Notes under the pieces: generated by a model
Databases searched by the model: none
Seen by the model: the letters and a program-made list of their open reading frames with translations, nothing else
What the model was told of the DNA's origin: nothing
Assembly: GCA_015062825.1 (NCBI GenBank)
Contig: SUTR01000011.1
Location: 1 to 53,965, forward strand
Source of the DNA: Methanosphaera stadtmanae
GTDB lineage: Archaea > Methanobacteriota > Methanobacteria > Methanobacteriales > Methanobacteriaceae
Direction of reading: 5' to 3'
Length of the DNA: 53,965 nt
Made by a program: the position numbers and the translations under genes
In this document: positions 1-53,965 of the stretch, one piece after another
Position numbering within the stretch: the stretch's first letter is position 1
Layout: each line of letters begins with the position of its first letter

Positions 1-72
1 ACAGACACTCCAGAACCAGAACCACAACCAAACCAAACAGACACTCCAGAACCAGAACCACAACCAAACCAA
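1..72 (+). repeat. two perfect 36-bp tandem repeats in a surface-protein stalk
   Basis: Bases 1-36 and 37-72 are identical and each encodes one 12-residue unit (TDTPEPEPQPNQ). The array may continue upstream of the window. Such in-frame repeats change stalk length by slippage or recombination. Confidence 0.9.
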
Positions 73-600
73 ACAGAAATACCAGAAACCAACCAGACAA
101 ACACTACAACCCCTACAATTATAGTAGAAAATCAGACAGTAACCACTGAAAATCAGACACAAGACAGCAACCAGACAATTGTACCTGAAAAAGTAGAAGA
201 ATTAAACAACACTCCATCAGTAATAAACAATACAAAAACAGAAACTAATCAAACAGCCACTGCTGGAGAAAAACCAGATGTTGATAATGGTGATGAACCA
301 GAACAATCAGATGATCCAACTCCTGCAGAACCAGAACAACCTGAAGAACCAGAACAGCAACAGGAACAGGAACAACAAGAAGATACACAAGATACACAGA
401 CTCAGACTACAACACAAGAAGAAACAAAGGCATCACAAACAAATTCTGAAAGTTCACCAGCTGTCGTTTCAAATAAAAAAATCTATGAAATAACAAAGAA
501 ATTACCTGAAGCTATGGTACAGCCAGATATTCTTATACAAATACTAATACTGTTAATATTAGGTTTAGCCTTAACATACGGTTTTACTAAAAAAACATAG
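1..600 (+). CDS. C-terminal part of a Pro/Glu/Gln/Thr-rich surface protein (5' end outside window)
   Basis: The frame is open from base 1 to TAG at 598-600 (199 codons); the start lies upstream of the window. The visible part opens with two copies of the 12-residue unit TDTPEPEPQPNQ. It continues as a low-complexity stalk rich in Pro, Glu, Gln, Thr and Asn with many NQT/NNT sequons, which archaeal surface proteins often glycosylate. Near the end, after about residue 178, there is one hydrophobic segment (roughly ILIQILILLILGLALTYGF) and a short Lys tail. That topology suggests an exported protein held in the membrane by its C-terminus with the stalk spanning the cell wall. No catalytic domain is visible, and the missing N-terminal part must define its function. 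The other adhesin-like proteins in this window have no such C-terminal anchor. Confidence 0.8.
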   Translation, partial: TDTPEPEPQPNQTDTPEPEPQPNQTEIPETNQTNTTTPTIIVENQTVTTENQTQDSNQTIVPEKVEELNNTPSVINNTKTETNQTATAGEKPDVDNGDEPEQSDDPTPAEPEQPEEPEQQQEQEQQEDTQDTQTQTTTQEETKASQTNSESSPAVVSNKKIYEITKKLPEAMVQPDILIQILILLILGLALTYGFTKKT

Positions 601-739
601 AAGTTTAAATAAACTTCATTAACCACCATTTTTTTATTATACTTTTTTTCTATCTGAAAATAATATTATGCCCAGTCTCTGTTAAAAATAATATTTTAAT
701 GCAAAATGATTAAATGTTAAATTAATTAAAAATATACAC

Positions 740-1963
740 ATGAAAGTTATTATACTCACAACAGGTTTTGGATTTATAGCTATGGATGTGGATAATAATA
801 TAATTACTTATAAATTATTTGAAGATAATATTAACTCCTTGAAGAAAATATCAAAAAATGAATTAACAGATGAAATAAAATATTTGATAGATGACTTAAG
901 GAAGGAATATGATGAGATTATAATCGAAGGTAGAATTAACACATCCTTATATGCTAGTTTAGATGATAATATTAAGACTCAGGAAACAACATCCCAAGGT
1001 GTATATTTAAGAGAAAACTTTAATCAAATCATAGGCAACATCACAGGCTTTGATGATGATGAAATAAGATTCCAATTGAATAATATTTATAATCAGATAA
1101 CTAAGGATAAAATTAGGGAATCTGTTAAAACTAATGATGTGATGATTGTTGAAACCATCAACTCACTTGAAGAACTTGAGGAAAGTACCGGTAAACATAT
1201 TGAAAGACTACGTCAATGGTGCACACCCTATTTACCAGAACTTGATAAAATACATAATCATGAGTTGTATACGAAGATTATTGCAACACAAACAACAAGA
1301 GAAAATATAAGAAATTCGGATATTCTAGAATCCACAGGAATTACTTTATCAGATGACTATGATATAATAATGGATGAAAATGATATTGCAATTATAAAGG
1401 ATTTTGCATCAAGTCTTTTAAGTTTGTATGAAACTAAAAGAAATTTAGAGGAATATATCCAAGAAAAAACCTTGCAAATTGCACCAAATCTTCATGATGT
1501 AGCTGGTGCTAACTTGGCTGCTAAGTTAATAGCCCATTGTAATGGATTGGAAAATCTTGCTAAACTTCCTTCAAGTACTGTTCAGATTATTGGAGCAGAA
1601 AAGGCAATATTCAGACATTTGAAAACTGGTGAAAAACCACCAAAACATGGTCTTATCTTCCAGCATCCAAGTATCAGAGGATCCAACTGGTGGGTTCGTG
1701 GAAAGCTTGCACGTGCAGTGGCTGGTAAAATTACTATTGCTGCAAGGAAGGATGCGTTTACAGGCCAATATGATCCATCATTGAAAGAGGATTTAAATAA
1801 TAAGGTTGAAAAAATTAAGAAAGAACACCCATTTCCTGAACGTAAAAATAAAAAATCAGATGAAAAAAAGGATAAGAAAAAATCCAAGAAATCCAAGAAG
1901 GATAAACGTAAAAAATCTAAACGTAATAAACGTAAGCTTAAAAAAGGAGAATATTCATATTAG
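740..1963 (+). CDS. nop5: Nop5/Nop56/58-family C/D box RNP core protein
   Basis: This 407-residue protein matches archaeal Nop5. It bridges L7Ae-bound C/D guide RNA and fibrillarin in the complex that 2'-O-methylates rRNA and tRNA. The signature Nop domain is at about residues 302-335 (QHPSIRGSNWWVRGKLARA). A coiled-coil-like middle part precedes it, and the last 40 or so residues are an extreme Lys tail (KKDKKKSKKSKK type), as in many archaeal and eukaryotic Nop5/58 proteins. The fibrillarin gene follows 15 bp downstream on the same strand, the usual archaeal arrangement. I see no clear Shine-Dalgarno before the ATG at 740, so the transcript may have a very short leader. Confidence 0.95.
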   Translation: MKVIILTTGFGFIAMDVDNNIITYKLFEDNINSLKKISKNELTDEIKYLIDDLRKEYDEIIIEGRINTSLYASLDDNIKTQETTSQGVYLRENFNQIIGNITGFDDDEIRFQLNNIYNQITKDKIRESVKTNDVMIVETINSLEELEESTGKHIERLRQWCTPYLPELDKIHNHELYTKIIATQTTRENIRNSDILESTGITLSDDYDIIMDENDIAIIKDFASSLLSLYETKRNLEEYIQEKTLQIAPNLHDVAGANLAAKLIAHCNGLENLAKLPSSTVQIIGAEKAIFRHLKTGEKPPKHGLIFQHPSIRGSNWWVRGKLARAVAGKITIAARKDAFTGQYDPSLKEDLNNKVEKIKKEHPFPERKNKKSDEKKDKKKSKKSKKDKRKKSKRNKRKLKKGEYSY

Positions 1964-1978
1964 GGAGGTTTTAAGTAT

Positions 1979-2644
1979 ATGCAGATTAATAAGATAGGAG
2001 AAAATGTATATCAGTTAGACAATCAGATTGCTACTATTAATCTTACCCCCGGCATCCAAGTTTATCAGGAAAAACTCTTAGATTATGAAGATAAACAATT
2101 TAGGTTATGGAATCCTAGACGTTCAAAATTGGCTGCTGCCATATTTAACGGATTATCCATTTTTCCATTTAAAAAGGAGTCCAATGTTTTATATCTTGGT
2201 GCATCAGCAGGTACTACCCCATCACACATATCTGATATTTGTACTGATGGAAAGATTTATTCTGTTGAATTTTCTCCAACTATGATGAGGGAATTTCTGG
2301 AGGTTTCTAAAAGAAGAAAAAATCTTATTCCACTTCTTGAGGATGCTACTCATCCATATAACTATCAGCATCTTGTTGAAAGTGTTGACATTGTTTATAG
2401 TGATGTTGCACAGGCAAGACAAACAAAGTTGTTTCTTGACAATTTCAAACTATTTTCAAAAGAGAATAGCATTGGCATAATTATGATTAAAGCTAGAAGT
2501 ATTGATGTAACTAAGAAGCCAAGTGTTATTTTTAAAGAAGAAAAAAGTAAATTAGAAAAAGGTGGGCTTAAAATTTTAGAAGAAATAATACTTGACCCAT
2601 ATGAGAAGGACCATATTGCATACATTTGTGAAAAATCATTTTAA
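1979..2644 (+). CDS. flpA: fibrillarin, RNA 2'-O-methyltransferase
   Basis: This 221-residue protein is the SAM-dependent methyltransferase of the archaeal C/D box RNP. The SAM-binding loop LYLGASAGTTPSH is at about residues 71-83. It is followed by the family's acidic motif (YSVEFSP) and by VESVDIVYSDVAQARQ with the catalytic-region Asp. The N-terminus (about 1-50) is the short archaeal beta domain without the eukaryotic GAR region. A strong ribosome site (GGGAGGTTT) sits before the ATG. It follows nop5 directly, and the two proteins form a stable heterodimer in other archaea. Confidence 0.95.
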   Translation: MQINKIGENVYQLDNQIATINLTPGIQVYQEKLLDYEDKQFRLWNPRRSKLAAAIFNGLSIFPFKKESNVLYLGASAGTTPSHISDICTDGKIYSVEFSPTMMREFLEVSKRRKNLIPLLEDATHPYNYQHLVESVDIVYSDVAQARQTKLFLDNFKLFSKENSIGIIMIKARSIDVTKKPSVIFKEEKSKLEKGGLKILEEIILDPYEKDHIAYICEKSF

Positions 2645-2673
2645 ATATATAAAAAAGGTAATGAAAAAAATAA

Positions 2674-3828
2674 TTATAAAAGAGTAATTACCTTATCAAC
2701 TATTTTTTTAGAAACATTTTCCTTAGAATCCAATGATACCTTATCATAGGACTCATTATCTATAATATAAACTTCATTATTGTCAGAACCCGGACCACCA
2801 TTTTCTACCAGTATATCATTGGCAATCATTATATCGGTATTATACTTCATCATACGATTTTGTGCCTTGGATATAAGTTCATCCTCACTTACTCCCGCTT
2901 CAGCCTTAAATCCAACGACAAATGTATCAGGATTTAATTGTTTAATTCTTTCAAGTAGTTTAGGAAGTCTTGCAAACTTAATTGTTATATCATCCTCTGA
3001 AGGATACTTATTTTCACAGTAATCTTCAATCTTAAAGTCAGATATGGCTGCTGCAGAAACATATATATCCGTTGATTCTATTTGTTTTGCAATAACATCC
3101 ATCATTTCCTGAGTTGATTCAACATCTATACGATTAAATACTGTTGGAACATAGGTATGAAGTTGTCCACATAATAATGTAACGTTTGCTCCACGCCGAT
3201 ATGCTTCTTTAGCTATTTCAACACCCATCTTTCCAGAACTTCTATTTGTAATTCCTCTCATTGCATCAATAGCTTCAAATGTTGCACCTGTTGATATTAA
3301 CACATTTTTATCCTTTAAAGAATGTGTATTTAACATGCGTTCAACTTCCAATGCAATATCTTCTTTGGAAGGAAATTTTGCTTTTCTTTCAGCATTTACC
3401 GGTTCCATGAATTTTACCTGAGGATAATTTTCCTTAATTTTATTGATATTATCTTCAATTGCTTCATACATGGATATATGCATAGATGGCACAAATAGGA
3501 TTGGTGTATCATATCCACTAGCTGTTAATAGTAATGTTGTAACGTTGGTATCTGCTATCTTATTTGCAAATTTTCCAATAGTATTTGCTGTTGCTGGTGC
3601 AACCAATATCAAGTCAGCCTGTGCATTTACAACATGCTCCACATAACCGGTTATCTTAGTATTTACAGGATTTTTTGTAGCAAATTCCATAGATAATGGT
3701 GTTATAATCTCACAAGCAGAGGGGCTCATGAAGCATTCTACTTCAAATCCCCTACGTTGTAATTGATGAACCAGTTTCAAATCTTCTACTGCAGCAATAC
3801 TACCAGTTATACATAATATTATCTTCAT
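2674..3828 (-). CDS. coaBC: bifunctional phosphopantothenoylcysteine decarboxylase / phosphopantothenate-cysteine ligase
   Basis: This 384-residue protein catalyses two steps of coenzyme A synthesis: ligation of cysteine to 4'-phosphopantothenate and decarboxylation to 4'-phosphopantetheine. The N-terminal flavoprotein half (about 1-170) has CITGSIAA at 5-12, a His in EHV at 64-66, PATANTIGK at 78-86 and PSMHISMY at 114-121, the FMN-binding and substrate motifs of CoaC. The CoaB half starts near 173 with the nucleotide-binding region GATFEAIDAMRGITNRSSGK (181-200). Its start ATG overlaps the stop of the upstream lipoprotein gene by 4 bases, so the two are probably translated in concert. Full length for the family. 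Confidence 0.95.
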   Translation of the reverse strand: MKIILCITGSIAAVEDLKLVHQLQRRGFEVECFMSPSACEIITPLSMEFATKNPVNTKITGYVEHVVNAQADLILVAPATANTIGKFANKIADTNVTTLLLTASGYDTPILFVPSMHISMYEAIEDNINKIKENYPQVKFMEPVNAERKAKFPSKEDIALEVERMLNTHSLKDKNVLISTGATFEAIDAMRGITNRSSGKMGVEIAKEAYRRGANVTLLCGQLHTYVPTVFNRIDVESTQEMMDVIAKQIESTDIYVSAAAISDFKIEDYCENKYPSEDDITIKFARLPKLLERIKQLNPDTFVVGFKAEAGVSEDELISKAQNRMMKYNTDIMIANDILVENGGPGSDNNEVYIIDNESYDKVSLDSKENVSKKIVDKVITLL

Positions 3829-4397
3829 ATCAATCCCTTAAATCCATTAATAAAATTATCAAAAGATGAGCCTTTAGACTCTGACAATTTAAATGATGAT
3901 ACTACATGATCATAGGCTTCTTTTTGTGATTCATATTTTTCAACCGGTGCAGAATATAATATTACATAATTTTTCCCATCATCCATGGTCATCCATGAAG
4001 CTATATGTTCTTTTTGTTGACCTAATTGATTTACATCTATATATCTGTGAATAGTTACATTTCTACCATTAACTGTTGTATTATTTTCTTGAATACTGGT
4101 ATAGCCATTTATTGACTGAAGATTTTTATTATTATTATCATAAGCCTGCTGTAGTGTTGAGCCAAATTCTGCCGGTACTTGTTGAATTACTATTGATATT
4201 TGACTATCATTAGAGTAGACTATTGCACCCATAGAATTGTTAGCTACACTATTTGCCTCTTCCCAGTTACCTGGATAATCAAATGCCATACCATTCTTCT
4301 GATATGCACTTCCATCAATTGAATCTGTAATACAACCGGACAATGCCACTACAATCACTATCATTATTATAGGAATTAATATATTCTTCAATTTCAT
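3825..4397 (-). CDS. PsbP-like lipoprotein
   Basis: This 190-residue protein begins with a lipoprotein-type signal: a Lys-containing start, a hydrophobic run, and the lipobox LSGC at about residues 19-22. The mature part resembles the PsbP-like/DUF1795 fold found in many methanogen lipoproteins (YQKNGMAFDYPGNWEEA, then alternating strands and KYESQKEAYDHVVSSFKL). That fold has no known enzymatic activity in archaea, and the function here is unknown. The gene lies between the Ser-tail membrane protein (22 bp upstream) and coaBC (4-base overlap), so it is probably in the same transcript. Confidence 0.75.
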   Translation of the reverse strand: MKLKNILIPIIMIVIVVALSGCITDSIDGSAYQKNGMAFDYPGNWEEANSVANNSMGAIVYSNDSQISIVIQQVPAEFGSTLQQAYDNNNKNLQSINGYTSIQENNTTVNGRNVTIHRYIDVNQLGQQKEHIASWMTMDDGKNYVILYSAPVEKYESQKEAYDHVVSSFKLSESKGSSFDNFINGFKGLI

Positions 4398-4419
4398 ATT
4401 ATTACTCCATAAATACTAA

Positions 4420-5112
4420 TTAATTTGAGCTAGAAGTTCTAGAACTTGAACTACCTGATGATGAACCTGAACTTCCTGATGAAGAACTAGAACCACTTGA
4501 TGAGGAACTAGACTTACTTGATGAGGAACTAGACTTACTTGATGAGGAACTAGAACTCTTAGAACTGCTTCTACTATATGTCTTATTAGATGTTGACTTT
4601 TTAGTTGTTGTAATGTTGGTGTTATTAGTAGTGTTAGTATTATTTGCTGCTATTGTCATATTATCCACAAATGCGGAATCTGCCACAGTAACAGTTTCTT
4701 GTGTTTGAATAGTTTGAGTATGTAATGCCATAACTCCTGCACCAATACCTACAACAAATACTGCTAACAATAAGATAAGAATCATTAATCTTTTTGTACC
4801 TTTACCTAATGAATTTGATGCATTTTCCTGTGCAATTTGATTGTCTCTTTTTGCATACCTATCAACAAAGTCATCATATAATTCTTCTCGTTTAGCCTTC
4901 CTATCAGCAATAGCAGATGGCTTAAAACCTTTTTTCTCTTGTAATTTAGATACTGCTTCACGATTTCCTAATTTTCGTTCAAAACGTATCCTTAATGTAT
5001 CATACTCTTCCAATGTCAATAAACCATTATCTTTCTGTTTTTCCAAATCTTCTAATTTCTTCTCAATTTCACGTCGAGAGCTTCCTGGTGCTATTTTAAT
5101 TCCCCCCAACAT
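4420..5112 (-). CDS. SHOCT-like membrane protein with a polyserine tail
   Basis: This is a 230-residue protein in three parts. Residues 1-55 are charged and helical and include the SHOCT-like motif NGLLTLEEYDTLRIRFERKL. A single transmembrane helix lies at about 110-131 (LMILILLLAVFVVGIGAGVMAL). The rest is a Thr/Asn-rich then almost pure Ser/Gly/Lys tail. The orientation is probably N-terminus inside and tail outside, where it would be disordered or glycosylated. The start ATG lies 17 bases inside the 3' end of pheA, which supports co-transcription. No function is known. The tail DNA contains a 21-bp tandem repeat, so tail length may vary among strains. Confidence 0.75.
   Translation of the reverse strand: MLGGIKIAPGSSRREIEKKLEDLEKQKDNGLLTLEEYDTLRIRFERKLGNREAVSKLQEKKGFKPSAIADRKAKREELYDDFVDRYAKRDNQIAQENASNSLGKGTKRLMILILLLAVFVVGIGAGVMALHTQTIQTQETVTVADSAFVDNMTIAANNTNTTNNTNITTTKKSTSNKTYSRSSSKSSSSSSSKSSSSSSKSSSSSSGSSSSSGSSGSSSGSSSSRTSSSN
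4497..4555 (-). repeat. 21-bp tandem repeat in the polyserine tail
   Basis: Two identical 21-bp units (4497-4517, 4518-4538) and a partial third unit (4539-4555) encode the Ser/Lys tail. They are in frame, so copy-number change would lengthen or shorten the tail without a frameshift. Confidence 0.85.
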
Positions 5113-5932
5113 TTATTTGATTATATGAACCTATGATTTTAAAGAATTCAACTTTTCTTTGAACGTCATTCAAGGTATTCTCTATTAAAACATCATTCCT
5201 ATGACCTTCAAGGTCAATGAAAAAATTGTATTTACCCATACCCTTCTTTGATGGTCTTGATTCAATCTTTGTTAAATTAATATTATTACGTGCAAATTCA
5301 TATAATACTTCATATAATCCGCCTGGCTTATCGCCATGTAATGAGATTATAATGGATGTTTTATCATGACCTGTTATTTCATTGTTGTCATGATTTGATA
5401 TTAATACAAAACGCGTTACATTATTATCATAATCCTGGATATTTTCTTCAAGAATATCCAAATCATATTTATCTGATAATAATTTACTACCTATTACTGC
5501 CGCTGTTGATATTTCTGTAATATATCGTGCAGCATTAGCTGTACTACTCATAGACTGTACCTGTTTTTGTACATTAGCAATATAGTTTCTACACTGCGCA
5601 ATTGCCTGTGAATGTGAACAGATGACTGTAATGTTCTCTAATTTTTTACCTCTTTGAACAAGAAGATTATGTTTAATAGGTAAAAAAAGTTCTGACTTTA
5701 TTTTAAAATCATATTCAGTCAATAAGTCCAAAGTCACCAATACAGATCCTTCTGTGGAATTTTCTATCGGAACTATTGCTTCATCAATTTCTCCATTTTC
5801 TAACGATACAAATATATCCATTATAGTATCATATGGAGTAATTAGAGTAGAATCATCCGTAATTTGTAAAACAGCTTCATTAGAAAAGGTTCCTTCAGGA
5901 CCAAGATAACCAATTTTTTTTGTATTAATCAT
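5096..5932 (-). CDS. pheA: prephenate dehydratase
   Basis: This 278-residue monofunctional enzyme converts prephenate to phenylpyruvate in phenylalanine synthesis. The catalytic periplasmic-binding-like domain (about 1-180) has GPEGTFSNEA near the start, VPIENSTEGSV in the middle and NVTRFVLIS with the family's Thr-Arg-Phe motif. A C-terminal ACT domain (about 195-278) contains the ESRP motif (ESRPSKKGMGKYNFF), known in the family to bind phenylalanine for feedback inhibition. There is no Shine-Dalgarno before ATG 5932 and the upstream sequence is nearly pure A/T, so the transcript may be nearly leaderless. It is first in a run with the SHOCT-like, lipoprotein and coaBC genes. Confidence 0.95.
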   Translation of the reverse strand: MINTKKIGYLGPEGTFSNEAVLQITDDSTLITPYDTIMDIFVSLENGEIDEAIVPIENSTEGSVLVTLDLLTEYDFKIKSELFLPIKHNLLVQRGKKLENITVICSHSQAIAQCRNYIANVQKQVQSMSSTANAARYITEISTAAVIGSKLLSDKYDLDILEENIQDYDNNVTRFVLISNHDNNEITGHDKTSIIISLHGDKPGGLYEVLYEFARNNINLTKIESRPSKKGMGKYNFFIDLEGHRNDVLIENTLNDVQRKVEFFKIIGSYNQINVGGN

Positions 5933-6126
5933 TAATATATAATTATATATAACAATATTGATTAATGTTATGGAAAATAATTGGAATAAGTAAAAAAATT
6001 AATCTTGAAAAATAGAAGATGTCACTTAAAGCAAGTCCCTGTTACAATAAGTAATTAATTAGTTAAAGAATTAGAAAAAATATTATGAATAATAAAAATC
6101 AAGAAAAAAAATAATGAGAAAATTAC

Positions 6127-6951
6127 TTAGTAATTTCCTCTTTTTCTGTTATGGTTGTAGATAAAGTTTAGTAAATCTGTTTTTGAAACTATTCCATGTA
6201 CTTTATTATTTTCATCTGCTATAGGCATTCCACTAAATTCTTTGGTAACCATTACATTAGCTACTTGACTTATTGTATCATTTTTATCTGCTGTTTCAAT
6301 TGTTTGTGACATTACTTCCTGTACAAATAAGTTTCTTATTTGGGAATGCTGATATTTTTCAGGTACATGTTTTTTAAAGTCAATAATAGTTTTTGCTAAG
6401 TCCTTAGCTGTGAGTATTCCCATTATTGCTCCAGAGTTTACAACCACTAGACGACGAACTTTATTATCTATCATTAATCTTCTTGCATGAACTATTCTTT
6501 CATCAGGGCCAATTGTAACTACCCGTTTAGTCATGATTTCCTTAATAGCAACTTCATTATAAGGTTCTTTATCTAAATCAACCAAGAAGTCTGTTTTTGT
6601 AACCATTCCAACAATTTCATCTTCATCCATTATTGGAACACCACCAATATGATTATCTACCATCGTTTTTAAAACAGTTAATAAAGAATCAGATGGTTTG
6701 GCCGTGATAACATCTTGTGTCATTATTGTTGAAATACGAATATGAGATAATGGTACAGTTTCATACTTTGCAGATGCTATTTTAGTTGCAATGTCACTTT
6801 CAGTGATAATACCTACTAATTCACCAGTTTTAGGTGCTATTGCAGGCAATCTGGAAATTTTATGTTTGTTCATTAGTTTTATTGCATCTGCTACTGTTTG
6901 ATCTTTACGTACTGTAACTATATTTTTAGCCATCACTTTATCGATTGTCAT
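6127..6951 (-). CDS. protein of four CBS domains
   Basis: This 274-residue protein consists only of two Bateman modules (four CBS repeats). Each repeat shows the typical pattern of a T-V-(K/A)-x-D start, a GV/GI-P-I-x-D strand and a G(I/M)(V/I)(T/S)-x-x-D/K-L ending (for example LVGIITESDIA and IVGMVTKTDF). CBS pairs bind adenine nucleotides or SAM and report energy state. There is no attached catalytic domain, so the partner is unknown. A ribosome site (AAGGGAGT) precedes ATG 6951. It is one of three CBS genes in a row on this strand. Confidence 0.9.
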   Translation of the reverse strand: MTIDKVMAKNIVTVRKDQTVADAIKLMNKHKISRLPAIAPKTGELVGIITESDIATKIASAKYETVPLSHIRISTIMTQDVITAKPSDSLLTVLKTMVDNHIGGVPIMDEDEIVGMVTKTDFLVDLDKEPYNEVAIKEIMTKRVVTIGPDERIVHARRLMIDNKVRRLVVVNSGAIMGILTAKDLAKTIIDFKKHVPEKYQHSQIRNLFVQEVMSQTIETADKNDTISQVANVMVTKEFSGMPIADENNKVHGIVSKTDLLNFIYNHNRKRGNY

Positions 6952-7049
6952 TTCTATCGACTCCCTTGATTTTTTTTAATAGTACAATATATTATTATCT
7001 ATAACATTGCTTAAAAATGTATAGATAAATATTGTGTATACGAAATTTA

Positions 7050-7988
7050 TTATTCAGCAATTGATTTGAGTAAATCACGTATTGTTATAATTCCAATTAA
7101 CTTGTTAGTTTCGTCATCAACAACAGGCAATCCACGAATATTAGAATCCATCATTATTTGTGCAACATCACTTAATTTATCATATTTTGATACTGTTTTT
7201 ATATCAGTAATCATCAGTTGATCAATGGTTACATCAACTACATCATCCCCTTCATTTGAGAATAATTTAGCAAATAGCTTATGATCTCCTATGTATTTAA
7301 GAATATCTGATGCTGTGATAAATCCTAAGAGTTTTTCTTCATTAGTGCTACTTTTTTCATCTTCACCAACAATTGGCACTCTTCTTAAGGAATTTCTAAC
7401 CATTATTTTTGTTATTCCTTCTATTCTAGTACCAGGAGTGGTTGTTATAAGATCTGTAGCCATTACATCCTGGACATCTTTTTTAGCTACTAATTTGTTT
7501 AATTTATCGACGACATCTCCTTCAGTGATTATTCCAACTATCTTATCATCACTGTTAACTATTGGAAAACCACCAAGGTCTTCTTCAAGCATGAGAGTTG
7601 CTGCATCAATGATTGTGTCCTTGTTAGACATTGTTTTAACGCCGGTTGTCATGATTTCTTTGATTGGTGCATTTATTGCTGATAGGAAGTTTCCCTGATG
7701 TTTTTCTGTTATTAAATTGTATTTTTTTCCTCCTCCAAAGAAGTCTAAAATATCCATTGTAGTTACTATACCAAGTAATTTTCCACTTCCCGGATCAGTT
7801 ATAGGTATTCTTCTGATATCTTTTTGACTCATGAGGTTTGCTATTTCTATTATTGTGGAACTTTGTGAAGCTGTTACTACATCTTTAAATGCAATATCCA
7901 TTATGTCCCCATCAGTGTCTGGTTTTCTTGTTGTTTGTAAGTTAATTGAATCATATGATTTTATTTTATTGATTAGTTTATTTCTCAT
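7050..7988 (-). CDS. protein of four CBS domains
   Basis: This 312-residue protein has four CBS repeats at about residues 25-100, 105-170, 175-245 and 250-312, after an N-terminal stretch of about 25 residues. The ends of the repeats read KLLGIVTTMDIL, IVGIITEGDVV, LLGFITASDIL and LIGIITIRDLL. A strong ribosome site (AGGAGAT) precedes ATG 7988. Binding of adenine nucleotide is known for the family but the partner is not. It resembles the neighbour at 6127-6951 closely enough to suggest old duplication. Confidence 0.9.
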   Translation of the reverse strand: MRNKLINKIKSYDSINLQTTRKPDTDGDIMDIAFKDVVTASQSSTIIEIANLMSQKDIRRIPITDPGSGKLLGIVTTMDILDFFGGGKKYNLITEKHQGNFLSAINAPIKEIMTTGVKTMSNKDTIIDAATLMLEEDLGGFPIVNSDDKIVGIITEGDVVDKLNKLVAKKDVQDVMATDLITTTPGTRIEGITKIMVRNSLRRVPIVGEDEKSSTNEEKLLGFITASDILKYIGDHKLFAKLFSNEGDDVVDVTIDQLMITDIKTVSKYDKLSDVAQIMMDSNIRGLPVVDDETNKLIGIITIRDLLKSIAE

Positions 7989-8036
7989 TTTTTTTTATCT
8001 CCTGTGTATTGGTTAATTTGTATTTTTGTTGAATAT

Positions 8037-8615
8037 CTATTCATCATCAGAGTCATCTATGCAACTTGAACATAAAAATTGTCCATCTACATTTTCAAGT
8101 TGATCATAAACACCACATTTTTCACATACGCCTTCATCAAGGTTTTCGTCATAATCTGTTTTGTAGTTTATATCATCGTTATACGTTTTTTCATCAATAT
8201 TACTCTTTTCAACAAATACATCTATTAATTCTGGAGAAACACCGACAATATCAGTTTGTGATATTATACCTTTTAATTCTTCATCATCCATAACTAATAA
8301 TAGTTTTGTATTGTTTTCCTTCATTAATTTTGAAGCTTCAATTAATGAGGAATTTGGGCTAATACTGACAAATTTGGTCATGATCATATCTGCTGTGATA
8401 TCCTGTGGTGAGATATTTTTTGATACAACCTTAGAGATTATACTACTACTTGTTACAATACCTTCAACCTTTTGATTAAGTATAACCACGGAACTTATAT
8501 CATTATCAGTCATTATAGTTGCTATTTCAGATATATTAGCATCAACAGATGCTGTGATAACATTATAAGTCATTGCATCTTTAATACCAATGTCATTTTT
8601 CATTTCTAAATCCAT
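8037..8615 (-). CDS. CBS-pair protein with C-terminal zinc ribbon
   Basis: Two CBS repeats (residues about 8-120) are joined through an acidic linker to a C-terminal CxxC...CxxC zinc ribbon (CEKCGVYDQLENVDGQFLCSSC). The fusion of a ligand-sensing pair to a nucleic-acid or protein-binding ribbon suggests a regulator. I prefer ATG 8615: a GTG three codons further upstream is too close to the ribosome site (CGGAG). A TATA box (GTTTATATAAG, minus strand, 8679-8689) lies at a normal distance, so this gene probably heads the CBS cluster transcript. Confidence 0.85.
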   Translation of the reverse strand: MDLEMKNDIGIKDAMTYNVITASVDANISEIATIMTDNDISSVVILNQKVEGIVTSSSIISKVVSKNISPQDITADMIMTKFVSISPNSSLIEASKLMKENNTKLLLVMDDEELKGIISQTDIVGVSPELIDVFVEKSNIDEKTYNDDINYKTDYDENLDEGVCEKCGVYDQLENVDGQFLCSSCIDDSDDE

Positions 8616-8624
8616 GTTAATCAC

Positions 8625-8973
8625 TACTCCGTGTGTTATTAAAAATTCTAATAACCTAATAATACTTATAGCATTACTTATATAAACTCTTTTAATTTTT
8701 TTAAATTAAAATAATATGGTAATTTGTAACTATAAAAATTTTTTATAAAAAAATTAAAATAAACTTAAAAAAATTGAAAAACAGACTTAAACTATTATAT
8801 AATAGGAATTACATATGTAATAGTGAGTAAAATTATTACTAAAAAAATTTATATACCCACATAAATTTTAATAATTTTATATTATTATTTTTTTTTGAAA
8901 GCTTTTTACAATATTTATCCTAGAATTAACTTAATTATTAAAAAAGAGAGGATTAAGTTAAATATATTAAATA
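8625..8973. other. 349-bp intergenic region with a CBS-gene promoter and three dyads
   Basis: No open frame of note. The right side receives the 3' end of queE. The left side carries the TATA box of the CBS-zinc-ribbon gene (8679-8689, minus strand). Between them lie two perfect palindromes, CTATTATATAATAG (8792-8805) and ATTACATATGTAAT (8808-8821), then AGTAA/TTACT arms just after. The remainder is A/T-rich without further structure that I can see. Confidence 0.6.
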
Positions 8974-9669
8974 TTAATCAATATCCATATATTTATGTAT
9001 TTGAGGAATTATTGATACATTAAAATGTGCACCAATCAATTCTGAAATTTCAAATAGATGCTTTTTATCAGACCATTTGCTCATCGGACTTACCGGTTGA
9101 ACTATTAAATCAACATCTTTTGAACAAAGACTTTTTAAGTCTGTTAAAATATCACTTATCACATCCAATGGGGTTGTATCGCTTACAACTATCTTTAGAT
9201 AATATGAAATATCATCTTCTTCCATTATCCTTATAGATTCTAATTCTTCAGAATATACTTTCTTCCATTGTTCATTGGATGTAAAATGTTCGGGTAGTTT
9301 AATATCCATTGATACAATATCTATTAAGTCTTTTAATTGATGCATTGCATCAGGCACGGTTGCATTGGTTTCAAGCATTGCAGGATAGGGATATTTTTGA
9401 AGAAAATCATGAATGTAATCAGAATGCAATAATGGTTCTCCTCCTGTTATTTCTAATGAATGAAAATCATCCGTCATCAAGGATTGAATTTTATCATTTA
9501 ATTCTTCAAATGACATGTATTTTCCATTATCTAATGATTTGCTATCTATAGTATCACAGTATAGGCAGTTGATATTACATCCTGCAAATCTTATGAAAAT
9601 TTGTCTTTTTCCTATGAGCATTCCTTCTCCCTGTATACTGCTGAAGACTTCATTAATCTTTGATTTAAT
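8974..9669 (-). CDS. queE: 7-carboxy-7-deazaguanine synthase, radical SAM; probable ATT start
   Basis: This enzyme rearranges 6-carboxytetrahydropterin to 7-carboxy-7-deazaguanine on the way to archaeosine. The radical SAM cluster motif CNINCLYC is present. The first ATG in frame (9621) would remove the conserved N-terminal motif, yet the same frame upstream reads INEVFSSIQGEG, the family's start. No ATG, GTG or TTG occurs between that motif and the stop codon at 9700-9702. A Shine-Dalgarno AGGGG (9681-9677) lies 7 bases before an ATT at 9669, giving a protein of about 231 residues. I therefore set the start at ATT 9669. ATT at 9657 or a sequence error are the alternatives. The gene is coupled to queD, whose stop codon touches the ribosome site. 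Confidence 0.85.
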   Translation of the reverse strand: MKSKINEVFSSIQGEGMLIGKRQIFIRFAGCNINCLYCDTIDSKSLDNGKYMSFEELNDKIQSLMTDDFHSLEITGGEPLLHSDYIHDFLQKYPYPAMLETNATVPDAMHQLKDLIDIVSMDIKLPEHFTSNEQWKKVYSEELESIRIMEEDDISYYLKIVVSDTTPLDVISDILTDLKSLCSKDVDLIVQPVSPMSKWSDKKHLFEISELIGAHFNVSIIPQIHKYMDID

Positions 9670-9680
9670 ATTATGACCCC

Positions 9681-10175
9681 TTATTGTTGATTTAGATATT
9701 TACGATATGATGCTCCCTGTCCTATACCTTCATTTACCTGTACTTCAATATAGGAGAGTGTTGATACATCATCTATTTGTTCAACAATCTTTTCTGTAAT
9801 GTATGTGGATAATGTTTCAGCTGTTGTTGATTCGGTTGGAAGAAGTACTACGTCCTGTATTGGTAATTTATATTCCAAACAGTCAAGGACTGTGAATTCT
9901 ATATGTTTATCATCTTGATGTGTTACTTTTAAATCAGGACTATTCAATGGAATCAATACTCTATGATCCAATGTTTTACAGATTTTGCGTGTAATGTCCT
10001 TTAATATTTTAAAGTCTATAACAAAACCAAATCGTCCACTTCGTTGTCCTTCTACTTCCACATCAACTATATAACTATGTCCATGTATTTTTCCACATGA
10101 CTGATGTCCTATTACCATATGTGCTGCTGAAAATCTTAAGTTTGTATGAATTCCATCTAAATTTACTCTCATCAT
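9681..10175 (-). CDS. queD: 6-carboxytetrahydropterin synthase / PTPS family
   Basis: This 164-residue protein has the zinc site of the PTPS/QueD fold: His19 (FSAAH), His31 and His33 (KIHGHSY), with Cys27 as the catalytic cysteine. LDHRVL in the middle and the substrate-binding Glu in EVQVNEG near the end also fit. It converts dihydroneopterin triphosphate to 6-carboxytetrahydropterin, the substrate of QueE, whose gene follows immediately. ATG 10175 and ATG 10172 are both possible starts. Confidence 0.9.
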   Translation of the reverse strand: MMRVNLDGIHTNLRFSAAHMVIGHQSCGKIHGHSYIVDVEVEGQRSGRFGFVIDFKILKDITRKICKTLDHRVLIPLNSPDLKVTHQDDKHIEFTVLDCLEYKLPIQDVVLLPTESTTAETLSTYITEKIVEQIDDVSTLSYIEVQVNEGIGQGASYRKYLNQQ

Positions 10176-10190
10176 ATTATCGTACTTCCA

Positions 10191-10754
10191 TTAGAATACT
10201 TTTGTTTTTGTAATATCTCGTTCTATATCATCCATAAAATTAATATAACTTGTTGCTATTTCATCTTGTAACTGTTTGATATTATTTATATCCATATTAT
10301 CCTCAAGTGATGCTGTTTTAACATCATCGGGCGTTCCATTTATTGTAATATTTAATGCAAAATGTATTTTCATTGAACTTATTGATGCTGTTGCAATGGA
10401 TACTGATAATTTTCCATCACCTACAAATATGTCATCACCATCTTGTGTAGTTTTAACCCCATATTTTAAGAGTATGTCCCTTGTAATCATTACAAGGATT
10501 CTTTGTCTATGATATATTAATCGTAAATTTCCTGGTTGTTCATCAAAGTGCTCTACTATAAAATGTAACATTTTGTTTCCTTTAATGTCCAATCCTACAT
10601 CTTCAAAGTCTATTAAATTATCCCCTAGGATATTCATAGGACCTATCCATGATACTATTGTTGAATCTTTTATCTTAAATTCCTGAAAAGCCCATGATGG
10701 ATTTATTTGACTTCCATCATATTCATTACCGTCTTGCCAATTTTTATATTGCAT
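10191..10754 (-). CDS. DUF366-like archaeal protein
   Basis: This 187-residue soluble protein resembles the archaeal DUF366 family (I recognise [15 protein letters not shown] and [16 protein letters not shown]). No biochemical function is established that I know of. It is the first gene of a run with queD (15 bp gap) and queE, so a role linked to 7-deazaguanine or pterin metabolism is a reasonable inference, not shown. The conserved His/Glu segment (HFIVEHFDE) and the RQRILVMI strand are the most motif-like parts. ATG 10754 is preceded by a weak GAGG ribosome site. Confidence 0.75.
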
Positions 10755-10855
10755 TTGTTATTCCTCAAATAATCTTAGTATTAAATATGTTTTTTAACAA
10801 ATTAGTAATTAACTAAAAAGTATAAAATATATTATTTTTAAGGAAAAATGAAATT

Positions 10856-11890
10856 ATGAATGTTAGAACTCGTTATTACATTGAAACTTATGATGGTTTA
10901 TTTTTTGCCGTAACCAATTATACCCATCCAAAAGATTATGTTATCTCATTTTTACGTTATGTACCATCAGATGATGGAAATCGTAGCTTGAACGGAGTGA
11001 AATATAAAAAAGTGAATAGTTCACAAGCATATAGCATTATAAAAGAGAAGTATCCTAATTACCTTATAGATTGGAATGTTGAAAATAAGAAAATGATGGC
11101 TGTTGCTGTTGAAGACATCAAAAGAATTTACAATCCTATTGAAGGCCTAGAAGACATTAGAAATAAACGTGACACCAATGAATTTTATGAAAAAATTGCA
11201 TTATTGACAGACATATTCCACAATGAATGTGATATTCCCTATAGTGATATGGGAATTAGCGGTTCTACACTTATTGGCTTGGAAGATACTGAGGAATCTG
11301 ATATTGACCTAATTATATTCGGTAGAGAAAATCATAAAAAGGCCAGAGAATATTATGCAAAAGCCAAATATGATAAGAACAGTCCATTAGATTGTATTGA
11401 TGAAAGATATTGGAAGAGGATATTTGATAAACGTATCTTTGATGAAACATTCACTCTTGATGAATTTAGCTGGTATGAATTTAGAAAAAATAATAGAGGC
11501 TTGATTAAAGGAACTTTATTTGATATTTCATTTACTAAAAAATTTGAAGAAATAGAAAATGAAGAAAATTTATATTTTAGACCAATTGGAAATATAAAAA
11601 TAAAATGTCAAATTATAGATGATTCTAAATCTTATGAAACTCCAGCTATATATAATATCAAAGATGTTGAAATTTTAGAAGGGGAAGATAGAATAATTGA
11701 AAAGATAGTTTCATTTACACATACTTATACCGGAATTGTTAAAAATAATGAAAGGATTATTGCATCTGGTGTGTGTGAAGAATGTTTGAATAAAGATACG
11801 GGTAAGAAGACATATAATCTAGTTGTTGGAACTACACGAGAAGCAATAAATGAATATGTGAAACTTGAAAATAACCCTTTAAAAGAATAA
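10856..11890 (+). CDS. predicted archaeal nucleotidyltransferase (COG1665-like)
   Basis: This 344-residue protein has a minimal nucleotidyltransferase core. GS at 136-137 is followed by two metal-binding aspartates in SDIDL (Asp149, Asp151), and a likely third carboxylate lies in LFDISF near residue 222. An N-terminal domain of about 100 residues precedes the core. A C-terminal domain of about 90 residues (FTHTYTGIVKNNERIIASG...LVVGTTREAINEYVKL) may bind nucleic acid. The substrate is unknown. It is divergent from the DUF366-queDE run and convergent with the ACT gene. Confidence 0.75.
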   Translation: MNVRTRYYIETYDGLFFAVTNYTHPKDYVISFLRYVPSDDGNRSLNGVKYKKVNSSQAYSIIKEKYPNYLIDWNVENKKMMAVAVEDIKRIYNPIEGLEDIRNKRDTNEFYEKIALLTDIFHNECDIPYSDMGISGSTLIGLEDTEESDIDLIIFGRENHKKAREYYAKAKYDKNSPLDCIDERYWKRIFDKRIFDETFTLDEFSWYEFRKNNRGLIKGTLFDISFTKKFEEIENEENLYFRPIGNIKIKCQIIDDSKSYETPAIYNIKDVEILEGEDRIIEKIVSFTHTYTGIVKNNERIIASGVCEECLNKDTGKKTYNLVVGTTREAINEYVKLENNPLKE

Positions 11891-11904
11891 AAAATAAGAA
11901 AAAA

Positions 11905-12555
11905 CTACAATACTTCCTTGACTCGACCAATATCAAATTGAGCAGTATTTGCAATACTCATCACTGCCATTACCCCCGCCTGTACCGGATCAGTTACCAC
12001 CAAATCAGCATGATCCCGTACAGAGCCAACCATATTTAAACTTATTACTTTAATACCATACTTTTCTTTTATTTCTTTTATTGAATCAACAATGGTTCCA
12101 CCCATTAAAGAACCAGCCAATACCAATACCTTTACACGAGGAAGACTACCTACTGCACGAATAGTTTGAGTTAAATTCTCTTCACCAACAATAGGTAATG
12201 TATCAACACTTATGTGTTCACCCCTAATGTTATGACGATCTGCTTCTGTAATTGCACCTAATGCTACTTGAGATACTTGTGCTCCCCCACCAATTATTAT
12301 GATTCTTTTTCCCCAAACATCATTCATTGTTGGAGATTGCATAACCTCAAAAACTTCTGAAAATTCACTGATACCTTTAATAATTTCATCAATATCTTCT
12401 ACATTCTCCAGTTCAATATATGTAGAAGCATTACCGTCAGGTTGATTATAAACCTGAGTAAAAATTATATTAACATTCTTTTTAGCAATATAACTAGTGA
12501 TTTTACCCAAAACACCTGGCTTATCCATTGCCCTAATATTTAATGCAAAAGTCAT
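11905..12555 (-). CDS. ACT-domain protein (DUF5612-like)
   Basis: About 216 residues. The first 75 form an ACT amino-acid-binding domain (ALNIRAMDKPGVLGKITSYIA). The rest is an alpha/beta domain with glycine-rich loops (IIIIGGGAQVSQVALGAI, VLVLAGSLMGGTIVDSI) that may bind a nucleotide or cofactor; it matches the archaeal DUF5612 type as I recall it. It likely senses an amino acid, but the ligand is unknown. I take ATG 12555 rather than the in-frame TTG two codons upstream, which lies too near the GAGGT ribosome site. Confidence 0.75.
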   Translation of the reverse strand: MTFALNIRAMDKPGVLGKITSYIAKKNVNIIFTQVYNQPDGNASTYIELENVEDIDEIIKGISEFSEVFEVMQSPTMNDVWGKRIIIIGGGAQVSQVALGAITEADRHNIRGEHISVDTLPIVGEENLTQTIRAVGSLPRVKVLVLAGSLMGGTIVDSIKEIKEKYGIKVISLNMVGSVRDHADLVVTDPVQAGVMAVMSIANTAQFDIGRVKEVL

Positions 12556-12561
12556 AAACAA

Positions 12562-13028
12562 TTTACCTCTATCTTGTTATTAATAGTTACTAATATTAAA
12601 TCTTTATAAAATATTATTTAATGATTGTTTAAATTGTTAATAAAAATAGTCATGCAGGACCTAAAATATATTAGAAACATATCCTAAAAACAATTTCGAA
12701 TAAAAAATATATAAAAAATAATTTAATAGCTATAAAGTAACCTTTATATACTACTTGGTATAAAATAATAATTAGTGGAAAAAACCACAAGCATATTTGA
12801 AAAATGGGTATTATATAACTCCCCTTAAGAAGGATTATAAATATAATTTCACCACATAAAAAATTATATAATATCTAATATTGAAAATATGTACAACACA
12901 TCTTTTTTTAAAACTTTTTTTTATACATATTAATTATTATAAGGGTATTTTCTGTAATTTAAATGGATGATTTATAATAATATTAAAAAACAATGAAAAA
13001 AAAGAGCAAATAAACTTGTTATAAAGAT
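12562..13028. other. 467-bp intergenic region with a possible small plus-strand transcript
   Basis: No coding frame is convincing. On the plus strand a TATA-like box (CCTTTATATACTAC, 12741-12754) is followed about 25 bases later by GTGG-AAAAAA-CCAC (12775-12788). T runs at 12904-12910 and 12919-12925 look like archaeal oligo-T termination sites. The left edge also carries the promoter of the ACT gene on the minus strand. The remainder is A/T-rich filler. Confidence 0.4.
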
Positions 13029-13238
13029 TCAACTATCCATACGGAATTTTTGAATAAATTTACCTAAAAGTCCTGCTTCTTCTTCTTTAACTGGTCTTTT
13101 AGCAACATTTGATGTGATTCTTACTTCATAGCCACAGTTAGGACATGAAACTTTGTCTCCTCCACATCCACAGTTACATTCCAATAGTTCTTCTTTACTT
13201 TCATCAAATTCATGCCCGCATAATTTACAAGTTGCCAT
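13029..13238 (-). CDS. small Cys-rich zinc-ribbon protein
   Basis: This 69-residue protein has an N-terminal CKLCGHEF knuckle, a CNCGCGG run and a CPNCGYEV knuckle, enough Cys for a zinc ribbon or another metal site. A basic helix (LLGKFIQKFRM) ends the protein. It is 20 bp downstream of a similar 71-residue gene, with which it is clearly paralogous (same CxxCG...CxC...CPxCG spacing). A strong ribosome site (GGGAGG) precedes the ATG. Function unknown. The iron-transport context (feoA upstream) is suggestive only. Confidence 0.8.
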   Translation of the reverse strand: MATCKLCGHEFDESKEELLECNCGCGGDKVSCPNCGYEVRITSNVAKRPVKEEEAGLLGKFIQKFRMDS

Positions 13239-13258
13239 TAATTATTCCTCCCTTGTTT

Positions 13259-13474
13259 TTAAAATATTTGTTTGATTTTGGAAAATATTGATGTTTCGTT
13301 TTTACCTTCTATTTCTTTAAGTCTTTTTTTAACATCTGGTGGAGCTATCATATGATGACCACATTCTGGACATACTAGAAAATCTCCTCCACATCCACCA
13401 AATGCACAACTACATTCACATGGACTGCGATCCATTTCATCGAACTTGAAACCGCACAATGTACATTTCATCAT
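13259..13474 (-). CDS. small Cys-rich zinc-ribbon protein
   Basis: This 71-residue protein is a paralogue of the next gene downstream, with CTLCGFKF, a CECSCAFGGCGG run and CPECGHHM, and a C-terminal amphipathic helix. The eight Cys plus the HH pair could bind zinc or iron. A strong ribosome site (AAGGAGG) precedes ATG 13474. The 168-bp gap to feoA includes a TATA-like run on the minus strand, so it may also have its own promoter. Function unknown. Confidence 0.8.
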   Translation of the reverse strand: MMKCTLCGFKFDEMDRSPCECSCAFGGCGGDFLVCPECGHHMIAPPDVKKRLKEIEGKNETSIFSKIKQIF

Positions 13475-13642
13475 AAATTTAGGCCTCCTTAAATTTCATA
13501 AGTTGTTGTATAAGTATAAAGTAACATTTTTTAATATAAATTAAAAGATCTGATTTTGGTAATTGAGTAAATATAAAAAGAGATTGAATTATATAAAACT
13601 AAAATATTCTATATTATTCCGGAAAAATATAAATGGAAGTAA

Positions 13643-13867
13643 TTATTTTAATTCTATTAATTGAGCTTCTTCTTTTCTTAAAGCTAATGAAAAACCTTGT
13701 AGTCTAATTTCTACAGGATATCCTAAAGGTGCTTTACGTTCCAATTTAATTTTAGTTCCGTTGATTAATCCCATTTCTCTTAAGTGTTTACCTAAAGTTC
13801 CTTTAACTCTGTGTTTTTTAACTATTCCTGATTCTCCAGGTAGTAAATCATCAACTGTTTTTGCCAT
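13643..13867 (-). CDS. feoA: FeoA-domain protein
   Basis: This 74-residue protein is a single FeoA (SH3-like) domain, with LLPGESGIVKKHRVKG at the start and GTLGKHLREMGLINGTKIKLERKAPLGYPVEIRL in sequence. FeoA assists the FeoB ferrous-iron transporter. No feoB gene is in this window, and the same domain also occurs in DtxR-type regulators. A ribosome site (AAGGGGG) precedes ATG 13867. The promoter about 110 bases upstream contains a DtxR-type palindrome, so iron or manganese repression is likely. Confidence 0.9.
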   Translation of the reverse strand: MAKTVDDLLPGESGIVKKHRVKGTLGKHLREMGLINGTKIKLERKAPLGYPVEIRLQGFSLALRKEEAQLIELK

Positions 13868-13960
13868 ACGTAATTCCCCCTTAATTATTATTAGTTAAAA
13901 TACTTTAACTAAAAAAGTAATGTTATTATAATTTAAAATTTTTATGTTAATTTAGTTATT

Positions 13961-13979
13961 CCTAATTAGGTATACCTAA
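13961..13979 (-). promoter_or_regulatory. DtxR/MntR-type operator over the feoA start site
   Basis: Two overlapping perfect palindromes, CCTAATTAGG (13961-13970) and TTAGGTATACCTAA (13966-13979), carry the TTAGG/CCTAA half-sites known for DtxR/IdeR/MntR-family metal repressors. On the minus strand a TATA box (TATTTATATA, 13991-14000) lies just upstream, placing the expected start at about 13965-13972, inside the operator. A bound repressor would block transcription of feoA. The regulator gene is not in this window. Confidence 0.7.
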
Positions 13980-14110
13980 GTTTTTCATAATATATAAATA
14001 TTGTGATAATATTGGTCATGAATCAAATTTCAATAAGATAAAATTCATAAAAATTTGAATAAATAATGGGGAAAAACTTTAAAATAAAAAATAATCTAAA
14101 AAAAAATTAA

Positions 14111-14136
14111 AAGTGAATTAGAACTATAATTCACTT
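14111..14136 (-). terminator. terminator of the ehb operon
   Basis: A perfect 10-bp stem (AAGTGAATTA / TAATTCACTT) with a 6-base loop starts at the ehbP stop codon. On the minus strand it is followed by a T-rich run, as expected for termination after the last ehb gene. Confidence 0.7.
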
Positions 14137-14401
14137 ATTCTGCTAATTGTTTTCTTTCTTCATCTAATTTATGTTTAGCCATTTGGTATTCAACCAAATA
14201 ATCGCCGTCATCATATACTGGAATGACTTCTAAACCTAATTCTCTATGTTCTTCAATCCAATCGTCATAAAGAACTGGTACTTCAAGTTTAATTGGTTCA
14301 TCTGTATGATTTACTACAATTAAATTTCTGAATGAAGTTCTTAACTCTACAATATAACCGCCTAAACCTATAATATGATGAGCTCTTAAAACTATTTTCA
14401 T
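14135..14401 (-). CDS. ehbP: energy-converting hydrogenase B subunit P
   Basis: This 88-residue soluble protein is the last gene of the ehb run, 16 bp after ehbO, and matches the position and size of EhbP in Methanothermobacter. The sequence begins VLRAHHIIGLGGYIVELR and has no metal-binding motif. Its role in the complex is not known. The assignment rests mainly on gene order. A perfect hairpin with a T run follows the stop codon. Confidence 0.75.
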   Translation of the reverse strand: MKIVLRAHHIIGLGGYIVELRTSFRNLIVVNHTDEPIKLEVPVLYDDWIEEHRELGLEVIPVYDDGDYLVEYQMAKHKLDEERKQLAE

Positions 14402-14417
14402 TTAATCACCTTTTAAT

Positions 14418-15404
14418 TTATAAGAAAGCAACTAATACTGCTATAACAGCTATCATACTAGTAGCTATAACTGTAGGATAGAATTCACGGTTTGTGAATA
14501 ATGGTGCAAATGCACTTACTACAGCTGCAGCAATTGTAAGTAATATAGAACATATAATTGGCACTATAATTGTTACACCGAAACATGGTGCGAATCCTAA
14601 GAATAATGTTGAATATACACATCCACCTACAAATAGTAAGAATGCGTGAGCCATTGTATATATAGCTCTTGATTTAGACATGTATTCCATTAATGGACCT
14701 TGAATTACATCTGAGTGACCTTCAAGATATGAGAATGGATTTGAATTCAAGATTATTAAGAATCCAATTAAGAACACTAATGTACCAAATATACCTGGTA
14801 ATGTGAAGAGAATTGGACCTTTCAATTGTTGATATAAGATTATCTGTGAAAAGTCTATACTTCCAGCCATTATTGCAGGTACAAATAAAGCTAAGTAAAA
14901 TGGTAAACTACCAAATGATACTAATCTTAATGATCTTTGTGCACTTATTTGTTCTGTAAATGATTGTTTTGCATCTCTATGTTTTCCACCTTTAGCATGG
15001 TCTGGGAAAGGCATAGTTTTAGACATTAATGATTGTGAGAAGGAACTCATGAATAAATACATAACTTCTTCTACTTTTAATAAACCAACTAATGCTACTA
15101 AACTTGCAAATGTACCTAAATAAACCATTGCTTCCTGAGTTAATATTAAATATATTGCTGCAACTACAATTAATGTAATTAAAGGCAATGTATTATAAAG
15201 TCTAGGTAATACTGCAGAAGGTGTTAAAGCTTCTTTAAAGAAGAATTTTAATGTAGCATATAACCCTGGACTGCTTAATTGTGGCCCTAATCTCTGTTGA
15301 ACTCTTGCTTCAGCATTCTTTTCAACACCTGGTAACCATAAACAGACTATTCCAGCAATTATAAAAGCTCCAATAACAGCACCGATTGTTGTTAATAAAT
15401 CCAT
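14418..15404 (-). CDS. ehbO: energy-converting hydrogenase B subunit O (NuoH-like)
   Basis: This 328-residue membrane protein has about eight hydrophobic segments. It is the NuoH/HycD-type subunit that couples the hydrogenase module to ion translocation. The first helix is followed by the conserved stretch EARVQQRLGPQLSSPG, the family's hallmark near the quinone-site equivalent. Acidic residues of the fourth and fifth helices (LLKVEEVMYLF, YLEGHSDV) match the positions used for proton transfer in complex I. It lies 11 bp after ehbN. Confidence 0.9.
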   Translation of the reverse strand: MDLLTTIGAVIGAFIIAGIVCLWLPGVEKNAEARVQQRLGPQLSSPGLYATLKFFFKEALTPSAVLPRLYNTLPLITLIVVAAIYLILTQEAMVYLGTFASLVALVGLLKVEEVMYLFMSSFSQSLMSKTMPFPDHAKGGKHRDAKQSFTEQISAQRSLRLVSFGSLPFYLALFVPAIMAGSIDFSQIILYQQLKGPILFTLPGIFGTLVFLIGFLIILNSNPFSYLEGHSDVIQGPLMEYMSKSRAIYTMAHAFLLFVGGCVYSTLFLGFAPCFGVTIIVPIICSILLTIAAAVVSAFAPLFTNREFYPTVIATSMIAVIAVLVAFL

Positions 15405-15415
15405 TATAAAATCTC

Positions 15416-16567
15416 CTATAATTTAATTATTTGAATAGCTCTATCTGTACATGTGAAACATGGGTCACATGATACTATTGCAAGTTGTGCATCCTGTATA
15501 GGGTGTCCAATACATGATTCTTGCATAGCAGCAATGTTTGACATTGATGGTGTTCTAATAATACTATGTCTTACTTTTCCATCTTCTACACCATATGAAT
15601 GGTAACAGATTCCACGAGGTACTTCTATATAACTTTTATATACAGGAGAATCTACCATTTCCCAATCTCTGTTTATAATTGGACCTTCTGGTAAATCCCT
15701 AATTACTTGTCTTACGATTTTTGTTGATTCGAAGATTTCAAATGCTCTCATTAAAATGTTAGCTTTTACATCTCCACCATCTTGAGTTACAATATCGAAA
15801 TCTATTGGGTCATATTCAAACATGTCCCTTCTACCATCAAATTCGTAACCTGTTGCTCTTAATGAAGGTCCTGTTACATGTAAGTCTAATGCTTGTTTCT
15901 GTGATAATTCACCAGTACCTGTTATACGGTGAATAACCATTGGATCTGCAATAAACCTTTCTGCAAATGCCCCTACTTTTTCATCAATGTAGTCCATTGT
16001 GTCGAGAATTCTTTGTTTTTCACGAGAGTTTAGGTCTGCTCTAGGTCTTACACCACCAAGAACGGATATACCATATTGTACTCTGTTTCCACCCATCATG
16101 TATAATAAATCCATGACTGATTCCCTTATGTAGAAAATTCTCATAGTAAAGGTTTCATGACCTACTACTTCTGAACCGTGTCCTAAGTATAACATGTGAC
16201 TGTGTAAACGTTCAAGTTCTTCAGCAAGAACACGAAGATAGTTAGCTCTTTCTGGAACTTCTATACCTATAGCTCCTTCTCCAGCACGACATGAATTATA
16301 TATGTGTCCATTGGAACAGATACCACATACTTTTTCAGTTAATGCATTAGCTTTTTCTACAGGTAACCCTTCCATAATTCTTTCAATACCTCTGTGGTTT
16401 ACACCCACAGTAATTTCTGCATCTTTAACTATTTCGTCTTCTACAAAAAATCTTACTCTGTAAGGTTCTAAAGCTGCAGGATGAACTGTACCCATATTTA
16501 CTTCTGTTTCAAAAACTTGTCTTTCAGTTTCATTACAAGTTGTTGCTCCATCTATTTTAGTAACCAT
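15416..16567 (-). CDS. ehbN: energy-converting hydrogenase B large (catalytic) subunit
   Basis: This 383-residue protein is the [NiFe] site subunit of Ehb. The first Ni ligands are in EKVCGIC at about residues 78-84, and the second pair is in DPCFTC about 15 residues from the end. The protein ends soon after that motif (IQIIKL), so no long cleavable peptide is present, as in several group 4 hydrogenases. It is homologous to NuoD of complex I. A ribosome site (AAGGAG) precedes ATG 16567. Confidence 0.95.
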
Positions 16568-16579
16568 ATAAAATACTCC

Positions 16580-17038
16580 TTATTTTTTATCTACAACATC
16601 AAGCAGATTTGCGGTAACTGCTCCTACAACACCTGCTACAACATCTTCAGGTCTTACAGCACATCCAGGGATTTTAGCATCTACTGGAATTACGTTATCC
16701 ACAGGTCCTTCAATTTCTTCGGATGGAATTTCTCCATGAATATTTTTGTATACTCCACCAGTTAAAGCACATGCACCTACTGCAACAACTAATTTTGGAT
16801 TAGGTATTGATTCGTAGATTTTTATTAGAGGTTCTTTATTCCAGTGTGTTACAGGACCTGATACTACAAGAATATCTGCTTCTCTAGGATTCCATGTTAG
16901 GAATACATTATATTGTTCTATATCGAATTTAGGAGATAGAACTGTGTTAACTATTTCAATGTCACAACCATTACATCCACCTGTATAAACAAGCATGATA
17001 TGTATTGCTTTTTGTCGAGATCTAGCTTTAATTCCCAT
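16580..17038 (-). CDS. ehbM: energy-converting hydrogenase B small subunit (NuoB-like)
   Basis: About 152 residues. This is the electron-transfer small subunit holding the proximal [4Fe-4S] cluster, with Cys in [19 protein letters not shown] and [10 protein letters not shown], the NuoB/HycG pattern. I choose ATG 17038, placed 5-6 bases after a strong ribosome site (AGGGGG) that directly follows the ehbL stop. An in-frame ATG six codons upstream overlaps the ehbL end and lies before that site. Confidence 0.93.
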
Positions 17039-17048
17039 TCTAATCCCC

Positions 17049-17609
17049 CTATTCATTATCTTCAGCTACATCAGATGCTTCTGCTGCAGCTTTTGCAGCT
17101 TCTGCTTCCTGTTGTGCTTTTTCTCTCATTTCTCTGTTCTTTTGGATAATTGAATCATCAGTTAAGTACTGTGCTATTAATCTGATTTGCTGATCTGATA
17201 CTTCAGCTGGATCAACTAACATACTAGTAACATCTTTTTCACATTTGTTACCAACATCATTAGGATGTATAGTAGCAGCGACTCCAAATAAACCGAATAC
17301 AGGACAGAAATCATGACAGTGATAACAGTGTACACAATTGATTTCATCAATTTCAGGTATTGCGTTTTTAATTATACCTTCAGCTATTTCTACTGGTTCA
17401 ATTGGTTTCATTGTAATAGCACGTGTAGGACAGACATTCGCACATCCTCCACATCCAATACATTCAATTTCAGCAACTTTAGGTGAAGGTAAAACATTAC
17501 CATTTAAAGCATCATTACGTAATTGTAAATCAGTTACGCAATCGCTACCAAAGATCAATCTTTTAAGGTTAACAAATATACCGTTAACAAAAACTTTTCC
17601 TATACTCAT
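17049..17609 (-). CDS. ehbL: energy-converting hydrogenase B ferredoxin subunit
   Basis: This 186-residue protein has two [4Fe-4S] motifs, [12 protein letters not shown] and [12 protein letters not shown], the NuoI-like arrangement, which carries electrons between the small subunit and ferredoxin. A charged Ala/Glu-rich tail follows ([19 protein letters not shown]). Its start overlaps the ehbK stop by 4 bases (ATGA). Confidence 0.9.
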
Positions 17610-18964
17610 ATTGTTGCCTCGAAATCTCTTTGTATTTTGATTGCCCTAGCTGGACATGCTGTTTTACAAGCACCACAGTAGATACAATGATCATTGTTAA
17701 TACTTAAATTACCATCTTCATCTGGTGAGATAGCATTAAATACACATGCATCAACACATAATCCACAATTTATACATAAGTTATTGTTGATCATAGAATA
17801 ACCATTAGTTATTCTCATTTTCATTGGTGTTGTTTTAGGTATTGCATTTACTGGACAATGCATAGCACATTTTTCACAGAGTACACATTCATCAAAGTTA
17901 ACTTTTACTTGACCATCTTCAATGGATAATGCACCTTTAGGACAAACTTCTACACATATACCACATTTAATACATTGTGGTTTAATTTCTCCATCCCATA
18001 CTGTGTTTGAGAATTTACGTGCACCATATTTACATTGAGGGATACATCCACCACAGGATACACAAAGTCCTTCAAGTGTAATTTTTGATTCTGGTACAAA
18101 TTGTAAGATTCCTTGAGGACATGCTGATACACAAGGTGCATGAGCATAATCTTCAGCACAGTGTTCTACTCCATTTTCATTGTTTCCTAATGAACAGTAG
18201 CCAACATCATATCTTAGTTTACCATCGATTAGTTGTAATCCATCATTTGGACATGCATCTGCACATAAGTTACAGTTCATACATGCAACCATCTTAGTAT
18301 CGTTTTCAACATCATATTCAGGATGTTTGATTTCGATTTCTAAGTGATTAGCTACAATTGCATCGTTTGGACATTCTATTAAACATTTGTAACATAATGC
18401 ACATTTAGTCATGTCTATATGATATTCTCCACCTTCTTCAATTGGTCCAATTGCATTTCTAGGACATACATCTATACAGGTATCACATTTTGTACATACT
18501 CCTGGTTCGATGTATGAGAATTTAATTGAATTAGAAGGACAGAAATAAGCACATCTACCACATTCAATACAATCTTCATGGTTAATAGTTATACTTCTTC
18601 TGCTAACTTCAGTATTTTCAATTGGTTCCGGTCTTGATGGTGGTGCCATCCTTGCACCAATTTTACATGCTGGTACACATACGCCACAGTTTGAACATAA
18701 TCCCATGATTTTTCCGTCTTTTATACGGATCATGTCAACTGGACATACTTTTGCACACATTCCACATAAGTTACATTTTGTTCTGTCTACTACATAACCA
18801 CCATATTTATTTTTAAATATAGCTTTGTTTGGACATACTTGTTCACATTTTCCACAGGTAATACAACTTTTCGCTTTTCCATCTTCCACTCTAATAGCAT
18901 CAGTAGGGCAAGCATCTACACAATCACCTGAGCCTTGACATTTACCTGGATTTGATAAAAACAT
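17606..18964 (-). CDS. ehbK: energy-converting hydrogenase B polyferredoxin
   Basis: This 452-residue protein is built from serial CxxCxxCxxxC motifs. I count about 14 Cys clusters, two of them with irregular spacing (the first, CQGSGDCVDACP, and the one ending CVSACP), so roughly 12-14 [4Fe-4S] centres are possible. It would pass electrons between the Ehb core and soluble ferredoxins or other partners. The unusual cluster count matches the polyferredoxin subunit known from Ehb operons. Confidence 0.93.
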   Translation of the reverse strand: MFLSNPGKCQGSGDCVDACPTDAIRVEDGKAKSCITCGKCEQVCPNKAIFKNKYGGYVVDRTKCNLCGMCAKVCPVDMIRIKDGKIMGLCSNCGVCVPACKIGARMAPPSRPEPIENTEVSRRSITINHEDCIECGRCAYFCPSNSIKFSYIEPGVCTKCDTCIDVCPRNAIGPIEEGGEYHIDMTKCALCYKCLIECPNDAIVANHLEIEIKHPEYDVENDTKMVACMNCNLCADACPNDGLQLIDGKLRYDVGYCSLGNNENGVEHCAEDYAHAPCVSACPQGILQFVPESKITLEGLCVSCGGCIPQCKYGARKFSNTVWDGEIKPQCIKCGICVEVCPKGALSIEDGQVKVNFDECVLCEKCAMHCPVNAIPKTTPMKMRITNGYSMINNNLCINCGLCVDACVFNAISPDEDGNLSINNDHCIYCGACKTACPARAIKIQRDFEATI

Positions 18965-18979
18965 TCTCTATTACCCCAC

Positions 18980-19273
18980 TTAAGCATTGCTTTTAGTTCC
19001 TAAAAGTCCTCTTCCTATTATTGCACCGATTATTGCCACTACAAATCCTGGAGCTAATTGTAAACCTTCATAATATGGGAAAGTTCCTAACCACCATGCG
19101 ACAATAATTCCACCTATAATTATTGCAATCCAAGAGGAAGTATTTAATTTAATTCCATTTGTTGGAGTTTTATGCATAATTACTCCTACTAGGAAACCTA
19201 TTATAAAACCAAATATTACTGGTCCTGTATATAACATACCAAATAATTGTGGTGCTATTGTATCTAAAACCAT
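18980..19273 (-). CDS. ehbJ: energy-converting hydrogenase B subunit J
   Basis: This 97-residue membrane protein has three hydrophobic segments (about 10-30, 48-66, 74-93). It has no recognised motif. The assignment as EhbJ comes from its place between the MnhB-like subunit and the polyferredoxin. Confidence 0.8.
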   Translation of the reverse strand: MVLDTIAPQLFGMLYTGPVIFGFIIGFLVGVIMHKTPTNGIKLNTSSWIAIIIGGIIVAWWLGTFPYYEGLQLAPGFVVAIIGAIIGRGLLGTKSNA

Positions 19274-19283
19274 AAAACTCCTC

Positions 19284-19769
19284 CTAGTCTATTTCCTCAT
19301 CATCTACATAATCTGCCTGGAATTTTGTTACACTGTAGAAAAGTATTACTAAAGTTGTTAAACCTATAAATACTTTTAAACCGATTGTTATGTTTAGGTA
19401 TGGAATTATTCCTGCATTTAAAGCATCTGGGAAATTGAATATAGCAGCAGTTCCTGCTGGTACTAAATTCATAAGGTTTGTTCCTACATTATATAGGAAT
19501 GATCCGCCAGTAAATAATCCTACTAAACCTAATAATATGTAACATAATGCTCCACAACTTTCAATTATAGACATTCTTTCGTGAGAAAGATTAAATGGAT
19601 TGTCTTTTAAGCCATATGTGAGGATACATAATATTGCTCCGGAAGCCATGATTGCTCCACCCTGGAAACCTCCTCCAGGTGTAATATGACCTCCAAGAAT
19701 TGTCATAGCCCCATAACCTATCATAATGAATGATAATGGATATGCGATTAATTTAAGAAGATCACTCAT
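19284..19769 (-). CDS. ehbI: energy-converting hydrogenase B subunit I (MrpB/MnhB-like)
   Basis: About 161 residues with four hydrophobic segments. GGHITPGGGFQGGAIMASG is the hallmark of the MrpB/MnhB antiporter subunit. I use ATG 19769, 7 bases after a GGAGG ribosome site, which gives an 8-base ATGAGTGA overlap with the ehbH stop. A TTG five codons upstream is less likely. Confidence 0.88.
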   Translation of the reverse strand: MSDLLKLIAYPLSFIMIGYGAMTILGGHITPGGGFQGGAIMASGAILCILTYGLKDNPFNLSHERMSIIESCGALCYILLGLVGLFTGGSFLYNVGTNLMNLVPAGTAAIFNFPDALNAGIIPYLNITIGLKVFIGLTTLVILFYSVTKFQADYVDDEEID

Positions 19770-20049
19770 CGTCGTCGCCTCCAAGATTTACTTTTCCTCT
19801 ACCGAATACAAGCATTGTAGTTACTACTGCACTTATAAGAATAAATGCTTCACCTAATGTATCGAATCCTCTGAAATCAAATACTATGTTAGTAACTAAG
19901 TTTGGTGCTATGTTTACTCCTAATCCCTGGTATATATAGTTTATACCTGGGAAAATCATATAACTGAAATTGTATATTGAGTTTAAGAATATAGCTGAAA
20001 ATGCAACTATTGAAAGTGCAAGTGCTACGTCTCTAATTGAAGATTTCAT
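19762..20049 (-). CDS. ehbH: energy-converting hydrogenase B subunit H (MbhE-like)
   Basis: This 95-residue membrane protein has two long hydrophobic segments and the segment FDFRGFDTLGEAFIL, found in MbhE/MrpA C-terminal-type subunits of ion-translocating hydrogenases. It ends in an acidic DDDE. It starts directly after the ehbG stop and overlaps ehbI. Confidence 0.85.
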   Translation of the reverse strand: MKSSIRDVALALSIVAFSAIFLNSIYNFSYMIFPGINYIYQGLGVNIAPNLVTNIVFDFRGFDTLGEAFILISAVVTTMLVFGRGKVNLGGDDDE

Positions 20050-20382
20050 CTACAATGCCCCCCAGTAAAATACTATTGCTATAATAGCTAAAGTTAACAC
20101 AGCATAAAACATCATATTATTTAAATCATCTGTGTGTTCTTTGTACAATTTAGGCATTAATGGTGTTCCATACATGAATAATAACATTAATCCAATTACT
20201 GCAATTATCATTAATGCAGGACTTACTAACCTGATTGTTAATGCTGCAATTAATAATGAAGCCATCAATACTATTTCTGCTGAGATGATTGATGAAGTTT
20301 GAGCTCCAGTTACTAATGTTTTCTCAGGATCTGCCCCAAATGTACTTTTTAAAATTTCTACAAGTTTATCGTACATATTCAT
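20050..20382 (-). CDS. ehbG: energy-converting hydrogenase B subunit G
   Basis: This 110-residue membrane protein has three hydrophobic segments (about 31-50, 52-70, 89-109). There is no distinct motif. The name follows the conserved order between the NuoN-like subunit and ehbH. Confidence 0.8.
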   Translation of the reverse strand: MNMYDKLVEILKSTFGADPEKTLVTGAQTSSIISAEIVLMASLLIAALTIRLVSPALMIIAVIGLMLLFMYGTPLMPKLYKEHTDDLNNMMFYAVLTLAIIAIVFYWGAL

Positions 20383-20394
20383 TTTATCACCACA

Positions 20395-21909
20395 TTATAA
20401 TGCCAAAGCAGCTAACGCCATGTATGCAAGTCTACTAGTTACTAAACTTGGGAATAATCCAATTACTAAACAGATTATTAAGAAGACAACCATTACAACC
20501 ATTGTTGTTTTTGGAACGTTTGCACTGGATACTTCTAAGTCATCAGGTTTAGGTCTGAGGAATATTGCATATGCCATTTTGAGGAATGCTAAGAATGTTA
20601 CAATACTTAATATAATCATAATTATTGCAAGTTCAGGAATTCCAGCTTGTAATGAAGCTTGAACTAACATATATTTACTTTGGAATACATTGAATGGAGG
20701 TACTCCAGCCATTGTAAGTCCTGCAAGTACTGTTAATAAAGCTGCTACAGGCATATCTTCAGCTAAACCACCAAGTTTACTAATTTTACTTGTTTTGGTT
20801 TTGTATAATACTAATCCAAATCCTATGAATAGGAATGAAGTTACTACTAATTCATTTACTGCTTGGAATAAACCAGCTGTTATACTGTATGCTGTACCTA
20901 ATGCGATACCTACTCCAATATAACCTAATTCTCCTACTGCTAAGTATGCTATGATACGTTTGTAATCATCTTGAACCATAGCCATACAGATACCTAATAT
21001 CATTGCGATAACAGATACTGCTAGCATTGCCATTTGTGTTGTTGGTAAGTAACCAAATATTCTTATTATAGCTAAACCTATGGTTATACAACCAATTACA
21101 GAGAATGATTGTAATATCATTGAACCACTAGGTAATCCTTTACTATAAATTTCTGATTTTATTGCGTTGAATGGTGGTAATCCTGTTGCATATAACCATC
21201 CATAAATTAACATAGCTGCTGCGAATAATAATACTGGGTTAAATGGATTTACTAATCCTGAGTGTATCATTACTACCATATCAGTCATGTTTACGTTACC
21301 AGTCATACCGAGTAATAATCCAATACCTAAGAGCATGAATGATCCACCGATTTCTCCAAGTAACATATATTTTAAACCAGTTTCATAGTTGCCTCTTACT
21401 CTTGATACAAGTATTAAACCTACTTGTACTAAAGCTGCAATTTCAAAGAATACATATAAGTTAAATATATCATCTGTTAATACAAATGCCATTAATGCTG
21501 CTGATAACATAAATAGCATGAATAAATATACACCAGATGTTTGTTTAGTTTCAGCAATTGCAATAAATACTGCACACATTGCAACTAAACCTAATATGAA
21601 TAATACAACTTGTTGTCCCGGACCAAATGCATATGTAATTGCTGGGTGGAAAATTTGAAGAACTGTTCCACTGATTATTGCATTTGATGCTTCAGGTAAT
21701 GTTGACATTAAGTTTCCTGCTGCTAAAGGTTGATATCCACCAAAGAAATGATTACCAAATGTTGCAACAAGAGGAACTATTGGTAAACAAATTGCAGCTA
21801 TCCATGCAATTATTTTAGTAACAGTTTCAGTACCATGTATTAAGTTTACTAATATTGCACAAATCATTGGAATAATAACCATTAAAGGAATAAATACTGT
21901 TCCATCCAT
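20395..21909 (-). CDS. ehbF: energy-converting hydrogenase B subunit F (antiporter/NuoN-like)
   Basis: This 504-residue protein with about 14 membrane segments belongs to the proton-conducting MrpD/NuoN/NuoL family. Helix-internal Glu and Lys residues expected for ion transfer are present: NLYVFFEIAAL near residue 150 with the coupling Glu, YMLLGEIGGS, and ATGLPPFNAIKSEIYSKG with a Lys. The repeat GVPPFNVFQSKYML appears about 180 residues later. It is the ion pump that lets Ehb drive ferredoxin reduction with H2 at the expense of the ion gradient. Confidence 0.93.
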   Translation of the reverse strand: MDGTVFIPLMVIIPMICAILVNLIHGTETVTKIIAWIAAICLPIVPLVATFGNHFFGGYQPLAAGNLMSTLPEASNAIISGTVLQIFHPAITYAFGPGQQVVLFILGLVAMCAVFIAIAETKQTSGVYLFMLFMLSAALMAFVLTDDIFNLYVFFEIAALVQVGLILVSRVRGNYETGLKYMLLGEIGGSFMLLGIGLLLGMTGNVNMTDMVVMIHSGLVNPFNPVLLFAAAMLIYGWLYATGLPPFNAIKSEIYSKGLPSGSMILQSFSVIGCITIGLAIIRIFGYLPTTQMAMLAVSVIAMILGICMAMVQDDYKRIIAYLAVGELGYIGVGIALGTAYSITAGLFQAVNELVVTSFLFIGFGLVLYKTKTSKISKLGGLAEDMPVAALLTVLAGLTMAGVPPFNVFQSKYMLVQASLQAGIPELAIIMIILSIVTFLAFLKMAYAIFLRPKPDDLEVSSANVPKTTMVVMVVFLIICLVIGLFPSLVTSRLAYMALAALAL

Positions 21910-21942
21910 TATAATTTACCCCCTTGAATTGTATTTTTAGTA

Positions 21943-22335
21943 CTATTCATTGTTATCCTCTCCAATTTTTTTATCGTTTAATAGAGCGGATGCACTGAGA
22001 GTTCCGTGTCTTTTATATAAAACTACAGAAAGTGCTAACATTACAGCAAGGGTACTTGCACCAATTACAATACTAGTTAATACTAGTGCAAATGGTAATG
22101 GATATGATGCTTGACCTAAGAAGTTTGTTACATTCATATCTTGTAATAAGATATATGTAATACCATTAGCTCTGTAACCTAATGAAATTAATAAAAGGTT
22201 TACACCATCACCTATAAATGCTGCTCCTATTATCTTCTTAACAACATTGTCTAAATAGACTAATGCTACTAAACCTATAATCATTAAAAGTGCTGCGGTT
22301 AGTAATGATCCACATTGAACTATACTGAATGACAT
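21943..22335 (-). CDS. ehbE: energy-converting hydrogenase B subunit E (MrpC/NuoK-like)
   Basis: This 130-residue protein has three membrane segments in the NuoK/MrpC pattern: GLVALVYLDNVVKKIIGAAFIGDGVNLLLISLG, then QASYPLPFALVLTSIVIGASTLAVML. A charged cytoplasmic tail ends in EDNNE. Its first base is also the last base of the ehbD stop, so translation is coupled. Confidence 0.88.
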   Translation of the reverse strand: MSFSIVQCGSLLTAALLMIIGLVALVYLDNVVKKIIGAAFIGDGVNLLLISLGYRANGITYILLQDMNVTNFLGQASYPLPFALVLTSIVIGASTLAVMLALSVVLYKRHGTLSASALLNDKKIGEDNNE

Positions 22336-22640
22336 TATGAATCACCTTCCCCTTCTTCAGATGTTACAGGTTCTTCTCTTGTTTTCAAAATTGTTAGAGC
22401 CACTAATGTTGGGACAATAGCTGCTCCTACTACAGCTTGTGTTAAAGCTACATCAGGTGCTAATAAAACTTGATATATTGCTGCTAACATAAAACCAGTT
22501 ATACTTGTGAGTACAGCCATTTTAAGTAAGTCTTTTTGCATTAAACAAACTATAGCTCCTAATATTGCCAATACATATAACACTACTGGTATAAATACAT
22601 TAACATCCATTAATGATACCAATAAATTTACGTCTGTCAT
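22335..22640 (-). CDS. ehbD: energy-converting hydrogenase B subunit D (MbhD/DUF4040-like)
   Basis: About 101 residues with three membrane segments. LLAPDVALTQAVVGAAIVPTLVAL is the conserved segment of the MbhD/MrpA C-terminal family. ATG 22640 follows a GGAGAG ribosome site and sits one base after the ehbC stop codon. An ATG further upstream would place 19 residues inside ehbC and is unlikely. Confidence 0.85.
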   Translation of the reverse strand: MTDVNLLVSLMDVNVFIPVVLYVLAILGAIVCLMQKDLLKMAVLTSITGFMLAAIYQVLLAPDVALTQAVVGAAIVPTLVALTILKTREEPVTSEEGEGDS

Positions 22641-22641
22641 A

Positions 22642-22947
22642 TTAATGCTCTCCTTGTTCTCCATGGAAATGTCCACTAGCAATAGCATGTGTTGCAAATG
22701 GTGCTAATATGAAGTATACTACTCCTAAAGCTGCCTGTCCAAGTAATATTAATACTAAAACACTTACCATATCAACAACACCTAATATTTCTAATCTACC
22801 AAATATTGAATATTGTAAGTCATCATCAGTGTTTGATAATAATCCTTTTGCAGTAATCAATACAAGTATACCACATATAATGAAAATGATACCTAAGATT
22901 ATTGACAAAGGATCACCCAATGTTACTGCAAATTCTATACTTGCCAT
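22642..22947 (-). CDS. ehbC: energy-converting hydrogenase B subunit C (MrpG-like)
   Basis: This 101-residue protein has three membrane segments in the MrpG pattern. The last reads QAALGVVYFILAPFATHAIASGHFHGE, with a His-containing end. It starts at the last base of the ehbB stop, so the two are coupled. Confidence 0.85.
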   Translation of the reverse strand: MASIEFAVTLGDPLSIILGIIFIICGILVLITAKGLLSNTDDDLQYSIFGRLEILGVVDMVSVLVLILLGQAALGVVYFILAPFATHAIASGHFHGEQGEH

Positions 22948-23213
22948 TATAAATCGCCTCCTGCTAATACATAAGCTGCTGCTATAGTACCTACAGGGCT
23001 TAATACTATTAATGCAAATGCTATGTCTTTACAGAATCCAACACCAGTTAAAGTAGTTACCATAGTTAACACAACTGCTGCTGCAATTGTAAAACCTGCA
23101 ACTCCAGCTAAAGCTGAACCGGTAGTTTTCCTTGCTGCTATTTTTACATTAGCAAACATGTAAACAACAAAACATAACATGAGGAACAATTCAGATATCG
23201 TTAAAAAATCCAT
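22947..23213 (-). CDS. ehbB: energy-converting hydrogenase B subunit B (MrpF-like)
   Basis: This 88-residue protein has three membrane segments, with DIAFALIVLSPVGTIAAAYVL near the end, as in MrpF-type subunits (conserved Asp in the third helix region). It lies 15 bp after ehbA and contacts ehbC. Confidence 0.85.
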   Translation of the reverse strand: MDFLTISELFLMLCFVVYMFANVKIAARKTTGSALAGVAGFTIAAAVVLTMVTTLTGVGFCKDIAFALIVLSPVGTIAAAYVLAGGDL

Positions 23214-23228
23214 CTCATCACCCTATGT

Positions 23229-23540
23229 TTATTCTAACATTTTTTTAATTGTTGGCTCAAGTGGTATGATATCTTTTGTTGAACGAGGTGTAATAGCTGA
23301 TACAGTTAAAACTCCAGCATCTTGATCCATACCTATTGTAATAGTACCAGGTGTTAATGTGATAGTATTAGATAGGATTGCAAGAGATACAGGTCTTTTA
23401 AGATCAGGTTTAATCTCATAGACAACAGGATCCACATCACCCTTGAGACAGCACATACTTGTATCAAGTACTGCTTTAATTATTTCGACTACTAGTCGTA
23501 TGAAAAATTCGATTCCATAGACTATTCTACTTAAAAACAT
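23229..23540 (-). CDS. ehbA: energy-converting hydrogenase B subunit A (MrpE-like)
   Basis: This 103-residue protein is the first gene of the ehb operon. It resembles MrpE/MnhE: an N-terminal membrane segment, then KPDLKRPVSLAILSNTITLTPGTITIGMD, whose SNxITLTPGT core is the family's hallmark. The upstream leader holds a hairpin (23569-23584) and a TATA box (minus strand, about 23636-23644). Confidence 0.9.
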   Translation of the reverse strand: MFLSRIVYGIEFFIRLVVEIIKAVLDTSMCCLKGDVDPVVYEIKPDLKRPVSLAILSNTITLTPGTITIGMDQDAGVLTVSAITPRSTKDIIPLEPTIKKMLE

Positions 23541-23568
23541 AAATTAAACTCCGTTTTTATTTAGAACT

Positions 23569-23644
23569 TCTCTATTACTAGAGATTCCTAATTACCTTAT
23601 TTATCTGATAACTAGGCAAACCCCCTGTTCAAAGGTTTATAAAA
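23569..23644 (-). promoter_or_regulatory. ehb operon promoter and leader hairpin
   Basis: On the minus strand a TATA box (TTTTATAAA, 23636-23644) predicts a start near 23612 and a leader of about 70 bases. Within the leader a 6-bp stem with a GTAA loop (TCTCTA-GTAA-TAGAGA, minus sense) occupies 23569-23584. A regulatory role is unproven. Confidence 0.5.
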
Positions 23645-23813
23645 TGTTTAACCATATGTAATTCCTATGATTGAACATCTATCTTATATAATCGTTGTAA
23701 TTAGCTATAAAAACTCCATACTTAAAAAAGAAAAACTTCAAAATTCAAGTATATAGTATAATTATTTATTTATAAAACAAGTATATTTAACATTTATGAA
23801 AAAAAGTTTAGGC

Positions 23814-24539
23814 TTACGTAAAAATAGGTGTAAAATTGTTAATGAAAGACCCATAATTACATAAAGTGTATACGGATGCCAATAACCATAGAATAATTAA
23901 AATCCAAGCAATATTAGAATGAAATTTACTGTCATTAAATGGCTGTAAAAATGACACCCCAGAAGGTGTAAATAAGTCCAATATAATATGACTCAAGGCA
24001 CCTAAAAAGAACATTAAAAATACACTAAGCCAATTGATTGAAAGATAATCTATAGGAAACAAATACAAGTATACTAATAATACAGCAAGATACAGTATAT
24101 AATATCTCCTACTTATAATGAAGTATCCAATAATCGCCATTATAACAAATATGTAAACCACAGTAGGAATGGATATGCCCAGATTCAATGACAACCTCAT
24201 AAACACTGGAATAAATCCCATAATCATCAACAGAAATACATATGACAATATGGTAATTCCAAGGATTGTATGGGTAAATCCTCTATGCTTAGATATATAA
24301 AATATAATAGCAAGACCAACCAACAGCAGAGCTGAAATATTCAATCCATCAACAAAAAACAAAAAGACAGATAAAATTACACCCCATATTAACATAGTTC
24401 CGACTTTGTTAATGTTATTATCATGATCCATATCAGGAATTGATGCCCCAAGCAATGCAAAAAACAAATAAAATATCCCAGGAGCAAAGGGCAATGCAAA
24501 AATCAAACCACCAATTGCATGATTTCTATAGTTAGACAT
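23814..24539 (-). CDS. YdjM/DUF457-like membrane metal-dependent hydrolase
   Basis: About 241 residues with roughly seven membrane segments. The motifs IPDMDHD, HRGFTHTILG (about residues 84-93) and GALSHIILDLFTPSG are the PDxDH, HRGxTHS and SHxLLDxxTxxG set of the YdjM (DUF457) family, whose conserved His/Asp residues suggest a metal-bound membrane hydrolase of unknown substrate. ATG 24539 is better than the ATG four codons upstream, because GGTGA lies between them as a ribosome site. The next gene upstream ends 25 bp before this start. Confidence 0.8.
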   Translation of the reverse strand: MSNYRNHAIGGLIFALPFAPGIFYLFFALLGASIPDMDHDNNINKVGTMLIWGVILSVFLFFVDGLNISALLLVGLAIIFYISKHRGFTHTILGITILSYVFLLMIMGFIPVFMRLSLNLGISIPTVVYIFVIMAIIGYFIISRRYYILYLAVLLVYLYLFPIDYLSINWLSVFLMFFLGALSHIILDLFTPSGVSFLQPFNDSKFHSNIAWILIILWLLASVYTLCNYGSFINNFTPIFT

Positions 24540-24564
24540 TACTATCACCATCTATTTTGAAAAA

Positions 24565-25308
24565 TTATTTTTTAATTATATCATAAAATTCAAGAAAGCT
24601 CATTATCTGATTATATGAAAAATCCACCGATTCCTTTGTAACCTTACCATTGATACATGCAGCCTCACATGTTACTGATGCTATACCCCGGAGATTTGAT
24701 TCATCTTCAACAGCACCATTTAATATACTTCCGGCATTGCCAATAGGAAATAGCTTTGAAGAAGTCCTCTGACATATATACCTGGCTGCAAAATAACTAT
24801 TTTTTTGTGGCCGAAAAGAACAGAACACACTATTAATACCAGGAGTTAACGATGGATCAGTTGAATGACAATCACATAAACCTTTAGCATCAACACTCAC
24901 TGCATAATCAACCATATCCTTAGTAGGACCATTATTAAAGGCATTCCTATTCATATCCTCACCCTTATATTCACGAGTATTGCGACTTGTAGATGCAGGT
25001 ATTAAAAATGGTATAATGTGAAGACGATGATTCAAACGTATCTGTTCATGATAAATATTCCCAATCAATCTAAGCAATGCAACCTGAGAGGCAAGTTCAT
25101 TGCCATGAACACCACCAACCAATACAAAATCATCACCATCAGTCATTGTGGTATATACTATAGAACCATTCCTAGTATTCTCAACCACATCCAACATATC
25201 CTTATCCCTATACAATCCATTGTTTATTAAATAACGGTTAAGATTATTATTTGCCAATACTCTTGAAGCAGTCCCGGTATTGATATTAGTTAATTCAAAT
25301 TTATCCAT
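24565..25308 (-). CDS. aspartoacylase/succinylglutamate desuccinylase-like zinc hydrolase (DUF2119-like)
   Basis: This 247-residue protein carries the M14-type zinc site of the AstE/ASPA family: GGVHGNE (His and Glu ligands) near residue 66, NRNAF after it, DCHSTDP as the third-ligand region near residue 147, and TCEAACINGK as the catalytic Glu region near residue 217. These enzymes cleave amide bonds of N-acyl amino acids, but the archaeal substrate is unknown. My link to DUF2119 is from memory. Confidence 0.75.
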   Translation of the reverse strand: MDKFELTNINTGTASRVLANNNLNRYLINNGLYRDKDMLDVVENTRNGSIVYTTMTDGDDFVLVGGVHGNELASQVALLRLIGNIYHEQIRLNHRLHIIPFLIPASTSRNTREYKGEDMNRNAFNNGPTKDMVDYAVSVDAKGLCDCHSTDPSLTPGINSVFCSFRPQKNSYFAARYICQRTSSKLFPIGNAGSILNGAVEDESNLRGIASVTCEAACINGKVTKESVDFSYNQIMSFLEFYDIIKK

Positions 25309-25556
25309 ATTAAAAGCCTAAATAATTTCTATATACAAATATGTAATATATAATATATATTATTTAATAAAATGAAGATGATAAAAAAATGATTTCCTAA
25401 AATACAAGTAAGGATAATTTTCAAAAGACAACACCTTATAAAACATAGAATATATTAGAAATCAATTAGATATATTAATATATACTAAATGAAAATTCAA
25501 GATATTCATAGATTCATAATACTATCTAAGATAACAATAATAAAGAAGGTGAAAAA

Positions 25557-26741
25557 ATGGAAAAAGTAGTATTAGCATTTAGTGGTGGACTTGACACCTC
25601 AGTATGCGTAAAATTATTACAAGAAAAATATGATATGGAAGTAATAACTGCATGTGTTGATGTTGGTCAACCTGAAGATGAAATCAAAAAACCTGAATTA
25701 GCAGCAGAAAAAATAGGAACAGATAAACATTATACCATAGATGCAAAAGAAGAATTTGCAAAAGATTATGCATTCAGATGTATCAAAACAAATGCATTAT
25801 ATGAGGGATATCCATTAAGCACTGCATTTGCAAGACCACTTATTGCAAAAAAAATAGTTGAAATTGCAGAAAAGGAAAATGCAACAACAATTGCACATGG
25901 ATGTACCGGTAAAGGAAATGACCAGTTCAGATTTGAAGCTACCATAAGAGCAGAATCCGACGTAAATATAGTGGCACCAGTAAGAGACTATAACCTTACA
26001 AGAACTGAAGAACAGGATTATGCAAGAGAACATGGAATACCATTACCATCAGAAAAAATCTACAGTATAGATGAAAACCTCTGGGGAAGATCAATCGAAG
26101 GTGGATTACTGGAAGATCCTACAGTTGAAGCACCAGAAGACATATATGAATGGACCAAATCAATAGATGATGCACCTGAAGAAGCACAAGTTATAAAAAT
26201 AGAATTTGTAAAAGGTGAACCTGTAAAAATTGATGGTGAAGAACTCTCACCAGTAGATTTAATTAGAAAAGCTAATGAAATTGCAGGAGAACATGGTGTT
26301 GGTAGAATTGATATGATAGAAGACAGAATAATTGGTCTTAAATCCAGAGAAAACTATGAAACACCAGGTGCAATACTATTAATTACTGCTCATGCAGCAC
26401 TTGAAAAACTAGTATTCAGTAGAGAAGAAATTAAATTTGCTGAAAACATCAGCCAAAAATATGCAGAATTAGTATATGATGGTTATTGGAATGAACCGTT
26501 AAGAGAAGATCTTGATATTGTAAATGATCATATGCAAGAAAGAGTAACCGGATGGGTAGAAGTAAGATTACATAAAGGTTCATTAAAAGTAATCACAAAA
26601 CAATCACCATATTCATTACATAACTTAGATTCCGTATCCTTTGAAGATAAAGAAATAATTGATCAAAGAGAAATGATTGGTATGGTCAAATACCATGATA
26701 TTCAAGGTGCTGAATATTTCAAAGTGAATAAAAAAGAATAA
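25557..26741 (+). CDS. argG: argininosuccinate synthase
   Basis: This 394-residue enzyme ligates citrulline and aspartate with ATP in arginine synthesis. The PP-loop is [10 protein letters not shown] (residues 7-16). The citrulline/aspartate-binding stretches [15 protein letters not shown] and EDNLWGRS-like ([12 protein letters not shown]) are intact, and the length is normal. A ribosome site (AAGGTGA) precedes ATG 25557. Possible upstream TATA boxes lie in the A/T-rich 25440-25490 stretch. It stands alone. Confidence 0.95.
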
Positions 26742-26870
26742 AATATTAAGAAGAATAAATTTTATTCCCCCTAATTTCCCTTTTATTTTTGAAATACATT
26801 TATATTATTTTAAAATAGAAAAGATATGAACAATATATTTATAAGAATATATCATTTATCTATAAATTTA

Positions 26871-26887
26871 CATGTTTACTTAACATG
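26871..26887 (-). terminator. hairpin between convergent argG and P1B ATPase genes
   Basis: A perfect 6-bp stem (CATGTT / AACATG) with a 5-base loop lies 5 bases beyond the ATPase stop. A second short stem (GAATAA/TTATTC, 26752-26766) follows argG. Both are plausible, weak terminators. Confidence 0.45.
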
Positions 26888-26892
26888 CCTGT

Positions 26893-28872
26893 TTATTTTC
26901 CTGTAACTGCATTTGCGTTATTATAATTTTGAGCTTTAGCATCATCTTTTTTTCCAAAGTTAGGATTATCACTTGATATGACATATTTTGTGAAATCCCT
27001 ATCATATAATGATGCTGCTAACATTACTACTGCACATGAACCTACATTATGTACAAGTGCACCAGTTATTGGATTAAGAAGACCTAATACTGAACATATT
27101 ATTGCTACTGCATTGATAATCATTGATATTGTAATGCTTAGATGTATTGTAAATAGTGTAGAGTTTGATAATTTTTTAAGGTATGGTAATTTTTCAATAT
27201 CGTCACCAAGTAATGCCATGTCTGCTGCATCAATTGCTATGTCACTACCCATTCCACCCATAGCTATACTTACATTAGCCGTTTTTAGTGCAGGTGCATC
27301 ATTTACTCCATCACCAATCATACAAACTTTTTTATCTGACTGTTTTAACTGTTCTACTATTTCAACCTTATTTTCTGGCAGTAATTCTGAATGTACATCA
27401 GTTATTCCTACCTGGGATGCAAAGTAATTAGCTGCCTTATAGTTATCACCAGTTAATAATTCAACGTTGGTTTCAAGTTCACCCTGTAGTGTAGATACTA
27501 CGGCCTTTGCATTTTCTCTTAATACATCAGATAATCCTATGATTCCAACAATACTATTATCAACTGCCACTACAATGGATGCTTTACCCTCATCTCTTAA
27601 AAGATCTAATTGACTGATACATGAATCAGTAACTTCAATATTATTATCTTCCATAAATCTGGTTGTACCAGAGTATATTATTTGATTATTATATTCTACT
27701 TTAACTCCTTTACCAGGAATCATTTCAAACTTGTCAGGCTGTGGATAATGTTTTCCTTCACTATTTGAGTAACTTACTACAGCCTTACCTATTGGATGTT
27801 CTGATTTAACCTCGGATACCGTTACGTATTCTGTTAATTTATCCTGTGAGACATTATTTGTTAATGGAATAATATCTGATACTTCCAGGTTTCCATAGGT
27901 TAGAGTTCCTGTTTTATCAAAGGTTATTGTATCAACATTACCCATTATTTCAAGTGCTTCACCAGACTTAATTAGCACACCCTGTTTTGTTGCCTGTCCT
28001 ATTGCTGCCATGATAGCTGTTGGAGTTGCAAGTATTAATGCACATGGACAGAATACTACTAGGATTGTTACAGCCCTTTCAATATTCCAGGTTAGTATAT
28101 ATGTTACTATTGCAATTCCAAGTGCTACTGGTACAAGCCAAGTAGCCCATTTATCTGCAATTCTTTGTGTTGGTGCTTGTTTTTCATCTGCTTCCTGAAC
28201 AAGTCTGATGAGTTTTTCAAGTGATGAATCACTTCCAACTTTTGTTGCTTTAATATCAATAGAACCATGTAGGTTTAGGGTTCCAGAGAATACTTCATCA
28301 TCTATTGTTTTATCAAGAGGTAATGATTCTCCAGTCATAACTGATTGATCTACTGATGTATCACCGCTGACTATTACACCATCAACAGGTATTTTTTCCC
28401 CAGGTAATACCCTTATTATATCATCAATCTGAATTTCTGTTGCTTCAATTTCTTTTTCTACTGTTTTACCATTTTCTATTGTGATAAGTCGTCCGTTTTC
28501 AGGTTTAAGATTTATTAAATCAGTTAAACCTCGTTTTGATCTTTCTACAGTGTATTCTTCAAGTAATGCACCAAGTGCCATGATGAATGTTACTTCTCCT
28601 GCTGCAAATATTTCACCAATCATAATTGATGCTACCATTGCCATTACAATTAGTAATGCTGATGATACCCAATGTTCATATATTAGTCTTGTTAATGCCA
28701 GGTATACTAATGGTATACCACATATTATTATTGTTACCCATGCAGGATCTAGGTTATATGGAACTGGTGTACCTGTCAGTACAAATATTAAACTGATAAG
28801 TAAGAATACACCACCCACTATTGTCATTTTGAGTCCTTCGAGGACTCTCATTATGTTTTCTATTTTGGTCAA
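26893..28872 (-). CDS. P1B-type heavy-metal-transporting ATPase
   Basis: This 659-residue ATPase has all P-type motifs: TGES near residue 180, the membrane CPC (VVFCPCALILATPTA) near 274-276, the phosphorylated Asp in DKTGTLT near 320, the P1B-specific HP dipeptide (SEHPIGKAV) near 360, and GDGVNDAP near 520-527. There is no N-terminal metal-binding HMA domain, so it starts straight with membrane helices. The last helices contain ALVHNVGSCAVV, which resembles Zn/Cd/Pb or broad-range exporters more than Cu exporters, but specificity cannot be fixed by eye. The start is TTG 28872, supported by AGGAGGT seven bases upstream. The promoter carries two identical inverted repeats. Confidence 0.9.
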   Translation of the reverse strand: MTKIENIMRVLEGLKMTIVGGVFLLISLIFVLTGTPVPYNLDPAWVTIIICGIPLVYLALTRLIYEHWVSSALLIVMAMVASIMIGEIFAAGEVTFIMALGALLEEYTVERSKRGLTDLINLKPENGRLITIENGKTVEKEIEATEIQIDDIIRVLPGEKIPVDGVIVSGDTSVDQSVMTGESLPLDKTIDDEVFSGTLNLHGSIDIKATKVGSDSSLEKLIRLVQEADEKQAPTQRIADKWATWLVPVALGIAIVTYILTWNIERAVTILVVFCPCALILATPTAIMAAIGQATKQGVLIKSGEALEIMGNVDTITFDKTGTLTYGNLEVSDIIPLTNNVSQDKLTEYVTVSEVKSEHPIGKAVVSYSNSEGKHYPQPDKFEMIPGKGVKVEYNNQIIYSGTTRFMEDNNIEVTDSCISQLDLLRDEGKASIVVAVDNSIVGIIGLSDVLRENAKAVVSTLQGELETNVELLTGDNYKAANYFASQVGITDVHSELLPENKVEIVEQLKQSDKKVCMIGDGVNDAPALKTANVSIAMGGMGSDIAIDAADMALLGDDIEKLPYLKKLSNSTLFTIHLSITISMIINAVAIICSVLGLLNPITGALVHNVGSCAVVMLAASLYDRDFTKYVISSDNPNFGKKDDAKAQNYNNANAVTGK

Positions 28873-29349
28873 AAGTAATACCTCCTTATAAATGTATTTT
28901 CTTATAGTTAATACTTTTGTATTACTAATATTTAAATGGATTTACGAAAAGGTAATACTTTTGTATTACTTACAACATTTTGAAAGTAATAAATCAGAAA
29001 AAGATGAAATAAACAAAAAATAAAAAATCAGAAAAAAAATAAAAATAAATTAAAAATTAAAGAAAAAAATAGAAAAAATGAAAAATAAACTTGAAAAAAT
29101 AAAAAAATTTAAAAATACGAAATATGAATTTAAAGAAGATAATCTAATAAAAACTTGAAAAAAAATAAATACAATTGAAAATAATAAATATACTCCCTAC
29201 AAATCATGCACCCACAAAAAAAACAATATAATTAAAATAAAAAAACATGTTAAATAATGATAAATATATAAACTAATAAAGATAAATAATTAACTATAAA
29301 GATGATAACAATAAAAATGTAGAATGTTATCAAAATGGAGAATTAAAAA
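28873..29349. other. 477-bp divergent spacer, strongly A-rich on the plus strand
   Basis: The left 100 bases hold the ATPase promoter and operators. From about 28985 to 29200 the plus strand is largely runs of A broken by single T, G or C, with no credible frame. From 29250 a more normal A/T stretch contains a TATA-like AAATATATAAAC (about 29262-29274) for the SDR gene. A ribosome site (GGAGAA) lies before ATG 29350. Confidence 0.6.
28909..28968 (-). promoter_or_regulatory. twin inverted repeats flanking the ATPase TATA box
   Basis: The 16-mer TAATACTTTTGTATTA occurs at 28909-28924 and again at 28953-28968, 44 bp apart. The second copy extends to GTAATAC-TTTT-GTATTAC (28952-28969). A minus-strand TATA-like ATTTAAATA lies between them at about 28928-28936. 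The layout suits a dimeric metal-sensing repressor such as an ArsR/SmtB-type protein. No regulator gene is adjacent. Confidence 0.7.
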
Positions 29350-30120
29350 ATGAATGATTTATTTAATTTACAAGGACAAGTAGCAGTAGTAAGTGGAGCA
29401 TCATCCGGTATTGGAGTAGACATGGCAAAAGCATATGCTAGATACGGAGCAAACATCGCAGTAACAGGAAGAAGAAAAGAAAGATTAGACCAAGTAGCTG
29501 AAGAAATCAAAGAATTAGGTGTAGACTGTATCGGAGTAGTATGTGATGTAACAGACACTGAAAGTGTAGCAAACTGTGTAAAAGAAATCATGGACCACTA
29601 CGGAAGAATTGACATATTACACAACAACGCTGGATACGGAGCAACCAAAGAAGCAGAATTACTAACTGATGAAGAATGGAACATGACCGTAGATGTAGAC
29701 CTTACAGGTACATTCAAAATGTCAAGAGAAGTAGCACGTGAAGCAATGATTCCACAAGAATACGGACGTATCATAAACACAGCATCAATGTTTGGATTAG
29801 TAGGAACAATGGCAACACCAACATCACCATATGCAGCAGCAAAAGGTGGAGTAGTAAACTTAACCAGACAATTAGCAGCTGAATGGGCAAAATATAACAT
29901 AACCGTAAACGCAATCTGTCCAGGTACATTCCCAACAGAATTAACAAGATCCACAATAGACAACGATGAATACAAAGCTTATACAAAAACAGTTGTACCA
30001 GTAGGAAGATCTGGTGTTGACGGAGAATTAGATTCTACAGTAGTATACCTTGCATCTCCTAAATCAAGTTACGTAACAGGTCAAGCTATTGCAGTAGACG
30101 GTGGATACACCTGCATATAA
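29350..30120 (+). CDS. SDR-family dehydrogenase (gluconate 5-dehydrogenase-like)
   Basis: This 256-residue classical short-chain dehydrogenase has the NAD(P) loop SGASSGIG (near residues 15-22), HNNAGYG, the catalytic Ser in NTASMFGLVG and YAAAKGG with the Tyr-Lys pair. The end SYVTGQAIAVDGGYT is typical. Closest in my memory are bacterial gluconate 5-dehydrogenase/KduD types, so the substrate may be a sugar acid or another ketone. Codon use differs from the neighbours, with more C-ending codons and GGA/AGA preference, suggesting high expression. A strong hairpin terminator follows the stop codon. Bacterial origin is an inference. Confidence 0.88.
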   Translation: MNDLFNLQGQVAVVSGASSGIGVDMAKAYARYGANIAVTGRRKERLDQVAEEIKELGVDCIGVVCDVTDTESVANCVKEIMDHYGRIDILHNNAGYGATKEAELLTDEEWNMTVDVDLTGTFKMSREVAREAMIPQEYGRIINTASMFGLVGTMATPTSPYAAAKGGVVNLTRQLAAEWAKYNITVNAICPGTFPTELTRSTIDNDEYKAYTKTVVPVGRSGVDGELDSTVVYLASPKSSYVTGQAIAVDGGYTCI

Positions 30121-30140
30121 TTGAAAAAAACATTTTTCAA
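30121..30140 (+). terminator. terminator of the SDR gene
   Basis: A perfect 8-bp stem (TTGAAAAA / TTTTTCAA) with an AACA loop begins directly after the stop codon and is followed by a T-rich run ending near 30159. Confidence 0.75.
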
Positions 30141-30243
30141 TTCTTAACTTCTTTTTTTTATGAAAAACAGATATAAACCCCAAAAATAATATTAATTCTA
30201 AAAATAATAATTCATAAAAATAGTTAAATAAAAAAAGGTTAAT

Positions 30244-30262
30244 TAAAGAGAGTTACTCTTTA
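30244..30262 (-). terminator. terminator of the flavoprotein gene
   Basis: A perfect 7-bp stem (TAAAGAG / CTCTTTA) with a 5-base loop lies one base after the stop codon. On the minus strand a T run (CCTTTTTTTA) follows. Confidence 0.7.
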
Positions 30263-30263
30263 T

Positions 30264-31982
30264 TTAAAGTAATCCTTGACTTCTTAAATATTCCGTGAAA
30301 TTCATTGGAGGATTTTCACCAGAATCATCATTAGTTTCTTCTTTTACAGGTACTTCATCCTCTTCTGATACATCATTTGCTGCTTCTTCAACCTCAGGAG
30401 TTTCAGTTGCCTGCTCTTCAACATCAGCTGTTGTATCAACAGATTCTTCTTCAACTTCAGATTCAGCTAATGTTTCACTTTTAGCCTCTTCCGGCATTGA
30501 TTCAATTACAACAGACTCAGTATTTCCCAAGGTTTCATATTTTGCACTTTCATCTTCTACTGATTCATCTCCAATTACTTCTTCAGTAGTTTCTTCAACA
30601 ATATCCTCAGTAATTTCTTCAGGTTCATCTTCATCGTTTAATTCTTCAATTTGTTCAAGACATATTGCTGCTGCCTGTGCGATAGGATCAATAACACTTG
30701 ATACTGGTGGTGCATATGAAAATTCCATTGACACCACTTCCTGACAGGTTAATTTTTGACTCATTATAGCAGTCATTGTATCTACACGTTCTGCTACTGC
30801 TTCCTGTCCAAACATTTGACATCCAATTATTGTTCCATCAAGTTTTGAAATGAGTTTAATATATAATGGTTTACTACCAGGATAGTATCTTGCACGGGAT
30901 AATGATTCAACATTACTTACCACTACAGGAATATCATGTTTTTCTGCTTCCTGTTGGGTTATACCAACAGCTCCCATTTCCATCTGTCCTATCTGTGAAA
31001 CTGTTGAATTAAGTACTGGATGGAATTCAATATCATTACCAGTTAAGTGTTTTGCAAGTATTATACCCTGTCTAACTGCTGTTGTACCTAATGGAGATAA
31101 TGTAATTTCACCCGTAATTGCATTTACTACCTGTACACAGTCACCTGCAGCATATACATCTTTAACGGATGTTTCCATATGTTCATCCACTTCAATTGCA
31201 AATTGGCCCAGTTTACATCCTATGCTTTCTGCAAGTTCTGTTTGTGGTCTAACTCCTGTTGACAATATTACCATATCAGCAGGTCTTGTTTTTCCATCAA
31301 TTGTTACAGATTCAACTTTTGTCTCACCATTGATTGATTCAACTGCTGCTCCTGTTAATATTTCAATTTTATTGCTCTGAAGGTGTTCCTGGAATTTATC
31401 AGACATTTCCTTATCAAATGATCTTGGGAAGAGTTGTGGTACCATTTCAGCTATGGTTACTTCAAGTCCCTTATTTGCAAGTTCTGATCCAAGTTCTAAT
31501 CCAATAGCACCTCCACCTACAAGCACTACTCGTTTGGATTTATTTGCATATGCCTGGATTTTCTGACCATCTTCTACTGTTCTGACTTTGAATACTCCTT
31601 CTAAGTCTTTACCTGGAATTGGTGGGATTAATGGTTTTCCACCTGTAGCTATAACAAGTTTATCATATTTGATTATTTGTTTGTTAGCATTCTTATCTTC
31701 ATAAGTAATTTCTTTTAAATCATTATCAATTTCAGTTACTGTACTTTCAGTTAGTATTCTGATATTTTTACGCATATATTCTTCTGGTCTGTGCATTATA
31801 ATATCATCAAAGCTATCAATATGTCCACCTATTACATATGGAATTGCACATGGAGAATATGCAACGTGTTTTTGAGTTGTAAACACGATTATTTGTGATT
31901 CTTCATCGTATTTTCTTATATTAGATGCTGTTGTTAGTCCGGAAGCTCCTCCGCCTATTATTATTATATTCAAAGCTGTCAC
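30264..31982 (-). CDS. NADH oxidase/CoA-disulfide reductase-like flavoprotein with a long acidic tail
   Basis: The first 445 residues or so form a pyridine nucleotide-disulfide oxidoreductase: FAD loop IIIGGGASGL, the redox Cys45 in YSPCAIPY (single-cysteine NOX/CoADR type), the NAD loop VVLVGGGAIGLELG, and DVYAAGDCVQV for FAD. Such enzymes reduce O2, polysulfide or CoA disulfide with NAD(P)H. From about residue 447 to 572 a 125-residue extension rich in Glu, Val, Ser and Thr follows, ending NFTEYLRSQGLL. Typical family members stop near 445, so the tail is an unusual addition, probably disordered. The start is ATG 31982. Confidence 0.88.
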   Translation of the reverse strand: MTALNIIIIGGGASGLTTASNIRKYDEESQIIVFTTQKHVAYSPCAIPYVIGGHIDSFDDIIMHRPEEYMRKNIRILTESTVTEIDNDLKEITYEDKNANKQIIKYDKLVIATGGKPLIPPIPGKDLEGVFKVRTVEDGQKIQAYANKSKRVVLVGGGAIGLELGSELANKGLEVTIAEMVPQLFPRSFDKEMSDKFQEHLQSNKIEILTGAAVESINGETKVESVTIDGKTRPADMVILSTGVRPQTELAESIGCKLGQFAIEVDEHMETSVKDVYAAGDCVQVVNAITGEITLSPLGTTAVRQGIILAKHLTGNDIEFHPVLNSTVSQIGQMEMGAVGITQQEAEKHDIPVVVSNVESLSRARYYPGSKPLYIKLISKLDGTIIGCQMFGQEAVAERVDTMTAIMSQKLTCQEVVSMEFSYAPPVSSVIDPIAQAAAICLEQIEELNDEDEPEEITEDIVEETTEEVIGDESVEDESAKYETLGNTESVVIESMPEEAKSETLAESEVEEESVDTTADVEEQATETPEVEEAANDVSEEDEVPVKEETNDDSGENPPMNFTEYLRSQGLL

Positions 31983-32112
31983 CTGTGATTAAAAAATTAA
32001 TATTATATGTTATAATTAACTATTATATATTATTTATATAATAAGTATTATTTAGATGTTTAGTATTAAGTTAGTGTTAAAAACAATTTACAATAAAAAC
32101 CTAGAAAAAAAT

Positions 32113-32135
32113 AATCACCATTAAACAATGATTAA
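32113..32135 (-). terminator. probable terminator downstream of the two-gene block
   Basis: Arms TAATCA / TGATTA surround an 11-base loop, and on the minus strand a T run follows. It lies about 60 bases after the stop codon of the 221-residue membrane protein. Confidence 0.45.
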
Positions 32136-32196
32136 AGAAAAAAAAATAATAAAATGGATTTGAGAATTATCATCTACAACCCAAATAACTTCTCCA

Positions 32197-32862
32197 TTAC
32201 CAAGGATAAAATAATACAATAACTACCAATATACTTGGAACAAAAGCTGATACAATCTTCCAAAAATCCACTTCAATAATTCCCTGCTTAGTCCTTAAAT
32301 CACCTTTATATTTTTCAACTGTACGTGGAAAAAAGATTACAGAGTTAATTAAAAGAAATACTATTAAAGTAATTACTTTCGGAAGAACAGGAATACCCCA
32401 CTCAGTAGGCATCATGAACAAGAAACTAATACCAATCAAGGACATACTACTTACTCCTAAATACCTCTCCAATACATCAATATGACTTATGGGAAAATTA
32501 TAAAAGTCTTCTCCCATAACCTCAGTACCACGCTCTTCATTATAGAAATCGGATCTGAAGATAAGTAAAATTTGATGAACTGTCCATGGCCATAACATAG
32601 GCAACATCATCAAACACCAAGTACGAAAATGTAACGGATCAGGATCAGTAAAGTACATCTGACTTAAAAATACTAAAATACATATTATAGAAAGAAAATA
32701 TCTTAATAATTGACATTTAGCAGTTGCCAATCCTCTTTTTCTTTTTTCATCATATACTGCATACACAGGAATTCCCAATATTTTAGCAATCCAATTTGTA
32801 CCCCAAAAAGACATAAATAATGTAATGACAAAAAATAGAATAAAATGAAAACCTATTGACAT
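32197..32862 (-). CDS. unknown multi-pass membrane protein
   Basis: I do not recognise this 221-residue protein. It has about six hydrophobic segments (near 5-25, 52-70, 84-104, 139-156, 163-182, 200-219), an aromatic-rich loop (LMMLPMLWPWTVHQILLIF) and a long charged loop (SDFYNEERGTEVMGEDFYNF). A ribosome site (GGGAG) precedes ATG 32862, and the upstream gene ends only 5 bp before, so the two are almost certainly co-translated and may act as a pair. Confidence 0.7.
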   Translation of the reverse strand: MSIGFHFILFFVITLFMSFWGTNWIAKILGIPVYAVYDEKRKRGLATAKCQLLRYFLSIICILVFLSQMYFTDPDPLHFRTWCLMMLPMLWPWTVHQILLIFRSDFYNEERGTEVMGEDFYNFPISHIDVLERYLGVSSMSLIGISFLFMMPTEWGIPVLPKVITLIVFLLINSVIFFPRTVEKYKGDLRTKQGIIEVDFWKIVSAFVPSILVVIVLFYPW

Positions 32863-32867
32863 TAAAT

Positions 32868-33626
32868 CTACTCCCTAACCTGATTTATAGCAAGATATGA
32901 TGAATCTCTTGATGTTATATTAAAACCAAAACCCAGCATATCAGATAAAAATGTGGAATTTTTTGTATCAAATATCATTTTAAATACATCATAAATATAA
33001 TTATTACATAACACATTGACTGTTGTCTCAAATGTATTAAATGTCACAAATACAGATGCTCTCAAAAGGTCACCAACTTCCTCACCAAATATCTTTAACT
33101 CCTTATCATATCTATCCAACATTTTAAACATGTTTTTAACATAATTATCTGAATCTTTTGAAACTTTTTTAATCATACTACCTAACCTATAAGGATATTC
33201 TGAAAAAGTCTTAGAATATGTTCTTAAAGGAATTGAATTAAATACTGAATCAATAACTATACTTTCAATCGTTTGATTTTCTGTTTTAGTTAAAAATTCA
33301 CCAACAAATGTAATTACTGCATTTGCTCCACTTTCAAATGCATCATAGAAATACTGTGAATGTTCAGCCAAATGACCCACTCCTTCTGAAATTTTATCAA
33401 CAATACCCACACTTGCCAATTTACTAGATATCAGAGAACCTACTTTTAAAAAAGGAATATTTGTTCCAATATCAACACAGGTCTTACTCACTCTACTCAT
33501 ATTTGTTTCATCCATACTAAAACAGCCATTGGCATCAGCACATATGACAGCTCCTGCAGCAAAAATCAATGAACCTGCAAATGTACCAGGACCGGGAACA
33601 TCAAATACATAACTTCCAACATTCAT
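32868..33626 (-). CDS. unknown protein, partner of the downstream membrane protein
   Basis: I do not recognise this 252-residue protein. The N-terminus has a glycine-rich, weakly hydrophobic segment (GPGTFAGSLIFAAGAVI, about 11-27) followed by CADANGC. The middle is helical and amphipathic (KVGSLISSKLASVGIVDKI, VKNMFKMLDRYDKELKIFGEEVG). An in-frame stop lies eight codons before ATG 33626 and no strong ribosome site is visible. It might be an exported or membrane-associated protein with the 221-residue product as partner. There is no known domain, so no function is assigned. Confidence 0.6.
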   Translation of the reverse strand: MNVGSYVFDVPGPGTFAGSLIFAAGAVICADANGCFSMDETNMSRVSKTCVDIGTNIPFLKVGSLISSKLASVGIVDKISEGVGHLAEHSQYFYDAFESGANAVITFVGEFLTKTENQTIESIVIDSVFNSIPLRTYSKTFSEYPYRLGSMIKKVSKDSDNYVKNMFKMLDRYDKELKIFGEEVGDLLRASVFVTFNTFETTVNVLCNNYIYDVFKMIFDTKNSTFLSDMLGFGFNITSRDSSYLAINQVRE

Positions 33627-33813
33627 CAGTATTTGTCCGGCAAGATTTTAAATAAAAAAATGTTTAATATCAAAACTAATTAAAAAATGTTTAATTTGAT
33701 AAATTTTTTATAATTAGTCATATATAATTTATATATAAGTAAACTATAATAAATATGATGTTTTGATAAGTTTAAAAAAGCAATCAAAAATAAATATATA
33801 ATGGAGGTATTAA

Positions 33814-35424
33814 ATGAGAAAAATAATTACTTTGATATTATTATTAATTATTGCATTTTGTTTAAGTCAATGTGTTTTTGCAAATGATATACATGATATT
33901 GAGAATATTGAAACTAATCAACAATCTAATGAACATTTAGAATCTCAAAACTATAATGAAGAGAAAACATATGACAATCAAAAAAATAATAAATCTTCTA
34001 CTATTTATGAAAAATCAGATGAAATAATACCCAAAGATATAAATGATTTTTATGATACATCTGAAAAGGAATATCTAGTAAAAAATGATGATAACATATC
34101 TGAATATACTATAAATAACATATCCTCTAGAAAACATATTATTACACCTGTAAATATTAATTCAAAACATAAATATGGTATTAGTATTGATAATGTACCC
34201 TATGGAATTATTAAAAAAAGAACGAATATAGTGGTTAATTATATTAATACTGGAAAAAATGAAATAGAAATAAGAGGTAAAATTTTGGATGAAAAAGTTA
34301 AAACATTTGAAAATCAAACACTCCTCATGAGAAAATTGAATAATCATCCCCCCTATATAAATATTCCAGTTAAAAAGGATGGGAGTTTTGAATGTACATT
34401 TGACCCATATGACTTAGATAGTGATATTAATCTTAGATCTCCCGACGATTGGTTCGCGAGTACTGGTGTTGATGTTCCTATTAAAAGAATATATTCAGAA
34501 AATATAGCATATATTGGTGAAAAATCAAATATAACAATCACAATACCTAATCAAAATTATACAGTTGTAAATAAAGGATATTGTATTTTCAAAATCAATG
34601 GTTTAACATTAAAAGATGGTTATAATAATACCATTAAAAGAAATATTGTAGATGGAAAAGTATTGTTTGATTATTTAATTCCTTCAAATTATAAACAAAG
34701 AGATTATTTACTTGAAGCTGTTTATGTTGATAATTCAAACAAATTTTTCCCCGTAAGAATAATTAAAAATATACATGTAATAAATAGAAACTTTGAATTA
34801 CAAATCAATCCAGGCATTAATAGTATTTTTTTAGAAATAGGTTATAGAAAATATGAATTTAAAGTAGCATTATATAAAGATAATCATACTGTAGATAAGG
34901 GATTTGTTATATTTAAGATTAATGGAGTAACTATTAAAGATGAACATAATCAAACACTTAGATATTATTTAAATCCTGAAATAAATAATAATAAATCATT
35001 CATATATCAATTTCCATACCATTGGAGTCAAAAAACTGTTAAGATAACTATCATATATAATGATATTACATATGGTAGAATTGAAAACAGTACTTATATT
35101 CAATTATGGAAAACTCCTATTTACATGACTGTAAATACTACTTTATTAAAATCTCGAAGAGTTATTGTTAAAGGATTTATTAATGACTGGATTAATGAGT
35201 ACGTTACAGGGACCAATATTATTGGAGTAAAAATTAATGGTTTAACATTGAAGGATAAAAATGGTAAAGTTTTATATTTCAGGGCAACTGATGGAAGGAT
35301 TGATTTTAACTTTACATTACCTAAGGAGTATAAAAAAGATAATTATAACATCACTTTAGTTACTGGTGAACGTAGTGCTTATCTGGGAACTAATATAACT
35401 ACAGAATTAAGAAGTAAGCAATAA
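33814..35424 (+). CDS. secreted KINGxTxKD-repeat protein without a beta-helix
   Basis: This 536-residue protein starts with a signal peptide (hydrophobic run, likely cleavage after VFA near residue 23), then an Asn/Glu-rich low-complexity stretch to about residue 100. The rest is Ig-like beta domains. Three contain the family motif: FKINGLTLKDG, FKINGVTIKDE and VKINGLTLKDK. Between repeats are FDYLIPSNYK and FNFTLPKEYK strands. The same module closes the large adhesin-like proteins at 39104 and 41648. There is no C-terminal membrane anchor. A strong ribosome site (GGAGGT) precedes ATG 33814. Probably a cell-surface protein. Confidence 0.8.
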   Translation: MRKIITLILLLIIAFCLSQCVFANDIHDIENIETNQQSNEHLESQNYNEEKTYDNQKNNKSSTIYEKSDEIIPKDINDFYDTSEKEYLVKNDDNISEYTINNISSRKHIITPVNINSKHKYGISIDNVPYGIIKKRTNIVVNYINTGKNEIEIRGKILDEKVKTFENQTLLMRKLNNHPPYINIPVKKDGSFECTFDPYDLDSDINLRSPDDWFASTGVDVPIKRIYSENIAYIGEKSNITITIPNQNYTVVNKGYCIFKINGLTLKDGYNNTIKRNIVDGKVLFDYLIPSNYKQRDYLLEAVYVDNSNKFFPVRIIKNIHVINRNFELQINPGINSIFLEIGYRKYEFKVALYKDNHTVDKGFVIFKINGVTIKDEHNQTLRYYLNPEINNNKSFIYQFPYHWSQKTVKITIIYNDITYGRIENSTYIQLWKTPIYMTVNTTLLKSRRVIVKGFINDWINEYVTGTNIIGVKINGLTLKDKNGKVLYFRATDGRIDFNFTLPKEYKKDNYNITLVTGERSAYLGTNITTELRSKQ

Positions 35425-35463
35425 GATATATTTAAAAGAAAATTAGTAGATGGATTATTTAAT

Positions 35464-36528
35464 CTATTCTATTAATCCTCTTATTGTTTGTGCAAATTCT
35501 GATTCTACTATTGTTTTTGCTCCTAATGTTTTTGAATGTGCATCCAGTTCTGTTACTACATAGTCAAAGCCCATTTCTCTTAGTGGCTTTACCAGTCTTG
35601 GTCCATCGGTTAATGCTATTGTTGTTGCATCTATTTGTGATACGTCAACTGCATGTGGTACTCCCAGTATTATTGCCAGATCTACTTTTTCTTCTTTTAG
35701 TATTTCTAATGCTTTGTCTCCTGTTACTGGATATTCATCTAGTCCTCCGGTTATATAGTCGGATTTTTTGTTTATTTTCTGATTTACTTCTTTAGCATGT
35801 TTTCTGATGTATTTTAATCCTGTGAATTCATGAGTGTTTGATATGAATAGTGGAGTGTTTTCAGGATATAATTTAGTCCAGTCTATTGTCATGATATCTG
35901 CAAATAGGTAGCTTGTCTCTTTTTTTGCATTTAATACTATTGCTACTTTTTGATTTTCATCTAATGCTTCTAGTATTTTCTTTGCTATTGTTACCTTGTT
36001 GTCCCCATAGTCTGGTTGTATGTATTCTCCTTTTGCCATTCCTCGTGTTTTTTCTAGTTGAGTTGCTTTTCTTAGCATTGCTGATTGTCTTTCTAGTTCT
36101 TCATCACTTATTATTCCTTCTGTATTTGCGGATTTTAGTGCTTGTATTGCACCGGATGTATTGTCTCCTGCATCATATCCCCCATGTGTTTCTACCACTA
36201 TGATTTTTGAGTCTACATTGGCTGCTCTTGCTGCTTCTCTCATGTTTTCGCCTATTATCATACTTGCACAGGTTCCCACTATTCCTATGTATTCTGGATG
36301 GAATGTATCATATACTTCCCTGATGGTTTCGGCAAGCTTGTCTGTTGCTCCGAATATGAAGTCGTTTTCACTCATCGCTGTTGTTATTACTCTTATTCCT
36401 TCATCTTCCAGTAGTCTTCCTGTTCTGAAGCAGCATCCTGCTGGTCCATGCATTATTATTACATCAACTTCCATGTCCCTGAGTGTGTATAGAGCGGCTG
36501 CTATTGGGCTTGGTCTTGGATGGATCAT
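35464..36528 (-). CDS. cfbD: Ni-sirohydrochlorin a,c-diamide reductive cyclase, catalytic (NifD-like) subunit
   Basis: This 354-residue protein is the nitrogenase-like CfbD that, with the NifH-like CfbC, reduces and cyclises Ni-sirohydrochlorin a,c-diamide toward coenzyme F430, the nickel cofactor of methyl-CoM reductase. Supporting segments are [11 protein letters not shown] and [13 protein letters not shown], with Cys residues for the shared [4Fe-4S] cluster, and an N-terminus [16 protein letters not shown] typical for the family. cfbC is not in the window. Its start overlaps the preceding gene by 4 bases (ATGA). It is convergent with the secreted repeat protein. Confidence 0.9.
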
Positions 36529-37679
36529 AACATTTCACCTTTTTTTAGTCTGTATTGTCCTACACTACTGTATTTTTTGTCCTTGAATTTTTCATATTCC
36601 AGTACTGGTAGTGCGGTTATTATTACTTTTTCTATTTTTTGTGGATCTATCTTTTTATATTCTGGATTGTCTGTCATGATAATTATACAATCTGCATTAT
36701 ATGCTTCATCGAGGCTTATCTTTTTTGCACCATGTTCTTCTATGATTTCATCTGGTATTTTATCATCATGTACCCATACTTCCACATCTCGTGATACAAA
36801 GTCATCAACAAGTATTAGTGATGCATTGTCTTGTTGTGTTATTAGTTTTTGGTCTGTTGTCACCCCTAGTACTGCTACGGTTGTTTCAAACATTGCAAGA
36901 TGTTCCTTTAGGTATAATTCCTTTTCTGCCATGTATGCCATATGATATGCTACGTAGTTATTTGTACTTCTTATTGACTCGGATAGTTGGGATGCTTCTC
37001 CATATTCATTTGCCAGGTTTATTATTTCCTGTGAGTCTCTTATTGTATCATTGTCTAGTATTGGCTGTGGATATAATAGGTTTATTCCTTCCTTGATGTT
37101 TGCCATATCTATTGCTTCTATCAGGTCTATTGTCAGTGCCTCGGATAGTATGGCTGTTTGGTTGGATAGTGCTACAAGTGTATCCTTATATGCATTTTGT
37201 AGTATTGGTATTATCTCCGCGGTCTGTATGTGTTTTACTGTTTTTATCTCTTGTGGTAATTGTTTGTATATTTCATTTGTTTTATCAAGGGACGTTTGGT
37301 TTGTTGCTGCTATTACTCTGGTATTTGAATCTATGAGTGTGGTGTATGCCATGTTTATCTCTGGTATTAAATCGTATTCATCAATGATTTTGGACATCTT
37401 ATATACTGTTCGTGGTGGTACTTTTGTATCAAATATGAGTAGTGCATCTAATCTTATGTCATCACGGACTTTTTCACATGCCTCTTTAAGCTTATCAGTA
37501 TTATATGTTCCGTCAATAATTGCATTGTGTGTGAATATTATTATTTCACTACTGGATATGTCATCTGTTTTTTCAAGAGATGTTTGTATTTGATTATCAG
37601 CATCATATACTGTTAATTCTGGGATGCATTCATACTTTTCAAGATTTGTATCCTTATCAGGATATAATGTTACTTTCAT
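36525..37679 (-). CDS. UDP-glucose/GDP-mannose dehydrogenase-like C-terminal domain protein
   Basis: This 384-residue protein resembles the middle and C-terminal parts of nucleotide-sugar dehydrogenases. A helical centre ([21 protein letters not shown]) is followed from about residue 265 by a UDP-binding-like Rossmann domain ([42 protein letters not shown]). I see neither the N-terminal GxGxxG NAD loop nor the catalytic Cys of true dehydrogenases, so it is probably not an active one. It is translationally coupled to cfbD (4-base overlap) and lies 27 bp downstream of the YchF-type gene. Its role is unknown; the coupling hints at F430 synthesis or its control. Confidence 0.7.
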
Positions 37680-37706
37680 ATAGTTACCTCTTAATCTTTA
37701 AAGTTT

Positions 37707-38897
37707 TTATTTATTTGATATGATGCTTATTATATCTCCTTGTTTAAGTTCCTGGTCACTTGCTATTCTCATATTTTTTCTTGCATCTATTGCATGGGTA
37801 AATCCATCCCCGATATCTGTATGTATGCAGTAGGCCATGTCTCTTGGTGTGGAACCTTTTGGTATTAAAAGTGCATCAGGCAGGACATTTCCCTTATGAT
37901 CAGAGAATTTATGTTCATCTTCAACAGGATAAACTGCAATTTGTCCGAGTAATTCATATACTGCCTTGTTTAATGCTTCCTGTATTCCTGTTGAGCCATA
38001 TTTTTTAAGTACATTCTCGTCAATATATTCTAGTGCTTGTCTTTGTTTGGCTGATAATTTATCTTCATCTATGATTTCAAAGTGATCTTCACCTGAATTA
38101 TACTTGATAAGTCCTGCCTTATGTGCATTAACTAATGCCAACTCTGACTGTGCACTTGCTGGTATTACAAGTGGATATTTTTCCTTAAGTCTTCTGATAT
38201 TTTCCTCTGCTGTTGGTGCATCAATCTTATTTGCAACGATAATGATTGGCTTGGAAAGCTCCAGGAGTCTTGATAAAAATCTTACAATATCCTCTTTTTC
38301 CCATTTGTCATATTCATCATTCATTATACGTTCTGCTTCTATAACATCCTCAACCATTACACCGGTACCACTTAGCTGGTCTGCTATTACCTTTGCAAAG
38401 TTTAAGTGTTCACTCATAACCTTTCTTATGAGTCTTGGCCAGTTACGCTCCAATATGGAATACATCCACATTGTAACTTCATCCTGCAGGAAATTAACAT
38501 CATCCAATGGATTATGACTTCCTGCCTCACATGGAGTTCCTTCAATATCAGTAGACCCTGATGCATCAATTACATGTATCAATGCTTTTGCCTGCCTTAA
38601 ATCATCCAAAAACTGATTTCCCAATCCTTTTCCTTCATGAGCTCCAGGCACTAATCCTGCAACATCAATAAGTTCCACTGGTATATATCTAGTGCCATCC
38701 ACACATTTACTTGTACGTGGATTACATGTTAATTCCAATTCCTTACATGGACAATCAGCGGTAATATATGCTATTGCCTTATTTGCATCAATCGTTGTAA
38801 ATGGATAATTAGCAATTTCTGCCTCAGAAAGAGTTGCCGCTGAAAATAATGATGATTTACCCACATTCGGTTTTCCTGTAACTGCTATTTGTAACAT
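37707..38897 (-). CDS. ychF: YchF/Obg-type GTPase with TGS domain
   Basis: This 396-residue P-loop GTPase has G1 GKPNVGKSS (residues 8-16), G3 [14 protein letters not shown], and G4 NKID. NKxD predicts GTP preference; bacterial YchF with NxxE prefers ATP. A C-terminal TGS domain is visible ([26 protein letters not shown]). This archaeal group associates with ribosomes in translation control. The Cys-rich insertion [17 protein letters not shown] follows strand two and could bind metal. It probably leads a transcript with the cfbD pair. Confidence 0.9.
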
Positions 38898-39074
38898 TAA
38901 ATATCTCCTTTTAATTTTGTTAAATAATATAATTGCGATAAAAAAATCCTTTAAGATAAAATAAATATTAAAGTTATGTTAATAAATAATTTTTAAACAA
39001 TCATTATATAATATATTTATCAATTATCAGATAAAATAATTAGGATTGAAAAAATAGAATGATAAAAAAAAGTA

Positions 39075-39101
39075 TTTAAGTAGATATAAAAATCTACCTA
39101 A
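39075..39101 (-). terminator. terminator of the truncated adhesin-like gene
   Basis: On the minus strand an 11-bp stem with one G-T pair (TTTAGGTAGAT / ATCTACTTAAA) begins two bases after the stop codon and is followed by a run of seven T. Confidence 0.65.
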
Positions 39102-39103
39102 AT

Positions 39104-40670
39104 CTAAGTATTGACAACTAAAGTCTTAACATCCTCCAATTTAGGATAATCAGAGGATATAAGTACTGCTGTAATGTTATATTCGCCGGATTTATAATTT
39201 TCAGGCAATGTATACTCTACACTTACAGTGTTATTGGTTACTTTAGCATATATTGTTCTGCCATTAGAATCTTTAACTGTTTTACCGTTGATTTTGAATA
39301 CTACTTTTCCATTGTTGATTATCTTATTGTCATCTGTGAGTGTAGCTTTGAGTGTTATTGTAGAACCACGTGTTGTAGTTATGTCTTCTGCTGTTATCGT
39401 AGGAGTTTGTGCTGTAATGTTTAATTCTTGCTGTTGGCTTCTTAATGATGGACAGTGACTTGAACCGGAATATACTGCGCTGATTGTTATTCCTTCCTTA
39501 GCCCATGATGATGGTATGAAGTAGTTTTCTATTGTTGCTGTACCATTTATTACTTTTGCATAGATTACCTTACCGTTTTCATCTTTTAATGTTTTACCAT
39601 TTACTTTGAATATTACTTTTCCAGCGGTTAAGTTTGTAATTGTTTGATTATCAAAGAGGATATTTGCTCGTATTGTTGCGTTTGTATTTAATGTAAAGTC
39701 CAATGTATCTATAATTAAGTCTAATGTAGGAGTGTTATCTGCTATTGTGTTTGTTTGATTGTCTAAGTTTACTGATGCATCACCATAAGTTGATGAAGAT
39801 AATAAATAATTGTTCATTATTACATTATTTGTACCGTTTCCAGTGATTGTATAATCTAACTTGTTGATTATGCTATTGTTGGTTATGGTTATATTAGATG
39901 CACGGCCAGTTAATGTAATGCTACTATCATCAGATGTTATGTTATTATTATTGATGTATATATTAGAATTGTTTATCTTGAATGATGTTGTGATATTGTT
40001 TTCTTCAAGAACTACATTTTCTCCCAATGTTAAAGATTCAATGATATTGTTATTTTGAACTATAGAATCATTTCCAGCACTTAATGATTTAATAGTATTT
40101 CCAATTATTGTAGAATTAATTATTTGTAATGTATCAAGGGTATTATTTGTAATTATTACATTTGTAGAAGATAAACCTACAGATCCAGTTAAATTATTGT
40201 TATTTAGTATTAAGTTTTTAACTAGAACATCTACACCCTGAACCCATTGTTCTAATATTGCATAATCATTTGCAATTATTGTATTGTTTTCTATTGTTAT
40301 GTTTTCTCCTTGAATTCTTAATGTATTTGCTATTTCATTATCCCTGAGAATACCTCTACCATCAATAACATTTCCTTTTAATGTAATATTATAATTTTCC
40401 CCATCAGTATTATATGTTGTAATGTATACCAGATTTCCTATTTTACCCATGACATTTACATCATCAGTTTCTCCGACAACAGTATTATTTTCAAGTAGTA
40501 CATTGTTTGCTCCGGCAACTACCAGTGTACTATGACCAAAGTTTCCATGAGTCAGGAATTTACTGTTTGTTACATTAATATCACTTGCATAATTTCTTAT
40601 ACTGAATCCAACTACCTTAGATCCAATCTGTTCCATATAATTGGTATATGTGATATTGTTTATTGATACT
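39104..40670 (-). pseudogene. 5'-truncated adhesin-like (beta-helix + KING domain) gene
   Basis: The longest ATG frame (40636, 510 residues) begins inside a beta-helix repeat and has no signal peptide, unlike the 1747-residue family member at 41648. Upstream of that ATG the same frame keeps the repeat pattern (VSINNITYTNYMEQIG), then turns at about 40670 into a hydrophobic A/T-coded stretch with no start codon before a stop at 40730-40732. So the 5' end is missing and this is likely a remnant. What remains is a right-handed beta-helix (NNNITSDDSSITLTGRASN type, about residues 1-300 from the ATG) and two C-terminal Ig-like domains with FKVNGKTLKDE and FKINGKTVKDS. The perfect palindrome CTTAAGTAAATACTTAAG lies at the junction. 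Confidence 0.7.
39570..39598. repeat. 29-bp identity shared with 41799-41827
   Basis: Bases 39570-39598 and 41799-41827 are identical. They code for the KTLKDENGK part of the C-terminal domain in two separate genes. Further, less exact copies lie near 39250-39300 and 42100-42140. Conservation at the DNA level suggests recent conversion or recombination between the genes. Confidence 0.85.
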
Positions 40671-40688
40671 CTTAAGTAAATACTTAAG
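40671..40688. repeat. perfect inverted repeat at the adhesin truncation point
   Basis: CTTAAGTA-AA-TACTTAAG is an 18-base perfect dyad where the coding pattern of the truncated adhesin stops. The adjoining 40681-40699 resembles 39073-39093 beyond the gene's other end (shared core TTAAGTAGATA). Confidence 0.7.
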
Positions 40689-40797
40689 TAGATAAAAATA
40701 AAAAGTGGTGTGAAAAAAATAAAAAATAATTATTCGTTTTATTTAAAAATAATAAAAAATAAGGATTATTAAAATAAGTTAATAAAATAGTTTATAA

Positions 40798-41424
40798 TCA
40801 TATTACAACCACACACATGTATCCAAAGTCCATATTGGTTGCTTCCTGAAGGGTTACCTTGACTATTTGTTCATCAGGATAGCTTAGTTTTTCACATATG
40901 GTTATTGGAGTATCAGGACTAAATCCATGTTCTATCAAGTATTCAGCAAGTTCACTTATATGTCTGTTGGGTAATATTATATTGGCAGTATCATTATCAA
41001 TTCGGTCTACCAAGTCATCTGCCGGTGCTCGTCCTCCATGGATGGTTATAAGATTAGCTGTATCCCAAGGTATTTGCAGTTTTGCTGCAGCCAGTTGTAC
41101 AGAGCTTATTCCTGGAACTACATTTAGTTTTGTTTCTGGTGACAATCTTTGAACTGTCTTAAGCATACCAGAAAATCCAGGATCCCCTGTTGAAAGAATT
41201 GTTACAATTTTTCCCTCATTGACATATTCTACTGCCGTTTTAACTGTTTGTGGTATGTCTCTTGGTTGTAATACTTCCATTTCTGCATTTACATAGTCAA
41301 ATAGTTCTAATGATCTTTGACTTCCAACTAGTACATCAGAATTTTCAATAAGATCAACTGTTCCTAATGTAAGGTATTCCTTTGCACCAGGACCTATTCC
41401 TACAATGTTCATCTTATTTGTCAT
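40798..41424 (-). CDS. cbiE: cobalt-precorrin-7 (C5)-methyltransferase
   Basis: This 208-residue SAM-dependent tetrapyrrole methyltransferase acts in cobamide (B12) synthesis. VGIGPGAKEYLTLG at the start, STGDPGFSGM in the middle and VVPGISSVQLAAAKL are the CbiE/CobL-type motifs. The separate decarboxylase CbiT is not in the window. Methanol-using methanogens need corrinoid for methyl transfer, which fits the organism. A ribosome site (GGGGGA) precedes ATG 41424. It stands alone between two adhesin-like genes. Confidence 0.9.
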   Translation of the reverse strand: MTNKMNIVGIGPGAKEYLTLGTVDLIENSDVLVGSQRSLELFDYVNAEMEVLQPRDIPQTVKTAVEYVNEGKIVTILSTGDPGFSGMLKTVQRLSPETKLNVVPGISSVQLAAAKLQIPWDTANLITIHGGRAPADDLVDRIDNDTANIILPNRHISELAEYLIEHGFSPDTPITICEKLSYPDEQIVKVTLQEATNMDFGYMCVVVI

Positions 41425-41628
41425 ATTATTTTTCCCCCATGATTAATAGAAGCATATCTTGTTGCTCTATCGACTTTATTATTTTATACTACGAAAAAAA
41501 GATTATCCTAAAACTTGACTTTCTTTAAATAGTATTATATTATTAAATTTAGTTTTTAATACTTATTAATATTTATCAAATAATAAATAAATAGGTTAAA
41601 TTATATAATTTAATAAAAAAAAAGATGT

Positions 41629-41652
41629 GATAAATAGAAGAGTCTATTTATC
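41629..41652 (-). terminator. terminator of the large adhesin-like gene
   Basis: A perfect 10-bp stem (GATAAATAGA / TCTATTTATC) with a 4-base loop spans the stop codon. On the minus strand a long T run follows. Confidence 0.75.
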
Positions 41653-44600
41653 TTACTAATGTGATGTTAGTTGATTCTTCTATGCGCTGATATTGTGTAT
41701 CAATAAATGTTGCTGTGAATGTATAGTTAGCAGGTTTATATGATGTGAGTGTTACATCAAATGTTACCTGACCATCCTGTACTTTTAAGTATATTACTTT
41801 ACCGTTTTCATCTTTTAATGTTTTACCGTTGATTTTGAGTACTACTTTACCTGTATTGATTGGTGTTTGTCCAAGTGTTACTTTTACTGTTATGTTGCTT
41901 GTTTGTCCGATGGTTATCTGTGAATCGGATATTATTTCCATAGTAGGTACTTCTTTTGTAATGTTTATTGTTTCTTTTTGACTTCTTGAGCTTTCATAGT
42001 TTGATGAACCGGAGTATGTTGCTTCTATTGTAAGGTTTTTATCAGCCCATTCTGTTGGCAGAGTATATTCTAGTGTTGCCTTACCGTCTGTAACTTTTAT
42101 GTAGATTACTTTGCCGTTTTCATCTTTAACTGTTTTTCCGTTGATTTTAAAGACCACCTTACCGTTTGTTACTGCTTGTCCAGTTTCATCTGTCACTGCT
42201 GCTGTGATATTAGTTTTTTGTCCTGGTATTAGTGTGAACTGTTCAAATGTTATTGTTGTTGCCGGTTTAATAACGTTTAATGTTATTGTCTGCTGTGCTT
42301 GGTTATATTCATCATTTTGAAGATATACTAATTTGAGTGTGGTGTTTGTTTGCTTATTGAATATGAGTTTGAATGATACTTCAGCATTTGTGATGTTTGC
42401 CACATCAAGTAGATTGTCATTTGCATCTCTAAGCTCTACAATTCCTGTTTCTATTAGCATATCATCTTCATCACTAAATACTGCATTTATAGTTATTTCC
42501 TGGTTAATGTATCCTATCATATCGTTTACTTCTATAGTTACATTTTTCAATTTGATTATTGTTATTGTTGCTGTGGTAATGTTTGTATAATGATTGTCAT
42601 TTTCATAGATTATATCTACTGTGTATATTCCTTTGGTATTGTTGTATTGGAATAATACTTGACCATTTGTTACTTCCATAGTTTGTGTAAGATTATCTAT
42701 TCTGAATTCCAGATTTCCTTCTGTGATTGGTTGGCCCTCAGTATCTGTAACATTAACTGTTAGTTGTGCTATTTCTCCTTCCTGGACTGTTATGTTTTCT
42801 ACTGTTATGAGGATATTTGACAAGTCTGTTATTGGAGTGTTGTTTTCTATTGTATTTTGATATCCATCACCAATTACTGATTCATTACCTGTTGTTGATG
42901 CGACTAGATAATTGTTTGTAATATTGTTTAATGCTGTGCTTGTAAGGTTTACTGCATATGTTGCATTATTAGTATTTGTTTTTAGTGTTATGTTGTTGTA
43001 TGTTATGTTGTTACGTCCGGAATAGGAACTTGATGTGTATTCCCATTTGATTCCGTTTGGATAGCTGTCTATTGCATCATAATTTGTTGTTTGAACATCA
43101 TCCATAGTACTTACTATGTTGATATTGTTATATGACATGTTGCTATATCCTGAACCATATCCTGCAATAGCAGTACTTCGACTTGCATTTGAGGTCATGT
43201 TGTTATAGTTGATGTTGTTGTATTGAGCAAGATATAATTCTACGATGTAGGTTACTGGTGATTTTGAATCTAGGGTATTGTATAATATATTGTTATGATC
43301 TGATGTCATTATTTTATTTGCTTCATCAATTGATGATGAGACATATATGGCATATGTGAATTCATCTGATATTACCTTGATGTTGTTGTTTGTTATGTTG
43401 TTGTATGATGAATTGAATAATTCTATACCGTTTGCATAGGAGTTACTGTAGGTTTCTATTGTATTGTTGTCTATTGTGCTGTTTGCTACTAAGCTGTTAA
43501 ATACAACTCCATATGCATACTTGTCTGCCTGTGTATATATCTTGTTGTTTGTTATCATTGTATTTTGTTGTAATTGTTTATTGGAAGAATTACCTCTTAT
43601 GTCTATTGATTCTATTGTTCCATAAATATCTGATTGACCTGTATAGTTTGTTGTAATTGTATTTGAATCAATTACCAGATTATCTGTTGTTACAGCATTA
43701 ATAGATGAGGTGTATACTTTTGTATTAGCATCATAATTAACATTTTTACTTAGTCCTATTGTTGTAATAGTATTGTTTAGTATTTTTATATCATCTGCAT
43801 CATTTACTATGATTGCATGTGTATCGTTTATGATATTGTTTTCTATTGTTAATGTATTGTTTTCTATTGTTAGGTTTGTTGTTTTGTCTACGAGTATGAG
43901 ATATTCATCATTGTCATTGCTGTTGAACTGAATATCACTGATTATTGTACCGCCTGCCTTTTGTTTAACTATTATGGTACCATTGTTAAATACTGCTTGT
44001 GTTGTTGCTGTTGTTATGTTTAATGGCATTGTTATTATTATGTTTCTATTATTGAATTCTCCTTCAAATTGTAATTCATCGTTAGGATGTATTATATCCT
44101 CTTTAACTGTTCCATCGTCATTGAAGTAGTATGTGAAGTTTCCATCATTAAGCACTACTTTTTGTGGTGTTGGCATTGTTGCCTGAATGTGTAATATATT
44201 GCTTTCTGTGTATGAAGTTACATTTATTGTTGAATCAGCGGATGTTACTGTATAGTTTACTTTTGCAATTCCACCTGTGATGATTGCACTGTCTTGACTG
44301 AAGTTTCCACGATCTGATGTGTAATTAACATATAATGTATCCTGTAATGGTACATCCAAGTCATAATAGTTTGTTCCATCAGTATACTTGTTTAATGTTG
44401 TAGTTACCTCTATGGTATCCTTATAATTTATATTTTCACTAGGATTTACACTGCTGTTTAATACTACCCAATATTTCACTTCTATTGGAGTGCAGTCATA
44501 CTCTTCTTCATCCCATGAGCTGTAGTCATAATATTTTCCAGATCCTACAAGGGATTGTGGAGTGGTATTTGTTGCCCACCAATTATAGTTTGCTACTGCC

Positions 44601-46891
44601 GTAGTTTCTCCTTCTGCTTCATTATATATTGCTTTAACTGTACTTGCATTTAATGCTACCAGTATTGAATGGGATATGTTTAAGTTTCCATTGGCTACAT
44701 AGATTATGGAACCATTGTTTCCATAGGCATAGTTATTGATGAATGTTGAGTTATATACATATAAGTCATCATTACTATAAATTGCTCCTCCTTTACTGCT
44801 CATTGCAGCTCCTGTATTGTTAATGAATATGGAATTAGTTATGTTTGTTTTGTCATTGGTTCTTATTGCCATTCCACTTCCATGGAATGCTGTGTTATTG
44901 ATAAATGATGTGTTGTCTACTGTCATTGGCTGTGATTGACGCATACCATATATTGTTGCAAGGTTTGCTGTGTTGTTTATTATCTGGGAATTGTTTATGT
45001 CAAGTTTTCCACGGTTTTCTATAAGTCCCTGATAATCAGTTCCCGGATTGTAGATATTTTTTATGATTGTATTGTTTATGTTAACTGTACCCTCTGAGAG
45101 TATGACTGTTGCCTGTGAATCTTCTATTGTACAGTTATTCAAGTTTAAGTTACTGTTTCTTGAAACGTTGAGGAATGTTCCCACCATATTTGATCCAAAT
45201 ACTGGTGCTGTACTATTTATTATATGTACATTTTCTAATGTTAGACTACCATTTGTTATATTTGCAAATCTTCCCTGTGCATTTGTATATAATGGATAGG
45301 TATTACCTACATTTATTGTTTCCATATTCTTTACAGTAGCAATAGCTCCATCAACTACATCAAATATACGTTCACCTTTGGCATCCCAAACATGATTGTT
45401 TACATCCAATGTTATTGACTTGTTAAGTATTACACTATCCTCTGAATTTCCACGTCTTATGTCTGATTCCAATGTGATTACATCATTTTCTTGTGCATCA
45501 TCAATCATCTGTTGTATTTGACGATATTTTAGGTATGGTGATTTTGTAACTACTAGATTTGCATCTGATACTATTGGATTTAATACTTCTTCTTCATCAT
45601 TAGCTAAGAATATAATGTAATTTCCCATTTCTATTTCAGCTACTAGATTGAATATTGCAGTACCATTGATGATATTTGAATTATTATGTTCAAGTGTATG
45701 TGTTTCTATGAGGTTATCCTCCATATCATATATGGATATTGTTACTGAGTATAAGTCTATGCTGTTTCCGTTGTCATCAGTCATATTTACTGTGATGTTA
45801 TATTCCATATCTTCCTGTGTTGTTACGTTAGATATCACCATATTTATTGGAGAGAGTATTGTTGCACCATCATTATATATTTCTGCACTTAATCCTTCAC
45901 AGTCATTCATTGTATTGTTTTGTAGGTATGCATTTCCTGATGATAACCATAATGCCCCACCTTTTTTAGCATACATAGTTGTTTCAGTTGTAAGATTATT
46001 GTTAACAAATATGGAATTTGTTAATGTTAAGTTACCATTGGTTCTTATTGCTCCTCCACGAGTAGTTGCAGAGTTGTTTTCAAAGTAACAATTATCTACT
46101 ATGATTTTTTGATTTATGTTATTACAGTATAGTGCTCCACCATAGTTTGAACCATGATTATTTGTAAAGTTTGAATTGGTGATTGTTGCATTTATATTTC
46201 TATTTCTTAGACGTATTGCCCCACCTAATGAATATATATTATCAAATACTGAATCGGATACTATTATATTGGAGTTGGAATTTAGGTCAAACGCTGCTGT
46301 TGAGCATTGATTTTTGGTTGTACAATTTATTAATGATAAGTTTGCATTTGTTTTTATCTCAACCATTGTACCCGTAGTTATGATATTGTTGTCTGTGAAC
46401 GTTACATTGATACATGTAAGGTTACCATTTGTTGTTATTAATGAGTTTGTTCCATTATTTCCAGTAAGTATTATATTTTTAAGTGTGACACTTGCCTTGT
46501 TTGTAATGTCGAATGTTCCGTTTGATGATGATATTGTATGTCCATTTCCATCTATGATTATATCATTGTTTATTGTAATTGCTGTTTCATCATCAGCTTT
46601 TGTATAGTCATTGTTTAATGTGACTTCCTGTTTATCGGTTAGTTCGGCTTCTAAATTTGTGAATGAATCGGCTTCATCACCTTTTAGATTTTTCTTATTA
46701 TTTTCTCCTATATTCTTATAGTTATCAGATGTTACTTGTGAATTATCATAGCTATTATGAATATTTACAGCATCAGTATTATCTGTTGTGCTGTTATCAA
46801 CTGCCTCTGTTGCTGATACTGCTGATAATCCTATGATTGCAAGTAACATTAATGAAAGTATAAGAATCATTGATGTTCTATTTCTTATCAT
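41648..46891 (-). CDS. large adhesin-like protein: beta-helix plus Ig-like KINGxTxKD domains
   Basis: This 1747-residue secreted protein has a signal peptide (about 1-27, ending SAVSA), then three Asn/Thr-rich right-handed beta-helix blocks with pectate-lyase-like repeats (NNSATTRGGAIRTNGNLT type) at about 70-330, 450-770 and 930-1340. Ig-like linkers separate them. Four Ig-like domains follow from about 1362 to the end, the last two with FKINGKTVKDENGK and LKINGKTLKDENGK. Many NxT/NxS sites could be glycosylated. There is no C-terminal membrane segment, so how it attaches to the pseudomurein wall is unclear; the KING domains are candidates. Proteins of this build are thought to act in adhesion to host or bacterial glycans. 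The start is ATG 46891. Confidence 0.88.
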   Translation of the reverse strand: MIRNRTSMILILSLMLLAIIGLSAVSATEAVDNSTTDNTDAVNIHNSYDNSQVTSDNYKNIGENNKKNLKGDEADSFTNLEAELTDKQEVTLNNDYTKADDETAITINNDIIIDGNGHTISSSNGTFDITNKASVTLKNIILTGNNGTNSLITTNGNLTCINVTFTDNNIITTGTMVEIKTNANLSLINCTTKNQCSTAAFDLNSNSNIIVSDSVFDNIYSLGGAIRLRNRNINATITNSNFTNNHGSNYGGALYCNNINQKIIVDNCYFENNSATTRGGAIRTNGNLTLTNSIFVNNNLTTETTMYAKKGGALWLSSGNAYLQNNTMNDCEGLSAEIYNDGATILSPINMVISNVTTQEDMEYNITVNMTDDNGNSIDLYSVTISIYDMEDNLIETHTLEHNNSNIINGTAIFNLVAEIEMGNYIIFLANDEEEVLNPIVSDANLVVTKSPYLKYRQIQQMIDDAQENDVITLESDIRRGNSEDSVILNKSITLDVNNHVWDAKGERIFDVVDGAIATVKNMETINVGNTYPLYTNAQGRFANITNGSLTLENVHIINSTAPVFGSNMVGTFLNVSRNSNLNLNNCTIEDSQATVILSEGTVNINNTIIKNIYNPGTDYQGLIENRGKLDINNSQIINNTANLATIYGMRQSQPMTVDNTSFINNTAFHGSGMAIRTNDKTNITNSIFINNTGAAMSSKGGAIYSNDDLYVYNSTFINNYAYGNNGSIIYVANGNLNISHSILVALNASTVKAIYNEAEGETTAVANYNWWATNTTPQSLVGSGKYYDYSSWDEEEYDCTPIEVKYWVVLNSSVNPSENINYKDTIEVTTTLNKYTDGTNYYDLDVPLQDTLYVNYTSDRGNFSQDSAIITGGIAKVNYTVTSADSTINVTSYTESNILHIQATMPTPQKVVLNDGNFTYYFNDDGTVKEDIIHPNDELQFEGEFNNRNIIITMPLNITTATTQAVFNNGTIIVKQKAGGTIISDIQFNSNDNDEYLILVDKTTNLTIENNTLTIENNIINDTHAIIVNDADDIKILNNTITTIGLSKNVNYDANTKVYTSSINAVTTDNLVIDSNTITTNYTGQSDIYGTIESIDIRGNSSNKQLQQNTMITNNKIYTQADKYAYGVVFNSLVANSTIDNNTIETYSNSYANGIELFNSSYNNITNNNIKVISDEFTYAIYVSSSIDEANKIMTSDHNNILYNTLDSKSPVTYIVELYLAQYNNINYNNMTSNASRSTAIAGYGSGYSNMSYNNINIVSTMDDVQTTNYDAIDSYPNGIKWEYTSSSYSGRNNITYNNITLKTNTNNATYAVNLTSTALNNITNNYLVASTTGNESVIGDGYQNTIENNTPITDLSNILITVENITVQEGEIAQLTVNVTDTEGQPITEGNLEFRIDNLTQTMEVTNGQVLFQYNNTKGIYTVDIIYENDNHYTNITTATITIIKLKNVTIEVNDMIGYINQEITINAVFSDEDDMLIETGIVELRDANDNLLDVANITNAEVSFKLIFNKQTNTTLKLVYLQNDEYNQAQQTITLNVIKPATTITFEQFTLIPGQKTNITAAVTDETGQAVTNGKVVFKINGKTVKDENGKVIYIKVTDGKATLEYTLPTEWADKNLTIEATYSGSSNYESSRSQKETINITKEVPTMEIISDSQITIGQTSNITVKVTLGQTPINTGKVVLKINGKTLKDENGKVIYLKVQDGQVTFDVTLTSYKPANYTFTATFIDTQYQRIEESTNITLVR

Positions 46892-47060
46892 TTAAATCAA
46901 CAAATTAGTTCGTATAATTAAAAAATATTATAATAATTATAATTATATGTAATAATATTTGACTTAATAAATTAATAAAATTATTGATAAAAATAAACAG
47001 AAAATCTTGAGAAATAAATTAAAATAGAAAAAAATATTAAAAAAAATTAAATAAAGAAGG

Positions 47061-48347
47061 TTAGAACATGGACATTATTGCAGGAACAAAACCATAAACA
47101 ATCAGCACTACCAGTATAAATATACATAATGTGCTTAGCCATTTGGTAATTTTTCCTACAGTATCATCCTTAAGTTCATGTTTTGATATGAAATTCAATA
47201 TGCTGTTAAAACATCTGCTAATAAAACAACGAATACCCATAGGCAAGAAGCGAGTAAATGAATTTAATCTACTGTTGAATTCCTTACGTCTTGATGGGGT
47301 AATTTTAGTCTTAAGTATCTCCTCCAATATCAATCCCCCATCCAATGGCTTCATAGGCAGTAAATTGAATGTTCCTACTGCAAAGTTAAGGAAGAATACA
47401 AGATAAAATATCTCATGAAGTGTTGGAAGCATTGCCGGTATAATTGTACCATACTGCCTTTTTGCAGATTCAGAAACTACCTTATGCTCATGAGACCTTA
47501 CACCTATATATGATTGGGTCTGATTATTAGGATTTGACGATGTCTGAATCGAGTAGGTGCCCTTATCTGTTACAATCGTCAAATTATCACCAACATGATT
47601 GGTAGATAAGTAACCTATATATTCACTGGAGTTATGTGTAGATACATTATTGATGGATTTGATTACCATACCACTTTCTAGTACTCCATCTGAGGGACTT
47701 GAAGGTACTACACTGTCAATTTCTATACCATCAGTTACATAAATCCCCGCCATTGCACTACTTAAGAGTAATGTGATTATCAATGCCACTGCACATAATC
47801 CCATGTTAAACATTGGCCCTGCAAAGTATACTCGCAGTCGACTAAATCCATTTATCTTCATTAGTTCATCCTGATTAGGTTCTACAAATGCACCGGGAAT
47901 AATTGCAAATAAAAGTAAACCCACCGAATCAATAGGTACATCTTCTGCACGAGCCAGTACCCCATGACCGCCTTCATGTATTATAAGTACTGTTGCAAGT
48001 GCTATTAATCCTGTTGCAAATGGAATATATATTGGAGAACCTGGAATGTCAACACCTGGCAGTATTAATGATACTGTTGGTGTTTCAAACATCATCTGTA
48101 ATGATATGAACAATGACACAAGCATCAGTACCATAAAGAATATTCCAAGAGGAATGGAAATATTAATATAATATTTCCAAAAGCGTGGAGACCATGAAGC
48201 TATCCTATCTATTAAATGTTCCAGTTTATCTGTTTTAAGCATTAACACAAAGCCTTCAACACTAATATTATCAAATTTACCTTTTAGGAAAAATGCTAGA
48301 ATCCATACTACTATAAATCCTATTGCATAATACCATAAAGCATTCAT
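47061..48347 (-). CDS. membrane site-2 protease, M50 family, with PDZ domain
   Basis: About 428 residues with roughly seven membrane segments. The zinc motif HEGGH (residues 124-128 from ATG 48347) sits in a helix (ATVLIIHEGGHGVLAR). The second metal motif is NLLPMKPLDGG in a late helix. Between them a PDZ-like domain (about 205-280; VVPSSPSDGVLESGMVIKSINN) faces outside. Such proteases cut transmembrane regulators. ATG 48347 follows GGAGGT by 5 bases; an in-frame TTG two codons earlier is too close. It is the last gene after ileS and purL. Confidence 0.88.
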   Translation of the reverse strand: MNALWYYAIGFIVVWILAFFLKGKFDNISVEGFVLMLKTDKLEHLIDRIASWSPRFWKYYINISIPLGIFFMVLMLVSLFISLQMMFETPTVSLILPGVDIPGSPIYIPFATGLIALATVLIIHEGGHGVLARAEDVPIDSVGLLLFAIIPGAFVEPNQDELMKINGFSRLRVYFAGPMFNMGLCAVALIITLLLSSAMAGIYVTDGIEIDSVVPSSPSDGVLESGMVIKSINNVSTHNSSEYIGYLSTNHVGDNLTIVTDKGTYSIQTSSNPNNQTQSYIGVRSHEHKVVSESAKRQYGTIIPAMLPTLHEIFYLVFFLNFAVGTFNLLPMKPLDGGLILEEILKTKITPSRRKEFNSRLNSFTRFLPMGIRCFISRCFNSILNFISKHELKDDTVGKITKWLSTLCIFILVVLIVYGFVPAIMSMF

Positions 48348-48399
48348 AATCAACCTCCACGATAATTAATTAGAGTTAAGTCTTAAATACCTCACATAT

Positions 48400-50583
48400 T
48401 TAAGCCATTTGTGTCTCTATTGTTGTTGTATTTGCTGTTTTTAATTCATCAATATCTGAATCTATCAGTACTTCATCATCTGATTTTATTGTTAGTTTTT
48501 TACCTTCAACACATCCTATCTGTGCATATGCTACTTTGTTATCATCTAACACTTTAGTAACTTCAGATATGCTGTCTTTCTTGACTGTGACTATAAATCT
48601 GCTGAGTGATTCGGAGTATAACTTTTGACTAATTGTTAATTCATCAACAGATGGTATGTTATCAATATTAATACTTGCTCCCATATCTGATTTAATGCTC
48701 ATAAGTGCTAATGCCACTGCAAGTCCACCCTTGGATAGGTCATGTACAGAGGTTATGCTGTTGTTGTTTTCCTGAATTAACTCTTTTATTGTATTTGATA
48801 CATTGAAGTTTTCTTCTAATCTTAGTTTTGGAGGATAACCCTGTACCAAGTCATAGATTTCCTTATAATATTGTGAGCCATCAAGTTCATCATATGTATT
48901 ACCAACTAGTAAAATTACATCTTCTTCCTCTTTGAATGTCATTGTTTTAATGTAATTGTTGTTTAGAACTCCTACTGTTCCAACGATTGGTGATGGATTT
49001 ACTGTTACTCCTTCTGTTTCATTATAGAAGCTTACATTACCACTGATAAATGCCACGTTAAATTTACGTGCTACATCACTCATACCACCAATTGCTTCTT
49101 TGAATTGCCAGAATACTTCTGGCTTTTCTGGGTTTCCAAAGTTTAGACAATCTACTAATGCTACTGGTCTTGCACCCATACTTATAGCATTGTTTATGGA
49201 TTCAAGTACGGCTGCAGCTGCACCATCATATGGATTAAGCAGTACATGAGTACTGTTACAGTCTGTTCCTATAGTAAATGATGTTTCATCATCAACTTTT
49301 ATGACTGCTGCATCATCCCCTGGTTTTACTACTGTTCTTAATTGTACTTCATGGTCATATTGACTATATACCCATTGCTTGCTTGTAATGTTTTCTGAAG
49401 ATAGTAATTTAAGAAGTGCTTCCTGTGGATTAATATCTTCTATTTCCACATCTTCTATAATCTTATCTGGTGCTTTTGCTTCTCTTTCTATTATTGGTGC
49501 ATCTGTAAAGAGTATGTTTGGTGCATGACAGATTTCTTCGCCGTTATGTTTTACTATGAATTCTCTTTTATCTATTATTTCACCAATGACCGCATGGGAT
49601 AAGTCATGCTTATCACATATTTTGAAAGCTGCTTCAACATCATCTTTGCTTATTGCAAATACCATACGTTCCTGGGATTCTGATAGCATTATTTCATATG
49701 GAGTCATACCTTCTTCCCTTAATGGTATTTTTTCAAGGTCTATGCATGAACCGTTTCCGCCCTTATCTGCCATTTCTGATAGACAACAGGTCAGTCCTCC
49801 ACCACCAAGGTCTTTTACTCCATGAATATCCAGCGTATCAAGTAGTTCATATGTTGCTTCCATTACTCGTTTTTTGGTAAATGGATCTGCTACCTGTACT
49901 GCTGGCCTGTCTTCTATTTCAGAGTTACTTGTTAATTCCTCTGATGCAAATGTAACTCCATGTATTCCGTCACGTCCTGTTGTTCCACCCATTAAGAGGT
50001 ACACATCCCCTACTACTGGTGCTGATCCATAGACTATTTCATCTTTTTTTACAAGTCCTGCACATACAACGTTTACCATTGGATTGTATTGGAAGTTATC
50101 GTCAAATTCTATTTCCCCACCTACTGTTGGTACTCCTATACGGTTTCCATAGTCGGAGATTCCTTTTACTACATAGTCAAATATGTATTTTGATCTTTGG
50201 TCACTCATATGTCCAAATCTTAATGCATCAAGCAGTACTACTGGTTTTGCTCCCATACTTATGATGTCTCTTACTATTCCACCAATACCTGTTCCAGCCC
50301 CACCATATGGTTCTACAGCAGAGGGATGGTTATGGCTTTCCATACCAATTGCAAGTGCATATTCATCTGTTAGATTTACTATTCCTGCATCATCACCCGG
50401 ACCCAATATTACATCAGGTCCATCTGTTGGGAAGTTTCTTAGTATTGGTCTGCTACTTTTATAGGAACAATGTTCCGAGAACATTACATCCATCATTCCT
50501 AATTCCAATTCATTAGGTTGTCTTCCTAAAACTTCTTCTATATATTTTAATTCATCATCAGTTAAAACCATAAACTCATACAA
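48400..50583 (-). CDS. purL: phosphoribosylformylglycinamidine synthase II
   Basis: This 727-residue small-type PurL converts FGAR to FGAM in purine synthesis, with PurS and PurQ encoded elsewhere. [11 protein letters not shown] near residue 35, [23 protein letters not shown] near 77-100, and the second ATP-binding half (GMGxxNN-like: [18 protein letters not shown]) are all intact. It lies 33 bp after ileS, so the two are likely transcribed together. Confidence 0.95.
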
Positions 50584-50616
50584 CCTTTAAAGTTTTTTTT
50601 TATTTTATTGTTAAAT

Positions 50617-53600
50617 CTATTCTTCTATAGATATTTTAAGTTGTTCTTCTTCTATTTTCCAATCTTTTACATACACGCCATCTTCATCCACAATTGTAGT
50701 GAATTCCAGATTATCTGTACGTACTTCATTTGATATGTAGTCTTTATGTGGCAGTACTGCCTGTTTAAATTCATCGCTACATTCTACTTTAACATCAATA
50801 TTTGCTTCGATGTTTAAGTCAAGGTCTTTACGCATATCCTGTATACGTCTTATTAACTCACGTGACATTGCCTCGGAGTATATTTCTGGTGTTAGTTCAG
50901 TGTCTACATATACATTTCCTGCTTCAAATTCACAGCTTGATAAGTTTTCTGGCACTTCTTTTTCGAATAGTATTTCTTCTGTGGTAAGTTCTATGTCCTT
51001 ATCATCAAAGTGTATGGTGTATACACCATTATCTTGTACTTCTTTTTGTATTTGTGCTGCATCTGCATCTTCACTTTCAAAGTATGCCTTGACTCGTCCC
51101 AAGTCTCCCCTTAGTTTTGGACCGAGTATTGACATGTTAGGTTTTGCTATGATTATAGCATTTTCCAGTTCTGTTTCTATTGTTATTTTCTTTGTATTTG
51201 CCTGTTCTAGCAGTACATTTTCTAGTGATTCTATTGCTTCCTTAGCATTTTCATCTTCTGTTACTATTGTTATGTTTTGTACTGGCCATCTTAGTTTGAA
51301 TCTTGCTACATCTCTTGCGTGTGCACTAGCTTCTAGTATGTCACGGATGTATGTCATGTTTTCTTCGAGTTTTTCATCTATTTCATCTTCATTGTAGGTC
51401 CAGTCCAACATATGTACACTTTCTACCTCATCTGTTTCTACTCCACGTACAAGGTTTTGGTAAATTTCCTCTGTTACATGCGGTACCATTGGTGCAAGTG
51501 TCCTTATAAGGTCTTTTAGTGTGTAGTATAGTGTGTAGTATGCTCCTAGTTTATCTGGATCATCACTTTCTACCCATGTTCTTCCTCTGATGAGTCTTAC
51601 ATACCAACGGCTTAGGTCTTCCAGTATGAAGTCTGTGATTTTTTCTGTTGCACGGTTAAATGTTAATGCTTCAATATCTTCTCCTACTTCCTTGATAAGT
51701 GTGTTGATACGACTTCTTATCCATAGGTCTTCCTGTCTGAATGTTAAATCTTCTTTTTTGTGTGCTGTTGGGTTGAAATTGTCAAGGCTCATGTATGTAG
51801 TGGAGAAGTAATATACATTCCATAGTATGTTAAATAGTTTTGATGAATTTTGCACTTCATCCCAGTTAAATTTAAGGTCATCCCATGGCTTGTTTGCATC
51901 AAGCAGATAATATCTTAGTGTGTCTGCTGAGTATTTTTCGATTACTTCTTCAGGACTTACTACATTTCCTATGGATTTACTCATTTTCTTTCCTTCAGAG
52001 TCAAGGGTAAATCCGTGCATTAATACTTTCTTGTATGGTGCTTTTCCAAATGCTGCTACTCCTAATCCTAACTGTGAATAGAACCATCCACGTGTTTGGT
52101 CATGTCCTTCTGTGATAAAATCATATGGGAACCATTCATCAAAGTGTTCTGTTGGGTTTTCAGGATAGTGTAGTGCTGCCCATCCGGCTACTCCTGAGTC
52201 TATCCATACATCAAGTACGTCTGGTACTCTGTGCATTGTATGTCCGCATTCACATGGAATTGTTATGTTATCAACGTGTGGTCTGTGTACAAAGTCACCT
52301 TCAAGGTCTTGATTTCCTGAGAGGTCTTTTAGTTCCTGTTTTGAGCCTACTACTACTCTACTGTCACATTCTTCACATGTCCATATTGGCAGTGGTATTC
52401 CCCAGTATCTTTGTCTGGATATTGTCCAGTCTCTTGCGTTTGATACCCAGTCCTTGAATCTGCTTTCTCCTGCCCATGATGGTACCCATTCAACTGCATC
52501 TACTTGTTCTAACATTTGGTCTTTGATTTGTGTTACTTTGATAAACCATTGTTTTGTTGCAATGTACATGATTGGTGTTTTACATCTCCAACATAATCCT
52601 ACACGGTGGTCTATTGTTCCTTCATGTAGTAATGCATTGTTGTGGTATAGGTCATGCGTTATTTCATCATTACAGTCTTTTATGTATTGTCCTTTGTATT
52701 TTCCTGCCTCATCTGTGTAGCATCCGTCTTCTCCTACTGGACAGAAGAGTGTTATGCCGTTTTTCATACCTACTTCATAATCTTCCGGACCATGACCTGG
52801 AGCTGTGTGTACACATCCGGTACCATCATCTAGTGTTACATGGTCACCCAATATTAACATGTGGTTGAATTCTTTTTGAGCTGGCACTTCTTCTTTAAGT
52901 GGATGAATGTATTCCAGTCCTTTAAGTTGTTCTCCTTTGACTGTTTTTAGAATTTCGACTTCTTCTTCGCCAAATACGGATGTGATTAATCCTTCAGCCA
53001 TGAGGAGTACTTCATCTTTTCCGGTTTCTTTATTTTCTGCTTTCACATATGCATAGTCAAAGTCTGGATGTACACTTACTGCCATGTTTGCAGGAATTGT
53101 CCATGGAGTGGTAGTCCAAATTAATACATAACTTGTTAAGTCTTCAAATTCTTGCTCTTTAAGTTCAAATTTAACATAGATGGATGGGTCCTGTATTTCA
53201 TCATATTCTATTTCCGCATTTGCAAGTGCTGTCTGACAGTGTGGACACCATGTGATTACACGTTTATCATGCTCTAATAGGCCGTTTTCATCAGCCTTTT
53301 TAAGAGTCCACCAACATGATTCCATATACTGATTGTCATATGTTACATAGGGATCTTCCCAGTCCATCCAGATACCCATTGACTTAAACTGCTGGGTCAT
53401 GTCTTCCTTGTTTTTAATTGCAAATTCCTTACATTTATCAACAAAGTTGTCTATTCCATATTTTTCTTCAATTTCCTGTTTGCTTTGAATTTCAAGTAAC
53501 TGTTCTACTTTATGTTCAATTGGAAGACCGTGTGTATCCCATCCTGCCTGACGTCTTAGACTGAATCCGTTCATACTTTTATATCTGAGAAATGAATCCT

Positions 53601-53793
53601 TGATTGTCTTGTTCCAAGCAGTACCTAAATGTATTCTACCACTACAGTATGGTGGTCCGTCAAGGAATGAATATTTTGGCCTGTTTTCTCTTAGTTGACT
53701 TGTCTTATTATATATGTCATTTTCTTTCCAGAAATCTTGTATTTTCTTTTCTAAATTCTTATTATAACCCTGTTCTACCTCATGTATTGGCAT
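50617..53793 (-). CDS. ileS: isoleucyl-tRNA synthetase
   Basis: This 1058-residue class I enzyme has the HIGH-like motif HLGT at residues 55-58 ([11 protein letters not shown]), the editing domain with [13 protein letters not shown], and KMSKS near 600 ([11 protein letters not shown]). Cys clusters ([32 protein letters not shown]) bind zinc. The length and C-terminal domain fit the archaeal/eukaryotic type. AAGGAGA precedes ATG 53793. The upstream 53794-53965 contains two TATA-like runs (ATTTATAAAA near 53855, AAATATATAAAT near 53920). It heads a transcript with purL and the site-2 protease. Confidence 0.95.
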
Positions 53794-53965
53794 ACAGTAT
53801 CTCCTTTTAAGTTTATATGATGGGAAAGTTAATCCTAATTGAGTTTATGGTTTTATAAATGATTAATTCCCGTTTATTAAATGTTAACATAAAATTTAGA
53901 TTAAGTAACATTATACTGATTTATATATTTGTAACTTCTTACAATAATAAGTAACTATTCAACAA

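Follow-up and report, generated by a model that had tools for sequence, protein, structure and literature searches.

Introduction

In topology, the immunity protein of a pore-forming colicin is a cognate integral-membrane protein, and in bacterial polymorphic toxins a glycine-rich hydrophobic pre-toxin segment often precedes the toxin. According to PMC3482391, most archaeal lineages lack polymorphic toxins, the exceptions being certain methanoarchaea and haloarchaea. Orphan cdiA-CT genes generally lack initiation signals (PMC3150448), and the gene pair described here is in that state. The VARTIG modules of Thermococcales were stated to have no counterparts outside that order (PMC8416519). In both M. 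smithii and M. stadtmanae, more than 10% of the genome is taken up by adhesin-like proteins of largely unknown function (PMC11532034).

In this study, we analysed a stretch of 53,965 nucleotides from Methanosphaera stadtmanae (contig SUTR01000011.1 of assembly GCA_015062825.1), referred to hereafter as the window. We consider it likely that a two-gene block in the window is an orphan toxin-immunity cassette, belonging to a polymorphic-toxin-like system of the Methanobacteriales.

Results

Features of the gene pair

An initial reading of the window, made from the sequence only, had singled out two genes lying 5 bp apart, the first encoding 252 residues, and the coordinates, lengths and spacing were borne out. 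Both genes are on the minus strand, and they are called TOX and IMM here after their predicted roles. The features mapped in and around the pair were as follows.

32868..33626, minus strand: TOX, 252 aa, an orphan C-terminal tip (predicted toxin domain), assigned by homology and a leave-one-out profile
32197..32862, minus strand: IMM, 221 aa, a six-TM partner (predicted immunity protein), assigned by hydrophobicity and a leave-one-out profile
33513..33647, minus strand: glycine-rich hydrophobic hairpin and GAxICADANG motif, conserved across the tip family; includes 7 codons (NLAGQIL) 5′ of the TOX ATG
32871..33512, minus strand: variable helical C-terminal portion of the TOX tip; the same type occurs elsewhere only as remnants, in genomes G004 and G014
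32293..32334, minus strand: FFPRTVEKYKGDLR, a variant in IMM of the family signature F-x-D-x-[IVL]-N-K-x(n)-D-[ILV]-R, from family alignments
32870..32875, minus strand: GGGAGT, a plausible IMM ribosome-binding site, overlapping the TOX stop codon
31983..35463, unstranded: strain-specific insert made up of TOX, IMM and a small adhesin-like gene at 33814-35424

Both reading frames are open over their whole length. Hydrophobicity scoring gave TOX one clear hydrophobic segment (aa 20-38), within the glycine-rich hydrophobic N-terminus that had been described, and gave IMM six such segments, in agreement with the six helices that had been proposed for it; the flanks of the pair proved to be A/T-rich, as reported. 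IMM keeps its ribosome-binding site and the family signature, and no ribosome-binding site was found ahead of the TOX ATG. The sequence-only reading had also credited the pair with its own terminator-like hairpin. An A/T-rich stem with T-runs behind it does lie at ~32100-32190, but its folding was no better than that of shuffled sequences (z = -0.88) and a terminator scan found none near the pair; this hairpin was rejected.

Neither protein had been assigned to a known family, and our searches agreed: TOX and IMM matched nothing meaningful in Pfam, NCBIfam, PADLOC or PDB sequences, and a search of PDB sequences with profiles of the tip and partner families (defined below) also returned nothing. 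Predicted models built from two-row alignments had pLDDT values of 33 and 47 for the two proteins, too poor for fold comparison. As grounds for abandoning its proposal, the initial reading had named a clear match to a housekeeping family, or two genes that are not conserved together. Profile searches with both proteins gave no housekeeping match, on which that candidate was rejected, and the pair was found to be conserved together, as two families.

Insertion site of the pair

The insert lies between a FAD/NAD-disulfide oxidoreductase-like gene and a cfbD-like gene. In the window these two genes are ~3.5 kb apart; in 15 of 16 relatives they are separated by 78-137 bp, and in the remaining one (G003) by 433 bp. 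Neither the pair nor remnants of it were present at this site in any of the 16 relatives. The third gene of the insert (33814-35424, plus strand) encodes a small adhesin-like protein of 536 aa with a signal-peptide-like start and Ig-like repeats, is divergent from TOX, and carries no tip of the TOX family. Two more adhesin-like genes of the window, at 39104-40636 and 41648-46891 on the minus strand (510 and 1747 aa), do not match the tip profile either.

TOX as a 5′-truncated tip of giant surface proteins

When TOX was used as a single query against 41 genomes, it matched itself and the extreme C-terminal ends of two open frames of 2382 and 2395 aa, located in two genomes. The matching portion is the N-terminal part of TOX, set against the C-termini of these ~2.4-kaa surface proteins; the part held in common is the glycine-rich hydrophobic hairpin and, after it, a GAxICADANG-like motif. 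A tip profile built without TOX recovered it at E = 3.5e-17, compared with 0.004 for the next protein of the window (the other window proteins served as controls in the leave-one-out tests). A locus search with a narrow tip alignment yielded one locus, in Methanosphaera sp. RUG.228.

The TOX frame and its homology extend 7 codons 5′ of the ATG, up to a stop codon at 33648-33650, and the upstream residues NLAGQILM align with RLCGNVIM, TVGSILM and RFVGSTLM of the homologues. Because the homology upstream of the ATG ends at this stop codon, TOX is, on sequence grounds, a tip truncated at its 5′ end, and the window copy starts mid-domain after a stop. Such a copy cannot deliver anything; its tip is a spare one or a relic. 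With the delivery part lost, TOX probably either acts as a silent DNA donor in tip exchange or is a relic; IMM is still translatable and may give protection from kin bearing a TOX-type tip.

Decay may have gone further, leaving in the window a pair that is nothing more than a functionless relic. TOX lacks both a delivery part and initiation signals, and the TOX-type variable part occurs as a frameshifted pseudogene in G004 and as a 112-aa remnant in G014. The fully open frames, together with the ribosome-binding site and signature that IMM has kept, argue against this explanation, and we regard it as rather unlikely. It concerns the window copy and is compatible with a toxin-immunity function for the family as a whole.

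Carrier proteins of the tips

Relatives of the TOX tip are carried by adhesin-like surface proteins of 0.8-2.4 kaa in Methanosphaera and other Methanobacteriales, and many further copies of this surface-protein tip system occur in the same genome and in the order. The full-length relatives have signal-peptide-like N-termini together with Ig-like repeats or beta-helices, and an archaeal Big domain or right-handed beta-helix with a membrane anchor is found in them; the window copy, being a fragment, has neither this architecture nor the part bearing export signal and repeats. In Pfam searches, the 2382- and 2395-aa carriers contained Big_3_5 repeats and a papain-like Peptidase_C1 domain, and one of them also contained Lectin_like. 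Other carriers contained CHB_HEX_C/Fn3_assoc (chitobiase/Fn3-associated) repeats, PMBR (pseudomurein-binding repeats) or Beta_helix. These carriers belong to the adhesin-like protein class of PMC11532034.

Hydrophobicity scoring gave each tip one or two hydrophobic stretches of ~20 aa. In many tips little follows beyond ~110 aa after the hairpin, and this stretch has no catalytic motif; no known toxin domain was found in the tips in Pfam, NCBIfam or PDB. Two unusual tip genes were also observed. At L015 (7952-8845, minus strand), a tip is fused in frame to an N-terminal HxlR/MarR-like, DNA-binding-looking domain, apparently as a recombination product. At L070 (4393-4776, minus strand), a 127-aa orphan tip fragment lies behind the partner of the full-length gene 5700-12842 and is nearly identical to part of that gene's tip, reflecting a recent duplication or an assembly effect.

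The carriers bear directly on the functions that had been offered for the pair, namely toxin-immunity, bacteriocin-like or transport. A transporter pair was rejected. That the two genes form a free-standing bacteriocin-like or transport system, unrelated to surface proteins, appears very improbable to us: the window copy has no delivery part, and a hairpin protein next to a membrane protein resembles bacteriocin-immunity pairs, but homologous tips are fused to surface proteins of 0.8-2.4 kaa in most genomes, and the window copy begins inside a domain with no ribosome-binding site. Of the three options, toxin-immunity is the one favoured by the comparative evidence; the pair itself is better described as the detached cassette of a larger system than as a system standing on its own.

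The IMM family and its linkage to tips

The partners of the tips are small multi-pass membrane proteins of one family, which shares the signature given above, and every tip-linked partner that was scored had 4-7 hydrophobic/TM segments. A partner profile built without the IMM row recovered IMM at E = 1.4e-9; the best other protein of the window scored 0.53. As a single query IMM matched only itself, and for this reason its membership of the family is based on profiles and context. Pairwise BLAST of IMM against related partners gave weak values (E = 0.47 and 8e-5).

Of the 20 Methanosphaera genomes covered by profile searches, 12 yielded tips and 15 yielded partners. Among 17 genera of the family, tips were found in 4 and partners in 8, the latter count being affected by the possibility that outside Methanosphaera the partner profile also catches unrelated membrane proteins. 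Beyond this family, pairs of tip and partner are present in two more families of the order. As measured in the fetched loci, a same-strand family partner lies downstream of 27 of 30 tip frames, in 25 cases within -38 to +54 bp; the other three frames are a frameshifted pseudogene, a 127-aa fragment and one whose overlapping partner fell below threshold. Each giant gene has a partner gene directly 3′ of it, usually overlapping. At a later locus, outside these 30 (G002:C43), the nearest partners of the tip are on the opposite strand and convergent. Tip and partner distances were correlated (Mantel r = 0.75, p = 1e-4, 23 pairs), a co-divergence of adjacent genes to which linkage alone contributes.

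Additional variation was noted among the partners. One subgroup, found behind ~2.4-kaa carriers, has a zinc-ribbon-like N-terminal CxxC domain before the TM region (L016 7376-8254, L013 9013-9891, L069, L070 and L074). At L078 (15359-16430, plus strand), two overlapping membrane-protein genes lie 314 bp behind a 1239-aa tip-bearing gene, and only the second matches the partner profile. At L013 (9013-11025, plus strand), two partner genes in tandem hardly differ in their first ~140 aa but diverge beyond that point, a mosaic that suggests recombination or focused diversification.

Hallmarks of polymorphic toxins

Several features of the loci recall polymorphic toxins. In G003, three paralogues of ~1070 aa share mostly 80-100% identity across their first ~500 aa; in the tip the figure drops to 14-37%. 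Orphan arrays, in which a tip gene and partner are followed by a tip fragment and/or a further partner, were found at G000:C57, G004:C4, G002:C20 and G015:C20 and in G003; moreover, G000:C103 has two tandem pairs of tip fragment and partner. Roughly a dozen partners are intact while their tip is missing or reduced to a remnant of 68-160 aa. In contrast to these tip-less partners, no intact tip was found without an adjacent partner. Where partners occur in tandem, the copies are mosaics that combine near-identical with diverged halves. Partner dN/dS was 0.6-1.1 in one subgroup, and 0.18, indicating purifying selection, for the orphan partner of a truncated tip. As read from gene order and divergence, the logic of these loci is that of the polymorphic toxins (CDI/Rhs), and the window pair is an orphan tip with its partner.

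The same observations bear on an alternative in which the tip would anchor the protein in the membrane at its C-terminus or act as a sorting signal, with the partner as a dedicated factor for anchoring, export or processing that has to match its client. Helices that anchor adhesin-like proteins in the membrane are known, some of them C-terminal, but 39 of 42 such proteins of M. stadtmanae have a single anchor, which is N-terminal (PMC11532034). The hydrophobic hairpin that opens each tip could be an anchor and not a weapon, and a matched chaperone would likewise be consistent with the co-divergence and the translational overlap. An anchoring factor does not readily explain, however, why partners persist intact where the client is missing or has been cut to a remnant, why the tips vary more than the rest of the protein, or why partner dN/dS reaches about 1; client-less tandem orphan pairs make no sense for such a factor. 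We consider this alternative improbable, and prefer to view tip and partner as a predicted toxin and its immunity protein.

Discussion

Tips with a hydrophobic hairpin and partners with 4-7 TM segments form the combination known from pore-forming colicins. On this basis, the conserved hairpin and the always-membranous partner suggest a colicin-like attack on membranes. The hydrophobic stretch could instead be a translocation or pre-toxin segment of a polymorphic toxin, in which the variable helical remainder would be toxic, with a target that is intracellular or enzymatic. In favour of this, variability is highest in the helical C-terminal part, and a glycine-rich hydrophobic segment ahead of it fits the bacterial precedent. 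Many tips have little beyond the ~110 aa that follow the hairpin and no catalytic motif, however, and the partners found are without exception integral membrane proteins; a cytoplasmic enzyme is usually countered by a soluble immunity protein. This second way of dividing the tip therefore seems doubtful to us, and membrane attack is the activity assumed in what follows.

The model that we infer covers secretion and delivery, toxicity, a membrane target, neutralisation and a role as recombination donor. In an intact system, a large, secreted and surface-displayed adhesin-like stalk would carry the variable tip to neighbouring cells, with pseudomurein-binding repeats possibly giving attachment to the wall. 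The tip would be released or presented at the target, perhaps with the aid of the papain-like domain, and its hairpin would insert into the cytoplasmic membrane of the target cell and depolarise or perforate it. In the membrane of the producer, the multi-pass partner would bind and neutralise the cognate hairpin, as do the immunity proteins of pore-forming colicins.

On a broader scale, we lean somewhat towards the existence of a widespread contact-dependent toxin system in gut and rumen methanogens. Part of the adhesin-like class would then serve as delivery stalks on which membrane-attacking tips can be exchanged, each tip being matched by a membrane immunity protein. Orphan cassettes like that of the window would supply diversity, and the targets might be other methanogens with pseudomurein walls. 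If some adhesin-like proteins are carriers of polymorphic tips with partners, these gain a testable function in competition and kin discrimination among gut and rumen methanogens, and tips and partners could serve as tools against methane-producing archaea. No report of a tip/partner system in Methanobacteriales was found in the literature examined, which leaves out Makarova et al. 2019 (mBio), where some of the genes may be listed.

Comparison with known systems

CDI and Rhs systems (PMC3150448, PMC3482391) have in common with the methanogen loci a big secreted surface protein with a conserved N-terminus and a variable C-terminal tip, a small cognate partner directly downstream, tandem orphan pairs without translation starts, and partners kept without tips. 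The methanogen system differs in that it lacks CdiB, a VENN or DPxGL motif, RHS repeats and a recognisable toxin domain; its carriers are archaeal adhesin-like proteins of pseudomurein-walled cells, and all partners found in it are multi-pass membrane proteins of one family. CDI proper was rejected, as the scanned carriers had no haemagglutinin/two-partner-secretion Pfam domain and the tips examined had no VENN; Rhs proper was likewise rejected, as the scanned carriers had no RHS domains.

Pore-forming colicins (PMC9517006) share with the tips a helical domain with a hydrophobic hairpin, and the multi-pass partner corresponds, in its predicted role, to the colicin membrane immunity proteins. 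Of the colicin channel domain, marked by the hairpin of helices 8/9, the hydrophobic hairpin is present in the tips; a PDB sequence match was not obtained and the fold model was poor. The two differ in that no sequence relation is detectable and that the tip ends a giant surface protein, whereas the colicin is imported by Tol/Ton.

The adhesin-like proteins of Methanosphaera and Methanobrevibacter (PMC11532034) correspond to our carriers in their archaeal Big or beta-helix repeats; a papain-like protease or pseudomurein-binding repeats are present in part of them. Variable tips and partners do not figure in that paper, and the words toxin, immunity and effector are absent from it. The archaeal polymorphic toxins covered in the passages of PMC3482391 examined (Methanosarcina RHS, barnase-barstar-like and haloarchaeal PVC) follow the same toxin-immunity logic; those described there are mainly nuclease-type or PVC-delivered, and adhesin-like carriers of Methanobacteriales with membrane-type tips are not among them. 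Finally, the VARTIG modules (PMC8416519) differ in that their variable part is an Ig domain, whereas the tips described here are helical with a hydrophobic hairpin. They nevertheless resemble our loci in being archaeal, in having a large Ig-domain protein with a hypervariable C-terminus followed by membrane-protein genes, and in containing short homologues of the C-terminal region; they too have been likened to polymorphic toxins.
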